Part shown: positions 1-64,000 of the stretch, piece by piece
Layout: every line of letters begins with the position of its first letter
Numbering within the stretch: position 1 is the stretch's first letter
Assembly: GCA_017623055.1 (NCBI GenBank)
Contig: JAGAPX010000026.1
Location: 62,001 to 126,000, forward strand
DNA from: Phascolarctobacterium sp.
GTDB taxonomy: Bacteria > Bacillota > Negativicutes > Acidaminococcales > Acidaminococcaceae
Length of the DNA: 64,000 nt
Direction: 5' to 3'
The notes under the pieces: generated by a model
What the model saw: only the letters and a program-made list of their open reading frames with translations
What the model was told of the DNA's origin: nothing
Database searches by the model: none
Made by a program: the position numbers and the translations under genes

Positions 1-79
1 CGGCATACTTGGTAAAACAGAACATGCTGATGAACTTGTGAACTTACATAAACGTGTAGAAAAGGAGATTGAGGTATAA
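1..79 (+). CDS. 3' end of an unidentified gene of the cobalamin operon (partial)
   Basis: An open frame enters from the left edge and ends in TAA at 77-79, overlapping the ATG of the next gene by one base (TAATG). Only 25 residues are visible, charged and helical-looking, ending in ...KEIEV. The one-base overlap with cbiF implies cotranscription and translational coupling, so it is probably another corrin-ring gene, but the tail is too short to name. It also contains the ribosome site (AAAGGAG, 60-66) for cbiF. Confidence 0.6.
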   Translation, partial: GILGKTEHADELVNLHKRVEKEIEV

Positions 80-864
80 TGATTTATTTTATTGGTGCTG
101 GTCCTGGCGCAGTTGACTTGATTACTGTAAAGGGCAAAGAATTGTTGGAAAAAGCTGACCTGATTATTTACGCAGGTTCTTTGGTTAATCCCGGCTTGCT
201 TGATTATGCAAAACCGGAATGTGTAATTATGGATAGTGCTTCCATGACCTTGGAAGAAGTTATTGCGGCAATGGTTCCTGCTGCTCAAGAAGGCAAGCTG
301 GTAGTTCGTCTGCATACTGGCGACCCCAGCGTGTATGGTGCTCACCGCGAACAAATCGATTTGCTACGTAGCTATAACTTAGATTTTGAAATTGTTCCGG
401 GCGTAAGCTCCTTCTGTGCGGCAGCAGCTGCTCTTGATGCAGAATACACTCTGCCCAATGTAAGTCAATCTGTAATCATCACCCGTATGGAAGGCAGAAC
501 TCCCGTTCCCTCCAAACAAAAAATTGCTGATTACGCAGCCCACAAAGCTACCATGGTTATTTTCCTCAGTAGCGGTATGCTGGACAAATTACAAAAAGAA
601 CTTATCAAAGGCGGTTACAGCGAAGGAACTCCGGCTGCAATCGTTTACAAAGCTTCTTGGCCTGATGAAAAGGTTGTACGTTGCACCGTGGGTACCATTG
701 CAACCTGCGCAGCAGAACATAATATTACCAAAACTGCTTTGATTACTGTAGGCGATTTCCTTGGCTGTGAATATGAACGTAGCGAATTGTACAATCCTAC
801 TTACACCCACATGTTCCGCCAAGCTGATCCTAGCAAGCTGGATTTGAAGCCTGAGGTTAAATAA
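79..864 (+). CDS. cbiF: Cobalt-precorrin-4 C11-methyltransferase CbiF (CobM family)
   Basis: SAM-dependent methylation of C11 of the corrin ring in the anaerobic cobalamin route. The 261-residue length is usual for the family. The N-terminal glycine-rich loop (IGAGPGAVDLIT, residues 5-16) is the tetrapyrrole methylase signature, and a second family block (HTGDPSVYGAHREQ) lies near residue 80. First complete gene of the cluster; it starts inside the stop codon of the preceding gene and is followed after one base by cbiG. It is assigned to the anaerobic branch because cbiG, cbiET and cbiC sit in the same operon. Confidence 0.93.
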   Translation: MIYFIGAGPGAVDLITVKGKELLEKADLIIYAGSLVNPGLLDYAKPECVIMDSASMTLEEVIAAMVPAAQEGKLVVRLHTGDPSVYGAHREQIDLLRSYNLDFEIVPGVSSFCAAAAALDAEYTLPNVSQSVIITRMEGRTPVPSKQKIADYAAHKATMVIFLSSGMLDKLQKELIKGGYSEGTPAAIVYKASWPDEKVVRCTVGTIATCAAEHNITKTALITVGDFLGCEYERSELYNPTYTHMFRQADPSKLDLKPEVK

Positions 865-865
865 A

Positions 866-1936
866 ATGCGTGCCGCAGTTTATTCCTTTTCCCTGCGTGG
901 AGCAGAGTTAAGTAAAAAGGTTGGTGCCCTTTTGGAAAGCCTTGGCTACGCAACTAGAGTAGAGGCTTTACCAAAATATGCAGAAGAAGCTAAGCTGCCA
1001 GCTATGGCTGGTAACCACTATCAAGTTACGGAGAAAGCGTTCAAAGATTGCCAAGCAGTTGTGTATGTTGGTTCCGTGGGAATTGCAGTGCGCTCCATTG
1101 CACCTTATATAAAAAGTAAGTTGATTGATCCTGCTGTGATTTCCATAGATGAACGTGGCAACTTTGTAATTCCTTTGGTGTCCGGTCATATTGGCGGAGC
1201 TAATGAACTGGCACGAGTACTAGCTGCACACATTGGCGGTCAAGCCTGCGTGACTACTGCTACCGATGTCAACGGACTTTTCGCCGTAGACGAATGGGCT
1301 GCCCGAAACAGAATGGTAATCTGCTCTTTGAATGCGGCGAAGGATTTTGCAGGAGCCCTTGTTCACAACGATGTTGTTGGCGTGTACAGTGACTTCCCAG
1401 TTTTAGAACCCTTGCCCCGAAATATGGAGCTTACTTCTGAATTTGGTAAGTACCCTGTGGGAATGGCAGTAACCTTGGATAAAAGCGCCAAACCTTTTAC
1501 GACAACTGTCTTGCTTTTGCCGAAGATTGTTCATCTTGGCATTGGCTGTCGCAGAAATACACCTATGGAAAATATAGAAGCCTTGGTGCTTGCGGAACTG
1601 GAACGCCTTAAAATTGACAAGCGTTCTGTCGTTAGCATTGCTTCTGTCGATTTGAAAAAAGACGAGCAAGGTTTGCTAGCCTTTGCTGAAAAGTATAAAT
1701 GGCTTACTAAATTTTACAGTACAGAAGAATTAAGCAAAGTTGAAGGTGATTTTACATCTTCTGATTTTGTGGCGAACGTTGTGGGCGTAAGCAATGTGTG
1801 TGAGCGCAGTGCAGTATTGGCGAGCGGTGGTAGTAAGCTGTTGTTACGCAAAACTTCCCTCAACGGGGTGACCCTTGCCATTGCTATTGAAGATATTACT
1901 TTAGACTTAAATAAAACCGGATTAAAAATTGAGTAA
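866..1936 (+). CDS. cbiG: Cobalt-precorrin-5A hydrolase CbiG
   Basis: Opens the delta-lactone of cobalt-precorrin-5A, releasing acetaldehyde; CbiG is diagnostic of the oxygen-independent B12 pathway. 356 residues in the usual three parts: N-terminal domain (about 1-85), middle domain with the conserved SGHIGGANELA block (about residue 105), and C-terminal domain beginning near GIGCRRNTP (about residue 226). Placed one base after the cbiF stop, so translation is probably coupled. The C-terminal block GSKLLLRKTSLNGVTLAIA is also family-typical. Confidence 0.93.
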   Translation: MRAAVYSFSLRGAELSKKVGALLESLGYATRVEALPKYAEEAKLPAMAGNHYQVTEKAFKDCQAVVYVGSVGIAVRSIAPYIKSKLIDPAVISIDERGNFVIPLVSGHIGGANELARVLAAHIGGQACVTTATDVNGLFAVDEWAARNRMVICSLNAAKDFAGALVHNDVVGVYSDFPVLEPLPRNMELTSEFGKYPVGMAVTLDKSAKPFTTTVLLLPKIVHLGIGCRRNTPMENIEALVLAELERLKIDKRSVVSIASVDLKKDEQGLLAFAEKYKWLTKFYSTEELSKVEGDFTSSDFVANVVGVSNVCERSAVLASGGSKLLLRKTSLNGVTLAIAIEDITLDLNKTGLKIE

Positions 1937-1951
1937 GGATGGTGCCTTAAT

Positions 1952-2683
1952 ATGGCTAAAATTTTTGTTGTGGGTCTTGGACCCGGCGGCGTGGAGCAAA
2001 TGACTAAACGCGCCATTGATGCCTTGAACTCCTGTGATGTAATTGCAGGTTACCACGTATATGTAAATTTAATTAAAGAAGATTTTGCTGATAAAAAATT
2101 TCTTTCTACCGGTATGCGTAAGGAAGTTGACCGTTGCAAGCTGACTTTGGAAGAAGCATTGAAAGGTCAAACCGTTGCTATGATTTCCAGTGGTGATGCT
2201 GGCGTTTACGGCATGGCAGGCATTATGTACCAAGTTGCTGCTGACCATCCGGAAGTAGAAATTGAAGTTGTTCCCGGAATTACAGCTGCCTGCTCCGGCG
2301 CAGCAGTTCTTGGCGCTCCGCTTATCAGTGACTTCTGCCTAATTTCCCTCAGCGATTTGCTTACTCCGTGGGAAAAAATCGAAAAACGTTTGGACTGCGC
2401 TTCTCAAGCAGATTTTTGCATTTGCCTTTATAATCCGTCCAGTATTAAGCGCCACGATTATTTACAGCGTGCTTGCGACATTATGCTTAAAAACCAACGA
2501 GGTGATGTGCCTGCCGGTATTGTGCGTAACATTGGTCGCGAAGGTGAAGCTTACGAAATTACTACTCTTCAAGAGTTGCGTGATATGAAGGTTGATATGT
2601 TCTCTACCGTAATTATCGGTAACAGTCAAACTCAAGTAATTAACGGTAAGCTGGTAACTCCTCGCGGTTACAGATTGGCATGA
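1952..2683 (+). CDS. cbiH: Cobalt-precorrin-3 C17-methyltransferase CbiH (CobJ family)
   Basis: Methylates C17 with ring contraction in the anaerobic pathway. 243 residues, the normal single-domain size. Diagnostic blocks: VVGLGPGGVEQMT at the N terminus, SSGDAGVYGMAG near residue 80, and the PGITAACSGAAVLGAPL segment followed by DFCLISLSDLLTPW that separates CobJ/CbiH from the other tetrapyrrole methylases. ATG follows an AAGGATGG ribosome site. The 3' end overlaps cbiJ by 4 bases (ATGA). Confidence 0.94.
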   Translation: MAKIFVVGLGPGGVEQMTKRAIDALNSCDVIAGYHVYVNLIKEDFADKKFLSTGMRKEVDRCKLTLEEALKGQTVAMISSGDAGVYGMAGIMYQVAADHPEVEIEVVPGITAACSGAAVLGAPLISDFCLISLSDLLTPWEKIEKRLDCASQADFCICLYNPSSIKRHDYLQRACDIMLKNQRGDVPAGIVRNIGREGEAYEITTLQELRDMKVDMFSTVIIGNSQTQVINGKLVTPRGYRLA

Positions 2684-3438
2684 AGCCTGTAATTTGGCTG
2701 ATAGGTGGTACCAGCGAAGGACGTGCCTTGATTAAGGCGTTGGCAAATTTTAATGTAGAACTTTTTGTTTCTGTAGCTACGGATTACGGAGCAGAGCTTA
2801 TCGAAAAGCAGGATAACCTTACGATTTTGGCAGAACGTATGGATTTGGAAAAGATGCAAGCATTTTTACTGGAACATAAACCTGCCTGCGTTATTGATGC
2901 TACCCATCCTTATGCAACTATCGTTACTGCTACAGTGCAGAAGGCTTGTGCTTTGGAAAGCACCAAATACCTTCGTTTGTTAAGACCTGTGGGTGAAGCA
3001 GGGGACTACATAATCACCAAAGATTTTTCCGAAGCGGTGGAATTGCTTAATAATTTGGAAGGCAATATTTTTTTGACGACGGGTAGCAAAAATTTAAAAG
3101 ACTTTACTGGCGTAGAAAACTACAAAGAGCGTATCGCCCTTAGAGTTCTGCCTATGGAAAGCTCCTTACAAAGTGCTTTGGAGCTTGGCTACAAGCCTGC
3201 CAACATTGTGTGTATGCAAGGTCCTTTTTCTAAAGAACTGAATGTTGCCACACTAAAAAAATTTAACAGTAAATTTATGGTGACAAAGGATTCCGGCGAA
3301 ATGGGTGGCTTTTTAGAAAAAGTTGCTGCTGCTCAAGAGGCTGGGGCAAAATTGATTGTCATTGGTCGCATCACGGAAGAACAGGGCGAAAGCTACGAAG
3401 AAATTTTGAAATATCTGCGTGATAATTTTGCAGATTAA
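2680..3438 (+). CDS. cbiJ: Cobalt-precorrin-6A reductase CbiJ (CobK family)
   Basis: NAD(P)H-dependent reduction of the macrocycle at the precorrin-6A stage. 252 residues with the N-terminal Rossmann-like IGGTSEGRAL motif and the family block DATHPYA near residue 73. Its ATG overlaps the cbiH stop by 4 bases. The gene ends 54 bases before cbiET, the widest gap in this part of the operon; that gap holds no hairpin that I can see. Confidence 0.9.
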   Translation: MKPVIWLIGGTSEGRALIKALANFNVELFVSVATDYGAELIEKQDNLTILAERMDLEKMQAFLLEHKPACVIDATHPYATIVTATVQKACALESTKYLRLLRPVGEAGDYIITKDFSEAVELLNNLEGNIFLTTGSKNLKDFTGVENYKERIALRVLPMESSLQSALELGYKPANIVCMQGPFSKELNVATLKKFNSKFMVTKDSGEMGGFLEKVAAAQEAGAKLIVIGRITEEQGESYEEILKYLRDNFAD

Positions 3439-3492
3439 ATATGAGACATATATTAATGAAGAAAAGTGTATGAAGAATAAAGGAGCAAGGCT

Positions 3493-4704
3493 ATGCTGCA
3501 AGTAAACATTGTGGGCATCGGTCCGGGAAATCCGGAATTGTTGACTGCTGCTGCCCGTCAAGTAATAGAAAAAAGTAATATTTTGATTGGCGATAAGCGA
3601 ATGTTAGCGGCTTTTGCTGATGAAAATAAAATCATCCATCCAACTATTAAGGTTGCAGAAATTGTAGAAGCAATTCAAAAAGCAGATGCTATGGACGAGG
3701 TTGCAGTACTTGTTTCCGGTGATGTGGGTTTTTTCAGTTTGGCAAAAACCATTAGTGGAAAGCTTCCAGAATGTAACTGCACTCGTTACTGTGGCATCAG
3801 TAGCTTGGTATATTTTGCTTCTAAGCTGGAAATGTCATGGGACGATGCGAAGATTGTAAGTATGCACGGACGTGAGCAAAAGCTTGTAGCAGCAGTTGCT
3901 CAGAATGAAAAGGTTTTTTCTTTGACGGGAGGAGACAATTCTCCCCAAGTGCTGTGCCAGAAATTGTGTGACCACGGTTTAGGTGATGTAAAAGTTTATG
4001 TGGGAGAGAACCTTTCTTATGCGGAAGAAAAAATTACCTGCGCTACTGCGGAAGAAATTAGTAAGCTGGAATTTCCTTCTCTTTCCGTAATGATGATTAT
4101 TAATGAAAAGGCAAGTGCTTTTGAATATGCGGTGCACGGTTTATCAGACGAGCTCTTTATGCGTAGCAAAGTTCCTATGACTAAGCAGGAAGTGCGTAGC
4201 GTCTCCATATCTAAATTGCAACCCAAGGCAACGGATTTAATTTACGACATTGGTGCGGGAACAGGCTCCTGTTCCATTGAACTTGCTTTGTTAGCCAGAA
4301 AAGGTAAGGTGTACGCTTTCGAGCGTAATCCTGTTGCCGTAGAGCTGCTTGGTAAAAATAAGGAGATTTTCGCTGTAACCAATTTAGAAGTAATTGCAGG
4401 GGAAGCTTTAGAAAATATTAAGAATATGCCTGCGCCCGATTGTGTTTTCGTGGGTGGCAGTGGCGGTGACCTGTGTGAGATGCTGGATATTATTTACAGT
4501 AAGAACAGTGCTTGTCGCATAGTGATTAACGCTATTACCATTGAAACTTTGGCGGAGGTTGCTGCCTACTACAACGCTCGCAAAGATTACGAATTAGAAG
4601 TAGTAAATGTATTTGCGGCACGTAGTAAAAAATTAGGAAACTACAATCTTATGATGGCGCAAAATCCTGTGTATGTAATGACCGCTTTAAAAAAGGAAGA
4701 TTAA
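3493..4704 (+). CDS. cbiET: CbiET fusion: precorrin-7 C5-methyltransferase plus precorrin-6B C15-methyltransferase/decarboxylase
   Basis: Two activities on one 403-residue chain: CbiE-like tetrapyrrole methylase (about 1-190, with GIGPGNPELLTAAA at residues 6-19) and CbiT-like class I SAM methyltransferase (about 205-395, motif I YDIGAGTGSCSIELA). Together they methylate C5 and C15 and decarboxylate the C12 acetate. CobL-type fusions are well known. Start ATG chosen because AAAGGAGCAAGG precedes it. Ends two bases before cbiA. Confidence 0.93.
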   Translation: MLQVNIVGIGPGNPELLTAAARQVIEKSNILIGDKRMLAAFADENKIIHPTIKVAEIVEAIQKADAMDEVAVLVSGDVGFFSLAKTISGKLPECNCTRYCGISSLVYFASKLEMSWDDAKIVSMHGREQKLVAAVAQNEKVFSLTGGDNSPQVLCQKLCDHGLGDVKVYVGENLSYAEEKITCATAEEISKLEFPSLSVMMIINEKASAFEYAVHGLSDELFMRSKVPMTKQEVRSVSISKLQPKATDLIYDIGAGTGSCSIELALLARKGKVYAFERNPVAVELLGKNKEIFAVTNLEVIAGEALENIKNMPAPDCVFVGGSGGDLCEMLDIIYSKNSACRIVINAITIETLAEVAAYYNARKDYELEVVNVFAARSKKLGNYNLMMAQNPVYVMTALKKED

Positions 4705-4705
4705 C

Positions 4706-6067
4706 ATGGCTGAAATGAAGATGCCTCGCTTTATGATTAGCGCAACTGGAAGTGGTTGCGGTAAAACAACAATTACCTGCGGAATTTTAAAAGCCTTGAT
4801 GAACAGAGGCTTGAAGGTTGCTGCCTTTAAATCCGGACCTGATTATATTGACCCAATGTTTCACTCTAAAGTTATAGGGGCAAAGTCCCGTAATCTTGAC
4901 GTGTTTATGCTTGGTAAGGAAACAGTAAAATATTTGGCGACGAAGAACGCTTGTGATGTAGATGTTTCCGTTTTTGAAGGAGCTATGGGTTTTTATGACG
5001 GTATGGGTAAAACAGCAGAGGCAAGCGCTTATGATTTGGCTTGTACCTGTGACGTTCCTGTTATCTTGATTGTCAATGGTAAGGGAGCTGCCCTATCCAT
5101 AGCAGCACAGATAAAAGGCTTTAAGGAATTTCGTCAGGATAGTCATATAGTGGGTGCCATCTTAAATAATGTTAATCCCATGAGCTATGCTTATTATAAG
5201 GACGTAATTGAAAAAGAAAGTGGAGTAAAACTTTTAGGCTACTTCCCCGTACTGCAAGGTTGCAATTTTGAAAGCCGACATCTTGGTTTGATAACTGCTG
5301 AAGAAATTGGTGACCTGCAAACCATTGTGGATAAACTTGCTCTACAAGCAGAAAAGTCTCTTGATTTAGATGGACTTTTAGAAATTGGGACGAAGGCTTC
5401 TGATTTAGAGTACATTCCTCAAAAAATAGAACCTCTTGGCAAAGTAAGGCTTGCCATTGCGCAGGATAAAGCTTTTTGCTTCTACTATCAAGATGCTTTG
5501 GACCTGCTCACGGAATTGGGAGCGGAGCTTGTACCATTTAGTCCTCTTGTTGATAAGCACTTACCTCAATGTGACGGACTTGTTCTTGGTGGCGGTTATC
5601 CTGAGTTGTACGCCAAGGAACTTACTGAAAACGTAATACTGCTTTCTGAAATTAAAGGGTCTTTGCAAAATGGCTTACCCTGTTTTGCTGAATGTGGTGG
5701 CTTTATGTATTTACTGGAGCGTTATGTTGAGGAAGGTACTGTTTATAAATGGGTAGGAGCAATTCAAGGTGAAACTGCTATGACCCAAAAGCTTACTCGC
5801 TTTGGTTACGTGAAGCTTACGTCGCAGGAGGACAATGTTCTGTGCAAAGCAGGGGAGCAGATTAACGGACACGAGTTCCATTATTCGGATAGCAGTAATA
5901 ATGGTACAGGCTTTTTGGCGCAGAAGGCTTCCGGTAAGGGTGAGTGGAGTTGCGCTAATGTGAGCGACACATTGTATGCAGGCTACCCCCATATTCATTT
6001 GTGGGGCAATGTAGATTTTGCCCGTAATTTTATTAAGGCTTGCATAGCTTACGCTACTAAAAAATAG
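4706..6067 (+). CDS. cbiA: Cobyrinate a,c-diamide synthase CbiA
   Basis: ATP- and glutamine-dependent amidation of the a and c side chains. 453 residues: N-terminal P-loop ATPase-like domain with ATGSGCGKTT near residue 13, and C-terminal class I glutamine amidotransferase domain with the nucleophile Cys in CFAECGGFMYL and the catalytic His in YPHIHLWGN near the end. Begins two bases after cbiET, AAAGGAAG ribosome site. The CbiA versus CobB name follows the anaerobic context. Confidence 0.93.
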   Translation: MAEMKMPRFMISATGSGCGKTTITCGILKALMNRGLKVAAFKSGPDYIDPMFHSKVIGAKSRNLDVFMLGKETVKYLATKNACDVDVSVFEGAMGFYDGMGKTAEASAYDLACTCDVPVILIVNGKGAALSIAAQIKGFKEFRQDSHIVGAILNNVNPMSYAYYKDVIEKESGVKLLGYFPVLQGCNFESRHLGLITAEEIGDLQTIVDKLALQAEKSLDLDGLLEIGTKASDLEYIPQKIEPLGKVRLAIAQDKAFCFYYQDALDLLTELGAELVPFSPLVDKHLPQCDGLVLGGGYPELYAKELTENVILLSEIKGSLQNGLPCFAECGGFMYLLERYVEEGTVYKWVGAIQGETAMTQKLTRFGYVKLTSQEDNVLCKAGEQINGHEFHYSDSSNNGTGFLAQKASGKGEWSCANVSDTLYAGYPHIHLWGNVDFARNFIKACIAYATKK

Positions 6068-6087
6068 ATTTGTTTTAGGTGATACTT

Positions 6088-7056
6088 ATGACGACCTTGA
6101 TTGCCATTGTGGCAGGCTTCATTTTAGATTTAATATTTGGTGACCCTCATAGCTTGCCCCATCCCATTTGCCTTATTGGTAATTTTATTAGCTTTTTGGA
6201 ACGTAGCCTGCGGAAAATTTTTGGCTTTAGTAATAATGGCTTGCTTTTTGGCGGCGGAGTACTGGTGCTTATAGTAATCAGTACTTGCTTTGTGCTTCCT
6301 TACGCTCTGCTTTATTTGGCAGGAATGGTTAATCCGTGGCTTGCTTTTGCTTTGGAAACTTTGATGTTCTACCAAATTTTCGCTACCAAATGCTTACGGG
6401 ACGAAAGCATGAAGGTATATTACGCTTTGCAAAAGGGCGATTTAGATGAAGCTCGTTTGATGCTGTCTTGGATAGTTGGTCGTGATACGAAAAATCTTTC
6501 TGAAGCTGAGGTTACTAAGGGTGCGGTGGAAACCATTGCGGAAAATACTGCTGATGGGATTATTGCTCCGATGTTTTATATGTTCCTTGGTGGTGCGCCG
6601 TTAGCATTTTTGTATAAGGGTATCAACACAATGGATTCCATGGTTGGGTATAAAAATGAGAAGTATCTATATTTTGGACGTTGCGCTGCCAAATTAGACG
6701 ATGTGGCAAATTTTATTCCTGCACGCATTACAGGCTTGTTAATGATCGGGGCAGCCTACTTCTTAAATTTAGATGTTCAAGGTGCGTGGAAAACTTTTTG
6801 GCGAGATAGGTATAACCATTTAAGTCCCAATTCTGCTATGACGGAATCAGTTGCTGCTGGTGCATTGAACATTCAGCTTGGCGGTGGACATTTCTATTTT
6901 GGCAAGTGGGTTCATAAGGATACCATTGGTGATGATATTCGACCAGTGAAAGCGGAGGATATTGTTGCTACTAATAATTTGCTGTATATGACGGCGGTAC
7001 TTAGTTTAATTTTGTTTACGTTGATTTATTTATTAAGAATTTTTCTGAACGTTTAA
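6088..7056 (+). CDS. cbiB: Adenosylcobinamide-phosphate synthase CbiB (integral membrane)
   Basis: Attaches the aminopropanol (phosphate) linker to adenosylcobyric acid. 322 residues from the ATG at 6088 (preferred over GTG at 6079 because TAGGTG then lies at proper distance). Several hydrophobic segments; family blocks include LDLIFGDPHSLPHPI near residue 13, VGRDTKNLSEAEVTKGAVET, and AENTADGIIAPMFY. Immediately upstream of cobD, which supplies its linker substrate. Confidence 0.93.
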   Translation: MTTLIAIVAGFILDLIFGDPHSLPHPICLIGNFISFLERSLRKIFGFSNNGLLFGGGVLVLIVISTCFVLPYALLYLAGMVNPWLAFALETLMFYQIFATKCLRDESMKVYYALQKGDLDEARLMLSWIVGRDTKNLSEAEVTKGAVETIAENTADGIIAPMFYMFLGGAPLAFLYKGINTMDSMVGYKNEKYLYFGRCAAKLDDVANFIPARITGLLMIGAAYFLNLDVQGAWKTFWRDRYNHLSPNSAMTESVAAGALNIQLGGGHFYFGKWVHKDTIGDDIRPVKAEDIVATNNLLYMTAVLSLILFTLIYLLRIFLNV

Positions 7057-7071
7057 TAAAGGGTGAAAGAT

Positions 7072-8160
7072 ATGTACAAGTATGAACATGGTGGAGATGT
7101 TTATAGCAGTAAAGCTACAGCCGATGGAAAGCCGTATATAGATTTTTCTGCTAACATCAATCCTTTGGGATTACCTCTTGGTATAAAAGAAGCAGTGAAG
7201 TCTGCACTAAAAGATTGTGTGAATTATCCTGATCCATTTTGCCGAGAGTTGCGTGCTGCTACGGCAAATTATTTGCAGGTTGCAGAAGAAAATATTTTCT
7301 TTGGCAATGGTGCGGCAGATGTGCTTTTTCGTTTGGCGTTGGCATTGAAGCCTAAGAAGGCTTTACTTTTGGCTCCTACATTTGCCGATTACGAAAAGGC
7401 TTTACGTTCTGTGGACTGCAAAATCAATTATTATGACCTGCACCCGCAAAGAGATTTTAAGATTGGGAAGAGTATTTTGCGCGCCATCACTTCCACTACG
7501 GATATTGTTGTCATTTGCAATCCCAACAATCCAACAGGACAGCTTACAGATAGAGAGCTTCTGTTAAAAATTCTTAATAAATGTGTCGAAGTAAATGCAA
7601 AGCTTTTGATTGACGAATGCTTTATGGATTTCGTAGATGATGATAAGGCTTTCAGTATGCGTGATTTGCTGGAACAATATCCAAATCTTATTATTCTCAA
7701 GGCATTTACTAAAACTTTTGCCATGCCTGGTATTCGTTTAGGCTATTGTCTAAGCGGTAACCAAAAGCTTCACGAAAAATTATATCAGTGCGGTCAAGAC
7801 TGGAGCGTTTCCTGTTTGGCACAGGAGGCTGGCAAGGCAGCGTTGCAGGAGCAGTATTATTTGCGTGCATCTTTTACGCTCGTTAAGGAAGAAAGACAAT
7901 ATCTGAGCAATCAACTGCGTAATCTAGGTGCAGAGGTTTATGGGTCAGAAGCAAATTATATTTTCTTCAAGATGGAGCGAGTAAAAAATTTAGATGTTTT
8001 ATTACGGGAGCAGGGATATTTGATTCGTTCCTGTGCCAATTATCATAATTTGAATGAAGACTATTATCGCATTGCGGTTAAGACAAGGGTTTTAAACCGC
8101 GGTTTGATTAAAGCAATTAAGGAAGTAAAGAAAAATGCGCTCTTTGCTGGTAATTATTGA
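7072..8160 (+). CDS. cobD: L-threonine-O-3-phosphate decarboxylase CobD (PLP enzyme)
   Basis: Makes (R)-1-amino-2-propanol O-2-phosphate, the linker used by CbiB. Fold type I aminotransferase-like protein of 362 residues; visible blocks are the N-terminal HGG (residues 4-6), FSANINPLG, CNPNNPTGQL and the PLP-lysine region AFTKTFAMPGIRLGY. ATG at 7072 was chosen over GTG at 7063 since AAAGGG sits 8 bases upstream of the ATG. The last 26 bases overlap the next gene in another frame, an overlap long enough to suggest coupling. Confidence 0.9.
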   Translation: MYKYEHGGDVYSSKATADGKPYIDFSANINPLGLPLGIKEAVKSALKDCVNYPDPFCRELRAATANYLQVAEENIFFGNGAADVLFRLALALKPKKALLLAPTFADYEKALRSVDCKINYYDLHPQRDFKIGKSILRAITSTTDIVVICNPNNPTGQLTDRELLLKILNKCVEVNAKLLIDECFMDFVDDDKAFSMRDLLEQYPNLIILKAFTKTFAMPGIRLGYCLSGNQKLHEKLYQCGQDWSVSCLAQEAGKAALQEQYYLRASFTLVKEERQYLSNQLRNLGAEVYGSEANYIFFKMERVKNLDVLLREQGYLIRSCANYHNLNEDYYRIAVKTRVLNRGLIKAIKEVKKNALFAGNY

Positions 8161-9259
8161 TGGCTTGGGAGACGATTCCTTTGCGGCGTGGCAGGGGAGA
8201 ACGCCTTTTGAGAAAGCCAGACATAAAAATATGGACGCACTTATTGCCAAAGGCTGCTTGCAGGAAATAAGCATTTGCGAAAATGACATAGTACCTGAAA
8301 GTTGTAGCTGTATTTTGCGGTTGTTAGGAGTTGCGAAGGAAGATATGCCCCAGAACAGGGCTTATCTTGAACTTCTTGCCAATGGACGTGACGTTTCGGA
8401 ATATGAAATGGTTTTGCGTTGTAATCTTGTAGCAGTGGACGAAGCTGGATATTTGGCAGGGTTTAACGGAATGGGTTTAACCGTAGTGCAAATGGAAGAA
8501 GCGTCTAAAATTTGCAATGATATTTTGAAGGAGATAGAGTTCATTCATCTGTCGGAGTACCGCAACCTGCTGATTATGAGCAAGGAAGCCAAGGTACTGA
8601 ACTGCAAAATAAAACCTCCACACGAAAGCGTAGGGGAGCATTTGGAAGAACTTCTTGCTGATTTAAAGAGCAGTTCTTTAGCTGTAAAGTATTTTTTGCA
8701 AAAAGCAGAGGAGCGTCTGAAAAAATTTACTCACGAAGGATTGCACTATGCTCTTTATCCGTGGGGTGCTTCTCAAAGGCAAACGTTGCCCAGCTTTTAC
8801 AACCTACATAAACTTAGGGGGGCTGTTGTCTGTAAGGCAGAGATTGCCCGTGGTATAGGCAAAGCCTTGGGCATGGAAGTGCGTATTCCCCATGGGGCAA
8901 CAGGTGATGTAGATACAGACCTTCGCTCTAAGGCTAAAGCAACTGTAGAATTATTACAGCAGTACGATTTTGTAGTAACCCATTTTAATGGTACGGACGA
9001 GGCAGCTCACCGCTATGATGCTTTAGAAAAGGTTGCTTTCATTGAGCGTATTGATAAGGAATTTTTAGGTACTGTGCTGGATGCGGTGCGGGAGCCTTTG
9101 AAAATAGTAATTTGTGGCGACCACGTAACTAGCTCTGTGACAGGTAAGCACGATAGGGGAGCTGGTCCCGTGATTAGCGCTTTTTCTGACGGACGAGGCA
9201 CGGTTAAATTAGAAAATTATCGAGATATTATAAAATTTTTAATGAAAGAGTGTGATTAG
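8135..9259 (+). CDS. ApgM-family (alkaline phosphatase superfamily) phosphomutase/phosphotransferase-like protein in the B12 operon
   Basis: 374 residues resembling archaeal-type cofactor-independent phosphoglycerate mutases and the ApgM-like proteins once proposed as homoserine kinases. Metal-site blocks typical of the superfamily are visible: IDGLGDD (residues 8-14), the GRTPFEKA segment near the phospho-acceptor position, [10 protein letters not shown], and [19 protein letters not shown] near the C terminus. It overlaps cobD by 26 bases and is followed by cbiP, so a B12 role is inferred: alpha-ribazole-phosphate phosphatase replacement, or supply of threonine phosphate to CobD. A glycolytic mutase is less likely here. 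Confidence 0.75.
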
Positions 9260-9260
9260 T

Positions 9261-10784
9261 ATGGCAAAGGTTATTATGGTGCAGGGGACAATGTCCAATG
9301 CAGGTAAAAGCTTAGTAACAGCAGGCTTGTGCCGTGTGTTTAACCAAGACGGCAAAAAGGTTGCACCCTTTAAATCTCAAAATATGGCTCTTAATTCCTT
9401 TATTACTAAAGAGGGAGCAGAAATGGGACGCGCTCAAGTAGTGCAGGCAGAAGCTGCCGGCATTGAACCTAGCGTACTTATGAACCCTATTCTTTTGAAA
9501 CCCACAAGTGACAGTGGTTCACAAGTTATCGTCAACGGCGAGCCCATTGGTACTATGAGCGCAGGAGAATATTTTAAAATGAAGCACACCCTGCGTCCGA
9601 AGATTATGGAAGCCTACAACAAGCTGGACGAAGATTTTGATGTGATTGTCATTGAAGGAGCAGGCAGTCCTGCGGAAATCAACATTAAAAAAGACGACTT
9701 CGTGAATATGGGTATGGCAAAGATGGCAAAAGCTCCTGTGCTTTTAGTAGCAGATATTGATCGTGGCGGTGTCTTTGCTTCCATTTATGGGACGTTAATG
9801 CTTTTGGAAGAAGATGAACGGGAATTAGTAAAAGGTGTAATCATCAACAAGTTCCGTGGTGATGTAGAAATATTGCGCCCTGGTTTGAAGATGATTGAGG
9901 ATAAAACAGGTGTCCCCATTGTAGGCGTGTTGCCAATGCTTAAAGTTGATATTGAAGATGAGGACAGTCTTTCTGAACGTATCAGTGGGCATAGCGAAGT
10001 GAAGCTAGTAGATATTGCCGTAATTCGTTTGCCCAGAATGTCTAACTACACTGACTTTAATGTTTTTGAACTTATCCCTGGTGTGTCCTTGCGTTATGTA
10101 TCTAGCGTGCGAGAATTAGGCAGCCCGGATATGATTATTATCCCCGGAACCAAGAACACCATTGGCGATTTGAAATGGTTACGTCAATGTGGGTTAGAAG
10201 CTTCTATTTTAAAGAAAGCTAATGATGGAACGGTAGTCTTTGGCATTTGCGGTGGTTACCAGATTTTAGGCAAAAACCTTTCTGACCCCTTAGGTGTTGA
10301 AGATGGTGGTGACGTTCCCGGTATGGGACTTCTTGATGCGGAAACTGTTTTTATCGAAAAGAAACGTACCATTCAAATGGAAGGAAAGTTTGGCGAAGTA
10401 CAAGGTGTCTTTGCTAATTTAAGTGGTAAGCCTTTGTTTGGCTATGAAATTCACTCCGGTGTAACTAATATATATAATGAAGGAAACTCTTTGACAAGTA
10501 TCAAGCCTATTCACGAAGAGGGCGAGATTATGGCGGAAGGTGCGCAAACCGTAAGTGATAAACTTAATGTTTATGGTACCTATGTGCACGGAGTTTTTGA
10601 CTGCGAAGGCATTGCTGCAGGTATTGTAGAAGCTCTGCTGGAAAAGAAAGGTTTGAAGCCGGAAGACATTAAGATTATAAATTTTGCTGATTACAAAAAG
10701 CAGCAGTACGATATTTTGGCAGATAGCATCCGTACAAATCTTGATATGGAAAAGATTTACGAAATTTTGGAAGCTGGTGTGTAA
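9261..10784 (+). CDS. cbiP: Cobyric acid synthase CbiP (CobQ)
   Basis: Amidates the b, d, e and g side chains of adenosylcobyrinate diamide. 507 residues: N-terminal ATPase domain with [10 protein letters not shown] (P-loop, residues 7-16), C-terminal glutaminase domain with nucleophile Cys in [11 protein letters not shown] and His in YVHGVFD. ATG at 9261 used; an alternative GTG at 9252 overlaps the preceding stop. Abuts cobO with no gap. Confidence 0.94.
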
Positions 10785-11315
10785 ATGCAGGACGGTGGCT
10801 TGATTCATATTTACTGCGGTGACGGCAAGGGTAAGACTACTGCCGCCTTAGGTTTAACTGTGCGCTGTGCAGGTCATGGTAACAAGGTGCTTTTTGTACA
10901 GTTTTTAAAAAGTTGGGTAACAGGCGAGCTGAATAGCCTGAAGCTTTTTGAAAACGTGGAAGTGTTACGTGCTAAGGAAACTGCAAAATTTACCTTCCAG
11001 ATGACGAAAGAAGAAAAAGCACAGGTTACTAAAGACCATTTAGCATTGTTTGAAGTTGTGAAAACTAAATGCGTCAGCGAAAAAATAGACTTGCTTATTT
11101 TAGACGAGATTGTTGGTGCTTGTGATAGAGGAGTCTTTGATAAAGAAGCCTTGGTAGATTTTTTAAAGAATAAGCCTCAGGAATTAGAGGTTGTGATGAC
11201 GGGGCGTAATCCTTTTCCGGAATTGATAGAGCTTGCCGATTACGTGTCAGAAGTTTGTAAACGTAAGCACCCCAAGGATAAAGGAATTATGGCTCGTAAA
11301 GGAATAGAAAGGTAG
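10785..11315 (+). CDS. cobO: Cob(I)alamin/corrinoid adenosyltransferase CobO (BtuR type)
   Basis: Transfers the adenosyl group of ATP to Co(I) corrinoids. 176 residues with the characteristic early P-loop YCGDGKGKTTAALG (residues 8-21), LLILDEIVGACDRG and VMTGRNPFPELIELADYVSE. Starts on the base after the cbiP stop, so the two are coupled. Lysine-rich C terminus is usual for the family. Confidence 0.93.
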   Translation: MQDGGLIHIYCGDGKGKTTAALGLTVRCAGHGNKVLFVQFLKSWVTGELNSLKLFENVEVLRAKETAKFTFQMTKEEKAQVTKDHLALFEVVKTKCVSEKIDLLILDEIVGACDRGVFDKEALVDFLKNKPQELEVVMTGRNPFPELIELADYVSEVCKRKHPKDKGIMARKGIER

Positions 11316-11323
11316 TGTAAGAA

Positions 11324-11953
11324 ATGGAATTACAAAATGTTTTGCCTGCGGATATTGAAAAGCGCAGTATGGAAATTATTGGCGAAGAATTGGGTCAAAT
11401 ACATATTGACGAAGAAAAACTGGACATTGTAAAACGTGTTATCCATACTTCTGCAGACTTTGACTACGCGCGCACCTTACTTTTTTCTGAAGGTGTAGTT
11501 GAAAAAGCTTTGGAAGCTTTAAAAAAAGGTGCAACCATCGTAACCGATACTAATATGGCTTGTACCGGTATTAACAAAATGGGCTTGAATAAACTTGGCG
11601 CGAAGGCAGTATGCTTCATGGCAGATGCTGACGTGGCGAAACGTGCCAAAGAAGCTGGTTCTACTCGTGCAGCAGCTTGCATGGAAAAGGCTTGTGAAAT
11701 TGAAGGTCCTGTTATCATTGCCGTAGGCAATGCTCCTACCGCGTTAGTTCGTCTTGATGAACTGGTTAAGGAAGGCAAGATTAAACCGGAGCTGGTAATT
11801 GGTGTACCTGTTGGTTTTGTCAACGTGGTAGAATCTAAGGAAATCATTATGCAAACTGGCGTGCCTTACATTGTAGCGAGAGGTCGTAAGGGCGGTAGCA
11901 ACGTGGCTGCTGCAATTTGTAATGCGCTTATCTACAAATTAATTGAAAGATAA
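11324..11953 (+). CDS. cbiC: Cobalt-precorrin-8 methylmutase CbiC
   Basis: Moves the C11 methyl group to C12, giving cobyrinate. 209 residues, normal size; key blocks are VKRVIHTSADFDYA (with the active-site His), TDTNMACTGINK and VGNAPTALVRL, then IGVPVGFVNVVESKE. Last gene of the operon: a hairpin with a T run follows after 12 bases. Ring genes CbiD, CbiL and the cobaltochelatase, and late genes cobU/S/T, are not in this window. Confidence 0.94.
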   Translation: MELQNVLPADIEKRSMEIIGEELGQIHIDEEKLDIVKRVIHTSADFDYARTLLFSEGVVEKALEALKKGATIVTDTNMACTGINKMGLNKLGAKAVCFMADADVAKRAKEAGSTRAAACMEKACEIEGPVIIAVGNAPTALVRLDELVKEGKIKPELVIGVPVGFVNVVESKEIIMQTGVPYIVARGRKGGSNVAAAICNALIYKLIER

Positions 11954-11965
11954 ATTTTAAAAGAC

Positions 11966-11997
11966 TCTTGTTCGAAATGAGCAGGAAGTTTTTTGAG
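11966..11997 (+). terminator. Probable intrinsic terminator of the cobalamin operon
   Basis: An 8-bp stem (11966-11973 with 11979-11986, including G-U pairs, 5-base loop) is followed by AGTTTTTT. It lies just after the cbiC stop. Confidence 0.6.
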
Positions 11998-12089
11998 GAC
12001 AGAGCAAGCTTTTTGTTTACTGTTTCCTGTTAAAAACTTTACACTTATTTGCCGAATTAAATCTTGAAAAACAAAATATTGCATTCTAC

Positions 12090-12118
12090 TTGACTGTTGT
12101 ACACGAAAAGAGTAGAAT
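12090..12118 (+). promoter_or_regulatory. Sigma-A-type promoter of the aro leader/operon
   Basis: TTGACT (12090-12095), 17-bp spacer, TAGAAT (12113-12118): five of six matches in each hexamer with ideal spacing. A 7-bp inverted repeat, ATTCTAC (12083-12089) and GTAGAAT (12112-12118), brackets the promoter and could be an operator. Expected start of transcription is near 12125. Confidence 0.8.
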
Positions 12119-12173
12119 TACCACAATAGCTTTTGAACACAAAGGCGTAATCTATTTTTGCAGGTGAATTAAA

Positions 12174-12275
12174 ATGGACATTGTTTTGAAAAACACTGCA
12201 GTTGAATACGGCTACTTTGCACCGGTCTTTAGAAACTACTTTAGCACCGGCTTTTTTGCTTGCCAAAATTCATAA
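12174..12275 (+). CDS. Aromatic-rich leader peptide of the aro operon (33 aa)
   Basis: A 33-codon frame with a ribosome site (GCAGGTG, 12160-12166) begins about 50 bases after the predicted transcription start. Residues 12-28 read YGYFAPVFRNYFSTGFF: three Tyr (TAC) and five Phe (TTT) codons in 17. It precedes a strong terminator and then the DAHP synthase, TyrA and PheA genes. This is the architecture of classical translation-coupled attenuation, where scarce charged tRNA-Tyr or tRNA-Phe stalls the ribosome and favours readthrough. A short CCGGT/ACCGG stem (12222-12226 with 12246-12250) lies inside the coding part. Function is inferred; the codon enrichment is seen directly. Confidence 0.75.
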   Translation: MDIVLKNTAVEYGYFAPVFRNYFSTGFFACQNS

Positions 12276-12305
12276 TGCAGTTGTATCGTAAACAGTGCCT
12301 TTTTA

Positions 12306-12325
12306 GGTGATAGGTTTTAATCACC
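12306..12325 (+). promoter_or_regulatory. Leader RNA hairpin between leader peptide and attenuator terminator
   Basis: GGTGAT (12306-12311) pairs with ATCACC (12320-12325). Just upstream GCCTTT (12297-12302) can pair with AAGGGC (12346-12351), the left arm of the terminator, enclosing this hairpin; that is a possible antiterminator. Pairing was judged by eye only. Confidence 0.4.
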
Positions 12326-12345
12326 ACAACAGATATGTTTTTTAC

Positions 12346-12379
12346 AAGGGCTCTCTTACGAGAGCCCTTTTTAATTTTA
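12346..12379 (+). terminator. Strong intrinsic terminator in the aro leader (attenuator)
   Basis: Perfect 10-bp stem (12346-12355 with 12360-12369; AAGGGCTCTC and its complement), TTAC loop, then T-rich TTTTTAATTTT when the last stem bases are counted. It sits about 70 bases past the leader-peptide stop and about 130 bases before aroF, so operon transcripts must read through it. Confidence 0.85.
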
Positions 12380-12506
12380 AGCGAGCGGCGATACATTACC
12401 TAGGGAGGTAAATAATCGTGGTGGTAAGTTTAAAGAAAAATACTAAAAGCATCATCTGCATAGTAAAATTTTAAGCTTACATGAACAACAAAGGAGAGAA
12501 ATTTTT

Positions 12507-13520
12507 ATGGTAATCGTATTCAAACCCAATGCACCCCAAGAAACTAAAGCTGGTATTAAACAAAAACTTGAAAATCAAGGCTATATGATAAATGAAATTA
12601 CCGGTATCGGTAATACTATTTTCGGTATTATTGGTGACACCAGTGCGCTAGATATTAACCAACTGCGTATTTATGATTGCGTAGAAAAAGTTCTGCGTGT
12701 ATCCGAACCTTTCAAACGTGCTAACCGTGCTTTCCATCCGGAAGACAGCATCATCAATGTTGGCGGAGTTCCCATTGGCGGTCGTAAGATTCAAGTTATG
12801 GCAGGTCCCTGCTCCGTTGAAAGTGAAGAACAAGTAATCGCAGTTGCTAAATCCGTAAAAATGGGCGGCGCAAGCTTGCTTCGTGGTGGCGCGTTCAAAC
12901 CCAGAACTTCCCCCTACAGCTTCCAAGGCTTGAAAGAATTAGGTCTTGATTATCTGAAAGCTGCTCGCGAAGAAACCGGTCTTCCCATCGTAACTGAAAT
13001 TATGAGCGCTGATAAAATTGAACGCTTCGTAGAAGACGTTGACGTAATTCAAGTAGGCGCACGCAATATGCAAAACTTCGAGCTTTTGAAAGAGCTGGGC
13101 AAAATCCGCACTCCTATTTTGTTGAAACGTGGTCTTTCTGCAACTATTGAAGAATGGATTATGTCTGCAGAATATATTATGGCTGGCGGTAACGAAAACG
13201 TTATCCTGTGTGAACGTGGTGTTAGAACTTTTGAAACCTTCACCCGCAACACTTTGGACTTGAGCGCAATCCCCGCAGTTAAAAAATTGAGCCATTTGCC
13301 GGTAATCGTTGACCCGTCTCACGCAGCAGGCTTGTGGTGGATGGTAGAACCCTTGGCAAAAGCAGCAGTAGCTGTTGGCGCTGACGGTTTACTCATTGAA
13401 GTACATAATGATCCTGAACACGCAAAATGTGACGGCGCACAGTCCTTGAAACCGGAACGCTTTGCACATCTCATGGGCGAACTGAAAGGCATCGCTCAAA
13501 TCGTAGGTAGAGACCTGTAA
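12507..13520 (+). CDS. aroF: DAHP synthase, type I-beta with N-terminal ferredoxin-like domain (copy 1)
   Basis: Condenses phosphoenolpyruvate and erythrose-4-phosphate, the first shikimate step. 337 residues: ferredoxin-like (FL) regulatory domain (about 1-65) and TIM-barrel catalytic domain from about residue 90, with AGPCSVES, GGAFKPRTSPYSFQG and VDPSHAAG. The layout is that of the Thermotoga maritima enzyme. Remembered Tyr-binding positions His29 and Ser31 of that enzyme are Asn29 and Ile31 here, unlike copy 2, so feedback specificity may be altered. Start supported by AAAGGAGAG. Confidence 0.94.
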   Translation: MVIVFKPNAPQETKAGIKQKLENQGYMINEITGIGNTIFGIIGDTSALDINQLRIYDCVEKVLRVSEPFKRANRAFHPEDSIINVGGVPIGGRKIQVMAGPCSVESEEQVIAVAKSVKMGGASLLRGGAFKPRTSPYSFQGLKELGLDYLKAAREETGLPIVTEIMSADKIERFVEDVDVIQVGARNMQNFELLKELGKIRTPILLKRGLSATIEEWIMSAEYIMAGGNENVILCERGVRTFETFTRNTLDLSAIPAVKKLSHLPVIVDPSHAAGLWWMVEPLAKAAVAVGADGLLIEVHNDPEHAKCDGAQSLKPERFAHLMGELKGIAQIVGRDL

Positions 13521-13533
13521 TTTTGTAGCATTT

Positions 13534-13607
13534 GTAGTATTGTAGAAGCACAATTTAAAATTGTCTAGGTTAAGCATTCGCTTTAGCTATAGAGTAGTAT
13601 TGTAGAA
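13534..13607 (+). repeat. 14-bp direct repeat between the two aroF genes
   Basis: GTAGTATTGTAGAA occurs at 13534-13547 and again at 13594-13607, exactly 60 bases apart, with further TTTGTAG units around it. A 15-bp palindrome-like element (ACAATTT-A-AAATTGT, 13551-13565) lies between. Function unknown; possibly a relic of the gene duplication. Confidence 0.6.
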
Positions 13608-13637
13608 TTTGTAGGATAGTAAAGGAGCGAAAAGATT

Positions 13638-14651
13638 ATGATTATCGTATTTAAACCTAATGCACCCCAAGAGGCTAAGCTCAAAGTAAGAGCAAAATTG
13701 GAAAACCATGGCTTCGTCATTCATGAAAGTAATGGTTTGAACATTACCTTGTATGGCATTGTTGGTGACACCAGCGCTTTTGACATGCGCACTTTGATTG
13801 CAGATGATTGCATCGAAAAAATTATGCGCGTGCAAGAACCCTTTAAGCGTGCCAACCGTATGTTCCATCCGGAAGACAGCATTGTTAATGTGGGCGGAGT
13901 TCCCATTGGTGGACGCAAGATTCAGGTTATTGCTGGTCCCTGTTCTGTTGAAAGTATGGAGCAAGTTACAAGCGTTGCAAAATCTGTAAAACTTGGTGGC
14001 GCAACCTTAATGCGTGGCGGTGCCTTCAAACCCAGAACTTCTCCCTACAGCTTCCAAGGTTTAAAAGAGCTTGGGCTTGATTACCTCAAAGCTGCTAAAG
14101 AAGAAACCGGTTTGCCAATCGTAACAGAGATTATGAGCGCAGATAAGATTGAACGCTTCGTAGAAGACGTTGACCTTATTCAAGTAGGCGCGCGTAATAT
14201 GCAAAACTTCGAGCTTTTGAAGGAGCTTGGTAAAATCCGCACTCCTATTTTGCTGAAACGTGGTCTTTCTGCAACCATTGAAGAATGGATTATGTCCGCA
14301 GAATACATTATGGCTGGTGGTAACGAAAACGTAATTTTGTGTGAGCGTGGTATCAGAACCTTTGAAACTTTTACCCGCAATACTTTAGATTTAAGTGCAA
14401 TCCCTGCGGTGAAAAAGCTGAGCCATTTGCCGGTAATTGTTGACCCCAGTCATGCGGCAGGTTTGTCCTGGATGGTAGAGCCTTTGGCAAAAGCAGCAAT
14501 CGCTGTTGGTGCAGATGGTCTAATTATAGAAGTACATAACGATCCTGAACACGCTTTGTGCGATGGTGCACAATCACTGCGACCGGAAACCTTTGCTCAT
14601 CTGATGGGCGAACTGAAAGGCATTGCGCAAATCGTTGGTAGAGATTTGTAA
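13638..14651 (+). CDS. aroF: DAHP synthase, type I-beta with N-terminal ferredoxin-like domain (copy 2)
   Basis: Tandem paralogue of the gene before it, the same 337 residues long and almost identical in the catalytic barrel; most differences lie in the FL domain (residues 1-65). It retains His29 and Ser31, the positions remembered as contacting tyrosine in the T. maritima enzyme, so Tyr-sensitive feedback is plausible. AAAGGAGCG precedes the ATG. Copies 1 and 2 may be isozymes with different inhibition, as AroF/AroG/AroH are in E. coli (unrelated regulatory design). Confidence 0.93.
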   Translation: MIIVFKPNAPQEAKLKVRAKLENHGFVIHESNGLNITLYGIVGDTSAFDMRTLIADDCIEKIMRVQEPFKRANRMFHPEDSIVNVGGVPIGGRKIQVIAGPCSVESMEQVTSVAKSVKLGGATLMRGGAFKPRTSPYSFQGLKELGLDYLKAAKEETGLPIVTEIMSADKIERFVEDVDLIQVGARNMQNFELLKELGKIRTPILLKRGLSATIEEWIMSAEYIMAGGNENVILCERGIRTFETFTRNTLDLSAIPAVKKLSHLPVIVDPSHAAGLSWMVEPLAKAAIAVGADGLIIEVHNDPEHALCDGAQSLRPETFAHLMGELKGIAQIVGRDL

Positions 14652-14672
14652 TATATAAAGGAAGAAAAATTT

Positions 14673-15737
14673 ATGATAATCGTATTTAAACCCAACGCTC
14701 CTGAGGAAGCTAAGTTAAGAGTTAGAGTACAATTAGAAAATCAAGGCTTCATTATTCATGAAAGTAAGGGCGCCAATATTACCTTATTCGGTATCGTAGG
14801 TGATACCAGTAATTTTGATGCTACTCCCTTTATGGAAGATGAAGCTGTTGAGCAAGTGGTAGAGATTACCAAGCGTGGTAGAAGCACCAAGTGGGAACAG
14901 CTAAAGTTCGCTATTATCGGAATGGGGCTTATAGGTGGCTCCTATGCCAAGGCGCTTCGTAATTTGGGCGTAAAAAATATTATTGCCGTGGAAATAGATA
15001 AAGAGGTTTGCCTGCAAGTACAACGCTTGGGGCTTGCCAATCTTGTTTTGACGGAACCCAACGAAGCCTTACGAGAAGCAGACGTAATTATTTGCGCTGT
15101 GTACCCGGAAAGCATTGTGGAATTTTTGCGTAACAATGTGCAGTATTTTAAGGAAGATGTTTTGATTACAGATGTTTCCGGTATTAAGGGCACGCTGACG
15201 AGGGACGCACACGCAGAGCTGAAGGTGGGGATGGAGTTTATCTCCGGTCACCCGATGGCAGGTCGTCAAGGCAGTGGCTTAGGTATGAGCGAAGCAGAAA
15301 TCTTCCGCGACGCTAACTACATTATCGTTCCCGAAAAGCACAACCGCGAAGACACTATTCAATGGCTGGAAAAATTTGCCATGGCTTTAGGTTGTCGCAA
15401 TACTGTAAGAGTAACTCCGGAAGAACACGATAGAATTATTGCCTATACCAGTAATCTTACCCACGTAACAGCAGTTGCTCTGATGAATAGCATTTCCTAC
15501 AATGATAAAACTAAATTTTTCGTGGCAGGCAGCTTTAAGGATGGCTCCCGCGTTGCGGATATTAACCCGGAACTGTGGTGCAGTTTGTTCCTTGCCAATA
15601 AGGAAAAGGTTGCCGACGAAATTGATAAATATATTGAACAGCTTGACCTGTGGCGCAAGGCTTTGCGTGCAGGTGATGGCGAGCAGATGAAGGACATGAT
15701 GCGTGTTGCTGCTGCCAGAAGAAAGGAACTCTACTAA
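14673..15737 (+). CDS. tyrA: Prephenate dehydrogenase TyrA fused to an N-terminal DAHP-synthase-type ferredoxin-like domain
   Basis: NAD(P)-dependent oxidative decarboxylation of prephenate to 4-hydroxyphenylpyruvate. 354 residues, longer than a typical 280-300-residue core. Residues 1-60 (VFKPNAPEEAK..., ENQGFIIHESKG) are clearly homologous to the FL domain of the two upstream aroF genes and keep His29/Ser31; the NAD-binding loop IIGMGLIGGSYAKAL begins near residue 74, followed by SGHPMAGRQGSG. There is no C-terminal ACT domain, so the FL domain probably replaces it as Tyr sensor. No internal stop or frame break separates the parts. The stop overlaps the aroB ATG (TAATG). Confidence 0.92.
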   Translation: MIIVFKPNAPEEAKLRVRVQLENQGFIIHESKGANITLFGIVGDTSNFDATPFMEDEAVEQVVEITKRGRSTKWEQLKFAIIGMGLIGGSYAKALRNLGVKNIIAVEIDKEVCLQVQRLGLANLVLTEPNEALREADVIICAVYPESIVEFLRNNVQYFKEDVLITDVSGIKGTLTRDAHAELKVGMEFISGHPMAGRQGSGLGMSEAEIFRDANYIIVPEKHNREDTIQWLEKFAMALGCRNTVRVTPEEHDRIIAYTSNLTHVTAVALMNSISYNDKTKFFVAGSFKDGSRVADINPELWCSLFLANKEKVADEIDKYIEQLDLWRKALRAGDGEQMKDMMRVAAARRKELY

Positions 15738-16801
15738 TGAAGAAAATTCATGTTGATTTAGGAAAACATGCTTATGATATAGAAATTGGTGCTGGCTTGT
15801 TGCCAACTATTGGGGCGAAGGTTGCTGCCCTCGTACCCAAGGCAAGTAAAGCGGTTATCGTCAGCGATACCAACGTTGCCCCCTTGTACGGCGAAGCTTT
15901 GCAGAAAAGTTTGACGGAAGCTGGCTTGCCTGCTACTATCGTTACCATCGAAGCGGGTGAGCAAAGCAAGAACATGCAGGTGCTTAGTAACGTGCTGGAG
16001 CAAATTGCAGAAAGTGGTTTGACCCGTAGTGACGTGCTGGTAACTTTAGGTGGCGGTGTTGTAGGTGATTTAGGTGGCTTTGCTGCAGCAAGCTTTATGC
16101 GTGGCATTGCCTTTGTCCAAGTTCCTACTTCCCTCCTTGCGCAGATAGATAGTAGCGTTGGCGGTAAGGTTGCCGTAGATTTAAAGGCTGGCAAAAATTT
16201 GGCAGGCGCCTTCTACCAACCTAAAGGCGTGTTCATCGACACGGATTTACTTGCTACACTGCCTACGCGCTTCTTGCACGACGGATTGGCAGAAGCAATT
16301 AAGTATGGCTGCATTCAAGACGAAGTTCTTTTCGACAAAATTGCCAACTACGAAAATGACGCAGAGCTTTTGGCAGATATCGGTAGCGTGGTGGCAACCT
16401 GTTGTGCGATTAAGGCTCGCATTGTAGAGCAGGACGAGTTCGATACTGGCTTGCGTGGTATCTTGAACTTTGGTCATACCCTCGGTCATGCGGTGGAACA
16501 ACACTACAGTTATGGTGAATATACCCACGGCGAAGGTGTTGCCATTGGTATGTACCAAATCACCAAACGCACGGAAGAACTTGGCATGACACCCGCAGGT
16601 ACTGCAGAAAAGATTGCTAACGTCTTGAAAAAATATGCTCTCCCTATTGAAGCTGGCGTGGAAAAGGCTTTGCTTCTTGATACAATGGCGAAGGATAAAA
16701 AGAAATCCGGTAACTCCATTACCTTGATTGTTTTGGACAAGATGGGTGATGGCAGATTACATAAAATAAATTGGCAGGAAGTGCCTAACTATTTGGGGTA
16801 A
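15737..16801 (+). CDS. aroB: 3-dehydroquinate synthase AroB
   Basis: Cyclises DAHP to 3-dehydroquinate with NAD and a divalent metal. 354 residues, usual length. Family blocks: TLGGGVVGDLGGFAAASFMRG (split by position, about residues 96-116), QVPTSLLAQIDSSVGGKVAVD, and the metal-binding NFGHTLGHAVEQ and HGEGVAIGM. Translationally coupled to tyrA by a one-base overlap. Confidence 0.95.
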   Translation: MKKIHVDLGKHAYDIEIGAGLLPTIGAKVAALVPKASKAVIVSDTNVAPLYGEALQKSLTEAGLPATIVTIEAGEQSKNMQVLSNVLEQIAESGLTRSDVLVTLGGGVVGDLGGFAAASFMRGIAFVQVPTSLLAQIDSSVGGKVAVDLKAGKNLAGAFYQPKGVFIDTDLLATLPTRFLHDGLAEAIKYGCIQDEVLFDKIANYENDAELLADIGSVVATCCAIKARIVEQDEFDTGLRGILNFGHTLGHAVEQHYSYGEYTHGEGVAIGMYQITKRTEELGMTPAGTAEKIANVLKKYALPIEAGVEKALLLDTMAKDKKKSGNSITLIVLDKMGDGRLHKINWQEVPNYLG

Positions 16802-16804
16802 ACC

Positions 16805-18109
16805 ATGGAAAAGATTAGAATCATTCCAACAAAATTAAAGGGAACAGTGCTGGCACCTTCTTCCAAAAGCATGGGACACAGGGAAATAATCTGTGCTGGC
16901 TTGGCAGAAGGGACTAGCGTTGTAGATAATATCAGTATGTCCAAGGACATTGAGGCGACTTGCCGTTGCCTACGTGCTTTGGGCGTAATTATTGAGGACA
17001 TGCCTAGCAAGTTTGTGGGGCGTAGTGCCCTGAAGGTAACAGGCACAGGAAAGTTAAGAGCAGCAGAAGCAGGCGCGGATTGTGGAGAATCCGGGTCTAC
17101 TTTGCGTTTCTTTATTCCTTTAGGTGCGCTCTTAGGTGAATCCTTTACTTTTACCGGTCACGGTAAATTGGTAAGCCGTCCCTTGAATGCTTACTACGAT
17201 ATTTTTGAAAAGCAAGGTTTAAAATACCAAACTGCGGAGGAAGGTCACCTGCCTTTAACGGTTAACGGAAGATTACAGGCTGGCTTGTACCAGCTTCCCG
17301 GTAATGTGAGCAGTCAATATGTAAGCGGTTTGCTTTTTGCTTTGCCCTTGTTGGAAAGTGATTCTGTTATTGAAATTACCTCTGAGCTGGAGTCTTCCGC
17401 TTATGTGGATATGACTTTGAGCTGTCTGAAAAAATATGGAATTGAAATTGTGAATGAAGATAATGCGCACCGTCGTTACCTTGTGCGTGGTGGGCAAAAA
17501 TATCAAGCTATGGATAGCAATGTTGAGGGCGATTGGTCCCAAGCAGCCTTCTGGACTGTGGGCGGTAGCTTGGGCGAGACAGTAATTTGCAGCGGCGTTG
17601 ACTACACTTCTCTGCAAGGTGATAAGGCAGTGGTTCCCATTATGGAAGGCATGGCTGCTAACATCAAAGTGCAGGGTACTGACGTAATAACTGAGGGTGG
17701 CAACACTAAGGCTACAGTTATTGACGCGGCAAATTGTCCTGACATTATCCCTGTGTTGACTGTACTTGCTGCTGTCAGCGAGGGAACAACAGAAATTATT
17801 AACGCTGGTCGCCTACGTATTAAAGAATGCGATAGGCTGGCGGCGGTTACTCAAGAGTTAAATAAATTGGGAGCAGATATCACAGAGCTTCCCGAAGGTT
17901 TGATTATTAAAGGCAAGCCCGAAGGCTTGCAAGGCGGAGCAGAGGTGGACGCTTGGAACGACCACCGCATTGCCATGAGCTTGGCAATTGTTGCGCAAAA
18001 ATGCACGGAGCCCTTTACTTTGACAGGGGCAAGCAGTGTACAAAAATCCTATCCTGAATTTTGGCAGGATTATAAATTAGTTGGCGGTAAGATTGAGGTG
18101 TTAGTATGA
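16805..18109 (+). CDS. aroA: 5-enolpyruvylshikimate-3-phosphate synthase AroA
   Basis: Transfers enolpyruvyl from PEP to shikimate-3-phosphate. 434 residues, two inside-out domains; visible blocks are APSSKSMGHRE (residues 16-26), GESGSTLRFFIPLG, and DWSQAAFW, with RIKECDRL and DHRIAMS in the C-terminal half. Starts 3 bases after aroB and overlaps aroC by 4 bases. Confidence 0.95.
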   Translation: MEKIRIIPTKLKGTVLAPSSKSMGHREIICAGLAEGTSVVDNISMSKDIEATCRCLRALGVIIEDMPSKFVGRSALKVTGTGKLRAAEAGADCGESGSTLRFFIPLGALLGESFTFTGHGKLVSRPLNAYYDIFEKQGLKYQTAEEGHLPLTVNGRLQAGLYQLPGNVSSQYVSGLLFALPLLESDSVIEITSELESSAYVDMTLSCLKKYGIEIVNEDNAHRRYLVRGGQKYQAMDSNVEGDWSQAAFWTVGGSLGETVICSGVDYTSLQGDKAVVPIMEGMAANIKVQGTDVITEGGNTKATVIDAANCPDIIPVLTVLAAVSEGTTEIINAGRLRIKECDRLAAVTQELNKLGADITELPEGLIIKGKPEGLQGGAEVDAWNDHRIAMSLAIVAQKCTEPFTLTGASSVQKSYPEFWQDYKLVGGKIEVLV

Positions 18110-19197
18110 GTGGAATTTACGGAATGAATATTAAAATGGCAATCTACGGTGAATCCCACGGTGCTTCCATTGGTCTTGTTATTGACGGTGTACCGCCTGG
18201 ACTTCAATTAGATTTAGCGCAAATAGAAAAAGAAATGGCTCGTCGCGCGCCGGGTAAGAACCAGCTTTCTACCCAACGCAAGGAAAGCGATAGCTTCGCT
18301 ATTCAAAGTGGCTTCTTTGAAGGCTACACCACAGGTACACCCCTGTGCGTAGTAATTAAAAATAGCGACCAACATTCCAAGGACTATAGTATTTTGAAAG
18401 ATAAGATGCGCCCTGGTCACGCAGATTACGCTGGCTTTGTACGTTATCAAGGCTTTAACGATTATCGTGGCGGCGGACATTTTAGCGGTCGCTTGACTGC
18501 ACCTTTGGTTTTTATTGGTACGGTTGCTAAGCAAGCGCTAGCGCAAGCAGGAATTTTAGTTGGCGCACACATTCTGCAAATTGCAGATATAAAGGAAGAA
18601 AACTTTAACCCCTTGGGTATTGAAGATAAAAAAATTGCAGAGCTTGCAGGAAAAGACTTCGCCGTTATGGACGATGTCATTGGCGAAAAAATGCAGGCAA
18701 AAATTTTAGAAGCTAAGGCTGAACTTAACAGCGTTGGCGGCGTAATCGAAGCAATGGTTACTAACGTGCCTGCTGGTTTAGGCGCTCCCTACTTTGATTC
18801 TGTGGAAAGCAGGCTGAGCCACGCACTCTTTAGCGTTCCCGCAGTAAAAGGCGTGGAATTTGGTGATGGCTTTGGCATTAGCGGAATGACTGGTGCTGAA
18901 GCTAATGACCAGCTTCATTATGAAGAAGGCAAGGTTGTTGCAGAGACAAATCACAACGGAGGGATTACTGGTGGCATTACCAATGGTATGCCTGTGATCT
19001 TTAGAGTGGCTATTAAACCGACTCCTTCCATCTCCCGTGAGCAAAAAACTATCAGCTTGCAGGAAAAGTGCGACACCACCTTGACCATTGTTGGCAGACA
19101 CGACCCCTGTATCGTACAACGAGCAGTGCCCGTCATTGAGGCAGTAACTGCTTGGACAATGTGGGATTTACTTTTAGAAGCTAAGAAATGGAAATGA
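18106..19197 (+). CDS. aroC: Chorismate synthase AroC
   Basis: FMN-dependent anti-elimination of phosphate giving chorismate. 363 residues; conserved blocks GESHGASIGLVIDG (N terminus), RRAPGKNQLSTQRKE, RPGHADY, FRGGGHFSGR-like DYRGGGHFSGR and RHDPCIVQRAVPV. Starts in the aroA stop (ATGA). Reduced FMN must come from elsewhere; no dedicated flavin reductase lies in the operon. Confidence 0.95.
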   Translation: MSGIYGMNIKMAIYGESHGASIGLVIDGVPPGLQLDLAQIEKEMARRAPGKNQLSTQRKESDSFAIQSGFFEGYTTGTPLCVVIKNSDQHSKDYSILKDKMRPGHADYAGFVRYQGFNDYRGGGHFSGRLTAPLVFIGTVAKQALAQAGILVGAHILQIADIKEENFNPLGIEDKKIAELAGKDFAVMDDVIGEKMQAKILEAKAELNSVGGVIEAMVTNVPAGLGAPYFDSVESRLSHALFSVPAVKGVEFGDGFGISGMTGAEANDQLHYEEGKVVAETNHNGGITGGITNGMPVIFRVAIKPTPSISREQKTISLQEKCDTTLTIVGRHDPCIVQRAVPVIEAVTAWTMWDLLLEAKKWK

Positions 19198-19201
19198 TAT
19201 T

Positions 19202-20320
19202 ATGGCAGAACTGGATTTAGAAGTTATCCGTAAAGAAATAGATAAGGTAGATAGACAGCTTGCCGCAATTTTGGAAGCACGTCTTGGTCTCGTAATGCAG
19301 GTTGCCGAATATAAAAAGGCAAAGGGCATGCCTGTAAAAGACAAGGCTCGCGAGGCAAAGGTTGTGGAAAAGGTAACTGGCTTCTTGGACAACAAGGATT
19401 ACGTGCCCGCAGTTGAGACCATTATGCATAGCATCATGGACGCTGCTTGCGTGCTGGAAGAAGCAGAACTGGCGAAGAACGCTAACCGTAATCTGAAAAT
19501 TGGCTGCTTCGGTGTACCGGGCTCCTTTACCCATCAAGCACTGGAAGATTATTTCGAGGGCAGAACTTACGAGCGCCAGCACTATAACCTTTTTGAAGAA
19601 GTGATTACTGCCGTAAGTAAGGGCGAAGTAGATTATGGCGTTGTGCCTATCGAAAATTCTTCTACGGGCGGTATTACGGAAGTGTACGACCTGCTCCGTA
19701 AATTTGATTGCAGTATCGTGGGTGAACGTTGCCTGAAAATTGAACAAAACCTTTTGGGTTACGGCGAAGCTACCTTGAACGATATTAAAAAAGTTTACAG
19801 CCATCCTCAAGGCTTGGCGCAAAGCAAAGAATTTTTCAAGGACCATCCTCAAATGGAAAAGATTCCTTATTACAGCACCTCTAAGAGTGCGGAAACCGTT
19901 GCTGAGCAAAAGGATATTACCCTTGCCGCTGTTGCCGGTAAAAAGGCAGCAGAGCTGTACGGCTTGAAAATTTTGGCAGAAAATATCAACTTTAATTCTA
20001 ATAACTCTACCCGCTTCGTAATTATCACTAAGGCTCCGGAAAAAGTTGCCGGTGCTAACAAGATTACCGTTGTTTTTGCGGTGAAGCACGAAGCAGGTTC
20101 TCTCTACAAAACCTTGGGACACCTTCATCATCGTGGCTTGAATATGCTGAACATTGAATCTCGCCCCATGGAAGGAAAATCTTGGGAATACTTCTTCCAC
20201 GTAGATTTGATGGGCAACTTGGATGACCCAGATGTTATTGAAGGTTTTGAAGCAGTACAAAATAATTGCACCTATTTCAAAATTTTGGGCAACTATCGTG
20301 CTGACGACCGAAAGGAATGA
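19202..20320 (+). CDS. pheA: Bifunctional chorismate mutase/prephenate dehydratase PheA (P-protein)
   Basis: Chorismate to prephenate to phenylpyruvate on one 372-residue chain. AroQ-type chorismate mutase (about 1-90; IRKEIDKVDRQLAAILEAR), prephenate dehydratase (about 98-275; GVPGSFTHQAL, PIENSSTGGI, NSTRFVII) and an ACT domain (about 285-365) with the Phe-binding ESRPM motif. So Phe feedback through ACT is likely here, in contrast with the FL domain on TyrA. Confidence 0.95.
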   Translation: MAELDLEVIRKEIDKVDRQLAAILEARLGLVMQVAEYKKAKGMPVKDKAREAKVVEKVTGFLDNKDYVPAVETIMHSIMDAACVLEEAELAKNANRNLKIGCFGVPGSFTHQALEDYFEGRTYERQHYNLFEEVITAVSKGEVDYGVVPIENSSTGGITEVYDLLRKFDCSIVGERCLKIEQNLLGYGEATLNDIKKVYSHPQGLAQSKEFFKDHPQMEKIPYYSTSKSAETVAEQKDITLAAVAGKKAAELYGLKILAENINFNSNNSTRFVIITKAPEKVAGANKITVVFAVKHEAGSLYKTLGHLHHRGLNMLNIESRPMEGKSWEYFFHVDLMGNLDDPDVIEGFEAVQNNCTYFKILGNYRADDRKE

Positions 20321-20324
20321 GATT

Positions 20325-21137
20325 ATGCAGTATGGTTTGTTAGGTGGCAAGCTGGGGCACAGCCTGTCTCCGAAAATTCATGAACTGTTTTTTAAATATA
20401 CTGGTCTTACTGGCAATTACGTCCTTTTGGAAACGGAGCTGGAAGCTTTGCCTGAAAGAGTAAAGGTTATGCGCAGTACCTACGCAGGTAGCAACGTAAC
20501 CATTCCCCATAAAATTGCTGTAATACCTTTGCTTGATAGCATTGCTCCCGAAGCCCAGGCTATTGGTGCTGTAAACACTATTAAATTTACGGAAGCAGGA
20601 GCCTTTGGCTACAACACAGATTACTTTGGCTTTGGAAGAATGTTGGAGTATAATGACATTGCCATTACTGGAAAGATTGCTGTAGTTTTGGGAAGCGGTG
20701 GCGCTGCCCGTGCGGTAATGAAATATTTGGCAGATAAAGAAGCTGAAAAAATTTATCTTGTTACTCGTGACGTTAGCTCCGTTGATAAACATTTTTTGGA
20801 AATTGCACCCGGTTGCCAAGTAATTGACTACGCAGAACTGGAAACTGTTAAGGGCGATGTAATTATTAACTGCACTCCCGTAGGCATGTACCCCAAAGTG
20901 GAAGCTTCTCCTGTAAGCGCAAAGGTTACTGCAAATTTTGAGGCAGCAGTTGATTTAATCTATAACCCTGCGGAAACAATGTTCCTGTGTCAGGCGAAGG
21001 AAGCTGGCAAGAAATACGTGAACGGTTTGTTCATGCTTGTGGCGCAGGCAGTGGCGGCGCAGGAGATTTGGCAAGGAAAGCAATATGACAGCGATTTGAT
21101 TGTGAAAATTATGGCTGACTTGGAGCGTAATATATGA
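20325..21137 (+). CDS. aroE: Shikimate dehydrogenase AroE
   Basis: NADPH-dependent reduction of 3-dehydroshikimate. 270 residues from the ATG at 20325, 4 bases after the pheA stop with AAAGGAATGA upstream; an upstream in-frame extension inside pheA is rejected. Blocks: GGKLGHSLSPKIHE (residues 5-18), SNVTIPHKIAV with the catalytic Lys, GAVNTI, and the Rossmann loop VLGSGGAARAV. Overlaps aroK by 4 bases. Confidence 0.94.
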   Translation: MQYGLLGGKLGHSLSPKIHELFFKYTGLTGNYVLLETELEALPERVKVMRSTYAGSNVTIPHKIAVIPLLDSIAPEAQAIGAVNTIKFTEAGAFGYNTDYFGFGRMLEYNDIAITGKIAVVLGSGGAARAVMKYLADKEAEKIYLVTRDVSSVDKHFLEIAPGCQVIDYAELETVKGDVIINCTPVGMYPKVEASPVSAKVTANFEAAVDLIYNPAETMFLCQAKEAGKKYVNGLFMLVAQAVAAQEIWQGKQYDSDLIVKIMADLERNI

Positions 21138-21634
21138 AGAACATTATTTTAATTGGTATGCCTGGTTGTGGAAAAACAACCTTTGGCAGAAAGTTAGCAG
21201 AAGAATTAGGACGAGACTTCTACGATGCGGACGAAGTATTGGTAATGAGGGAGCGTCGCACAATCGAAGACTTCTTTGCAGAAAGTGAAGCAGCCTTTCG
21301 TGAGGCAGAGACTCGTACGTTAAAGTATCTTGCGGAGATGGAAGGCGTAATTATTGCAACTGGCGGCGGGGCAGTGACCCGTCCCGAAAATATGGAACTG
21401 CTTTCTAAAAATGGAACCATCGTTTTCATTGACCGCAAGCCTGAAAAAATTTACGCGACTATCAACGATGTAGTGCGTCCCCTTTTGGCAGACGACAAGT
21501 TACGTTTGTTCAACCTGTATAATGATCGCATTGAGCTTTATAAGGAATACGCAACCTACATCATTGGCAACAATGGAGCGTCTGAAGAAACTGTGGAAAA
21601 ACTGCTGAAATATGTTAGAGGTGAACAGGAATGA
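21134..21634 (+). CDS. aroK: Shikimate kinase AroK
   Basis: Phosphorylates shikimate. 166 residues with Walker A GMPGCGKTTFGRKLA (residues 8-22), the DADE shikimate-binding segment (residues 32-35), EAAFREAE and the ATGGGAV loop. Coupled on both sides by 4-base overlaps (aroE and aroQ). Confidence 0.95.
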   Translation: MKNIILIGMPGCGKTTFGRKLAEELGRDFYDADEVLVMRERRTIEDFFAESEAAFREAETRTLKYLAEMEGVIIATGGGAVTRPENMELLSKNGTIVFIDRKPEKIYATINDVVRPLLADDKLRLFNLYNDRIELYKEYATYIIGNNGASEETVEKLLKYVRGEQE

Positions 21635-22071
21635 AGAAAATTTTAGTACTGAACGGACCCAACATTAATATGTTAGGTGTGCGTGAGAAAAATATTTATG
21701 GTCGCCGAGATTTCAAAAGCCTTTGCGCTTATATTGAATCTGCTGCTGCAAAATTAGGCGTGCATGTGGATTTGGTGCAAAGCAATTACGAGGGCGACAT
21801 TGTTACTGCAATCCAAAACGCTTACGGAATTTACGATGGCATTGTTATCAATCCGGCGGCGCTTACCCATTACAGCGTAGCAGTGCTTGATGCTTTGAAG
21901 GCTGTGAATATTCCTGCTATCGAAGTGCATATCAGCAATATTCACGCTCGTGAAGAGTTCCGTCATAAATCTGTAACTGCGGCAGGCTGCATCGGTCAAA
22001 TTTGCGGACTTGGTTTTGCAGGCTACGCTCTTGCGTTGGAAGCACTTGCTGTGTACCAAGGGGGAGAGTGA
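21631..22071 (+). CDS. aroQ: Type II 3-dehydroquinate dehydratase AroQ
   Basis: Dehydrates 3-dehydroquinate; type II dodecameric family. 146 residues with LNGPNINMLGVRE at the N terminus (catalytic Tyr follows in IYGRR), QSNYEGDIV, INPAALTHYSVAVLDAL and EVHISNIHAREEFRHKS. Last gene of the aro operon, followed by the 22094-22140 terminator. Confidence 0.95.
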   Translation: MKKILVLNGPNINMLGVREKNIYGRRDFKSLCAYIESAAAKLGVHVDLVQSNYEGDIVTAIQNAYGIYDGIVINPAALTHYSVAVLDALKAVNIPAIEVHISNIHAREEFRHKSVTAAGCIGQICGLGFAGYALALEALAVYQGGE

Positions 22072-22093
22072 AATTAAATAGTTGTGATAAATA

Positions 22094-22140
22094 AAAAACA
22101 GGATTTAACTTCGAGTAAGAGGTTAAATCCTGTTTCTTTT
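22094..22140 (+). terminator. Intrinsic terminator of the aro operon, identical to the one at 31283-31329
   Basis: AACAGGATTTAAC and GTTAAATCCTGTT arms around a CTTCGAGTAAGAG-type apical part, followed by TCTTTT. All 47 bases are repeated exactly after hsdR, so the type I restriction cassette is bounded by identical copies. It is near-symmetrical and may act on both strands. Confidence 0.85.
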
Positions 22141-22143
22141 TAT

Positions 22144-22181
22144 TTGCGTTGCTTGCGTTGCATATTGCGTTGCTTGCGTTG
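22144..22181 (+). repeat. Two 17-bp direct repeats ahead of hsdM
   Basis: TTGCGTTGCTTGCGTTG occurs at 22144-22160 and 22165-22181, separated by CATA. Each unit is itself two GCGTTG steps. The second copy abuts the hsd -35 region, so regulator binding or slipped-strand variation is possible. Confidence 0.75.
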
Positions 22182-22184
22182 TTG

Positions 22185-22213
22185 TTTTAGAAACGCAAAG
22201 GATGTGCTATAAT
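22185..22213 (+). promoter_or_regulatory. Promoter of the hsd cassette
   Basis: TATAAT at 22208-22213 with the extended -10 TG (22205-22206); a weak -35 (TTTTAG, 22185-22190) at 17-bp spacing, directly next to the 17-bp repeats. Confidence 0.65.
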
Positions 22214-22253
22214 TTTTATAAAGAAATTTTACTTTTAATTAGTGAGGATAATT

Positions 22254-24131
22254 ATGGATAATAGAAGCCTTAAAGCATTAGAAGCACAATTATGGGATGC
22301 GGCAGATAATTTGCGTGCTAATTCTAAATTAACATCTGCAGAATATTGTATGCCTGTACTTGGATTGCTTTTCCTGCGTTACGCATATAGTAGATTTATG
22401 ATGGTGTATGACCAAATTTTGAAAGAGAACCCCTCTCGTCCTGGTCGTCCCTTTATCGTAAAAGAATCTCACTTTAAAGCAAAGAGTGCTATCTTTTTAC
22501 CGGAGATGGCGCAGTACAAATACTTATTAGAATTAAAAGCAAATGTTGCTTCCATGGGATTGTTGGATATAAACGGACAACCAATTAATAGTTTGGGTGA
22601 AGCTTTGAATAACGCAATGAGCTTAATCGAAAATCAAAGTGAGCAGCTAAAAGGTATTCTTCCTAAAAATTACAATAGTTTGCCAGATGATTTGCTTTTC
22701 AGCTTGTTAGAGAACTTTAATAACGATGCACTCAATGATGTTGGCGGTGACGTGCTTGGTCGTATTTACGAATACTTCCTCGGAAAATTTGCAAAGAGCG
22801 TTGCTTCTGACGACGGTGTGTTCTTCACGCCCAAGTCTTTAGTTAGAATGATTGTAAATATTATTGAACCGCAAAAGGGTGTGCTTTTGGATCCTGCTTG
22901 TGGTAGTGGTGGTATGTTTGTGCAAACCGGCGACTTTGTAAATTCTGCAGGAATGGCTGCCAATACTCAAATGACTTTCTATGGTCAGGAAAAGGCAGAG
23001 TTCAACGCTAAGCTTTGTGCCATGAACATTGCTGTACACGGTTTGAATGGTAAGATTAAATCTGGTAACGAAGCTAATACTTTTTATAACGATGCCCATA
23101 ATTTGGTTGGTCAATGCGATTATGTAATGGCTAATCCTCCGTTTAATGTAGATAAGGTAAATTCTGAAACTGCTTCTAATGCAGGTCGTTTACCTTTTGG
23201 TTTGCCAAGCGTTAATAAAAAGACTAAGATGGTTGGCAATGCTAACTATTTGTGGATTCAATACTTTTATGCATATTTGAAAGAAACTGGCAGAGCAGGC
23301 TTCGTAATGGCTTCATCTGCTACGGATAGTCAAAGCAAAGATAAAGATATAAGACAACAACTGGTGGAAACTGGCGATGTTGATGTAATGATAAGCGTTG
23401 GAAATAACTTTTTCTATACGCTTTCTTTGCCATGCTCTTTATGGTTCTTTAATCGTGGCAAGGCAGAAGCAATTAGAGATAAAGTTCTATTTATCGATGC
23501 ACGCAATTATTATACAGTTGTAGACCGCACCTTAAATGAATGGACTGACTGGCAACTGAAAAACTTGAACGCTATTGTATGGCTCTATCGTGGCGAAGTG
23601 GACAAGTACCAAAATTTAGTTGCTGAATATCGCAAAGCTTTGCGTGAATATGGCGAAGCAAGTCAAAATAAAGACTTTGTTGCTGCATTGAATGATGGTA
23701 ATGATTTTGCCAAGACTATTATTGATTTACAAGCTTTCATTGAAAAAGTGCGCGCTCAAGCAAAAGAAGCTGTGGAGCAAGCTGCGAAAAAAGAGAAAAA
23801 ATATATTCGTGCTCAATACGATGAGGACATTGCCTTTTTTGAAGAAGTGCTTACCGTTGCTAAAGAAGCTGACTGGTTATACAGCAAGTTTGCTGATGGC
23901 GAGTATCAAGATGTTTTGGGCTTGTGCAAAATTGCAACTAAAGCAGAGATTGCAGAAAAGAATTATAGCCTTACTCCTGGTGCTTATGTTGGCGTAGCTC
24001 CTGTTGCTGATGATGGTGTAAACTTTGCTGAACGTATGCAAGAGATTCATCAAGAACTTTTGGTTTTGCAAGCCGAAAGCAATGTGCTTATGGAAACCAT
24101 TTCCAAAAATTTTAAGGAGATGGGATTATGA
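22254..24131 (+). CDS. hsdM: Type I restriction-modification methyltransferase subunit HsdM
   Basis: N6-adenine methylation subunit of a type I system. 625 residues: N-terminal helical domain (SAEYCMPVLGLLFLRYA), SAM motif LDPACGSGGMFVQ near residue 220 and catalytic motif ANPPFNVD near residue 300; C-terminal coiled region rich in Lys/Glu. ATG at 22254 is preferred over an upstream GTG since GTGAGG lies at the right distance. Overlaps hsdS by 4 bases. Confidence 0.95.
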   Translation: MDNRSLKALEAQLWDAADNLRANSKLTSAEYCMPVLGLLFLRYAYSRFMMVYDQILKENPSRPGRPFIVKESHFKAKSAIFLPEMAQYKYLLELKANVASMGLLDINGQPINSLGEALNNAMSLIENQSEQLKGILPKNYNSLPDDLLFSLLENFNNDALNDVGGDVLGRIYEYFLGKFAKSVASDDGVFFTPKSLVRMIVNIIEPQKGVLLDPACGSGGMFVQTGDFVNSAGMAANTQMTFYGQEKAEFNAKLCAMNIAVHGLNGKIKSGNEANTFYNDAHNLVGQCDYVMANPPFNVDKVNSETASNAGRLPFGLPSVNKKTKMVGNANYLWIQYFYAYLKETGRAGFVMASSATDSQSKDKDIRQQLVETGDVDVMISVGNNFFYTLSLPCSLWFFNRGKAEAIRDKVLFIDARNYYTVVDRTLNEWTDWQLKNLNAIVWLYRGEVDKYQNLVAEYRKALREYGEASQNKDFVAALNDGNDFAKTIIDLQAFIEKVRAQAKEAVEQAAKKEKKYIRAQYDEDIAFFEEVLTVAKEADWLYSKFADGEYQDVLGLCKIATKAEIAEKNYSLTPGAYVGVAPVADDGVNFAERMQEIHQELLVLQAESNVLMETISKNFKEMGL

Positions 24132-25339
24132 GAAAGAAAATGTCCGAAATAGTTGATATCATTGATGGTGATAGGGGCACGAATTATCCGAAACAAGATG
24201 ATTTTAGTGAAAATGGATTTTGTTTATTCTTAAACACTGGCAATGTCAGAAAAGAAGGATTTTCTTTTGAAACTAATGTGTTTATCACGAAAGAAAAAGA
24301 CAGTGCCTTACGAAAAGGAAAGTTGCAAAGAGATGATATTGTCTATACTACTAGAGGTACTGTTGGTAATGTAGGTTATTATAGTTCTAAGGTAAGGTAC
24401 GAACATATAAGAATTAATTCTGGTATGGTAATATTTAGAGCCATTGATACTAATGTTAGTATGTCTTTCCTATATCATTTGTTGAGAAGCAAAGATGTCA
24501 GGAAAGAATTTTTAAGCTATTGCACTGGTAGTGCTCAACCACAATTGCCAATAAAAATTCTTAAAGAGATTAAAGTTGATATTCCTGATATAGAAATACA
24601 ACAGAGGATTGTCTCGATACTTTCTTCTTATGATGACCTCATTGAAAATAACCAAAAGCAAATAAAACTTTTAGAAGAAGCTGCTCAAAGATTATATAAA
24701 GAGTGGTTTGTTGATTTGCGCTTTCCTGGGCATGAGGATGTAGAGATTGTTGATGGCTTGCCGAAAGGGTGGGAAAAGGCTAAAATTGGAAATGTTACTG
24801 ATGTAAAAAGGGGAGCATCACCGCGACCAATTCAAATGTATTTAGCTGATGAAGGGTTGAATTGGTTGAAAATTTCAGATGCTACTTCATCTAATAGCCC
24901 TTATATTTATTCAATAAAAGAAAAAATCAAAATAGAAGGTCTTGAAAAGACTGTATATATTAAAGAAGGTGAATTAATACTTTCCAATAGTGCAACTCCA
25001 GGAATACCCAAAATTTTAGAAGTTGATTCCTGTATTCATGACGGATGGTTATATTTTCCAAATTCTCAATTAAGTAATGAATATATGTATTTGCTGTTTT
25101 TAGAAATAAGAAATGATTTACTTAATAGAGGGACAGGTGCAGTGTTTACTAATCTGAAAACAGATATTCTAAAAAACTACGAGTTTATCAAGCCCGATAA
25201 ATATGTTCTTGATTTATTCGATGAAAACATAAAGCCAATTTTTTTAATGATAGATAATTTGTGTAAAAAAGTTTTGAAGCTGGAAGAAGCACGAGATCGT
25301 TTATTGCCAAAGCTGATGAGTGGAGAAGTAGAGGTGTAG
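24128..25339 (+). CDS. hsdS: Type I restriction-modification specificity subunit HsdS
   Basis: Determines the bipartite DNA target. 403 residues with two target-recognition domains (about 1-150 and 215-360), each followed by a conserved helical spacer: IPDIEIQQRIVSILSSYDDLIENN and the C-terminal KVLKLEEARDRLLPKLMSGEVEV. Base composition is more AT-rich than hsdM, as is common for exchanged recognition domains. The start codon lies in the hsdM stop. No inverted second hsdS copy is nearby, so no sign of shufflon switching. Confidence 0.93.
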   Translation: MRKKMSEIVDIIDGDRGTNYPKQDDFSENGFCLFLNTGNVRKEGFSFETNVFITKEKDSALRKGKLQRDDIVYTTRGTVGNVGYYSSKVRYEHIRINSGMVIFRAIDTNVSMSFLYHLLRSKDVRKEFLSYCTGSAQPQLPIKILKEIKVDIPDIEIQQRIVSILSSYDDLIENNQKQIKLLEEAAQRLYKEWFVDLRFPGHEDVEIVDGLPKGWEKAKIGNVTDVKRGASPRPIQMYLADEGLNWLKISDATSSNSPYIYSIKEKIKIEGLEKTVYIKEGELILSNSATPGIPKILEVDSCIHDGWLYFPNSQLSNEYMYLLFLEIRNDLLNRGTGAVFTNLKTDILKNYEFIKPDKYVLDLFDENIKPIFLMIDNLCKKVLKLEEARDRLLPKLMSGEVEV

Positions 25340-25345
25340 GATAAA

Positions 25346-27283
25346 ATGTCTGGGGTTTGTGATGGCATTAAGTTTCATGGAGTTAATGATTTGAGTAGTG
25401 TATATTATCTTGAAAAAATTGAATCCGTCTTAGATGAATTTAATGAACATAAACAATATACTGATGTTAACGAAATAATAGAGCTATTTAATATTAAACA
25501 ATATATCGAAAATGATATGTATCTAAAATCTTGGGATGAAGAAAAAATTGATGAATACAAGAAAAAGACAACAAAGTTTTTAACTATAATTGGTAAATAT
25601 TTTTCTACTATAAATAATAGTAATTTTTTAAATGTCTATAGCTTGGTTTGGAAGCTTTATCGTGATGATTTCTGGTTGCTACTTAATAAATTTAAGTGTT
25701 TTAAACGTATTGAAGTTAATAAGATTTTATCTTTATTAAATGATGAGCCATATAATTTAAGACATATATTATCATATAAAGATTGTATCGTAAGTTATTC
25801 TGATGAAATTTTATCTTTTATGAGAGAATATGTTAGAAGTGCAGAGTACCTTATGGATTACTTTTTAAGTGATGGTAATGTTAAATACTATTTTCCACAG
25901 GGCATAACAAGCGGTTTACATGAAGAAATTATGTGGAAATATATTGTTTTGGAGGAAGCGAATCCAAATTATCTTGAACTTATATATAAATCACAAAGCA
26001 CAAAAGAGTTTCCTTTAAAAGATGAATTGAGGTTAGCTGCAAAGAAAAAATATGAATCAATTTGTGAAAAACATTTTAAGAATAATCCAGATAGATTTAC
26101 CGAAGTAAAGATATTATTTGAAGATTTAGGTAATGAAATTAAGAAAACTTCTTGCAAAGATAACTATGTTAATGTGTCTTACAATTTAAAATGGATTGAT
26201 AAGTATGTTGATTATGCGACCATACTAAATAATTTTATTTATATATTTGATTTTGTTGATAAAGATTGTAGATGTAATTTTGTAGCTCACAACTACGAGA
26301 TGGGTGAACTTGAAAAGCGTATTGGTGTAAGAGGGAAAAAAGAATATAGGATTGGTATAGCATTTAATGTTAGTCAAATGATATATAATGGAACTTTAGA
26401 AGTATATTACAAGTATCTTCTTGATAAAGGTGTTGGGTTAGAAGACGTTTTTAAGTGGTTTTTTGAAACTTATCTTAAGGAAGAATTTAATGTTGAAGGA
26501 TTTATATTTAACACTGTTACTAAGGACGCTTCCTTTTATGAGAAGATTAAGCATTTAACTTCAGAAATGGAAGGTGTCTTAAAACAATTTGAACAATTTG
26601 TATCTAAAGGTTATATAGATAGGGATTTATTGGAAATTTCTTCTTCGTCTATAATTTATAAAGATATTTCCAGTATGATTGATACTAAGTATTTTTATAG
26701 TGATAGTGAAGTTCTAATGAGTGAGATTCAATATTGGTTTTCAGATCAAAGTATGTTAGGATATACGGAAAAAACCAAAGAAGAGTATAGAACATTATAT
26801 GATTTATTGAATAATGAACATATAAAAATAGAAGAATTTTACGATTTTCAGAGGAAAATACTTGAATGGCTTATTGAAAGAGGTAGTTTAATACAATATA
26901 AAGATGGTACGATTAAGATTAATTACAATAGGGTGTACTTTCTTAGACAGTTGTATCTTAAAGAGGTTGTGTGTCTAAATTATTATGACAATTGGAATAA
27001 GTTAATAGGAGAGCTTTCAAGTGCAAGAGAGATTGTTAGTGAGAGTAAGTTGTTTACTAAGTTTGAAGTAAATTATATAAATTATATGCTTAATAAAGCT
27101 GAGTTCAATAATGGAAATGATCTGCGTAATAAATATAATCATGGCTCATATCCACAAGAACCACATATTCAAAAAAGAGATTATTTAGAACTTCTTAAAA
27201 TAATGATACTGATAGTAATAAAAATTAATGAAGAGTTTTGTTTGAAGTTCCCTCAAAAAGAATGTAATGTAGATATTATTTAA
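25346..27283 (+). CDS. HEPN-like domain protein inside the type I cassette (unknown, probable defense accessory)
   Basis: 645 residues, AT-rich and unlike its neighbours in codon use (many ATA, AAA, TTT codons). I do not recognise the first 500 residues: mainly helical, no membrane segment, no P-loop. Near the C terminus DLRNKYNHG (R594 to H599) gives an R-x4-H motif followed by a long hydrophobic helix, the pattern of HEPN ribonuclease domains and of DUF4209-like C termini. Start ATG is 6 bases after the hsdS stop. Located between hsdS and hsdR, so probably a companion effector such as an abortive-infection RNase; that is inference. Confidence 0.6.
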   Translation: MSGVCDGIKFHGVNDLSSVYYLEKIESVLDEFNEHKQYTDVNEIIELFNIKQYIENDMYLKSWDEEKIDEYKKKTTKFLTIIGKYFSTINNSNFLNVYSLVWKLYRDDFWLLLNKFKCFKRIEVNKILSLLNDEPYNLRHILSYKDCIVSYSDEILSFMREYVRSAEYLMDYFLSDGNVKYYFPQGITSGLHEEIMWKYIVLEEANPNYLELIYKSQSTKEFPLKDELRLAAKKKYESICEKHFKNNPDRFTEVKILFEDLGNEIKKTSCKDNYVNVSYNLKWIDKYVDYATILNNFIYIFDFVDKDCRCNFVAHNYEMGELEKRIGVRGKKEYRIGIAFNVSQMIYNGTLEVYYKYLLDKGVGLEDVFKWFFETYLKEEFNVEGFIFNTVTKDASFYEKIKHLTSEMEGVLKQFEQFVSKGYIDRDLLEISSSSIIYKDISSMIDTKYFYSDSEVLMSEIQYWFSDQSMLGYTEKTKEEYRTLYDLLNNEHIKIEEFYDFQRKILEWLIERGSLIQYKDGTIKINYNRVYFLRQLYLKEVVCLNYYDNWNKLIGELSSAREIVSESKLFTKFEVNYINYMLNKAEFNNGNDLRNKYNHGSYPQEPHIQKRDYLELLKIMILIVIKINEEFCLKFPQKECNVDII

Positions 27284-27301
27284 TAATCGGAGGTGAATTG
27301 T

Positions 27302-28111
27302 TTGGTAAGAAGAAATATATATGATATCTTAAATTCTGGAAATGTTGATTTAGAAAGGGAATATTCGAGATTTTATTTTCTGTTTTATGAATCACAATTT
27401 TGGGTTGGTTATAACCAACAAACTATTTGTGGTTTGATTAAGGGATGGTTCCATTCTTTTGATAAGCGGTTGATAAAAAGATGTATTTCTCTTGAAGATT
27501 TTGATGATACATTTGATTTTTGCTTTGTTTCAGAACCCAATAACTTTAATCTGGAATATCTGTTGAATTTTTTGGAATATACAATTAATTTTTGTAATCA
27601 AACGCATCCGGATGTTGGTGATGTTTTTCTTAAAACACCAATAAAAGATTATTTAGATAAGGCATTTGAATGTATTGATGAATTAGGATTTAAAGCTGTT
27701 GAGAATGACGGCATAACTATTGTAGTTGAGAAAGATTCTGCAGCTTTATCTGTAGCGGAAACTGTAGAACCTGTTTTATCCTATAAGATTCTAGAATATA
27801 ACCATCGTAGATTAAAAGGTGATTTGATGGCTAAAAAATCTATTCTGAAGCTGATGGCAGATGATTTGGAACCAGATCAAAAAAGATTGCAAGCAATAAA
27901 CGCTTCGTTGAAATCAGACTTATTCCAGTTGATGAATAAATTTATTAGACATAACAATAATGATAACAAATTCATCAAAACGTTAAATGATAAACAAACA
28001 GAAGAAATATATGATAATATTTATCAAATGTGGTTGTTAGCAAAAATGGAATTAGAACAAGCAGATAGAAATGATGGTATAAAAAGTTTGATTAGAGATG
28101 TTAATGCATAA
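27302..28111 (+). CDS. Unknown protein in the type I cassette (Abi-like candidate)
   Basis: 269 residues from a TTG start at 27302, chosen because GGAGG (27289-27293) lies 8 bases upstream; a GTG at 27293 overlaps that ribosome site. Aromatic-rich N-terminal half (FYFLFYESQFWVGYNQQ), helical Lys-rich C-terminal half including RLKGDLMAKKSILKLMADDLEP and FIRHNNND. The C-terminal half recalls helical regions of abortive-infection proteins, but I cannot name the family. It begins 18 bases after the HEPN-like gene and 38 bases before hsdR. Confidence 0.55.
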   Translation: MVRRNIYDILNSGNVDLEREYSRFYFLFYESQFWVGYNQQTICGLIKGWFHSFDKRLIKRCISLEDFDDTFDFCFVSEPNNFNLEYLLNFLEYTINFCNQTHPDVGDVFLKTPIKDYLDKAFECIDELGFKAVENDGITIVVEKDSAALSVAETVEPVLSYKILEYNHRRLKGDLMAKKSILKLMADDLEPDQKRLQAINASLKSDLFQLMNKFIRHNNNDNKFIKTLNDKQTEEIYDNIYQMWLLAKMELEQADRNDGIKSLIRDVNA

Positions 28112-28148
28112 TTTTTTTAGGTAGAAATGTAGTTAGAAGGTGTAGTTT

Positions 28149-31100
28149 ATGAGTAATGAGTACTGCGAAAATAAGTTAATACAGGGTAGCGCTGCTAAAC
28201 TTTTGCAGGACACTTTGGATTGGGAAGTAGTTTACGCCTATAATAATGAAGTGTTAGGAGAAAATGGTGACTTTGGTCGTAAAAGTTATAAAGAAGTGCT
28301 GTTGCCTAAATACTTTACTCAAGCTCTTAAAAAATTAAATACTTGGATTACTGATAAACAAATTGCCGAAGCCAAAACAATTTTGGAAAGCCACCTTTCC
28401 ACTGCATCTTTACTAGAAATAAATGAAGAAAAGTATAAGCTTATAAAAGACGGCGTGCAAGTTACTGCCATCAATGAACGTGGCGAAGCAGATAAAAAGA
28501 CTGCGGTGCTGATTGATTTTGATAATGCGGAACGCAATAGCTTCCTCGCTGTGCAGGAACTAAAAATTTCTGGAACCATTCATAATCGCAGGACTGATAT
28601 CGTTGGCTTTGTGAATGGTATTCCTTTGCTGTTTATTGAACTTAAAAAGCACACTGTTGATATTTACAACGCCTATGCTGATAATTATCGTGATTATCAA
28701 AATACGATACCGCAACTATTTTATTACAATGCCTTCTTAATTTTGTCCAATGGTTTGGCTGCTAAGGTAGGCACTTTAGGGAGCAAGTACGAGTTTTTCC
28801 ACGAGTGGAAGCGTTTGGCAGAAGAAGAAAAAGGTGTAGTTGCATTAGAAACTATGCTTTTAGGTATCTGCAAAAAAGAAAACTTCCTTGATTTATTAGA
28901 AAACTTTATTTTATACGACCACGCTAATGGTAAGACTGCCAAGATTTTAGCACGTAACCATCAATACTTGGGCGTAAATAAAGCCGTTGAAAAATACGAA
29001 CGCAAAGAATTTCAAAATGGTAAGCTTGGCGTATTTTGGCATACCCAAGGTAGTGGTAAAAGTTATTCTATGATTTTCTTTGCGCAAAAGATAAAACGTA
29101 AATTAACTGGTTCACCTACTTTTGTAGTGTTGACTGATAGGGATGAACTTAACAAGCAAATTAGCGGAACTTTTGAAAGCTGTGGAGTCTTGGGTAATTC
29201 CAAAGCAAGCGCTTTTATTGCTTCCAGCGGTAAAGATTTGATTGATAAGTTGCATGGTAATCCCAGTTTTATTTTTACTTTGATTCATAAATTTAATCAA
29301 AAAGATTTGGAACCTATCATTCCAGACCACGATATTATTATCATTTCTGATGAAGCTCATCGTAGCCAGTATGGGGACTTGGCAGATAATATGTGTAATT
29401 TGTTGCCTACTGCTTCTCGTATTGGTTTTACAGGCACGCCTATTTTTGGCAGTAATGATTTGACTGCTCGTACATTTGGCGAATATATTTCTGTTTATGA
29501 TTTTAAGCGTGCTGTGGAAGATGGTGCTACTGTTCCTTTATATTATGAAAATCGTGGGGATAAGATTCAAAATTTGCAGAACCCGGAAATTACTCAAGAG
29601 ATTTTGGATGCTATCGAAAATGCTGATTTGGACGATGATCAAAAAGAAAAGTTGGAACAAGAATTTGCGAAAGAAATTCATTTGCTGACAGCAGAACCTC
29701 GTCTGAAATCAATCGCTCATGATTTTGTGAAGCATTATAGCGATTTGTGGGAAAGTGGCAAGGCAATGTTTGTCTGCTTAAACAAAGTTACTTGCGTGCG
29801 TATGTATAACTATGTGCAAGAGTACTGGGATTTTGAAATGAAGCTTCTAGAACAAAAGATTGCTACTGCTCCTCAACAGGAAGCGTTGGAACTGGAACGC
29901 AAATTGCACTGGATGCAGGAAACTGAAATGGCAGTAGTTGTCAGCGATGAGCAGAACGAAGAAGAAAAATTCCGTAAGTGGGGTTGCGATATTGTTCCTC
30001 ATCGTGAAAAAATGGTTAAGCGTGAACTGGACAAAGAGTTTAAAGAAGCAGATAATCCGTTCCGAATTGTGTTTGTTTGTGCAATGTGGTTGACAGGTTT
30101 TGATGTTAAGACACTTTCTTGCTTGTATTTAGATAAGCCGATGAAAGCACATGCTTTGATGCAAACTATTGCCAGAGCTAATCGTGTTGCAGAAGGTAAG
30201 AGTAATGGTTTGATTATTGATTACGTTGGTATTATCAAAGCATTGCGTAAAGCTTTAGCAGAATATACAAATACAAGTGGAAATCCTGGAACTGACCCCA
30301 CTATTGATAAAGACGAATTAATTAAGCGTGTTCAAAAAGTTATTGAGGAAATCAAGGGGTTCTTACTCCAACAAGGATTTGATGTTCAAACTTTGATTTG
30401 CGCTGAAGGTGCATATAAGTTAGTTAAGCTTGAGGAAGCTAAGGATGTTTTGAATGTATCTGTTGAAATTAGAAAAGCTTATCAAACTCAAGTGCTGGAA
30501 TTGAAACGATTGCTTCGTTATATGAATAGGGAGGATATGAATCCTGAAATCAAAGCTGATAAGGAAGCATTGATTGCGATTTTAGAAATGCTCCAAGAAC
30601 AGCGTAGACATGTTGATACAACTGATGTAATGGTGGCGATAAACAAAATTATCAATGAGCATATTACATTAGAACTTGAAGCAGATAAGAGGGAAAGCAA
30701 AAAGTTTGACCTTAGTCAAATTGATTTTGATGTTTTGCGTGCAGAGTTTGCTCGTGTAAAACATAAGAACACTTTGATAAGAGATTTAGAAAATTTAATA
30801 GAAGTACAACTTGCGAAGATGGTCTTTACTAATCCTAACCGCATTGATTATTACAAGCGTTATAATGAAATTATTGATGAATACAATGCTGAGCAGGACA
30901 GAGCTGCTATTGAAAAAGTATTTATGGAATTGCTTGACCTTAGCAAATCTATGAATGAAGAAATGCAAAGATATGTTAGAGAGCAATTTGAGAATGACAG
31001 GCAACTTGCTATTTATGATTTGCTATTTTCAGAAAAACTTTCTTCGGCTGATATTAAGGCGATTAAAGAGATGGCAAAAGAAATGTATAATACCATCAAA

Positions 31101-31277
31101 GAAATGATAGATGGCTTTGACCATTGGAAGGATAAAGAAGAAACTAAGGCGCAAGTAGAGACAAAAATCATCGACATTTTTTATGAAAAGGCTCCAGATA
31201 GCATTTATCCTTGTCATGAATATTATGAAGAGAAAATTTTTGAGTACTTCTATAATATGTATGATGATGTAGCGTAA
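28149..31277 (+). CDS. hsdR: Type I restriction endonuclease subunit HsdR
   Basis: ATP-dependent translocase/nuclease of the type I system. 1042 residues: N-terminal PD-(D/E)XK nuclease (RRTDIVGFVNGIPLLFIELKK, about residues 140-160), then SF2 helicase with Walker A TQGSGKSYS near residue 302, DEAHRS, TGTPIF, and the C-terminal lobe motif with TIARANRV. C-terminal helical region binds the methylase core in relatives. Full length with no frame break, so the cassette looks functional. Confidence 0.95.
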   Translation: MSNEYCENKLIQGSAAKLLQDTLDWEVVYAYNNEVLGENGDFGRKSYKEVLLPKYFTQALKKLNTWITDKQIAEAKTILESHLSTASLLEINEEKYKLIKDGVQVTAINERGEADKKTAVLIDFDNAERNSFLAVQELKISGTIHNRRTDIVGFVNGIPLLFIELKKHTVDIYNAYADNYRDYQNTIPQLFYYNAFLILSNGLAAKVGTLGSKYEFFHEWKRLAEEEKGVVALETMLLGICKKENFLDLLENFILYDHANGKTAKILARNHQYLGVNKAVEKYERKEFQNGKLGVFWHTQGSGKSYSMIFFAQKIKRKLTGSPTFVVLTDRDELNKQISGTFESCGVLGNSKASAFIASSGKDLIDKLHGNPSFIFTLIHKFNQKDLEPIIPDHDIIIISDEAHRSQYGDLADNMCNLLPTASRIGFTGTPIFGSNDLTARTFGEYISVYDFKRAVEDGATVPLYYENRGDKIQNLQNPEITQEILDAIENADLDDDQKEKLEQEFAKEIHLLTAEPRLKSIAHDFVKHYSDLWESGKAMFVCLNKVTCVRMYNYVQEYWDFEMKLLEQKIATAPQQEALELERKLHWMQETEMAVVVSDEQNEEEKFRKWGCDIVPHREKMVKRELDKEFKEADNPFRIVFVCAMWLTGFDVKTLSCLYLDKPMKAHALMQTIARANRVAEGKSNGLIIDYVGIIKALRKALAEYTNTSGNPGTDPTIDKDELIKRVQKVIEEIKGFLLQQGFDVQTLICAEGAYKLVKLEEAKDVLNVSVEIRKAYQTQVLELKRLLRYMNREDMNPEIKADKEALIAILEMLQEQRRHVDTTDVMVAINKIINEHITLELEADKRESKKFDLSQIDFDVLRAEFARVKHKNTLIRDLENLIEVQLAKMVFTNPNRIDYYKRYNEIIDEYNAEQDRAAIEKVFMELLDLSKSMNEEMQRYVREQFENDRQLAIYDLLFSEKLSSADIKAIKEMAKEMYNTIKEMIDGFDHWKDKEETKAQVETKIIDIFYEKAPDSIYPCHEYYEEKIFEYFYNMYDDVA

Positions 31278-31282
31278 AACAC

Positions 31283-31329
31283 AAAAACAGGATTTAACTT
31301 CGAGTAAGAGGTTAAATCCTGTTTCTTTT
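31283..31329 (+). terminator. Intrinsic terminator after hsdR, identical copy of 22094-22140
   Basis: Same 47 bases as the terminator after aroQ, beginning 6 bases after the hsdR stop. Confidence 0.85.
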
Positions 31330-31466
31330 ATTTTCAAAAATTCACGTGGATTTCACAACATCGCAAAATAAAAACGGGTGAATTAAAAGTTTTGTGGAAG
31401 TAGTAAGAAAGATTGGAGGGATGCGATGGAGTAATTTTAAAAGCATAATATCTTTGTTGTTAATTA

Positions 31467-31495
31467 TTGTGTGGAAAAAACCAAATTTATATGAT
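31467..31495 (+). promoter_or_regulatory. Promoter of the small protein/GNAT pair
   Basis: TTGTGT (31467-31472), 17-bp spacer, TATGAT (31490-31495). Confidence 0.6.
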
Positions 31496-31553
31496 AGTAT
31501 GAGTGTGTAGTTAGAATTTAGTGTGTATGGTCGTCATTGAAAGGAGTGATTCT

Positions 31554-31727
31554 ATGGCAACTAAAAGCATATTAAAAAATGTTACCATAAAGGGTAAGAA
31601 AAATTGTTTGATGTTTGCTAATGCTTTAGAAAATGCTTCTAAAAAAGTTGGTAAAGAAGTAATAGCACCTAAGGCACATATAGCAAATTCTGAAGACATA
31701 AAGAAGATGGTTTTTGAAGTAGAATAA
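31554..31727 (+). CDS. Small basic protein paired with a GNAT protein (57 aa)
   Basis: 57 residues, Lys-rich, beginning MATKSILKNVTIKG and ending in an acidic tail. AAGGAG lies 7 bases before the ATG at 31554. The stop codon shares one base with the next ATG (TAATG), a tight two-gene unit with its own promoter. I recall similar SILKN(I/V)TIK proteins paired with acetyltransferases in other Firmicutes. An antitoxin-like or DNA-binding partner role is inferred from layout, not from a recognised fold. Confidence 0.65.
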   Translation: MATKSILKNVTIKGKKNCLMFANALENASKKVGKEVIAPKAHIANSEDIKKMVFEVE

Positions 31728-32335
31728 TGAATAGATACACGATTGTAGCGTTAGATGATTTACTGCAAGAATTTCCTGACGAGGAGATGGTAAAACGCAT
31801 ACTGCGTACTTTTTCGTGTATTAACAACAAAGATGTAGATAAATTCTTGAAAGAAAAGGCTATATTATTTAGTAAACAAGGTTTATCTAAAACACATTTA
31901 GTCTTCGCTCCACACAAAGGCAGGATGATTTTGGTAGGGTATTTCACATTAGCAAGTAAATGCTTCGTTGTGAAGAAAAATAGCAAAATTAGTAAATCTT
32001 TGTTGAAGCGCATAGCAAAATTTGGACGATATTATGATGAGGCTAATCAATATATCGTTTCAGCTCCACTAATTGGACAAATAGGTAAGAATGATAAGTA
32101 TAAGAATTTTATTAGCGGAGATATTTTAATGGCGTATGCGTGTGATGCTGTAAGAAAGGCGCAAGCATTGGTTGGTGGCAAGATAGTATATTTAGAATGT
32201 GAAGATAAAATTAGATTACTAGATTTTTATAGAAGCAATGGTTTTATTGATTTTGGTAAGCGTGAATTAGAAGCTGATGAAAAAGATGATATGGAAGGGA
32301 AATATTTAGTACAATTACTAAAATATTTACACTAA
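31727..32335 (+). CDS. GNAT-fold acetyltransferase-like protein, candidate toxin of a two-gene module
   Basis: 202 residues. The C-terminal half carries GNAT features: a DAVRKAQALVGGKIVYLECED strand/helix region and the terminal LLDFYRSNGFIDFGKREL block, where the YRSNGF-type sequence is typical. The N-terminal part (YTIVALDDLLQEFPDEEMVKR) is family-specific. The combination small upstream gene plus GNAT resembles TacT/AtaT toxin-antitoxin operons, although those use a ribbon-helix-helix partner and a shorter enzyme. Substrate unknown. Confidence 0.65.
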   Translation: MNRYTIVALDDLLQEFPDEEMVKRILRTFSCINNKDVDKFLKEKAILFSKQGLSKTHLVFAPHKGRMILVGYFTLASKCFVVKKNSKISKSLLKRIAKFGRYYDEANQYIVSAPLIGQIGKNDKYKNFISGDILMAYACDAVRKAQALVGGKIVYLECEDKIRLLDFYRSNGFIDFGKRELEADEKDDMEGKYLVQLLKYLH

Positions 32336-32338
32336 ATC

Positions 32339-32377
32339 AAAAACAGGATTTACCTTTCGGTAAATCCTGTTTTCTTC
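32339..32377 (+). terminator. Intrinsic terminator after the GNAT gene, related to the flanking hsd terminators
   Basis: AACAGGATTTA and TAAATCCTGTT arms around CCTTTCGG, then TTCTTC. The outer arms match those at 22094 and 31283. It also lies 26 bases past the end of the convergent minus-strand gene and may serve both. Confidence 0.8.
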
Positions 32378-32402
32378 ATTAATATATACGTTTTTAAAAT
32401 GC

Positions 32403-33506
32403 TTAGCCTAATTTCTTCAAGGTCATATTTACCAGAACATCAACGCCGTTTTGAAGACCGTCAATGTTAAAGTGCATGTTGGGGTCGTGGAGTCCCGGTT
32501 CAGCGGCAACGCCTACGCCAAAGTAAGCTGCTTTCAAATTAGGATATTTATTTGCGAAATAGTGGAAGTCTTCGCCACCGGTGTTAATCAATACGGGCAT
32601 AAGGTTTTCTTTGCCTACAACTTCTTTAATGCTTTCGGCAACTTCTGCAGTAAGCTCGTCATCTAAAACTGCGGCAGGGATTACGCCACCGGGGAAGATG
32701 ACTTCTGCTTCTGCCTCGTAGGCTTCAGCAACGTTCTTAACGACTTTTTGGAAGCGTTCTAACAGCTCGCTCATAATCTCGTTAGTTTGAGAGCGAATGT
32801 CAAACATAATGGAGGTGCAGTCGGGGATAATGTTGGTTGCAGTACCACCACCGTTGATGATGGTAGGCTTGCAGCTCCAAGAGAAGTTGGGGTTCATTTT
32901 GATGGCAGCAACGCTGTGAATGATGGCAGCAGCAGCTTCAATGGTGTTTACGCCAAGATGAGGACGGGAAGCGTGGGCGCTACGTCCATGAATTACAACT
33001 TTTACAAAACTACTGGAGGAATGTTTTACGCCGGGGGAGAGGGTACCAAAGGGAATGTCCTGTACCGGGCGAATGTGCAGACCAAGCGCCATGTCCACAT
33101 CTTCCAGAACGCCAGCTTCGATTACACCAAGAGCGCCTTTCAAGGTTTCTTCCGCAGGTTGGAACAAGATTTTCAAAGTGCCACGTTTAATTTTGCCTTT
33201 GAGCAGAGAAGCTGCGGCAAGAAGCATTGCGCTGTGAGCATCGTGTCCGCAAGCGTGAATGTTTACAGGTTTGCCGTCAACAACGAAAGGCAGTGCGTCC
33301 ATATCAGCGCGCAGCAGCATTACGGGACCTTTTTCTTCGCCCTTTTCAATGCCTACAACGCCAGTTACGCCAACGTTGCGAGTAACGTCATAGCCTAATT
33401 TTTCCAAAGCATCTGCCAAATACGCAGAGGTTTTGTATTCTTCCAAGCCAAGTTCCGGCATTTGGTGCAGGTCGTGATAAATTTCTTTTACATTTAAAGT
33501 AGTCAT
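32403..33506 (-). CDS. M20 family metallo-amidohydrolase (amino acid/peptide N-acyl hydrolase)
   Basis: Zn-dependent hydrolase of the AmhX/hippurate-hydrolase/IAA-amino-acid hydrolase group. 367 residues from the ATG at 33506, which has CAAGGAG at proper spacing; a longer frame upstream lacks a ribosome site. Blocks: LHQMPELGLEEYKTSAYLA, LLRADMDALPF, NIHACGHDAHSAMLLAAA (metal ligands), PAEE and GGEDFHYF. Cytosolic. Divergent from yjiH, suggesting a peptide/amino-acid scavenging neighbourhood; the true substrate is unknown. Confidence 0.88.
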   Translation of the reverse strand: MTTLNVKEIYHDLHQMPELGLEEYKTSAYLADALEKLGYDVTRNVGVTGVVGIEKGEEKGPVMLLRADMDALPFVVDGKPVNIHACGHDAHSAMLLAAASLLKGKIKRGTLKILFQPAEETLKGALGVIEAGVLEDVDMALGLHIRPVQDIPFGTLSPGVKHSSSSFVKVVIHGRSAHASRPHLGVNTIEAAAAIIHSVAAIKMNPNFSWSCKPTIINGGGTATNIIPDCTSIMFDIRSQTNEIMSELLERFQKVVKNVAEAYEAEAEVIFPGGVIPAAVLDDELTAEVAESIKEVVGKENLMPVLINTGGEDFHYFANKYPNLKAAYFGVGVAAEPGLHDPNMHFNIDGLQNGVDVLVNMTLKKLG

Positions 33507-33568
33507 AGCTTTCTCCTTGTAGGTTTTTCTTATATAGATGATTAAAGTTTTATCCACATTTGTTTTGA

Positions 33569-33597
33569 ATTTTAGCATATTGTTCCACAAAAGACAA
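33569..33597 (-). promoter_or_regulatory. Promoter of the M20 hydrolase gene
   Basis: Read on the minus strand: TTGTCT (33597-33592), 17-bp spacer, TAAAAT (33574-33569). Confidence 0.6.
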
Positions 33598-33616
33598 GTG
33601 AAGTGACCTCTTTACG

Positions 33617-33646
33617 TTGACAGAAAGCAGTTGATTTCGGTATAAT
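33617..33646 (+). promoter_or_regulatory. Consensus promoter of yjiH-yjiG
   Basis: TTGACA (33617-33622), 18-bp spacer, TATAAT (33641-33646): both hexamers perfect. It is back-to-back with the promoter of the M20 gene. Confidence 0.8.
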
Positions 33647-33706
33647 TTACCTATTGTATTACATTCTGCGATGTGTATGCATAAATAAATTTTAGGAGGG
33701 TTTCTG

Positions 33707-34396
33707 ATGTCTGAAGAAAAGAAAGAGCAAACTCAAAATGCTCAATTAGACCCCAGTCAATGGAAAGCCGGTCCGTTGGCTTTTTTCGCTTTGGTTGTAG
33801 CGATTTTATTCTTCTCCGGTGTAATGGTTAAGTTCCCCGATATGAAATGGTTGAGCGCATTTGACTTTACCACTTTGGTAGGTAAGTTTGGCGTTATGAA
33901 AGAGCTTGGCAAATCTACCTTTGTTGGTAGCGGTGGCTTTGGTGCGCGCGGTGGCTTTATGTTCGCGCTGTCCTTGGTTCCTGGCGTAATGTTTGCAATG
34001 GGTATGATTGAAGTTCTTGACCACTATGGTGCAATCCGTGCTGCACAAAAATGCTTGACTCCGTTGTTGAAACCTTTGCTTGGCTTGCCCGGCTTGACTG
34101 GCTTAGCTTTGATTACTGACCTGCAATCCACTGACGCAGGTGCAGTTTTGACTAAAGGCTTGTATGACGATGGTCTTATCACTAAAAAAGAATTGATTGT
34201 TATGGGTGCTTGGCAATATTCCGGCGCAGGTATGATTGCTAACTACTTCATGATTGGCTCTGCAGTGTTCTCCTATCTGACCTGCTCCATTATGATTCCT
34301 GTAACTTTAATCTTTATCTTTAAATTCGTGGGCGCTATGTACGTTCGCCTGATGTTGAACACTGTTTACAAGGGGGATTTCAAAAATGAGCAATAA
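33707..34396 (+). CDS. yjiH: YjiH-like membrane protein (nucleoside-recognition/Gate domain)
   Basis: 229 residues with several hydrophobic segments and a Gly-rich gate region (GSGGFGARGGFMFAL). Size and order (about 230 aa followed by about 155 aa) match the E. coli yjiH/yjiG pair, which lies next to the isoaspartyl dipeptidase gene. Here the pair is divergent from an M20 hydrolase, again a peptidase context, so transport of a peptide breakdown product is plausible; function is not established. AGGAGGG precedes the ATG. Confidence 0.82.
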   Translation: MSEEKKEQTQNAQLDPSQWKAGPLAFFALVVAILFFSGVMVKFPDMKWLSAFDFTTLVGKFGVMKELGKSTFVGSGGFGARGGFMFALSLVPGVMFAMGMIEVLDHYGAIRAAQKCLTPLLKPLLGLPGLTGLALITDLQSTDAGAVLTKGLYDDGLITKKELIVMGAWQYSGAGMIANYFMIGSAVFSYLTCSIMIPVTLIFIFKFVGAMYVRLMLNTVYKGDFKNEQ

Positions 34397-34868
34397 TCAA
34401 CCGCAACCTGCTAAGAAAACTAATAACCCCTTTGATATTTTCATTATTGGTGCACGTAAGGGCTTGAACATCACCCTGAACAATTTGGTTCCCAATATTT
34501 TGATGGCTTATGCTGTAGCAGAAGTTCTGCGTATTTTGGGCGTTATGAAAATGGTGGGCGAAATCTTTGGCCCCTTGATGTTTGTATTCGGTTTGCCCGG
34601 CGAAGCTGTAACCGTAGTACTTACTGCTTGGCTTTCCAGCTCTGCTTCCGTAGGCTTGGCTGCTAATATGGCTGCAAACGGTATTCTTGATGCTCGCCAC
34701 GTAACAATCCTGATGCCCTGCTTCTTCCTTTTGGGTGCACAGCTTCAATACATGGGTCGCTTGCTTGGCGTAGCAGACGTTCCCAAAAGATACTGGCCTT
34801 TGCTGATGAGTGCAAGCTTGCTGAATGCGCTTTGCGCTATGTTAGTTATGAATTGGTTCTTCGCGTAA
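34386..34868 (+). CDS. yjiG: YjiG-like membrane protein (nucleoside-recognition/Gate domain)
   Basis: 160 residues, hydrophobic, with the second Gate-type half: NNLVPNILMAYAVAEVLRILG and AWLSSSASVGLAANMAANG. Overlaps yjiH by 11 bases, implying coupled synthesis of two halves of one membrane complex, comparable to SpmA/SpmB. Followed by a strong terminator. Confidence 0.82.
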   Translation: MSNNQPQPAKKTNNPFDIFIIGARKGLNITLNNLVPNILMAYAVAEVLRILGVMKMVGEIFGPLMFVFGLPGEAVTVVLTAWLSSSASVGLAANMAANGILDARHVTILMPCFFLLGAQLQYMGRLLGVADVPKRYWPLLMSASLLNALCAMLVMNWFFA

Positions 34869-34903
34869 GCAAAATCATTATAAGCACTGTCTACTTAAAA
34901 TTT

Positions 34904-34936
34904 AAGCTCCCGCTTCGTCGGGAGCTTTATTTTTTC
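34904..34936 (+). terminator. Intrinsic terminator of yjiHG
   Basis: AAGCTCCCG and CGGGAGCTT arms with a CTTCGT loop, followed by TATTTTTT. Confidence 0.85.
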
Positions 34937-34955
34937 ACAAATTAGACAAAAAGAC

Positions 34956-34984
34956 TTGAAGTATTTACCCGTTTGGGCTATGAT
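34956..34984 (+). promoter_or_regulatory. Promoter of the 35035 symporter gene
   Basis: TTGAAG (34956-34961), 17-bp spacer, TATGAT (34979-34984). Confidence 0.65.
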
Positions 34985-35034
34985 ATTCCTATGTAATCCC
35001 ATTCAAAAATTTTATAAAAAAGGAGTGTGAAAAA

Positions 35035-36228
35035 ATGGGTAACTTTTTAGGTAGCCTGCCTGTACGCCTTGTAATTGGCGTAGTTTTAGGTATTGTGGTT
35101 GGCCTTGGGGCAAATGAATCTTTAATGCAGGTGATCCTTACCTGTAAAAGCCTCCTTGGTAATATCATTATGTTCTGCGTTCCGCTGATTATCATCGGCT
35201 TTATCGCACCGTCCATCACCCGCTTGGGTAAAAACGCTAGCACCATGCTGCGTTTGGCAATTGTTTTAGCTTATGCATCCTCCATTGGTGCAGCATTCTT
35301 CTCCACCTTTGCTGGTTATAGCATTATCCCTTCCTTGAACATCACCCCTGCGGTAGATGGCTTGAAGGAATTGCCGAAACTGCTCTTTGATTTGAAAATT
35401 GCGCCAGTTATGAGCGTTATGAGTGCTTTGGTGCTTTCCGTTCTCGTAGGTCTTGCAGCTGCGTGGACTAATTCCACCACCATTACCAAATGCTTGGAAG
35501 AATTCCAACAAATCGTTCTGGCAATCGTTACCAAAGTTGTTATTCCTCTGCTTCCCGTATTCATCGCTTGCACTTTCTGCGCTTTGTCTTACGAAGGCAG
35601 TATCACTAAACAATTACCTGTATTCCTGATGGTAGTTGCTATCGTAATGGTAGGTCACTACATTTGGCTGGCTGTGCTTTACCTTTTGGGTGGCGCTTAT
35701 TCTGGCAAGAACCCTATGGAAGTTCTCAAACACTATGGCCCTGCGTACATCACTGCAGTTGGTACCATGAGCTCTGCTGCTACCTTGGCAATTGCTTTGC
35801 GTTGCGCACTGAAATCTTCCGTACTGCGTAAAGACTTGGTAAACTTTGGTATTCCTTTGTTTGCTAATATTCATCTTTGCGGTAGCGTACTCACCGAAGT
35901 GTTCTTTGTAATGGTAGTATCCCAAGTATTGTACGGAGCTTTGCCTGCTTTTGGTGATATGGTTCTGTTCTGCCTGCTCCTTGGCGTATTTGCAATTGGT
36001 GCTCCTGGCGTTCCCGGTGGTACTGTAATGGCTTCTCTTGGCTTGATTACCAGTGTTCTTGGCTTTGATGCTACTGGTACTGCTTTGATGCTCACCATTT
36101 TCGCATTGCAAGATAGCTTTGGTACTGCTTGCAACGTAACCGGTGACGGCGCGTTGACCTTGGTATTGACTGGCTACGCTGAAAAGAATAATATTGAAGA
36201 AGTTTCCGCAGAGGAAAACGTTCTGTAA
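35035..36228 (+). CDS. Dicarboxylate/amino acid:cation symporter (DAACS) family protein, divergent
   Basis: 397 residues, multi-spanning, glutamate-transporter (GltPh/DctA) architecture. The end motif DSFGTACNVTGDGALTLVL corresponds to the substrate-site helix, and GTMSSAATLAIALRC to the first re-entrant loop. The family NMDGT cation motif, clear in the gene at 42787, is replaced here by NIHLCGS, so ion coupling or substrate may differ. AAAGGAGTG precedes the ATG. Monocistronic, with its own promoter and terminator. Confidence 0.85.
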   Translation: MGNFLGSLPVRLVIGVVLGIVVGLGANESLMQVILTCKSLLGNIIMFCVPLIIIGFIAPSITRLGKNASTMLRLAIVLAYASSIGAAFFSTFAGYSIIPSLNITPAVDGLKELPKLLFDLKIAPVMSVMSALVLSVLVGLAAAWTNSTTITKCLEEFQQIVLAIVTKVVIPLLPVFIACTFCALSYEGSITKQLPVFLMVVAIVMVGHYIWLAVLYLLGGAYSGKNPMEVLKHYGPAYITAVGTMSSAATLAIALRCALKSSVLRKDLVNFGIPLFANIHLCGSVLTEVFFVMVVSQVLYGALPAFGDMVLFCLLLGVFAIGAPGVPGGTVMASLGLITSVLGFDATGTALMLTIFALQDSFGTACNVTGDGALTLVLTGYAEKNNIEEVSAEENVL

Positions 36229-36242
36229 TTAACTTAGGCTTG

Positions 36243-36288
36243 AAGGCTGCACTTGACCATTAGGGTTGGGTGTAGCCTTTAGTTTTTA
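36243..36288 (+). terminator. Intrinsic terminator after the symporter gene
   Basis: AAGGCTGCAC (36243-36252) pairs with GTGTAGCCTT (36270-36279) with one wobble, then TAGTTTTT. Confidence 0.7.
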
Positions 36289-36327
36289 GTGGTGATGATT
36301 AAAAATAATTAAAGGGAAAACCACCCT

Positions 36328-36356
36328 TTGTGTAGAATTTACTTCCTATATATAAT
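36328..36356 (+). promoter_or_regulatory. Promoter of the CoA-disulfide reductase operon
   Basis: TTGTGT (36328-36333), 17-bp spacer, TATAAT (36351-36356). Confidence 0.7.
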
Positions 36357-36377
36357 GTGCGCAAGGAGCGTGAATAT

Positions 36378-38078
36378 ATGGCAAAACGAGTTGTAATTAT
36401 CGGTGGCGTGGCAACAGGCATGAAAACTGCTTCCCGTTTGCGCCGTCGCGATAAAGATGTAGAAATCATCGTACTGGAACGTGGCCCTCAGCTGAGTTAT
36501 GGTGCTTGCGGTTTCCCGTACTTTATTAGCGGAGATGTTAAAAGCTTTAAACAGTTTGACCATACTCCCCAAGGCATTCCCCGTGATGCAGCCTTCTTCA
36601 AAAGCGTTAAGGGTATTGACGCAAGAACAGGCTGTAATGTAACTGCCATTGACCGTGAGGCTAAGACTGTTACTTACGTGGAAGCTGGTGAAGAAAAAGT
36701 TTTGAACTACGACGTGCTTGTCCTTGGTACAGGCTCTACTCCTGTGAAACTGCCTTTGCCCAACGCAGATGCGCAAGGTATTCACAGCTTCTGGTTCCCG
36801 TGGGACGTTGAAGCAGTGGATAAGGCAATTACCGAGCGTGGCGTAACTGATGTTGTAATCATCGGTGCTGGCTTTATTGGTATGGAGCTGGCGGAAGCTT
36901 TCCATAAACGTGGCTTGGCCACCAGCATCGTAGAAATGCAAGATAGAATTTTACCTCAAATGCTGGATAAAGAGCTTGCTGATTTAGTGAAGAAGCCTTT
37001 GCAAAAAGCAGGCATCAACCTGTATTTGGAAGAAAAGACCGTAGGCTTTGTAGCAACTGACGGATTCGTTAGCGCTGTACAAACTGATAAGCGTGAAATT
37101 CCTGCACAGCTTGTAATCGTAGCCGTAGGCGTGCGTCCTAATGTAGAGCTGGCGAAAGCAGCAGGTCTTGAGATTGGACCTACTGGTTGCATTGCTGTTA
37201 ACGAATACTTGCAAACCAGTGACCCTGCCATCTACGCAGGTGGTGACTGTGCAGAAAATACTCACCGCGTAACCGGAGCGAAGATTTTCACTCCCATGGG
37301 TTCCACTGCTAACAAACATGGCAGAGTGATTGCAGATAATATTTGCGGTGATAAGATTAAATATCCTGGCGTGCTTGGTACGGGCGTATGCCAAATTCTT
37401 GACTGGCAAGCAGGTAGTACGGGCTTGAACGAACGTACTGCAACGGCAGCAGGCTTGAAGTTTAAAGCAGTAGTTGTTCCCGGTAGTGACCGCTTAGGCT
37501 ATATGCCCGGTGTGAAGAATATTGTTTTGAAGCTTCTTGCTGAAGAAGGTACTGAACGTGTATTGGGTGTACAAGCTGTTGGACGTGGTGGCGTTGATAA
37601 ACGCATCGACACTTTGGTAGCAGCAATCTCCCTTGGTGCAACGCTGGAAGACCTTTCCAATTTTGACATTGCTTACGCACCGCCTTTCAATGGTCCTATC
37701 GACAATATTGCCACTGCGGCAAATGTTCTCCATAATAAGATGGAAGGTCAAATGAATGGCATTAACCCTAAAGATTTTGAAGCAATGAAAAAAGACGGCG
37801 GCTATCTTTTCGTAGACGTGCGTACTCCCGGAGAGTTTGCAGCTAACCGTATTGCAGGCATCGAAAATAAAGTTAATCTGCCTTTAGGCGAGCTTCGTGA
37901 AAAAGGTAAGGAGCTTTCCGTTAAGGCTGGCGAAAAAATTATTACCTCTTGTCAAATTGACCTGCGTGGTTATGAAGCAGAATGTATTTTGCGTAGCTTG
38001 GGCTTTGAAAACGTACACAGCCTTGAGGGCGGTATGAGTGGTTGGCCTTACGCAACTGAATCTGATAAGAAAAAATAG
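36378..38078 (+). CDS. CoA-disulfide reductase-type flavoprotein with C-terminal rhodanese domain
   Basis: 566 residues from the ATG at 36378 (GCAAGGAGCG upstream). FAD-binding IIGGVATGMKTASRLRR at the N terminus; redox Cys in SYGACGFPYFISGD (about residue 43); NAD-binding IIGAGFIGMELAEAFHKRG; GGDCAEN; then a rhodanese domain (about 470-560) with its Cys in ITSCQIDLRGYEAE. Such CoADR-Rhd enzymes reduce CoA disulfides, persulfides or polysulfide with NAD(P)H. First gene of a three-gene operon with two small cysteine/DUF proteins, consistent with thiol or sulfane-sulfur handling. Confidence 0.9.
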   Translation: MAKRVVIIGGVATGMKTASRLRRRDKDVEIIVLERGPQLSYGACGFPYFISGDVKSFKQFDHTPQGIPRDAAFFKSVKGIDARTGCNVTAIDREAKTVTYVEAGEEKVLNYDVLVLGTGSTPVKLPLPNADAQGIHSFWFPWDVEAVDKAITERGVTDVVIIGAGFIGMELAEAFHKRGLATSIVEMQDRILPQMLDKELADLVKKPLQKAGINLYLEEKTVGFVATDGFVSAVQTDKREIPAQLVIVAVGVRPNVELAKAAGLEIGPTGCIAVNEYLQTSDPAIYAGGDCAENTHRVTGAKIFTPMGSTANKHGRVIADNICGDKIKYPGVLGTGVCQILDWQAGSTGLNERTATAAGLKFKAVVVPGSDRLGYMPGVKNIVLKLLAEEGTERVLGVQAVGRGGVDKRIDTLVAAISLGATLEDLSNFDIAYAPPFNGPIDNIATAANVLHNKMEGQMNGINPKDFEAMKKDGGYLFVDVRTPGEFAANRIAGIENKVNLPLGELREKGKELSVKAGEKIITSCQIDLRGYEAECILRSLGFENVHSLEGGMSGWPYATESDKKK

Positions 38079-38094
38079 GAGAGATTTTTACTGT

Positions 38095-38424
38095 ATGGAT
38101 AAGTTTGATGACCAGTATGTCTTGTTGCAAAATATGTACGAGGATACTTATTATCCCCAATACTTGGTGGACAAAATTAAATGGCAGTTCATCCACTTGA
38201 TTGAGCATTTAGAAGGTGCTAATCTGAAAGACCTTGCCCTTGTGCAAGATAAGCTGGACGAATTTACTATGTTCATCAACAGTATGCAACAGGAATTTTG
38301 GGATCAGGATAGTGAAATTGAAACCGTGGCAAGCGAAAGCATTGCGGCAACATTGGAATACATCTTGGACTGGTTCGAGATTGATATTCCCATCGAAGAT
38401 GCTTTGCGTGAGCGTGAATGGTAA
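38095..38424 (+). CDS. DUF5713-like small acidic protein
   Basis: 109 residues from the ATG at 38095 (TAGGAGAG upstream). Strongly acidic and helical; MYEDTYYPQYLVDKIK near the N terminus and the DSEIETVASESIAATLEYI segment match what I remember of DUF5713 proteins. Function unknown. Lies 16 bases after the CoA-disulfide reductase and 14 bases before the next gene, so cotranscribed. Confidence 0.75.
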   Translation: MDKFDDQYVLLQNMYEDTYYPQYLVDKIKWQFIHLIEHLEGANLKDLALVQDKLDEFTMFINSMQQEFWDQDSEIETVASESIAATLEYILDWFEIDIPIEDALREREW

Positions 38425-38438
38425 AAGGAGGAAGAACC

Positions 38439-38882
38439 ATGAGTGAATTCAGCGAAAAAATGGGTATGGAAGTAGGTAACAATTTTAAACAAGGCTTTAA
38501 CTGCTGTGAAGCTATCGTAGAAACCTTCCGTAAGGAAGCTGGCGTTGATATTGACGATAACGCACTGCGCCTTTGCTCCGGCTTTGGCGGCGGCATTGGT
38601 CACGCTCGTCATATCTGCGGTGCTCTCGTAGGTTGCACCATGGTAATCAGCACTTTGGTTGGTCGTAATCATCCCAGCGAAAAACCGCTGAGCGAAATTT
38701 ATCCTGTAAGCAAAGAGTTCCATGACCGCTTTGAAGCAGAATTTGGTTCCACCATGTGCAAGGACTTGATGCCCTATGAATTTAACACTAAAGACCATCT
38801 GAAAAACTGCTTGAAGCTGACCAACAAGATTGGTAAATTCTTGGCAGAGTTCTTGGAAGAAAAAGGACTTATCAAAGCGTAA
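38439..38882 (+). CDS. C_GCAxxG_C_C family protein (putative redox protein)
   Basis: 147 residues. The family core is visible as LCSGFGGGIGHARHICGALVGCTMVIS (about residues 45-71, written here in parts: LCSGFGGGIG and HICGALVGC), preceded by NCCEAIVETF. Known members are thought to bind a metal or act in redox reactions, but no reaction is established. AAAGGAGGAAG precedes the ATG. Third gene of the thiol-related operon. Confidence 0.82.
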   Translation: MSEFSEKMGMEVGNNFKQGFNCCEAIVETFRKEAGVDIDDNALRLCSGFGGGIGHARHICGALVGCTMVISTLVGRNHPSEKPLSEIYPVSKEFHDRFEAEFGSTMCKDLMPYEFNTKDHLKNCLKLTNKIGKFLAEFLEEKGLIKA

Positions 38883-38928
38883 CCAAGTTTACAAAAATAA
38901 ACAGTGAAAAATAAGTTATTCTAAAAAT

Positions 38929-38968
38929 AGCACTTTCTCTTGTCGGTGACAGGGGAAAGTGCTACAAT
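38929..38968 (+). promoter_or_regulatory. Promoter with embedded inverted repeat ahead of the aminotransferase gene
   Basis: TTGTCG (38940-38945), 17-bp spacer, TACAAT (38963-38968). A 9-bp perfect inverted repeat, AGCACTTTC (38929-38937) and GAAAGTGCT (38955-38963), covers the region from upstream of the -35 to the first base of the -10. It may be an operator, or also terminate the upstream operon; no T run follows it. Confidence 0.55.
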
Positions 38969-39015
38969 TATTTATGTATTATATTGCGTGAAGCAAATGA
39001 GGGAGAGATTTTACT

Positions 39016-40194
39016 ATGAATTTTTCTAAACGTATGGAACGCATGCAAGCGTCCGAAATTCGCGAACTTTTGAAATTGACTGCACAACCGGATATCATTT
39101 CCTTTGCTGGTGGTTTGCCTGCACCGGAACTGTTCCCTGTTGAAGAAATTGCTAAAGTTTCCCATGACTTGGTACTCAAAGAAGGTCGCCAACTGTTGCA
39201 ATATGCAACCACCGAAGGTCGTCCGTCCCTGCGTGCTAAAATTGCGAAACGTATGGCAGATAAATATCATACCAATGTAGACCCCGATGAAATTTTGATT
39301 ACCACTGGTTCCCAACAATGCCTTGACTTTGCTGGCAAACTGTTCCTGAACCCTGGCGATGTTGTTTTGTGCGAAAGCCCCTCTTACTTGGGCGCACTCA
39401 ACGCTTTCAACGCTTATGAACCTACTTTTGTAGAAGTTCCCACCGATGATGGCGGTCTTTTGCCGGAAGAGCTGGACAAAATTTTGGAAACCACTCCTAA
39501 CTGCAAATTCATCTATGTAATTCCTGACTTCCAAAATCCTACCGGTCGTACCTGGTCTATGGAACGCCGTCAAAAATTTATGGAAGTTGTTAATAAACAC
39601 AACCTGCCCGTATTGGAAGATAACCCTTATGGCGAACTGCGCTTTGAAGGCGAAATCCTGCCTTCCTTGAAATCCATGGATACCAAAGGCTTGGTAATGT
39701 TCCTTGGCACTTTCTCCAAAGTGTTCTGCCCGGGCCTGCGTCTTGGTTGGGTAGCAGCAGAAAAAGGTTTGCTTGGCGAATTTATCAAAATCAAACAAAG
39801 TGCTGACCTCCACACCTCTAACTTTGACCAAGGTGTTGCTGATGCCTTCATGGACGCTTATGACCTTGATGCTCACGTTGCTAAAATTGTTGAACTCTAT
39901 CGTCATCGTCGTGACCTTATCCTTGCAACCATGGAAGCAGAACTTCCTGCTGGCTGCACCTGGACCCATCCGGAAGGTGGCTTGTTCCTGTGGCTTTCTA
40001 TGCCTGAAGGTGTAAGTGCTCGTAAAGTTTTCAACAAATGCATTGAAATGAAAGTTGCTGCTGTAATTGGCGATGCTTTCTATCCTAATGGCAAAACTGA
40101 CCGTAGCATGCGCGTTAACTATTCCAATATGCCGGACGAAAGAATTATCGAAGGCATTAAGAGAATGGCAAAAGCTATCAAAGAATGCATGTAA
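39016..40194 (+). CDS. PLP-dependent aminotransferase, class I/II (2-aminoadipate/aromatic type)
   Basis: 392 residues resembling LysN/ARO8-type aminotransferases. Blocks: ISFAGGLPAPELFP (residues 25-38), TTGSQQCLDFAGKLFLNPGD, PDFQNPTGRTWS, EDNPYGELRFEG and the PLP-Lys region LGTFSKVFCPGLRLGW; C-terminal GGLFLWLSMPEG. Monocistronic. It is a candidate for the terminal transamination to Phe or Tyr, which the aro operon lacks, but substrate is not determined by sequence. Confidence 0.87.
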   Translation: MNFSKRMERMQASEIRELLKLTAQPDIISFAGGLPAPELFPVEEIAKVSHDLVLKEGRQLLQYATTEGRPSLRAKIAKRMADKYHTNVDPDEILITTGSQQCLDFAGKLFLNPGDVVLCESPSYLGALNAFNAYEPTFVEVPTDDGGLLPEELDKILETTPNCKFIYVIPDFQNPTGRTWSMERRQKFMEVVNKHNLPVLEDNPYGELRFEGEILPSLKSMDTKGLVMFLGTFSKVFCPGLRLGWVAAEKGLLGEFIKIKQSADLHTSNFDQGVADAFMDAYDLDAHVAKIVELYRHRRDLILATMEAELPAGCTWTHPEGGLFLWLSMPEGVSARKVFNKCIEMKVAAVIGDAFYPNGKTDRSMRVNYSNMPDERIIEGIKRMAKAIKECM

Positions 40195-40200
40195 TTACAA

Positions 40201-40238
40201 AATAAAAACGACCTGCAAATGCAGGTCGTTTTATTTTG
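40201..40238 (+). terminator. Bidirectional terminator between convergent genes
   Basis: AAAACGACCTGC and GCAGGTCGTTTT around AAAT, with A-run upstream and T-run downstream, serving the aminotransferase gene (+) and the 40246 gene (-). Confidence 0.85.
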
Positions 40239-40245
40239 TTTAAGC

Positions 40246-41331
40246 TTATTTTTTATTTTCACCTTTTTTAATGCGATTGAAGATGATGTACATAATTTCA
40301 GCAGATTCATCGCTGTATTTGAAGATGAGGTTGCCGTCTTTTTTAGTATGGTAAGTAATCATGCTCATACCATCGAAGGTAGCACTTTCAATATCTTTCA
40401 GGGCGTAAGCCTTTTGGATTGTTTGTCCTAAGAAGATGATGCGTTGATTGGTGAGGAAGAAGTAGCCCAGTTCAACCAAAACGGTGGTTTCTTCCTTAAT
40501 GGTGGGATGTTCGATATGCTCGCCTTTAAAGGAAACGGTTTCATCGATGCTGAACTTACGGGTCAGTTCAAAGTAGTTGTCTTCGCGTTCAACTACTTTA
40601 TGTTCACACAGACCGCTGTTTGCGTAAGCATAGCAAGCTTCATCTTTTTCCAAAGGCAGGTTAATTTCCATGGGAGTTACTTCGTGATTTTCTGCGTTCC
40701 AGATGCCACGATATTTTTCCAATGCGCTAGCAATGTGCGGTTTAAATTCGTAGGGAATGTCCAAGGTTTTGCAGTCAGCAATCAAGCCGTCTTCCACTTC
40801 TACGGAGAAGCGTCTGGTTTCGGAGATGCCATCAAAAATTTTGTTGAAGTGGTCATCAAAAGCTTGGCGACGAATTGCAAAGCCATCTTCATAATCGTAA
40901 TGGAACACTTTATTCAAGGTTTGAATGTCCAGTTTTTCTTCGCCTTTCAAAAGAGCAGCGCAACGATTGTAGTAGGCGCTGGTTTTTGCGCCCTTGTCTG
41001 CCAACTTTACCAAGTGGGGAGGAAGCTGCAGAACTTCTGCCAAATGTTTACCTTGGGCAAAAAGTTCGTCATCTTCGCTTTGAGCTTCGCTGTAGATTAC
41101 GTCAGCAAGCTTACGGTAAATGCCGCTGCGTTGTTCCAAGGTGGTTTCGTCCATTTTAGCGCCCCATTTTTTCATAGCGCTGGTAACTTGGGCAGCAGTC
41201 AGGTCTTGAGCTTTTTCAGCTTCTACCAAAATGTTATTGATTTCAGCCCACGCATTTTGTACAGGTTTGCCATTGAGCAGGCTGGAAAAAAGTCCACGTT
41301 CTTCTATTTCTTGCAGAGTATATGGCTTCAA
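40246..41331 (-). CDS. Unknown protein, possible PH/GRAM-like C-terminal domain
   Basis: About 361 residues from a TTG start at 41331, which has AAAAGGATG upstream. An ATG at 41355 would lie 10 bases after the -10 element with no ribosome site, so is disfavoured. No signal peptide or membrane helix. N-terminal two thirds helical and charged. The last 100 residues (VELGYFFLTNQRIIFLGQ, then SMITYHTKKDGNLIFKY) have the beta-rich look of a PH-like/GRAM domain. No catalytic motif seen; function unknown. Confidence 0.7.
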   Translation of the reverse strand: MKPYTLQEIEERGLFSSLLNGKPVQNAWAEINNILVEAEKAQDLTAAQVTSAMKKWGAKMDETTLEQRSGIYRKLADVIYSEAQSEDDELFAQGKHLAEVLQLPPHLVKLADKGAKTSAYYNRCAALLKGEEKLDIQTLNKVFHYDYEDGFAIRRQAFDDHFNKIFDGISETRRFSVEVEDGLIADCKTLDIPYEFKPHIASALEKYRGIWNAENHEVTPMEINLPLEKDEACYAYANSGLCEHKVVEREDNYFELTRKFSIDETVSFKGEHIEHPTIKEETTVLVELGYFFLTNQRIIFLGQTIQKAYALKDIESATFDGMSMITYHTKKDGNLIFKYSDESAEIMYIIFNRIKKGENKK

Positions 41332-41364
41332 GATTACACATCCTTTTAAAAACATATTTCTTAT

Positions 41365-41393
41365 ATTATACAGGAATTTTGCTTTTGGAGAAA
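41365..41393 (-). promoter_or_regulatory. Probable promoter of the 40246 gene
   Basis: Minus strand TATAAT (41370-41365) with a weak -35 (TTTCTC, 41393-41388) at 17 bp. Confidence 0.5.
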
Positions 41394-41463
41394 GGTGTAT
41401 TTAAAAAACTTATTTGGTAATGGGAAAATTTTTAGTTGCCAAGGTAATATCTTTTTGTGACGG

Positions 41464-41472
41464 TGGTATAAT
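41464..41472 (+). promoter_or_regulatory. Extended -10 promoter of the MFS gene
   Basis: TGGTATAAT, an extended -10 element 34 bases before the MFS start; no good -35 is seen. Confidence 0.5.
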
Positions 41473-41505
41473 GTAATGTAGGAATTTTTATTCGGAGATG
41501 AGATT

Positions 41506-42726
41506 ATGGCTTTGTTTGATGAACATGGCGATAGGAAAATAAATTGGAAGGTTAATCTCGCGGTGCTTTGGACAGGTGTGTTCTTTGCCGCTTCAAGCTA
41601 TACTATGTGCGTACCCTTTCTACCCGTATTTTTGTTAAAGGATTTGGGCGTACCACAGGACAACGTCAGCTTTTGGAGTGGACTTGTCTATTCCATAACG
41701 TTTCTTTTTGCGGCGATAATGGCACCTTACTGGGGAGCTATGGCTGATAAAGTAGGGCAGCGCAAGATGGCGATACGCGCGGGGATAGGCTTGGCAGTAA
41801 CTTACGTGCTTTCCGCATTGTGTCAGGACGAGTATCAGTTCCTTACTGTACGCGGAATGATTGGCTTAATAAGCGGTTTCGTGCCAGCCTCAATGTCTCT
41901 TGTTTCTTCGACCATGCCTATCGAAAAAATGGGCTGGGGTATGGGGCTAATGCAAACTGCCTTATCCAGTGGTGGCATTTTGGGACCGTTGATGGGTGGT
42001 TACTTAAGCAGCTGGTTTGGTATTCGCGCTTCCTTCTGGTTAAGCAGTGTGTGCTTGACCATTGCAACCTTGCTGGTAATCTTTCTTGTGCGCGATGTTC
42101 CCATTAGTGAAGAACGCAGGAATAGAAAGGTAGAACTTATTAACGATTTAAAAGAAGCGCTCCAAAACAGAGGCATTCTTTTTACGATGATGATGTTCTT
42201 CTTGATTCAAGTATGCGTAATGCTTTTGCAACCGCTCATTACAATGTACGTTGGTCAGCTTATGGGTAAGGTTGATGACGAAGCCGTTCAAATGGCAGGG
42301 GTCATCTTCTCCTTAGCAGGCATCTCGGGAATTTTGGCAGCACCCTTCTGGGGGAATAGAGGACAACGCTACGGATACGTGCGAACCTTCTGCTACATTA
42401 CTTTAGGTGCTGGTGTAGTAAATCTGTTCCAATTTTTTACGACTGACGTTTATCAATTTGCGATTGTGCAATTCATTTTTGGTTTGTTCCTTGCAGGAGC
42501 AATACCCAATATTAACGCTAACTTAGCTGAAGTAACGGATAAATCCATTCGTGGTAAAGCTTTTGGGCTTGTAACATCAGCCCAAATGTCAGGTGGTTTT
42601 GTAGGACCGCTCTTAGGTGGTGCGTTAGGACACGTGCTGCCAACGCGATTAGTAATCATCTGTGCAGGGATTATATTAATTGGTGTAAGTGCATTTACCT
42701 ATTTCACAAAGGTTAAGGGAAAATAG
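41506..42726 (+). CDS. Major facilitator superfamily transporter (drug-efflux-like)
   Basis: 406 residues, about 12 membrane segments. Motif A-like GAMADKVGQRKMAIRAGIG follows helix 2, and a degenerate repeat (GNRGQRYGYVRTF) occurs after helix 8; GLMQTALSSGGILGPLMGGYL is the drug:H+ antiporter motif C region. This points to export of a small hydrophobic compound by the TetA/multidrug group; substrate unknown. CGGAGATG precedes the ATG. Confidence 0.87.
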   Translation: MALFDEHGDRKINWKVNLAVLWTGVFFAASSYTMCVPFLPVFLLKDLGVPQDNVSFWSGLVYSITFLFAAIMAPYWGAMADKVGQRKMAIRAGIGLAVTYVLSALCQDEYQFLTVRGMIGLISGFVPASMSLVSSTMPIEKMGWGMGLMQTALSSGGILGPLMGGYLSSWFGIRASFWLSSVCLTIATLLVIFLVRDVPISEERRNRKVELINDLKEALQNRGILFTMMMFFLIQVCVMLLQPLITMYVGQLMGKVDDEAVQMAGVIFSLAGISGILAAPFWGNRGQRYGYVRTFCYITLGAGVVNLFQFFTTDVYQFAIVQFIFGLFLAGAIPNINANLAEVTDKSIRGKAFGLVTSAQMSGGFVGPLLGGALGHVLPTRLVIICAGIILIGVSAFTYFTKVKGK

Positions 42727-42742
42727 TTTATCTGCAATGAAA

Positions 42743-42777
42743 AAAGCTCGCTTCTTTCGAAGCGAGCTTTAAATTTT
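42743..42777 (+). terminator. Bidirectional terminator between MFS and symporter genes
   Basis: 12-bp arms AAAGCTCGCTTC and GAAGCGAGCTTT with a TTTC loop, then AAATTTTTT; convergent genes on both sides. Confidence 0.85.
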
Positions 42778-42786
42778 TTGTAGTGC

Positions 42787-43974
42787 TTATTGTTCAGATT
42801 TGTCAACGATAAGGGTAACAGCTGCGTCACCAGTTACGTTAACGGAGGTACGCGGCATATCCAGGATACGGTCGATACCTGCGATAAGAGCGGAACCTTC
42901 GAGGGGAAGACCAAGAGCGGTCAAAATCATGGTCAACATGATGAAGCCTGCGCCCGGAACGCCTGCAGTACCGATGGAAGCCAAGGTACCGGTCAGGAGG
43001 ATGGTCATATATTGTGCGCCAGTCAGTTCAATACCGTAGATTTGTGCTACGAACAGTGCGCATACACCTTGGTACAATGCGGTGCCGTCCATATTAATGG
43101 TAGCACCCAAGGGAAGTACGAAGGAAGAAATGTTTTGGCTTACGCCCATTTTACGCATGCAGTCCATGGTCAGCGGCAAGGTGCCGGAGGAGGAGCAGCT
43201 GGAGAATGCGAGGATGGAAGCCGGAGCAACGCCTTTGAAGAAGGACAGCGGAGAGGTTTTGCCAAGAGTTGCAACCAATGCGCCGTAAACGATAAGAGCG
43301 TGGAGCAAGCAACCTACATATACGCAGATGATAACCTTCAGCAAAGGAAGGAGAACTGCAGGACCATTTGCTGCAACTACCGGAGTAATCAAACCGAATA
43401 CGCCGATGGGAGCGAAGCTCATGATAATGCCTACCATTTTGTAGCAAACTTCTGCCAAACCGTCGATGGTGTTTTTCAAAGCTTCTGCTTTTTCACCAAC
43501 AGCTACGATACCAACGCCGACGAAGAGAGCGAAGAGGATGATTTGCAGCATATTAGCTTTAACCATTGCACCAAGCGGGTTGGTGGGGAAGATATCGATG
43601 ATAACTTTCATAATAGGCGGAGCTGCTTTCGCAGTTACTTTCAAGCCTTCAGTGGACATGTTCAAACCAGCACCGGGTTCTACCAATACGCCAAACGCAA
43701 TACCGAGAGCAATTGCGAATGCGGTGGTGAACAGGTAAAGAGCTATGGTTTTGAAGCCGATGCGACCAAGTTTTTTAACGTCGCCCAAGCCACAAACACC
43801 CATAACAAGAGAGGAGAATACCAGAGGTACGATAACCATTTTGATAAGATTCATAAAGATGGTACCCAAGGGACCAATCCACGCTTTAGCAAAAGCTGCA
43901 CCTTCTGCGCCTAGCTGTAAGCCGGCGATGATACCCAAACCGAGGGCAATTAAGATTTTGGTTGATAAGTTCAT
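42787..43974 (-). CDS. Dicarboxylate/amino acid:cation symporter (GltP/DctA family)
   Basis: 395 residues from the ATG at 43974 (AGGGGGG 7 bases upstream; a TTG six bases earlier is disfavoured). All canonical motifs of the glutamate/dicarboxylate Na+ or H+ symporters are present: the serine-rich loop SSCSSSGTLPLTMDCM, LPLGATINMDGTALYQG, and IAGIDRILDMPRTSVNVTGD at the C terminus. Monocistronic. A normal-looking member, in contrast to the divergent paralogue at 35035. Confidence 0.92.
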   Translation of the reverse strand: MNLSTKILIALGLGIIAGLQLGAEGAAFAKAWIGPLGTIFMNLIKMVIVPLVFSSLVMGVCGLGDVKKLGRIGFKTIALYLFTTAFAIALGIAFGVLVEPGAGLNMSTEGLKVTAKAAPPIMKVIIDIFPTNPLGAMVKANMLQIILFALFVGVGIVAVGEKAEALKNTIDGLAEVCYKMVGIIMSFAPIGVFGLITPVVAANGPAVLLPLLKVIICVYVGCLLHALIVYGALVATLGKTSPLSFFKGVAPASILAFSSCSSSGTLPLTMDCMRKMGVSQNISSFVLPLGATINMDGTALYQGVCALFVAQIYGIELTGAQYMTILLTGTLASIGTAGVPGAGFIMLTMILTALGLPLEGSALIAGIDRILDMPRTSVNVTGDAAVTLIVDKSEQ

Positions 43975-44106
43975 AAACAAACCCCCTAAAATAGTTTAAT
44001 AAATAATAAAATTACTTATGGAAGTATTATAGCAGACATTTGTCCAAAAAGCAGATTGTATACAGTATTTTTGTGGTTTTTGCAACACTTGTCTTCGTAA
44101 AAGAAA

Positions 44107-44148
44107 AAGCCTGCAAGTTTTGAAGGACAAGCTTCTCATTGCAGGCTT
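44107..44148 (-). terminator. Terminator of the pot operon
   Basis: AAGCCTGCAA and TTGCAGGCTT arms (10 bp) with a 22-base loop; read on the minus strand it ends in a T run (TTTTTCTTTT). It lies just after the potD stop. Confidence 0.8.
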
Positions 44149-44155
44149 AAGTTTT

Positions 44156-45214
44156 TTATTTACCGGTTTTCAGTTCGGTCCAGTAACGGTCGTACATGGT
44201 GAGTGCTTCGCCAATATCGGTGAGCCATTCGCCTTTGTCGATGTTATCGCGACCAATTTTCAGCATCGGGTCTTTTTTGAATTCTTCGCTGTGGAATTCA
44301 GCAGCTTTTTCATTGGGGTCGTTGTAGCCAATGTATTCGTAGTTTTGTGCGCTTACTTTCGGGTCATACATAAAGTTGATGAATTTTTCAGCAAGTGCTT
44401 TATGGGGAGCACCTTTGGGAATTGCAAAGGTGTCTGCCCAAATGGTAGCGCCTTCTTTAGGAATTACAAAGCCAATGTCTTTGTTGTCTTTGTAGGTGTA
44501 GCTTGCGTCACCGGTCCACATGGTACCAATCCAAGCTTCTTCAGCGATGAATTTTTGTTTAATGGTATCAGTGTCAAATGCCAATACGTTAGGAGCAAGT
44601 TGTTTCAAATCTTTAACAGCTGCTTCAACTTCTTGGGGGTTCAAGCTGTTGTTGGAATGGCCGTTCTTTTTGAGAGCCATGCCAATAACTTCGCGGTTGT
44701 CGTTAAGGAGAATGATGCGACCTTTGTATTCGTCTTTCCACAAATCGTTCCAGGAAGTAGGAGCTTCTTTAATATACTTTTTGTTGTAAACGATACCGGT
44801 CATACCCCAAGTGTAAACAACGCTGTGTTTGCCAGCAGGGTCATAGGAAGGAGCTTGCAGGCTTTTTACAATGTTTTTCGCATTGGGAATGTTAGCGTGG
44901 TTAAGTTCTTCCAGCATACCCAATTTAACCAAGGTGGTTACCATATAGTCAGAAGGTTGAATTACATCGTATTGGGCGCCGCCAGCTTGCAGCTTAGCCA
45001 AAAGCTCTTCGTTATTAGCGAATACGTCATAGTTTACTTTGCAGTTGTTTTCTTTTTCAAACTTTTCGATTACTGCAGGATCAAAATTGTCGGCCCAACT
45101 GAATAAATTTAAAACCTGGGGTTCACCTTTACCTTCAGATTTTTTGTCGCCGCCGCCACAGCCTACGATAGCAAATGCTACCAAAGCAATGAGAAGAGAG
45201 AGTAATTTTTTCAT
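44156..45214 (-). CDS. potD: Spermidine/putrescine ABC transporter substrate-binding lipoprotein PotD
   Basis: 352 residues. Signal peptide with lipobox VGCG (Cys at residue 19), then the PotD core: LNLFSWADNFDPAVIEKFEKE, the DVIQPSDYMVTTLVKLGML binding region, PTSWNDLWKDEYKGRI, and a C-terminal YDPKVSAQNYEYIGY. GGAGGTCTG precedes the ATG. Last gene of the potABCD operon; binds the polyamine outside the membrane and hands it to PotBC. Confidence 0.94.
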   Translation of the reverse strand: MKKLLSLLIALVAFAIVGCGGGDKKSEGKGEPQVLNLFSWADNFDPAVIEKFEKENNCKVNYDVFANNEELLAKLQAGGAQYDVIQPSDYMVTTLVKLGMLEELNHANIPNAKNIVKSLQAPSYDPAGKHSVVYTWGMTGIVYNKKYIKEAPTSWNDLWKDEYKGRIILLNDNREVIGMALKKNGHSNNSLNPQEVEAAVKDLKQLAPNVLAFDTDTIKQKFIAEEAWIGTMWTGDASYTYKDNKDIGFVIPKEGATIWADTFAIPKGAPHKALAEKFINFMYDPKVSAQNYEYIGYNDPNEKAAEFHSEEFKKDPMLKIGRDNIDKGEWLTDIGEALTMYDRYWTELKTGK

Positions 45215-45238
45215 TGTAGTCAGACCTCCATTTAAAGT

Positions 45239-46033
45239 TTATTCTTCTTTTTTAGATACATGTTGAGGTTGCAATACTTGCGCCAGTACAACCAAAACAA
45301 TTGTTGCGAGCATCAGCAAGGTAGAAAGAGCGTTGATTTCCGGAGAAATACCACGCTTAACCATTGCGTAAATGTACAGGGGCAGGGTAGTGGAGTTAGG
45401 ACCTGCCACAAAGAAGCTGATGATAAAATCATCAATGGAAAGGGTAAACGCCATCAAAGCACCAGCTACGATACCGGGCATTGCCAAAGGCAGGGTAACG
45501 TAACGGAAGGTTTGGAAAGGAGTAGCATACAAATCCATTGCTGCTTGTTCCAGCTCAGGACGCATGCCTTCCAAGCGTGCGTTAACAGTAATTACCACGA
45601 AGGATACGCAGAAAGTGATATGAGCCAAAATCAAAGAGGTTTTGCCAAGGGGAATATGCGCTTGGCTAAAGAGAACCAGCAGGGAAAGACCCATAACGAT
45701 TTCCGGGATCAAGATAGGCAAATATAAAAGACCGTTGATGACGTTTTTATATTTGTATTGATACTTGTTCAGAGCGATTGCAGCCGTTGTACCAAGTACG
45801 GTTGAAACAATGGTGGAAGCAAAGGCTACGATTAAACTGTTGGTAAGCGCTTCTAAAACGCGACGGTTTTTGAACAATGACAAATACCAGTCCAAGGTAA
45901 AGCCGCTCCAAACAGCGTTGATGCGAGATTCGTTAAAGGAATACAACGCCAAAATCAACAAGGGCAAGTACAAAAAGGCCAAGATAGCCATTGCGTATGC
46001 GCACAATACGTGACTACGCCATGTCTTCGGCAT
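45239..46033 (-). CDS. potC: Spermidine/putrescine ABC transporter permease PotC
   Basis: 264 residues from the ATG at 46033, with AGGAGG 8 bases upstream; a GTG nine bases earlier overlaps the ribosome site. About six membrane helices and the EAA permease loop (EQAAMDLYATPFQTFRYVTLPLAMPGI). ALYSFNESRINAVWSGFTLDWY is PotC-typical. Overlaps potB by 20 bases. Confidence 0.93.
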   Translation of the reverse strand: MPKTWRSHVLCAYAMAILAFLYLPLLILALYSFNESRINAVWSGFTLDWYLSLFKNRRVLEALTNSLIVAFASTIVSTVLGTTAAIALNKYQYKYKNVINGLLYLPILIPEIVMGLSLLVLFSQAHIPLGKTSLILAHITFCVSFVVITVNARLEGMRPELEQAAMDLYATPFQTFRYVTLPLAMPGIVAGALMAFTLSIDDFIISFFVAGPNSTTLPLYIYAMVKRGISPEINALSTLLMLATIVLVVLAQVLQPQHVSKKEE

Positions 46034-46871
46034 TTTTACCACCTCCTTGTTGAGCAGACAATGCTTTGTAGTACAACACGATGAGTACTAAGGAAAGCAA
46101 TGCTAATACGATGGAAAGTGCTCCGCCAAAAGGCCAATCGCGAGCTGACAGGAATTGGTTTTGAATCAAATTGCCAATCAGCGCAGATTTCGCACCGCCC
46201 ATAACGTCAGGTACGACAAACATACCCAAGGAAGAAATAAATACCAAAATCGTGCCTGCCGCAATACCGGGCATGGTCAAGGGCAGGGTGATTTTGCGAA
46301 ATGCAGTAAAGGGGGAAGCTCCCAAATCGGAAGCTGCTTCCAGTAAACGGTGATCCAACTGCTCGATGGATACGTAAATGGGCAGTACCATGAAGGGCAG
46401 CAGGGCATACACCATACCAAGCATAACGGCAACTTCGTTATACAGCATTTGCAAAGGCTGTTCAATAAAACCAAACTTCAAAAGAATGGTGTTGAGTACG
46501 CCTTGAGTTCTTAAAATGATTACCCACGCATAGGAACGGATTAAAAAGTTAATCCAAAAGGGAATCATTACCAGAATCAAACCGGGCTGTTGCCATTTTT
46601 GCGGTAATTGGGCGATGAAATATGCCAAGGGATAACCTAAAAGAATCGTCAGCACCGTAGTAATAAGCGCTACGATTAAGGTATCCAGGAAAATGGACAA
46701 ATATAAAGTTTCAGTAAAGCGAGCATAGTTGCCCAAGGTCCAGTCAAAAATAACTTGACCGTACGGCGTACGACTGGCGAAGGATACTGCTACTACTATC
46801 AGCAGCGGTACTACAAAGAAGAAACTCAGCCAGAGTACGGTTGGTGCAACCATCAATTTTCCGTTTCTCAT
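46014..46871 (-). CDS. potB: Spermidine/putrescine ABC transporter permease PotB
   Basis: 285 residues from the ATG at 46871, which overlaps the potA stop in an ATGA arrangement; a longer upstream extension inside potA is rejected. Six predicted membrane helices, EAA loop [39 protein letters not shown] is PotB-like. Forms the channel with PotC. Confidence 0.93.
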
Positions 46872-47866
46872 TTGTGTACAATTACCTCGTCTTGCGGTTG
46901 CCACCAGATGCCAACGCGTTCATCGGGCTGCCAGCGTTTAACATCGTCAAAATATTGATAAGCTACAACAGTTTGGTTGGAATTGTCCAGACGTACGAAA
47001 ACCTTGTCAAGAGTTCCGTAGAACACAACGTCAACAACGGTGCCGTACAGGCGAGGCTCCGGATGGTTGGCGTTTTCTTCATCTTCGAGGCAAAGGTTAA
47101 GTTTTTCCGGACGTACAACACTGGTTGCGCCTTCTTCAAACTCAAAGAAATTACTTTCGCCGATGAATTTAGCAACGAACTTGGTTTTCGGGTCATGGTA
47201 GATGGTATCAGGGTTATCGTCTTGTTCAATAACGCCTTTGTTCATAACAACGATACGGTCACTCATGGTCAAAGCTTCTTCTTGGTCATGGGTAACATAA
47301 ATAAAGGTCAAGCCTAAACCACGTTGCAAATTCTTCAATTCTAATTGGAGGCTTTTACGCAGTTGGTAATCCAGCGCGCCCAAAGGTTCGTCAAGAAGCA
47401 AAACCTTGGGATTATTAACGAGAGCGCGGGCGATGGCAACACGTTGTTGTTGACCGCCACTCATTTGTTGGGGACGACGTTTGCGTAATTCTTCCAATTG
47501 GGTAAGGTACAAAACTTGTTCAACACGTTCCTTTTGTTCGTCTATGGGAACGTTCTTCATCTTCAAACCGAAATGTATATTTTCCTCAACAGTCATGTGA
47601 GGGAACAATGCGTAATTTTGGAAAACCATATTTACGTCACGTTTATAGGGGGGCAGCTTGGTAACGTCTTCATCATCTAAAAAGATTTTGCCTTCGGTAG
47701 GTTGTTCCAAACCTGCTATCATGCGCAAAAGGGTAGTTTTGCCGCAGCCGGAGGGACCAAGCAAAGTAATAAACTCGCCATCGTAAATAGTCAAATCGAT
47801 GGACGGAATAATTATATGATCGCCGAATTTCTTAGAAATTCCCTGTAAACGGATCATCTCTTTCAT
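46868..47866 (-). CDS. potA: Spermidine/putrescine ABC transporter ATPase PotA
   Basis: 332 residues: Walker [14 protein letters not shown] (residues 35-47), signature [15 protein letters not shown], Walker [13 protein letters not shown], His switch [13 protein letters not shown] and a C-terminal TOBE domain (about 235-325). First gene of the operon; only a weak GGTAAG precedes the ATG. Confidence 0.94.
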
Positions 47867-47908
47867 CTTACCGTTGTCACAACCTTTCTCACAGTCTTAT
47901 ATAGACTA

Positions 47909-47936
47909 ATTATAACAAAAACAAGAGAAAGTTCAA
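47909..47936 (-). promoter_or_regulatory. Promoter of potABCD
   Basis: Minus strand TTGAAC (47936-47931), 16-bp spacer, TATAAT (47914-47909). Confidence 0.65.
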
Positions 47937-48100
47937 TAAGTTTAGCAAAATAATAGAGGTATTTTGAGTATTTTTGATTTTTTTTAGGGTATCTGCTAAA
48001 ATATGACGGTTTTTGCTGATTTTTGCGGTTTATTTCTGAAAAATAGAGAAGCCTTTTAAAAAACTTTTTGCAAATTTGCTAAGAATGTTTGAAAATGTTG

Positions 48101-48129
48101 TTGCACCTATCACGCCAGTAGGTTATAAT
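48101..48129 (+). promoter_or_regulatory. Promoter of the EamA-like gene
   Basis: TTGCAC (48101-48106), 17-bp spacer, TATAAT (48124-48129). Confidence 0.7.
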
Positions 48130-48175
48130 ATTCACAACAAATAATTATTATAAATTACCCAAGGAGGTTTTGAAT

Positions 48176-48589
48176 ATGTGGTTGATTTTAGCATTACTTT
48201 CTGCGATTTTTGCAGCGCTTACTTCTATTTTGGCAAAGATTGGTATCGAGGGCGTTAACTCCAATTTGGCAACAGCTATCAGAACTATGGTCGTTGTAGT
48301 AATGAGCTGGGGAATGGTTTTCCTGACTAACGCTCAAGGTGGCATAAGCTCCATTAGCCAAAAGAGCTGGCTGTTTTTAGTACTCTCCGGTTTGGCAACC
48401 GGTGGTTCTTGGCTGTGTTACTATAAGGCTTTGCAAATTGGTGAAGCTTCCAAGGTTGTACCCATCGATAAATTAAGTATCATCTTTACAATCGTACTTG
48501 CTGTTTTAGTACTGCACGAAACTGTTACCATGAAAGCAGTTGTTGGTTGCGCATTAATCGGCATCGGAACTTTGATGATGGTAATGTAA
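48176..48589 (+). CDS. Half-size EamA/DMT-superfamily transporter
   Basis: 137 residues with about five hydrophobic segments: a single EamA unit instead of the usual two. Typical blocks: LALLSAIFAALTSILAKIGIEG at the start, WLCYYKALQIGEASKVVPIDKLS and LHETVTMKAVVGCALIGIGTL at the end. Single-unit members probably dimerise. AAGGAGG precedes the ATG at 48176. Monocistronic. Substrate unknown. Confidence 0.85.
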   Translation: MWLILALLSAIFAALTSILAKIGIEGVNSNLATAIRTMVVVVMSWGMVFLTNAQGGISSISQKSWLFLVLSGLATGGSWLCYYKALQIGEASKVVPIDKLSIIFTIVLAVLVLHETVTMKAVVGCALIGIGTLMMVM

Positions 48590-48612
48590 AAAATACATAT
48601 AAAATATAAATG

Positions 48613-48643
48613 CCACGGCGAGTGATTTGCCGTGGTTTTCTTT
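48613..48643 (+). terminator. Terminator after the EamA-like gene
   Basis: CCACGGC (48613-48619) and GCCGTGG (48629-48635), then TTTTCTTT. Its right arm overlaps the -35 of the next promoter. Confidence 0.75.
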
Positions 48644-48655
48644 ATGTCGTATAAT
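48627..48655 (+). promoter_or_regulatory. Promoter of the flavodoxin/ferredoxin gene
   Basis: TTGCCG (48627-48632), 17-bp spacer, TATAAT (48650-48655), embedded in the preceding terminator. Confidence 0.6.
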
Positions 48656-48688
48656 TAAGGTAGAAGTTTTTTGAAAGGCGGAATCCTT

Positions 48689-49450
48689 ATGGCAGTTTTA
48701 AAAATAGTTTTTAGCCCTACTGGCGGAACAGAAAACGCTGCGTACATCGTGGCAAACACTCTTAGCAATAATGTAGAAACTATTGATTTATGTGATAGAA
48801 CCTTAGATTTTGGTAGCGTTGCTGTTAGCGCAGGTGATGTGTGCGTTATTGCAGTACCTTCTTACGGCGGCAGGGTTCCTGCCATTGCCGTAGAGCGTTT
48901 GGCAAAAATTAAAGGCAATGGTGCTAAAGCAGTGCTTATGGCTGTATACGGTAATCGTGAATTTGACGATACTCTTTTGGAATTGCAAGAAGTTGCTGAA
49001 GGCGCAGGCTTTAAAACTATTGCTGCCATCGGGGCAATTGCGGAACATTCCTTGGTGCGCTCCATCGCTGCTAATCGTCCGGATGCTCAAGACCAAAGAG
49101 ACTTGGAAAGATTTGCGACCCAAATTGCTGCTCGCCTTGCAGTAGGAATGTTTAGAGAAGTTAAAGTTCCTGGTAACAAACCTTACAAGGAATATAATGG
49201 CGTACCTATGAAACCTTTTGCCAGCGAAGCTTGCGTAAAATGTGGAACTTGTGCTGTAGCTTGTCCTGTAGGCGCAATTCCCGAAAGCTCTCCTAACGAA
49301 ACAGATAATGCTAAGTGCATTACCTGTATGCGTTGCGTACAGGTTTGCCCCGTAAAAGCAAGAGGTCTTGCGGACGGAGTGGAAGCAGCCGTTGCCCAAA
49401 GATTGCAACCTTTATGCGAAGGTCGCAAAGAAAACGTATTATTCATTTAA
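48689..49450 (+). CDS. Flavodoxin-ferredoxin fusion protein (EFR1-like)
   Basis: 253 residues. N-terminal flavodoxin-like domain with the FMN loop FSPTGGTENAA (residues 7-17) and AVPSYGGRVP; C-terminal dicluster ferredoxin with CVKCGTCAVACPVGAIP and CITCMRCVQVCPVKARG, eight cysteines for two 4Fe-4S clusters. Probably a soluble electron-transfer protein of anaerobic metabolism. AAAGGCGG precedes the ATG at 48689. Confidence 0.88.
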   Translation: MAVLKIVFSPTGGTENAAYIVANTLSNNVETIDLCDRTLDFGSVAVSAGDVCVIAVPSYGGRVPAIAVERLAKIKGNGAKAVLMAVYGNREFDDTLLELQEVAEGAGFKTIAAIGAIAEHSLVRSIAANRPDAQDQRDLERFATQIAARLAVGMFREVKVPGNKPYKEYNGVPMKPFASEACVKCGTCAVACPVGAIPESSPNETDNAKCITCMRCVQVCPVKARGLADGVEAAVAQRLQPLCEGRKENVLFI

Positions 49451-49470
49451 AAATTGGAAAGAAGCAGTAA

Positions 49471-49496
49471 AAGCCAGACGAAAGTCTGGCTTTTTT
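49471..49496 (+). terminator. Intrinsic terminator after the flavodoxin/ferredoxin gene
   Basis: AAGCCAGAC and GTCTGGCTT arms, then a T run. Confidence 0.85.
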
Positions 49497-49517
49497 GCGT
49501 GTCATAGAATTTTTAAG

Positions 49518-49568
49518 AAGTCTTAACTAATGCGTCGCAAAATATTTTTAGCTTATTGATATTATAAT
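49518..49568 (+). promoter_or_regulatory. Shared upstream element (copy 1) and -10 of the 49618 gene
   Basis: AGTCTTAACTAATGCGTCGC (49519-49538) continues into AAAATATT and resembles the sequence at 50680-50708. TATAAT at 49563-49568; no clear -35 at the usual distance, so the shared element may bind an activator. Confidence 0.45.
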
Positions 49569-49617
49569 TTTGGGGATGATATGCAATTATACAAAACTGT
49601 GTAAAGGAGGAGTGAAG

Positions 49618-50004
49618 ATGATTTATACAGATTTAGATATTATAAGTGAAGATGGTAGCATTAATTTACGATACGCCTATGACTGGATGTGTAATCTAAA
49701 AGAAGAATACGACATGAGTGAATTTTTACAGGATATGAACGATATTGAATGGCTTTTAAGTTCACCCATTGATAATATTGATTTAATGGAAGCAAAATTT
49801 GATGAGTTAAGCGCAAAATATTCAGTTTATGTGAATATGGTGAACCTTTTTAACTACAAAAGAGGAATGAATCATGTGAAGTCATCCTTGCGTGAACAGT
49901 TACGCTTGTATTATTACCACTTACCTCTATTTGCATTGATGAAACATAAAGTGACCAAAGTCCTTGAAGCAGAAGCTCGTAGTATGATAGTTGAATGTGC
50001 TTAG
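49618..50004 (+). CDS. Hypothetical small protein (128 aa)
   Basis: 128 residues, acidic N-terminal half (IYTDLDIISEDGSINLRYAYDW) and an aromatic, basic C-terminal helix (RLYYYHLPLFALMKHK). No signal peptide and no recognised motif. Strong AAAGGAGGAG ribosome site supports expression. Its upstream DNA shares an element with the gene at 50840. Confidence 0.65.
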   Translation: MIYTDLDIISEDGSINLRYAYDWMCNLKEEYDMSEFLQDMNDIEWLLSSPIDNIDLMEAKFDELSAKYSVYVNMVNLFNYKRGMNHVKSSLREQLRLYYYHLPLFALMKHKVTKVLEAEARSMIVECA

Positions 50005-50172
50005 TGAAAAATAAAATTTTTTCTAAAAAGATGTCCGCTTTTGCTTTCTCGTGGGCAACTTATATAATGAGAAGTTTTTTAATTTGTACCTTTTTTCTTT
50101 TAGTATTTTCTTTTTTGGGTGAAATCTATCCTTTTGCGACTTTGCCGAAGGAGCGAAAGGGACAGAATGTTG

Positions 50173-50181
50173 TGGTATAAT
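50173..50181 (+). promoter_or_regulatory. Extended -10 promoter of the 50212 gene
   Basis: TGGTATAAT, 30 bases before the start codon. Confidence 0.5.
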
Positions 50182-50211
50182 AATCATAGAATATATTTAT
50201 GGAGTAATACT

Positions 50212-50628
50212 ATGACATTGGATGAAGAATTTTTAAAAGAACTAAAACTGCTAAAGGAAAATGGTTTAAAAGACAGTCCTCTTAGATTAGAGTATGAAGA
50301 AAAAGTACGCAATCTTAAAGATTTGGAAACGGAGCTACGCAAGCAAGATTTGTCTGAAAAAAAGATTGCCTATACTTTACACAACAAGCGTAGAGAAATA
50401 GGCAAGATATATAAAGAAGCAGCACCGCCACTTTTACAAGAATATATTTATGTAGCAACTGCCAACAAATATGGAGACCCGTTAGGTCCGACCTTTGAAC
50501 AGCTTGCTGAGCGCAAAACTTATGCAGAAATTATAGAGTCATCTTCCAGACCGATAGCGGATTTGGATAACAGATTGACAGTAGATGGATTTATAGAGTG
50601 GTACAGGAAAAAGAAAAGAGTAGTATAA
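50212..50628 (+). CDS. Hypothetical charged coiled-coil protein (138 aa)
   Basis: 138 residues, very rich in Lys and Glu; residues 1-75 likely form one long helix or coiled coil (KELKLLKENGLKD, RNLKDLETELRKQDLSEKK). The C-terminal part contains YGDPLGPTFEQLAERKTYAE and ends in a basic tail. No family recognised. TATGGAG just upstream may serve as a weak ribosome site; followed by a good terminator. Confidence 0.65.
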   Translation: MTLDEEFLKELKLLKENGLKDSPLRLEYEEKVRNLKDLETELRKQDLSEKKIAYTLHNKRREIGKIYKEAAPPLLQEYIYVATANKYGDPLGPTFEQLAERKTYAEIIESSSRPIADLDNRLTVDGFIEWYRKKKRVV

Positions 50629-50630
50629 AA

Positions 50631-50661
50631 CGCCAAACCGAAAGGTTTGGCGGTTTTGTTG
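50631..50661 (+). terminator. Intrinsic terminator after the 50212 gene
   Basis: CGCCAAACC and GGTTTGGCG arms with a GAAA loop, then GTTTTGTT. Confidence 0.8.
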
Positions 50662-50679
50662 TTCATAAAAATTACGAGA

Positions 50680-50726
50680 TTTCTTAACAGTAGTGTCGCA
50701 AAAATATTATGACAAGGATGTATTAT
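50680..50726 (+). promoter_or_regulatory. Shared upstream element (copy 2) ahead of the 50840 gene
   Basis: TTTCTTAACAGTAGTGTCGC (50681-50700) followed by AAAAATATT; matches copy 1 at 49518 over about 28 bases with small gaps. A -10-like TATTAT lies at 50721-50726. Confidence 0.4.
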
Positions 50727-50839
50727 ATCTTTGAAAGATAAGATAAATTCGTGTTTTAATTCTGAAAAAGGAGTGAGTCCGATGCAATGAAATGGTGTAT
50801 GAAAACACTAACTTTTCATTTCAAAAGGAGGAATAAACA

Positions 50840-51085
50840 ATGATAAATCAATATCCTTACAATTTGTTCAATCAAGAAGCTCTTGCTGAATATAATCGTC
50901 GTTACCAAGAAATAAAAGATAGGCAACAAAATGGGAAAATTTCAAAGATGGTTAATTCGGTAAAAGAACTTATTGAAACAAGTAGAGAGGTAAAACCTGA
51001 ATACCAAGAAAAAGCATTTTGGGCTTGCATGGCTGAGCTAGTTAGACAGTCAAAAATTGAAAATCAAAGAATGAATCATTGGTAA
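50840..51085 (+). CDS. Hypothetical small protein (81 aa)
   Basis: 81 residues, mostly helical and charged (EYNRRYQEIKDRQQNGK), no known motif. AAAGGAGGA lies 7 bases before the ATG. Convergent with the Dam-type methylase gene; a shared bidirectional terminator separates them. Upstream element shared with the 49618 gene. Confidence 0.6.
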   Translation: MINQYPYNLFNQEALAEYNRRYQEIKDRQQNGKISKMVNSVKELIETSREVKPEYQEKAFWACMAELVRQSKIENQRMNHW

Positions 51086-51103
51086 TATTTTCTTAGATAA
51101 TAT

Positions 51104-51146
51104 AAAAATAGCGTCAATAACTAGTATGGTTATTGATGCTATTTTT
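51104..51146 (+). terminator. Bidirectional terminator between the 50840 gene and the Dam-type gene
   Basis: 18-bp arms (51104-51121 and 51129-51146) with one G-T wobble, A run on the left and T run on the right. Confidence 0.85.
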
Positions 51147-51157
51147 GTTTTTGTGGT

Positions 51158-52225
51158 TTAGAAATTAGAAATTAACAATTCTTTTATTTTACCTCTGCCT
51201 GTGCTTTTGCTGTTAATCATACGAGTAGCTTCGATTCTTTTTATATTGTAGTTAGCATATAAGTCATCAAAGAAATTATCTTCCTCGTTATGATTTTTGG
51301 GATCGGAATTGCTAAGTAAAATTTTTGCTTTTCTTTCGTTCAATAAATGTATATATTCTGCTAGTTCTTCTTGGTCGCAATCAGTAAAAACTACTTCATT
51401 ATAAGATGTGAAAGCAGAAGTAGTATTTAACGGACGATAAGGTGGATCGAAGTAAACAAAAGTATTTTCATCTATGAAGTCAACAGATTCTTTGTAGTCA
51501 CCACAAACGATTTTAACCTTTTGCAATTTTTGAGAAATTAATTGTAGGTTTTCAATATCGCAAATTAAAGGCTTCTTGTATGCTCCCATTGGAACATTAA
51601 AGCCACCTTTACTATTTACTCTATAGAGTCCATTGAAACAAGTCTTGTTCAAAAAAATGAATAATGCAGCTAGTGCAACGCTCATAGAATTAGATTCGTC
51701 TTGTTTCAGTTTATTAAAAAGTTCCCTTTTGTTATAGTAGTATTCTTTTCTATCTTCTGTTGACAAAGGAAGAAACTCATCTTGCATAGAGCCTAGCAAA
51801 TCTATTAATTCATCTACGTTATCACGTACAACTACAAAACTATTCACTAATTCACGGTTAATGTCTGCAATCATGACTTCATCTAAATCATAATTAGCAA
51901 GTATTTCAAAAAGAACTGCACCACCACCAACAAAAGGTTCAGCATATTTTCTAATTGTTTTGCCAAAACCAACAGGGAAATTTTGTTTAATGGTTTCTAA
52001 AATTTGACTTTTGCCACCAGCCCACTTTAAGAATGGTTTTATTTTTTTGTCATCAAAATAACGCAAGCTTCTTGCATCTTGAGGCTTTTCAGCATCTTTG
52101 GGAATGAGCCACATATTACCAAGCATTTCGGCATTTTCTATTCTTTTTTCAGTACATAACACAGCAACACGGCGTTGAGAAATATTCCATTTTTCAGCAG
52201 CTTCTTTGGCGGTCATATATTTCAT
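51158..52225 (-). CDS. Dam/DpnM-type DNA adenine-N6 methyltransferase with N-terminal HTH-like domain
   Basis: 355 residues. Residues 1-50 (AKEAAEKWNISQRRVAVLC) look like a small helix-turn-helix module. The Dam core follows: SAM motif FLKWAGGKSQIL (65-76), FVGGGAVLFEIL, and catalytic motif VYFDPPYRPLN near residue 255. This D12 class family mostly modifies GATC. Divergent from the controller gene, GGAGG 8 bases before the ATG. The HTH module may aid autoregulation or targeting (inference). Confidence 0.88.
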   Translation of the reverse strand: MKYMTAKEAAEKWNISQRRVAVLCTEKRIENAEMLGNMWLIPKDAEKPQDARSLRYFDDKKIKPFLKWAGGKSQILETIKQNFPVGFGKTIRKYAEPFVGGGAVLFEILANYDLDEVMIADINRELVNSFVVVRDNVDELIDLLGSMQDEFLPLSTEDRKEYYYNKRELFNKLKQDESNSMSVALAALFIFLNKTCFNGLYRVNSKGGFNVPMGAYKKPLICDIENLQLISQKLQKVKIVCGDYKESVDFIDENTFVYFDPPYRPLNTTSAFTSYNEVVFTDCDQEELAEYIHLLNERKAKILLSNSDPKNHNEEDNFFDDLYANYNIKRIEATRMINSKSTGRGKIKELLISNF

Positions 52226-52247
52226 TCAAAGCACCTCCGACAATAAG

Positions 52248-52276
52248 ATTATATTCTAAAGTTAGAATAATAGCAA
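52248..52276 (-). promoter_or_regulatory. Promoter of the Dam-type gene with palindromic operator in the spacer
   Basis: Minus strand TTGCTA (52276-52271), 17-bp spacer, TATAAT (52253-52248). A perfect palindrome ATTCTAA-AG-TTAGAAT (52253-52268) fills the spacer, a position suited to repression. Confidence 0.7.
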
Positions 52277-52280
52277 TACA

Positions 52281-52333
52281 TTCACTATAAGTGAAAAGTG
52301 TAAGAGCTTATTTGTGAGATAATATTCACAAAT
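52281..52333 (+). promoter_or_regulatory. Two further operator-like palindromes in the restriction-system control region
   Basis: TTCACT-ATA-AGTGAA (52281-52295) covers a possible plus-strand -10 (TATAAG 52286-52291, with TTAGAA 52262-52267 as -35), and ATTTGTGA-8 bp-TCACAAAT (52310-52333) lies just before the controller gene. Such paired palindromes are usual for C-protein circuits that time methylase and nuclease expression. Confidence 0.6.
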
Positions 52334-52353
52334 AGTGAAAGTTGGTGCTGGTT

Positions 52354-52590
52354 ATGAGATTTGAAAATGATGTTGAACTTTATAGAACAATTGGCGCAAA
52401 TATAAAAAATTACAGAAAGAAATCCAACATAAGCCAAGCAAAACTTGCCGAAGATGTTGGTATAAGTTTGAGTTATATCTCTAAAATAGAAGCTTCTGGT
52501 TGTGATAAGAGTGTTTCTGTGTCAGTTCTTAATCAGATAGCAAATGCTTTAGGCATTGAAATTACAAAACTTTTTGAAGGAGATTGTTGA
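52354..52590 (+). CDS. XRE-family controller (C-protein-like) regulator
   Basis: 78 residues, one helix-turn-helix domain (NYRKKSNISQAKLAEDVGIS, then YISKIEASG). Size and place, directly upstream of a nuclease gene and divergent from a methylase gene, fit a restriction-modification controller protein. ATG at 52354 chosen as it starts the family-like fold. The gene ends one base before the nuclease start, so nuclease synthesis is coupled to it. Confidence 0.82.
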   Translation: MRFENDVELYRTIGANIKNYRKKSNISQAKLAEDVGISLSYISKIEASGCDKSVSVSVLNQIANALGIEITKLFEGDC

Positions 52591-52591
52591 A

Positions 52592-53254
52592 ATGAAACTT
52601 GTTGAAGCTTATAACAAGATAATAAAATTCGCCAATGTTCCATTTAAAGAATATTTGTCTGAAGACATAATCAAAGATCCTATGATGAAAATTGCAAAAG
52701 GTAGAACTGGACAATTGTTGGAAATTACTATTGGGTTAAACCTTTCCAATACTACACTTGACTTTGAGGATGGAGAATTAAAAACTAACAAATGTGATAA
52801 AACTGGAAAGCCTAAAGAAACAATGTTTATTACGCAAACAGCTTCTATCATTGATGAATTACTTGTGAGCAAAGAGTTCAAAAGTACAAAGTTATATGCA
52901 AAGCTCAAACATCTTCTTTACGTTCCTATAAGCAAAGATGGTGGTACGTCAGAGTGGATGTATTTAACACCTGTGGAAGTTAATTTGGATTCACCTAAAT
53001 ATAAAGATTTGGCAGTGCAGTTAGAAAAAGATTATTACGATATTTGTCAACAGATGAAGGAACAATTATCAGTTTCTACAACTGCGACACTGCATACAGT
53101 AAGTGGTAAATTTATCCAAATAAGAACTAAAGACTCTAAACCCTATACTCCGATTTACTCTAACGTTTATGGACGTGAAATTTCTGATAAGAATAGAGCG
53201 TTCTATTTTAAAAAGGAGTTTATGGAATACATCGTAGCTTTGGAAAAACGATAA
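52592..53254 (+). CDS. MutH/Sau3AI-type restriction endonuclease
   Basis: 220 residues. GRTGQLLE (Glu44) and LDFEDGELKTNK give the nuclease core Asp57-x4-Glu62-x-Lys64, the PD-(D/E)XK variant seen in MutH and Sau3AI, whose relatives cut at GATC. With the neighbouring Dam-type methylase this suggests a GATC system. GAAGGAG precedes the ATG at 52592. The size equals a single MutH domain, whereas Sau3AI itself has two, so it probably acts as a dimer (inference). Confidence 0.78.
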   Translation: MKLVEAYNKIIKFANVPFKEYLSEDIIKDPMMKIAKGRTGQLLEITIGLNLSNTTLDFEDGELKTNKCDKTGKPKETMFITQTASIIDELLVSKEFKSTKLYAKLKHLLYVPISKDGGTSEWMYLTPVEVNLDSPKYKDLAVQLEKDYYDICQQMKEQLSVSTTATLHTVSGKFIQIRTKDSKPYTPIYSNVYGREISDKNRAFYFKKEFMEYIVALEKR

Positions 53255-53271
53255 GTGAAGGAGTGTAATTT

Positions 53272-53802
53272 ATGGAAATACTAAGAACTGATAAGTCGTT
53301 CAAAAAAGATGGTGTAGTCATTGAAAATATCATCACTATTAAGATGGATGACTATATTATCTATGTTTTCCCTGGTACTCTTTCTGAAAATGATATTTTA
53401 GTTAAATACAGTTTTATGACTAATAGGTTGAGAACTCCTAAACATATACATTGGGTAACTGATTTGTTGATGAAAATGCAGGCTAAGAAAATGTTAACTA
53501 GGAGATTTATTCATTGCCTAAAATTAATTTGGAATGATGTAAGACCTCTTAATGATAGGAGTTTTAACTCAATTAAAAATGTTGTTGAAGGTAGTGACAT
53601 TGATTTAAAAGAATTTGAGTCAATGAACAACTATGGTGAATATTCTGTTGAGTTTTTATATGTGTTAATGAAGCTTCTAGCAATACAAGAAAAAACTAAT
53701 AGAAATGATGCATATATGTTTGGTCAAGTAATTGATGCGTTATTAGAAGATAAGCTTGATATTTTTTCAATAGTGTCAAAGGCGGGTTATAATGGCAGAT
53801 AA
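53272..53802 (+). CDS. Unknown protein within the restriction locus (176 aa)
   Basis: 176 residues, no recognised domain: beta-like N terminus (GVVIENIITIKMDDYIIYVFPG), helical remainder rich in Asn, Lys and Met. Follows the nuclease gene by 17 bases with AAGGAGTG, and overlaps the second methylase gene by 11 bases, so it belongs to the same operon. Accessory role in specificity or in control of the second methylase is conceivable but unsupported. Confidence 0.65.
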   Translation: MEILRTDKSFKKDGVVIENIITIKMDDYIIYVFPGTLSENDILVKYSFMTNRLRTPKHIHWVTDLLMKMQAKKMLTRRFIHCLKLIWNDVRPLNDRSFNSIKNVVEGSDIDLKEFESMNNYGEYSVEFLYVLMKLLAIQEKTNRNDAYMFGQVIDALLEDKLDIFSIVSKAGYNGR

Positions 53803-54541
53803 AAAAATAAAAAAGTGGCAACCTGATGATTTTGAACTAGAGATGAATACCGTATGGAGCTTTCCTAAACGTGGTGACTGGGCAACGCATGATGCTAAAT
53901 GGCGTGGCAATTGGTCTCCTTATATTCCTAGAAATATTTTGTTGAGATATTCACAAGAAAGTGATTGGGTTTTAGACCAATTTGCTGGTGGTGGTACAAC
54001 GTTGGTTGAGGCTAAACTTCTGAATCGTAATATCATTGGAGTAGATGTAAATGATGTTGCTTTAGAAAGATGCAAAAATAAAACAGACTTTGAGTTGGAC
54101 GAAGCAGAAGGAATAGTACATATTCAAAAAGGTGATGCTAGAAATTTGGATTTTATTCATGATGAAAGCATAGACTTAATTTGTACACATCCACCATACG
54201 CAAATATCATAGAATATAGTGAAGATATTGAAGAAGATATATCTAGATTTAAAGTAAAAGAGTTTCTTGTAGCAATGGAACAAGTTGCTAAAGAAAGTTA
54301 CAGAGTTCTTAAAAAAGGAAAGTTCTGTGCAATTCTTATGGGTGATACTAGACAAAAAGGACATGTTATACCAATGAGTTTCGAAGTTATGAAAATCTTT
54401 GAAGCTGCTGGTTTTAAAACTAAAGAGATCATTATTAAAGAACAACATAATTGTAGAGCTACTGGTTTTTGGAAGACTAATAGTGTGAAATATAACTTTC
54501 TTTTATTGGCTCATGAGTATTTGTTTATTTTTAGAAAGTAA
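53792..54541 (+). CDS. Second DNA methyltransferase (N4/N6-type) of the restriction locus
   Basis: 249 residues. SAM motif DQFAGGGTTLVEAKLLNRNIIGVDVN (about residues 66-91, key residues Phe-x-Gly-Gly-Gly) precedes the catalytic motif CTHPPYANIIEYSED near residue 131; the amino-terminal VWSFPKRGDWATHDAKW segment is family-typical. Motif order and the THPPY variant of (S/D/N)PP(Y/F/W) indicate an amino-group methylase. Two methylases with one nuclease recalls DpnII-like systems, though this is not the DpnA family by eye. Confidence 0.82.
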   Translation: MADKKIKKWQPDDFELEMNTVWSFPKRGDWATHDAKWRGNWSPYIPRNILLRYSQESDWVLDQFAGGGTTLVEAKLLNRNIIGVDVNDVALERCKNKTDFELDEAEGIVHIQKGDARNLDFIHDESIDLICTHPPYANIIEYSEDIEEDISRFKVKEFLVAMEQVAKESYRVLKKGKFCAILMGDTRQKGHVIPMSFEVMKIFEAAGFKTKEIIIKEQHNCRATGFWKTNSVKYNFLLLAHEYLFIFRK

Positions 54542-54550
54542 GTTGTTAAA

Positions 54551-54579
54551 AAAGCTAGACTAAACGGTCTGGCTTTTTT
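54551..54579 (+). terminator. Terminator of the restriction operon
   Basis: AAAGCTAGAC and GTCTGGCTTT arms (one G-T pair) followed by a T run. Confidence 0.8.
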
Positions 54580-54926
54580 CTATTTTGTTCTAAAACTCTC
54601 CGCTTGTCAGCACGTAAGTAGTAAAAGTTATAATAGATTTTGATTTGAGTCTAAAGGTCTAAGATGATACCTTGATATTTTCTAAGTGAAAAAAGAAAAC
54701 TACGAAGTGTAAAAAATTGTTCTTTAGATTAACTACAAGATTAGATAAATATAGTTATAGAATTTCATTTTGAGTTTGTGGATGTGATTCACAAAGTGAA
54801 TTTTGAACAATCTGTGGATGCAAAAACGAAATATAAGAGTGATAAAAACAAGTGCTAACTATAGCTAGAAAAAGGGGGATGTTGACCTAATTTAACAAAT
54901 GAATTTGCTAAAAACAATTTTATGAT

Positions 54927-55080
54927 TTGCTTTCTATAAGATAGTATGATATACTTTCTATCCTGGTGAATAGAGGCTCTGGCAAGAGTCCCCTTGAAAT
55001 ATATTGGCTTTCTTTTAAAGCAAAAATGCAACGTTGTTGTTTTCTTGCTTTGAATAATATGGTTTAAAACTTTTTTCTTG
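54927..55080 (+). ncRNA. Candidate small RNA or long leader (promoter plus hairpins)
   Basis: TTGCTT (54927-54932), 17-bp spacer, TATACT (54950-54955) predicts transcription from about 54962. The following DNA folds as GGCTCT/AGAGTCC (54975-54980 with 54985-54991, one bulge) and AAAGCAA/TTGCTTT (55017-55023 with 55045-55051), then ACTTTTTTCTTG near 55070. It matches no RNA family that I know, and could be simply the 5' leader of the 55145 gene. Confidence 0.25.
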
Positions 55081-55086
55081 CGGCCG

Positions 55087-55115
55087 TTGTGTTGTTCGAT
55101 TACTTGTGTTATAAT
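55087..55115 (+). promoter_or_regulatory. Promoter of the 55145 gene
   Basis: TTGTGT (55087-55092), 17-bp spacer, TATAAT (55110-55115). Confidence 0.65.
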
Positions 55116-55144
55116 TGTGCTTGCAAGGATAAAGGAGGATGATT

Positions 55145-55516
55145 ATGAGTTACAATTTTGATTTTGCATATCTAAAAAATGGCGCTCCAATCGTTACCTT
55201 GAGTTCCTTTGGTATCGCTTTTAATAAAGGCTCTATTGAAAGTTTAGGTACTCCTGCTCAAGTTGTAATAGGGTATGACGAGAAAAGACATGCAATTGGC
55301 GTTCGTGCTTATACGTTTGAGAAAGGTGTTCCTGTATACGATTTTTCTTCAAGAATAAAAAATGATTGGATAAGAATCGGTGCAAAGGACTTTATTAAAT
55401 ATTTATCAAAATCTGTAGGTATTGATTTTCTTACAAAAGCTAAGCAGTTTCTAGCGGAGTTCGATGAGGAAACAAAGACTTTGATTATTATAGTTGACGA
55501 GGAACATTTAAAATAG
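55145..55516 (+). CDS. Hypothetical protein (123 aa)
   Basis: 123 residues from the second ATG at 55145; AAAGGAGG abuts the first ATG (55139), so the second is better placed. Alternating beta strands (PIVTLSSFGIAFNKGSIES, AQVVIGYDEKRHAIGVRAY) and an acidic C terminus (TLIIIVDEEHLK). No known family; the pattern suggests a compact beta-rich domain. Lies alone downstream of the restriction locus. Confidence 0.65.
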   Translation: MSYNFDFAYLKNGAPIVTLSSFGIAFNKGSIESLGTPAQVVIGYDEKRHAIGVRAYTFEKGVPVYDFSSRIKNDWIRIGAKDFIKYLSKSVGIDFLTKAKQFLAEFDEETKTLIIIVDEEHLK

Positions 55517-55746
55517 AATACGTCAGAAAAAGAAAAAGAGCATCGGATATGATTGCAGTCATAATCCAATACTCTTTAGTGTTGAAAATGCACCTACAAA
55601 AAGCAGATACAATACAACGTAACCGAGCGTATTATATCATCTTTTTGCCTGATTTACAAGCCAAATGTGTAAGGTGTAGTTGTGGCTCAACCATTCTTTT
55701 TCTGCTGTAAATATAAAGCTGTTTGTGCAGCAGAAAGGGGTAAAAA

Positions 55747-56022
55747 ATGAAGATTACCCGAATTAGAATGAAAAAAGGTTGCTGCTATTCAAACAACCTT
55801 TTGGAAATTGACGAGTTGTATGTAGTTGGTTGTACTAGACCTGGTTTTTACAAGAAAGCAGATATTTATGATTTTGTAAAAAACAATTCTGGTGTTATCA
55901 AAGTTGACAGATGGCCATATCCTAATGTTGTACCTGCTAAAAGCGTTTATGGAGAAAAGTATGTCAAATCAACTCCCAACGCTTATTGGCATGATAACTT
56001 ATTATCTTTGCCGCGTGAATAA
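55747..56022 (+). CDS. DUF3892-like small protein (91 aa)
   Basis: 91 residues with the pattern I associate with DUF3892: KITRIRMKKG start, a KADIYDFVKNN helix, a SGVIKVDRWPYPNVVPAKSV middle (part) and the closing WHDNLLSLPR. Members are common in accessory regions; function unknown. GAAAGGGG precedes the ATG. A long perfect hairpin terminates it. Confidence 0.75.
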   Translation: MKITRIRMKKGCCYSNNLLEIDELYVVGCTRPGFYKKADIYDFVKNNSGVIKVDRWPYPNVVPAKSVYGEKYVKSTPNAYWHDNLLSLPRE

Positions 56023-56027
56023 ATAAA

Positions 56028-56076
56028 AATAAGTGAGTACTTTGATAATCAGGCAAAGTACTCACTTATTATTTTC
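56028..56076 (+). terminator. Long intrinsic terminator after the DUF3892-like gene
   Basis: 17-bp perfect arms (56028-56044 and 56054-56070) with a 9-base loop, then ATTTTC. Confidence 0.9.
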
Positions 56077-56131
56077 TAAATTAGTAAATTTAAAATTATT
56101 AATTTATAAAGGAATTATAAAGGAGTCCCCT

Positions 56132-56587
56132 GTGATAAAAGTTTTAATGGTCTGCCACGGCAATATCTGCCGTTCACCTATGGCAGAGTTTTTACTAAAA
56201 GATATGGTTGCCAAGCGTGGTATTGCTTCCCAGTTTGATATTGCTTCTGCGGCGACAAGCAGGGAGGAGATTGGCAACCCTGTTCATCACGGTACACGTA
56301 AGAAGCTGGCGCAGTTTGGTATTAGCGTTGCAGGTAAGACTGCTCGCCAGATGACAAGACGTGACTATGAAAATTACGATTACATCATCGCCATGGATAG
56401 GAATAATTTGCGGAACATTGACCGTATTATTGGCAGAGATTATTATAACAAGGTTAGCCTGCTTCTTGACTTTGCGGGCAGGAACGGACAGAGCATCGCT
56501 GACCCGTGGTACACTGGCGATTTTGATATTACTTATGACGATATCAAACAAGGCTTGGACGGCTTTCTTGAATATTTAGGTTACTGA
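56132..56587 (+). CDS. Low-molecular-weight protein-tyrosine phosphatase
   Basis: 151 residues from a GTG start at 56132 (AAAGGAG at proper spacing); an in-frame upstream extension runs through the preceding terminator and is rejected. P-loop VCHGNICRSPMAEF (CX5R(S), residues 7-20) and the general-acid Asp in ADPWYTGDF near residue 126. Dephosphorylates tyrosine (or arginine) phosphoproteins; in many bacteria linked with exopolysaccharide or stress control. No kinase gene nearby. Confidence 0.9.
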   Translation: MIKVLMVCHGNICRSPMAEFLLKDMVAKRGIASQFDIASAATSREEIGNPVHHGTRKKLAQFGISVAGKTARQMTRRDYENYDYIIAMDRNNLRNIDRIIGRDYYNKVSLLLDFAGRNGQSIADPWYTGDFDITYDDIKQGLDGFLEYLGY

Positions 56588-56668
56588 TTTTTGATTGACA
56601 AGATGAATTGATGAAACTAAAATGTAGGTGATTTTAATAGTTACTACTAAGTTTAGGAGATGATTATC

Positions 56669-57247
56669 TTGAAATCTTTGCTTTATATTGATGCTTGCAT
56701 GCGTGATGAAGAATCTAGAACTAAACGCGTTGCAGAGCCGATTATGGCAGAACTGACGAAAAAGTATGATGTGATTAAGCTAGTCCTTAACGAATTGCCT
56801 TTAGATGTGGTGAAGAAGCCTTTGCTTGCTAAACGTATGGCTGGCGATATTCCCCAAGAGGTGATGGCGTGGGCAGAAGCTGTTCGCGATGCTGATAGAA
56901 TTGTCATTGCTGCTCCTTTTTGGGATATGGGGATTCCGGCAGCGTTAAAGACATTTTTTGAGCTGTGTTCCATTTTTGATGTGACCTTTAAATCTGACGA
57001 TAAAACCTGTTATGGTAATTGTAAGGCTGAAAAAATGTTGTTTATTACTTCTAGAGGTATGAATGTTTCTACTGGTGATGAATTGGAACAGGCTACTCCT
57101 TATTTGAAGGCTTTGTCTTGGTTGTGGGGGATTGGTCCGTTACAAGTAGTTGCCATGCAAAATATGGATTATGTTTCTCCTGAAGAAATTGAAAATAAAA
57201 TTGCAACCGCTATTGACGAAGGCTTAGAGATTGCAAAAGAGTTCTAA
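56669..57247 (+). CDS. NAD(P)H-dependent flavin oxidoreductase (flavodoxin fold, AzoR/MdaB-like)
   Basis: 192 residues from a TTG at 56669; the AGGAG at 56655-56659 abuts an ATG at 56660, leaving proper distance only for the TTG. Blocks: LLYIDACMRDEESRTKRVAE, ADRIVIAAPFWDMGIPAALKTFFELC and KKLLFITSRGM-like KAEMLFITSRGM, typical of the NAD(P)H dehydrogenase (quinone)/azoreductase family binding FMN. Monocistronic with its own terminator. Confidence 0.8.
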   Translation: MKSLLYIDACMRDEESRTKRVAEPIMAELTKKYDVIKLVLNELPLDVVKKPLLAKRMAGDIPQEVMAWAEAVRDADRIVIAAPFWDMGIPAALKTFFELCSIFDVTFKSDDKTCYGNCKAEKMLFITSRGMNVSTGDELEQATPYLKALSWLWGIGPLQVVAMQNMDYVSPEEIENKIATAIDEGLEIAKEF

Positions 57248-57253
57248 AAAATT

Positions 57254-57289
57254 AAGGCTCAACAACTTTCAAAGTTGCTGAGCCTTTTT
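57254..57289 (+). terminator. Bidirectional terminator between the flavin reductase and gamma-carbonic-anhydrase genes
   Basis: AAGGCTCA and TGAGCCTT outer arms with inner CAACTTT/AAAGTTG, then TTTTTA. Confidence 0.85.
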
Positions 57290-57298
57290 ACTTAGATA

Positions 57299-57850
57299 TT
57301 ATACGATTTTTTCGCCGTTATAGGTTTCGCCACCACCGTCGGGTAAGAGACCATAACGTCTGGTCCACAGGTCTTTGTATTTAACTGCTTGAGCGTGGAT
57401 GTTATCCAGGTTGCTTTCGTCCAAGGTTTTGATAACTTTTGCGGGGATGCCTGCTACCAAAGAAAACGGAGGAACGATAGTGCCTTTAGTTACTACTGCG
57501 CCCGCAGCAACGATGGAGCCACGACCAATAACTGCACCGTCCAAAACGGTAGCGTGCATGCCGATGAGGCAGTGGTCTTCTACGGTGCAAGCGTGAAGCA
57601 GTGCGCTGTGACCAACAGTTACGAAGTCGCCAACGATGCAAGCATATTTATCTGCTACGTGCAGAACGCTGTTGTCTTGAACGTTGGTGTAGCGACCAAT
57701 TTCAATGCGGTTAACGTCACCACGAACAGTTACGTTAGGCCAAACGCTGCTGTATTCTTTCATCTCTACCATGCCAATTACGGTAGCAGTGGTAAATGCG
57801 TAAGCCTTTTCGTCAATTTTAGGTTGTTTGCCTTCAAATTTAAAAATCAT
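57299..57850 (-). CDS. Gamma-carbonic anhydrase-like left-handed beta-helix protein
   Basis: 183 residues from the ATG at 57850 (GTGGTGA upstream); a longer frame is disfavoured. Hexapeptide repeats (VTVRGDVNRIEIGRYTNVQDNS) and three His of the metal site in GHSALLHACTVEDHCLIGMHA. YrdA/PaaY/CaiE-like family; may hydrate CO2 or have another role. The central acidic loop of the archaeal enzyme is short, as in most bacterial members. Confidence 0.88.
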   Translation of the reverse strand: MIFKFEGKQPKIDEKAYAFTTATVIGMVEMKEYSSVWPNVTVRGDVNRIEIGRYTNVQDNSVLHVADKYACIVGDFVTVGHSALLHACTVEDHCLIGMHATVLDGAVIGRGSIVAAGAVVTKGTIVPPFSLVAGIPAKVIKTLDESNLDNIHAQAVKYKDLWTRRYGLLPDGGGETYNGEKIV

Positions 57851-57896
57851 AAAATCACCACTTTCTGTGTTGCTTGGGTACACATTTCTTAGCCTA

Positions 57897-57925
57897 ATTA
57901 TTACCTTTTCACAAAGCAAAGTCAA
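57897..57925 (-). promoter_or_regulatory. Promoter of the gamma-carbonic-anhydrase-like gene
   Basis: Minus strand TTGACT (57925-57920), 17-bp spacer, AATAAT (57902-57897). Confidence 0.55.
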
Positions 57926-57979
57926 CTGTTTCACAATCTTTTTATAAATGTGCTTCTGCTCTTGGTGCTTGCCATTATT

Positions 57980-58008
57980 TTGTCAAAAATGTATGATATT
58001 AGTAAGAT
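57980..58008 (+). promoter_or_regulatory. Promoter of the TVP38 to GerMN gene group
   Basis: TTGTCA (57980-57985), 17-bp spacer, TAAGAT (58003-58008). The genes from 58039 to 63912 are closely spaced and may share it. Confidence 0.55.
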
Positions 58009-58038
58009 GTATAACTAGGAGAAATTTAAAGTTTATAT

Positions 58039-58716
58039 ATGAAGCAAAAAGGATTTATCTATTTGTTTTTACGTTTGGCGATGTATGTTGCTGTGGTTGG
58101 AGCAATTTTTTATTTTGTGTACCAATCACCCTATAACCCGCATCCTCAAAGCGCAGAAGATATTCGCCGTTGGGTAGCAGGCTTTGGAACTTTGGCGCCG
58201 TTGATGTACGTTGGCGTATATACCATTCGTCCGTTACTACTGTTTCCTACATTAATATTGAATCTTAGTGCAGGCGTGCTCTTTGGCCCCTGCTATGGCG
58301 TGCTGTTCTTACTGATGGGTGGCATGGGCTGTGCAAGCTTTTGTTATTTGTGGGGACGCTTCGGTGGTGGACGTTGGCTGTTGAAAAATTTTGGTGGACA
58401 TTGGGGCGAGCGCTTACGTAGCTATCTTGTGAATGATAATAGCTTCACAAAATTATTGTGGCTCCGCACCGTCCCGATTTTTCCCTACGACCCGGTGAGC
58501 GTTATCGCTGGAAGCGTAGGCTTCGACGTGAAAAAATATCTTGGTGCAACTTTTTTAGGAATGCTTCCGGGAGCTATCGCTTATAATTTTTTGGCAGGCT
58601 CCTTTGGTACAAATAAAGTTTACGTTGCCATACTGGTTTTGCTGGTGGCATTTGGTTTGCCCCTGTACTGGTGGCGACGTAGCGGTGAATGTAAAAAGAT
58701 TAGAGAAAGGCAGTGA
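58039..58716 (+). CDS. TVP38/TMEM64 (VTT domain) membrane protein
   Basis: 225 residues with several hydrophobic segments and the VTT/SNARE-associated core: RPLLLFPTLILNLSAGVLFG, WGRFGGGRWLLKNFGGHWGE and LRTVPIFPYDPVSVIAGSVGF. DedA-like proteins act in membrane lipid flipping and proton homeostasis; exact substrate unknown. Weak ribosome site (TAGGAG, 16 bases upstream). Stop overlaps or closely precedes the CYTH gene. Confidence 0.86.
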   Translation: MKQKGFIYLFLRLAMYVAVVGAIFYFVYQSPYNPHPQSAEDIRRWVAGFGTLAPLMYVGVYTIRPLLLFPTLILNLSAGVLFGPCYGVLFLLMGGMGCASFCYLWGRFGGGRWLLKNFGGHWGERLRSYLVNDNSFTKLLWLRTVPIFPYDPVSVIAGSVGFDVKKYLGATFLGMLPGAIAYNFLAGSFGTNKVYVAILVLLVAFGLPLYWWRRSGECKKIRERQ

Positions 58717-58721
58717 GTTAT

Positions 58722-60113
58722 ATGAAGAATGTGGAAATAGAATTGAAGCTTTTGCTTGGTAAACGTGAGCTGAAAAAATTGTTGGCTTCTGAGCTGCTGA
58801 AAGGCGTGTTGCGTGAAGGTAGCGAGAAAAAACGTAACCTTGTGAGCAGCTACTACGACACTGCTGATTTTGCTTTGAAGAAAAATGGTATTGCTTACCG
58901 CGTACGTGACAAGGGTGACGGAACTTTTGAAGCAACCGTTAAGACTGACCGCAAGAGCAATGGCGGTTTAAGCGAACGTGTGGAACTTAACATGCCTTTG
59001 GCAGAAAATACTGCTGTTCTCGAAGGCTTTGGTGAGCTTGGTTTAGGCTACGAGCTTACGGAGTTTGCCCCTGACGGAGTGGAAAAGCTTTTTACCGTTG
59101 ACGTGGTGCGCACTACTTATTTGTTAGACATTGATGGCGCTGTGGCAGAACTTGCTGTGGATAATGGCAAGATTATTGCTGGCAAACGCAAGGATGATAT
59201 TGACGAGATTGAAATAGAATTAGTTGAAGGCGAAGTTGGCGCGTTGATGAACTTTGCTGCGAAGCTGGCAGAGCTGGTACCTGTCTTTACGGAAAAACGC
59301 AGTAAGTTTGCTCGTGGCTTGGCACTTTTGGGAGTGGAAGGCGATTGGCAAACTGGCAAGGTGAAAGTGGACAACGATGCTAACGCACGCCTGGAAGTTT
59401 TAAAAATAGTGCAAGTTCGTGGCGACAGTTTGCTCCTTTTGCAAAATGCTTTGAAGAAAACTGCAAAAGCAGGTGACGTGAAGCAGCTTGTTAAGGATTT
59501 ACAAAGCCTGCGTAGCTATGTGGAATTTGGTAAGGTTTTTGCAGAAAGCGTTGCTACCGAGAAAGCTTTGTCTAAAATTGAAGAAGTGCTTGGCGTTGCG
59601 ACAAAGCTGCAAGAAATTTGGAAGCTGCAAGCTTTGTGGGAAGAACTGGTTGCAAAGGCAGAGGTGCTTTCCAACAATGTGCTGGCTAAAAATTTAACTG
59701 TTTGCGAAGTTGAAGCAGAAGAAGCTTTGTGCAAGCTGATGGCTAAGGGCGAGCTTTCTGTAATCGTTTACAATGTTGTGGCGTGGCTCTACCAAAGCGA
59801 GTGGCAAAACGAAGAGTACTTGCAACTGGAAAGCACCGTTCGTTGTCGTTTGCAGGATTGGCAGGATGCTTTGGGCGAAGCAGAAAACTTGGAAGATAAG
59901 CTGGTGCTTCTGAACAATATCCAATGCTTGGCTAAAAGTTTGAACGGCAAGGCAATGTCAAAACTTGCAGATGCTAAGAAGAAAGAACGTCGCAAAGTAG
60001 CAGAAGCTGTGGAAAAGGAACGTGCTATTAATTTTGTGCAGAACCTTTCTAAAAACAGCAATAGCAGAGTTTTAAATAGGGACACTGGTGTAGTAATAGG
60101 TTATTTATTATGA
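58722..60113 (+). CDS. CYTH domain protein with histidine-free CHAD-like helical tail
   Basis: 463 residues. CYTH domain (about 1-200) with the EIELK motif at residues 4-8 and basic/acidic strand pairs (RVRDKGDGTFEATVKT, DEIEIELVEGE) for inorganic triphosphate hydrolysis. The C-terminal 250 residues are helical and align in size with CHAD, but contain no histidine; in fact I find none in the whole protein. GTG at 58713 is an alternative start. Stop shares ATGA with acpS. Confidence 0.82.
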   Translation: MKNVEIELKLLLGKRELKKLLASELLKGVLREGSEKKRNLVSSYYDTADFALKKNGIAYRVRDKGDGTFEATVKTDRKSNGGLSERVELNMPLAENTAVLEGFGELGLGYELTEFAPDGVEKLFTVDVVRTTYLLDIDGAVAELAVDNGKIIAGKRKDDIDEIEIELVEGEVGALMNFAAKLAELVPVFTEKRSKFARGLALLGVEGDWQTGKVKVDNDANARLEVLKIVQVRGDSLLLLQNALKKTAKAGDVKQLVKDLQSLRSYVEFGKVFAESVATEKALSKIEEVLGVATKLQEIWKLQALWEELVAKAEVLSNNVLAKNLTVCEVEAEEALCKLMAKGELSVIVYNVVAWLYQSEWQNEEYLQLESTVRCRLQDWQDALGEAENLEDKLVLLNNIQCLAKSLNGKAMSKLADAKKKERRKVAEAVEKERAINFVQNLSKNSNSRVLNRDTGVVIGYLL

Positions 60114-60481
60114 TTATCGGAATTGGTTGCGATATTATTGAAATAAATAGGGTAGAAAAGGCTGTGCAGAGCGACTCTTTTAAAAAGAGAGTGTTCACTA
60201 CTGGTGAGATTGCTTACTGCGAGAGCAGGGGCAAGCAACAATTTGCCAGCTTTGGAGCTCGTTTTGCTGCCAAGGAAGCGTTGCTCAAGGCTTTGGGTAC
60301 AGGCTTACGAGGTGGAACGCTTACAGAAATCGAAGTGCTTAATGACGAGTTAGGATGTCCTAAGATGACTTTGAGCGGCTACCATAAGGAGCTGGCAGAA
60401 AGTAAAGGCGTGCAGAAAATTCACGTGACTTTAAGTCACAGCAAGGATAGCGCCATGGCATACGTGGTTTTGGAGGATTAA
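60110..60481 (+). CDS. acpS: Holo-[acyl-carrier-protein] synthase AcpS
   Basis: Transfers 4'-phosphopantetheine from CoA to ACP. 123 residues with GIGCDIIEINRVEKA at the N terminus, FGARFAAKEALLKALGTG and VTLSHSKDSAMAYVV. Starts within the stop of the CYTH gene (ATGA) and is followed by nnr after one base; acpS-nnr is a common pair. Confidence 0.95.
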   Translation: MIIGIGCDIIEINRVEKAVQSDSFKKRVFTTGEIAYCESRGKQQFASFGARFAAKEALLKALGTGLRGGTLTEIEVLNDELGCPKMTLSGYHKELAESKGVQKIHVTLSHSKDSAMAYVVLED

Positions 60482-60482
60482 G

Positions 60483-62081
60483 ATGAAGCTGGTAACTGCG
60501 AAAGAAATGCAAAACTTAGATAGGCTGGCAATGGAAAAGTATGCCATTCCGGGGATTGTGCTGATGGAGAACGCTTCTAAAGCTGTGGCTGATGTGGCTA
60601 AAAATTTGCTTGATGATTGCCAGGGAAATAAAGTTCTTGTTATTTGTGGTAAGGGCAATAATGGCGGTGATGGTTTTGGTGCAGCACGTTGGCTGGCAAA
60701 TTACGGTTACGCAGTTCAGGTAATTTTGTTAGCTGAAGATTGTACTAATATTCAAGGTGACGCTGCCCTCGAACTTGAGATGCTCTTGAACGCAGGTGTA
60801 GATGTAATGTGCGTAGCAGATGATGAAGCGATGCTTGTTGCAGAAATTGATTGCCTGCAAGCTGATTTATTGATAGATGCCATGCTGGGTACTGGTTTTA
60901 CCGGGGAACTGCGTGGTAATTATAAAAAGATGTGCCAAATCATTAATAATAGTGGCAAAATGGTTCTTGCTGTGGATATACCTTCCGGCGTGAATGCTGA
61001 TACTGGTTCCTGTGACGAGGACGCCATTCGTGCAGATGCAACTGTTACCATGCAGCTTGTTAAGGCTGGGATGACTCAGTATCCTGCTAAGGAATTGGTG
61101 GGCGAATTACACGTTGCTGATATTGGTATGCCAAGTAATTTACTAGCAGAATGTGACAGCAAAAAATATCGTTTAACAGCAGAGATTATTAGTGATCTTT
61201 TGCCCATTCGTAAGCAAGATGCTCACAAGGGTGATGCTGGTCGTGTGATTGTAACTGCTGGTAGCAATGGCTTCATTGGTGCGGCGGCGCTTGCTTCCCG
61301 TGCGGTAGTGAAAGCGGGGGCTGGACTTGTTAGCCTGCTCACTCCTGAAAGCGTTGCAGATTTACTTGCCATCAAATTAGATGAAGTAATGGTACACGCT
61401 TTGGAGGAAGATTCTTACGGAGAACTTTCTAAAGAAGCTGTGGAAGATATTGTAAATAGGGTTAACGCTGCTGACGTACTTGCCATTGGCCCTGGACTAG
61501 GTACTGGCAAACGAACACAGGCAGCAGTGCGTGAAGTGTTACTGCAAATCGACAAGCCAGTTGTTATTGATGCAGATGCTTTGACTGCGTTGAAAGACCA
61601 TACATATATAATGAAGGAAATGGGTGTGCCCAAGGTGCTCACCCCCCATCCCGGAGAGTTCAGTCGTTTGACAGGTTTATCTATTGAAGAAATTAATAGC
61701 AACCGCATGGAGCTTGCTTCTAAATACGCCAAAGAGTGGAATGCAATTGTAGTGCTTAAGGGTGCGGCAACTGTTGTTGGCTGCCCTGACAGAACCTGTT
61801 ACGTGAACCCAACTGGTTGTCAGGCTATGGCGACAGGTGGTTGTGGTGATGTGCTTACCGGTATCATTGCAGGTTTGGCGGCGCAAGATATTAGTCTGGA
61901 AGATGCAGCCTTGTGCGGTGTGTACCTGCACGGTTTGGCAGGGGAGTACGCTTCTAAAGGTAGTGTAGGGCTTGCCGCAGGAGAGATTGCCCAATTTTTA
62001 CCCGAAGCCTTTGAGGACGTATTTGATATGGTGGATACTCAAGAAGTGGTTTGCAACCCTGCTATAAAAATGTTAGAATAA
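60483..62081 (+). CDS. nnr: Bifunctional NAD(P)H-hydrate epimerase/dehydratase (NnrE-NnrD fusion)
   Basis: Repairs hydrated NAD(P)H. 532 residues: N-terminal epimerase (YjeF_N; GKGNNGGDGFGAARWLANYG near residue 57) and C-terminal ADP-dependent dehydratase (about 230-520; AHKGDAGRVIVTAGS, GPGLGTGKRTQ, TPHPGEFSRLTG and MATGGCGDVLTGIIAGLAAQ). Standard full-length fusion. Confidence 0.95.
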   Translation: MKLVTAKEMQNLDRLAMEKYAIPGIVLMENASKAVADVAKNLLDDCQGNKVLVICGKGNNGGDGFGAARWLANYGYAVQVILLAEDCTNIQGDAALELEMLLNAGVDVMCVADDEAMLVAEIDCLQADLLIDAMLGTGFTGELRGNYKKMCQIINNSGKMVLAVDIPSGVNADTGSCDEDAIRADATVTMQLVKAGMTQYPAKELVGELHVADIGMPSNLLAECDSKKYRLTAEIISDLLPIRKQDAHKGDAGRVIVTAGSNGFIGAAALASRAVVKAGAGLVSLLTPESVADLLAIKLDEVMVHALEEDSYGELSKEAVEDIVNRVNAADVLAIGPGLGTGKRTQAAVREVLLQIDKPVVIDADALTALKDHTYIMKEMGVPKVLTPHPGEFSRLTGLSIEEINSNRMELASKYAKEWNAIVVLKGAATVVGCPDRTCYVNPTGCQAMATGGCGDVLTGIIAGLAAQDISLEDAALCGVYLHGLAGEYASKGSVGLAAGEIAQFLPEAFEDVFDMVDTQEVVCNPAIKMLE

Positions 62082-62120
62082 ATTGTTGCTTATAAATGTT
62101 ATTTTTGTGAGGTGAAACTG

Positions 62121-63386
62121 TTGCGTAAATTATTTCTGCTCGTATTGATGCTGTGCTGTTTAGCTATCAGTGCTGTGGCAAATGCTGCCCAAGTTACTGA
62201 CGTTAAATGGGGCGTGGATAAAGACAATATGTTGCGTTTCGTAGTAGATTTAACAGACGCAGCTCCTTATAAAGTTGAAGTAAACGATAAGATGATGACC
62301 TTGGTTGTGGATGCAGAGCTTAAGGATAAAACTGCTAAGAGCAGTAAGACCCGTAGCAATATTGCTTCTGTGATGAAGGTTGAGCCTGACGGCAATAGAA
62401 CTTTGATTAAAATTCCTTTGAGCAGAGAGCTGAAAGCTAACGAGTATAAAAGCTTTACTCTGCGTAAGGACCCGGAAACAAAGCGCCCTGCCCGTATCGT
62501 TTTAGATATTACTGCGGAAAAACGCGTTGCTCCTACTACTGTTGCCAAGGGCAGCTCCAGTTCGGAAAAGAAAGGTGCTGTCGTTAGTAACAAGCCTGCC
62601 ACTAATTCTTTGAAGAAACCGCCTGGAGTAGGTTCAAGTGTTCCTTCCGTAAGCATTGCTGCTGGTGGCGGTAGTGTTGACAAGGTAAAAAGCGATAAGG
62701 AAAAAGAGAAGGAACGCAAAAAATTAGAAAAAGAAAAGAAGAAGAAAGAAAAGGAACTCAAAAAGAAAAAAGGTAAGAGCGTAGTTAAGCCTGAGGGAAC
62801 CTTTGCAACAAGTGGTGGTATTGAAGGCAAAATTATTACCATTGACCCCGGTCATGGTGGTAGCGACCCCGGTGCCGTAGGTGCAAGAGGTACTTTAGAA
62901 AAAGATATTACCTTGGAAATTGCCAAACGCTTGAAAAAAGATTTGGAAAAAATGGGTGCCATCGTCCGTATGACCCGTTCTACTGATACAGAGGTTGCAG
63001 GCCCCGGTGCCAGCGACGTAGAAGAACTGCAAGCACGCATTAACGTAGCAGAAAAGAATCGCTCTGACTTGTTCGTCAGCGTGCACATCAACTCTTCCGT
63101 AAATAAAAAGGTGGGTGGCTTTAGTACTTACTATTATCCCAAGACTAAATACGATGCTAAAGTTGCTAAGGCTATTCAAGATAATCTGACAGAAAACTAT
63201 GGCAGGGATAACCTTGGCTTGCGTGAAGCTAACTTCTACGTTATCAAACGTTGCTCCATGCCTGCTACCTTGCTTGAGCTGTGCTTCATCAGTAATAAAA
63301 AGGAAGAAAAGCTGATGCGAGGCAACTGGTTCCAAACTAAAACTGCTAAGTTGATTGCAGAAGGTATCGAAAAATACTTTAAGTAA
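62121..63386 (+). CDS. N-acetylmuramoyl-L-alanine amidase with AMIN domain (Amidase_3)
   Basis: 421 residues from a TTG start at 62121 (GAGG 8 bases upstream; GTG at 62112 is the alternative). Signal peptide (LFLLVLMLCCLAISAVANAA), AMIN domain (about 25-140), a long Lys/Glu-rich linker (about 190-225), then the zinc amidase with IDPGHGGSDPGAVGARG, the catalytic VHINSSVNKKVGGFSTYY region and LLELCFISNKKEE. Cleaves peptidoglycan stem peptides in the periplasm, as AmiC does in cell separation. Confidence 0.92.
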   Translation: MRKLFLLVLMLCCLAISAVANAAQVTDVKWGVDKDNMLRFVVDLTDAAPYKVEVNDKMMTLVVDAELKDKTAKSSKTRSNIASVMKVEPDGNRTLIKIPLSRELKANEYKSFTLRKDPETKRPARIVLDITAEKRVAPTTVAKGSSSSEKKGAVVSNKPATNSLKKPPGVGSSVPSVSIAAGGGSVDKVKSDKEKEKERKKLEKEKKKKEKELKKKKGKSVVKPEGTFATSGGIEGKIITIDPGHGGSDPGAVGARGTLEKDITLEIAKRLKKDLEKMGAIVRMTRSTDTEVAGPGASDVEELQARINVAEKNRSDLFVSVHINSSVNKKVGGFSTYYYPKTKYDAKVAKAIQDNLTENYGRDNLGLREANFYVIKRCSMPATLLELCFISNKKEEKLMRGNWFQTKTAKLIAEGIEKYFK

Positions 63387-63399
63387 AGAGGATTTTATA

Positions 63400-63912
63400 A
63401 TGAAAAAGATTTTACTGCTGGTGCTTGCGGTAGTAAGCGTTCTGATTACTGGCTGCTCCTTGTTCCAAGATGAAAAACCCCAGCCGCCCAAGCAAATTAG
63501 CTTCATTATCTATCGTGCTAGTGCTGACGGTAGCGAAAAACTTTTGCCGGAAAAATTTACCATGACCGATAATGGTAAAAGCCTGCCGGAAAATGCACTC
63601 TTGGCTTTGGTTGGCGCTAAACCCCAAAGCACTAAATTTGAGGACGTTATTCCCCACGGCACAAGGGTGTTGAGCTTTAGTATTACTCCTGAAGGCACTG
63701 CTCTTGCTAATTTCAGCAAAGAAATTGTCAAAAATGGACAAGGGTCGTATAATGAAGTTATGATGACCGGTGCAATTGTAAATACTTTGACAGAGTTTCC
63801 TGAGGTTAAACAGGTGCAGATTCTGGTTGAAGGCAAGAAAGTAATTACATTGGGTGGACACCTTGACGTGGAAGACCCTTTGAAGCGTAACGAATCATTA
63901 CTGCAAAAATAA
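63400..63912 (+). CDS. GerMN-domain lipoprotein
   Basis: 170 residues with a lipoprotein signal (VLITGCSLFQ; Cys at residue 20) and one GerMN domain (about 45-160; ALLALVGAKPQ, GTALANFSKEIVKNGQGS, IVNTLTEFPEVKQVQILVEGKK). GerMN lipoproteins are found with amidases or spore-germination proteins and are thought to bind cell-wall material. ATG at 63400, AAGAGGA upstream; 13 bases after the amidase, so cotranscribed. Confidence 0.87.
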   Translation: MKKILLLVLAVVSVLITGCSLFQDEKPQPPKQISFIIYRASADGSEKLLPEKFTMTDNGKSLPENALLALVGAKPQSTKFEDVIPHGTRVLSFSITPEGTALANFSKEIVKNGQGSYNEVMMTGAIVNTLTEFPEVKQVQILVEGKKVITLGGHLDVEDPLKRNESLLQK

Positions 63913-63918
63913 TTCTGA

Positions 63919-63950
63919 GCAGTACCGGCGCAAAGCTGGTACTGCTTTTT
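63919..63950 (+). terminator. Intrinsic terminator after the GerMN gene
   Basis: GCAGTACC and GGTACTGC arms with a 11-base loop, then TTTTT. Confidence 0.85.
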
Positions 63951-63990
63951 AAAGTTAAAGACTTTTACCTTGAGGGGTACGGAGGAGTTT

Positions 63991-64000
63991 ATGGAATTTT
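63991..64000 (+). CDS. Start of the next gene (partial, unidentified)
   Basis: ATGGAATTTT begins 6 bases after a GGAGGAG ribosome site (63979-63987) and runs off the window. Only three codons are visible. Confidence 0.5.

Follow-up and report, generated by a model that had tools for sequence, protein, structure and literature searches.

A prephenate dehydrogenase with an N-terminal DAHP-synthase-type ferredoxin-like domain, a putative transferred tyrosine sensor, in Phascolarctobacterium

The tyrA gene and its aro operon

Within the window, the 64,000-nucleotide stretch of gut-bacterial DNA that was analysed, the tyrA gene is located on the forward strand at 14673–15737 and encodes, from an ATG start and in a single frame with no internal stop, a protein of 354 amino acids. 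Its first 66 residues (14673–14870) form a ferredoxin-like (FL) domain with a predicted β-α-β-β-α-β fold. This is followed by a junction (14871–14903), in which the end of the FL domain is joined to the former TyrA N-terminus, RSTKWEQLK (FRSTDWxxL in unfused relatives), and by a prephenate dehydrogenase core consisting of NAD-binding and helical dimerisation domains (14904–15734; assigned by Pfam and by fold similarity to 3ggg, 4wji, and 5uyy). The Pfam family of DAHP synthase ferredoxin-like domains, PF18152, matched residues 1–67 over profile positions 1–67 of 67, with an E-value of 1.7e-16 and a score of 60.2 bits against a curated cut-off of 27 bits. PF02153 (PDH_N; residues 92–241, E 5.6e-26) and PF20463 (PDH_C; residues 248–344, E 4.6e-21) also scored above their cut-offs, while the DAHP-synthase barrel PF00793 was absent by Pfam, the FL domain preceding PDH_N and PDH_C instead. 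An earlier note, made from the sequence alone, had described an FL domain followed by a dehydrogenase, and the exact coordinates, the single frame, and the three Pfam matches bear this out. The note's observation that a C-terminal ACT domain is lacking also held, as no ACT match was returned by Pfam and the chain stops 10 residues past PDH_C. Its premise that TyrA proteins are usually regulated by such a domain was too strong, however, since most TyrA frames in the family are about 290–312 amino acids long and have no ACT-like C-terminal extension. Residues H193 (in GHPMAG) and R293, which we take to be the catalytic histidine and the substrate arginine, align with those of the Bacillus anthracis enzyme, and a whole-genome search detected no other TyrA. 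When the TyrA FL was used as the query in the same genome, the only other matches were the two aroF genes (E 2.4e-23 for AroF2 and 7.7e-15 for AroF1), with 63% identity to the AroF2 FL over 65 residues, in agreement with the homology to both neighbours proposed in the earlier note.

Both aroF genes are complete by Pfam and alignment, encode FL-bearing DAHP synthases, and lie directly upstream on the same strand. aroF1 (12507–13520) carries Asn29/Ile31 in its FL domain, and aroF2 (13638–14651), by alignment and tree the likely source of the TyrA FL, carries His29/Ser31 and is separated from tyrA by 21 bases. The AroF1 and AroF2 barrels are 93% identical and the FL domains 55%. In trees, the barrels tend to cluster by genus, which suggests gene conversion that homogenised the barrels while the sensors stayed distinct. 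The next gene of the operon, aroB (15737–16801, forward strand; open reading frame and translation), overlaps the tyrA stop, and the genes downstream of tyrA are, judged by their sequences, presumably aroB, aroA, aroC, a chorismate mutase-prephenate dehydratase, aroE, aroK, and aroQ. The chorismate mutase-prephenate dehydratase of the phenylalanine branch (19202–20320, forward strand) gave a weak C-terminal ACT match in a sequence test. In two related genomes, G106 (L077, 2994–3878) and G163 (L096, 1380–2246), a DAHP-synthase relative without an FL domain lies between aroF and tyrA; it lacks the metal-binding cysteine and other active-site residues, has a dN/dS of 0.17, and is likely a paralogue that selection maintains without catalytic activity.

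Upstream of the first aroF (12174–12374), a short frame rich in phenylalanine and tyrosine, MDIVLKNTAVEYGYFAPVFRNYFSTGFFACQNS, was found on the forward strand at 12174–12275 as a candidate leader peptide, followed between this frame and aroF1 by an intrinsic-terminator-like hairpin with a T run (12348–12374, forward strand). The peptide is kept in nine related loci, namely L118 (325–441), L119 (1448–1558), L120 (1486–1596), L122, L124, L125, L126, L127, and L128, and a script located the terminator hairpin after it in five of these loci as well as in the window. An Rfam scan of 6000–24000 returned zero RNA families at the gathering threshold. Together, the putative leader peptide and the hairpin constitute a candidate phenylalanine/tyrosine attenuator for the aro operon that is conserved throughout Phascolarctobacterium.

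Distribution and origin of the fusion

The order aroF1-aroF2-FL-tyrA was present in all four genomes examined of the window's genus, and the fused architecture was repeated in loci L033, L034, L035, L121, and L128, the last two belonging to further Phascolarctobacterium metagenome-assembled genomes (MAGs), G167 (L121, horse faeces) and G130 (L128, labelled S28M). As the same architecture occurs in six separate genomes, the fusion is real and an assembly artefact is ruled out. In G130 (L075/L128), a single aroF of the His29/Ser31 type precedes the fused tyrA, and the Asn29/Ile31 copy was not found. The nearest named relatives of the whole protein were roe deer gut Phascolarctobacterium MAGs (79–96% identity), from a scan of 84,980 named genomes with two peptide patterns only, which would miss divergent cases. 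Across the 59 family genomes given an FL search, no FL domain was found on TyrA in the other family loci read. Among the TyrA matches listed for 150 genomes of the class, and among those listed for 398 genomes of the phylum, the start lay at residue 32 at least, except in fusion-bearing genomes; both lists comprise the stronger matches, so that a distant fusion may have escaped them. Matches in Neomarinimicrobiota that seemingly spanned both FL and TyrA proved to be separate neighbouring genes and were discarded. The fusion is rare, and no earlier report of it was found in the open-licence literature, although a mention elsewhere or an InterPro architecture entry is possible.

A phylogeny of the FL domains, which the earlier note had proposed as a check, nested the TyrA FLs of the window's genus among that genus's own AroF2 FLs (98/95), as expected of a sensor captured from a neighbour. 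At the junction, the fused protein reads GRSTKWEQLKFAIIG, compared with FRSTDWxxLxFAIVG in unfused relatives. As the junction retains the old TyrA start, it was most likely a complete tyrA that received the FL; the 5' portion of aroF2 that encodes the domain would have been duplicated and the copy placed in frame with the start of this next gene. Taken with the homology and the tree, the TyrA FL of the window's genus most likely derives from the neighbouring AroF2.

The number of captures was considered separately. The similarity to AroF extends to AroF residue 83 in the G167 TyrA and to residue 65 in that of the window, and the linkers of the two proteins differ in length. In a tree of aroB and aroA combined, G167 and G130 group together (88/89) beside four unfused genomes (82/87), with the window's genus outside this group, so that the fusion requires two changes. 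The tree of the TyrA core requires three, but a scenario of three separate captures was dropped because two changes suffice on the aroB and aroA tree. One capture followed by one loss is equally short on that tree. This alternative is disfavoured by the 60 bases that precede the RST codons, since those of the unfused g9 genes match their counterparts in the unfused g11 genes and, for the most part, in the g6 genes (equally good shuffles 0–0.4%; one weak case, G126 against G053, 13%). The unfused g9 genes therefore look as if an FL domain had never been present, and this likeness and the aroB and aroA tree together make two separate captures the probable course of events. A single clade of all fused genes was not rejected by any tree (p-AU 0.079 for the TyrA core, 0.073 for aroB and aroA, and 0.344 for the FL tree, which is short and whose topology could be misled by gene conversion between neighbouring FLs).

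Fold, constraint, and residues 29 and 31 of the TyrA FL

As the AlphaFold2 model of the full chain matched dehydrogenases only (including 3ggg, 4wji, and 5uyy; Z 24–27 against solved prephenate and cyclohexadienyl dehydrogenases), the FL domain, which had a pLDDT of about 90 across most of its length in that model, was also modelled alone. It was predicted to fold (pLDDT 86) as strand-helix-strand-strand-helix-strand, and its best matches in the PDB were the FL-bearing DAHP-synthase structures 4grs, 1vr6, and 1rzm (Z 12.4, 11.5, and 11.2, with the next row at 8.9), an outcome in favour of the earlier note, which had also called for a structure prediction. Between genomes of the window's genus, dN/dS was 0.085–0.205 for the TyrA FL, 0.043–0.098 for the AroF2 FL, and 0.016–0.055 for the TyrA core. 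The TyrA FL is under purifying selection, its dN/dS being far under 1 in all six genome pairs, and its constraint is the weaker, as it evolves faster than both the AroF2 FL and the TyrA core.

The codons for His29-Glu30-Ser31 (14757–14765, forward strand) align with putative tyrosine-contact residues of the Thermotoga maritima DAHP synthase, whose own His29 and Ser31 we take to be those contacts. That the TyrA FL keeps this pair, as the earlier note had stated, was confirmed, and it is shared by five of the six fused TyrAs. Ser31 occurs in all six, His29 in five (Asp29 replaces it in G130), and the Asn/Ile pair in none. Family genomes with two complete aroF genes always carry one Asn29/Ile31 copy, the other having Ser31 with His29 or Asn29; the difference between the two aroF FLs at these positions had been missed at first reading. 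By these residues AroF2 and TyrA have one sensor type and AroF1 another. The earlier proposal of one sensor common to DAHP synthase and TyrA thus narrows to AroF2 (His29/Ser31) and leaves out AroF1 (Asn29/Ile31).

A possible tyrosine switch shared by AroF2 and TyrA

We consider it reasonably probable (about 65%), by analogy with the T. maritima enzyme, that the TyrA FL is a transferred DAHP-synthase sensor through which tyrosine controls both ends of the pathway. The domain's predicted fold resembles that of the type I-beta DAHP-synthase sensor. Tyrosine would bind where two FL domains meet, with His29 and Ser31 forming part of the pocket, and the paired domains would cap the TyrA dimer or put it under strain, lowering its prephenate dehydrogenase activity. 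A single tyrosine switch would then act at the entry step, through AroF2, and in the tyrosine branch, through TyrA, with AroF1 responding to something else, perhaps phenylalanine; this division is suggested by the sorting at positions 29 and 31 taken together with the effect of the T. maritima FL. In that enzyme, the active site becomes harder to reach once phenylalanine or tyrosine occupies the FL domain (PMC5526877), which favours the proposed switch. It is further favoured by the fusion in every examined genome of the genus, the clustering in the FL tree, the purifying selection, and the confident fold; by the residues kept at 29 and 31, with no Asn/Ile type among the fused domains; and by the fact that the protein lacks an ACT domain and is the sole TyrA found in its genome. 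The faster evolution of the TyrA FL, Asp29 in G130, and the loss of the AroF linker weaken it. The segment that joins FL to barrel in AroF (RVQEPFKRANRMFHP) is not kept in the fused TyrA, so any signal path from FL to TyrA must be new. Nor is an FL domain required for feedback, as several dehydrogenase structures that match the TyrA core were solved with tyrosine in place, and the cores 3ggg and 4wji bind it without any FL.

It was also considered that the TyrA FL might be mainly a docking part that pairs with the AroF2 FL in a mixed, possibly tyrosine-gated complex. FL domains of the T. maritima DAHP synthase pair upon ligand binding, and the two FLs here are 63% identical and encoded 21 bases apart in one operon. 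The TyrA FL has, however, drifted from that of AroF2 instead of staying alike, and docking as the main role is judged unlikely. A fuller version, in which TyrA and AroF2 would share inter-FL tyrosine pockets and tyrosine would assemble and shut a two-enzyme complex, as a transplant that evolved twice, is doubtful at best. The domain might instead sense another molecule, such as phenylalanine, tryptophan, or a pathway intermediate, or activate the enzyme rather than inhibit it; the T. maritima FL binds phenylalanine as well as tyrosine (PMC5526877, PMC6362186), and Asp29 in G130 would suit a different ligand. Against this, the fused domains retain Ser31 throughout and His29 in all but one, and the branch ends in tyrosine, leaving a different ligand or sign decidedly unlikely. 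It is quite improbable that the FL simply persists from a duplication and regulates nothing: its dN/dS reaches roughly threefold the AroF2 FL value and most relatives have a TyrA without it, but the values stay far below 1 in every pair, the frame is intact in six genomes, and two captures are favoured over one.

If the switch is real, tyrosine would close its own pathway at both ends by the same means, and with the fused TyrA and AroF2 it could be tested whether a single sensor sets two pathway steps alike. As some close relatives carry the FL and others lack it, and as the donor gene lies adjacent, the way in which an enzyme gains allosteric control can be tested directly. A putative tyrosine sensor that passed from one enzyme fold to an unrelated one would also be useful for enzyme engineering.

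Of the known systems, the type I-beta DAHP synthase of T. maritima (1rzm, 1vr6, 3pg9) resembles the fused TyrA in its homologous N-terminal FL, in His29/Ser31, and in the same predicted fold. Its FL, however, regulates a DAHP-synthase barrel, whereas that of TyrA sits on a dehydrogenase by a different linker. The top structural match of the TyrA FL model, 4grs, is an engineered FL-DAH7PS chimera from work in which an FL domain was reportedly moved onto an enzyme formerly without one. The fused TyrA appears as the natural counterpart of this laboratory transfer to an unregulated enzyme; the chimera is man-made and still a DAHP synthase, whereas here the recipient is another enzyme of the pathway. 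TyrA-ACT of B. anthracis (5uyy) likewise combines a TyrA core with a small amino-acid sensor of ferredoxin-like topology, but its ACT domain is C-terminal and of another family, unlike the N-terminal FL derived from DAHP synthase. In the parts consulted of Song et al. 2005 (PMC1173090), TyrA is described in fusions with AroQ, HisHb, EPSP synthase, ACT, and REG, and no FL or DAHP-synthase domain was found among them; with the present case, they show how often TyrA takes part in fusions within the aromatic pathway. The same parts raise the possibility that a leftover enzyme fragment might turn into a new TyrA regulatory domain. The gain of an amino-acid sensor by fusion is of an already known kind, here with an FL domain on TyrA.
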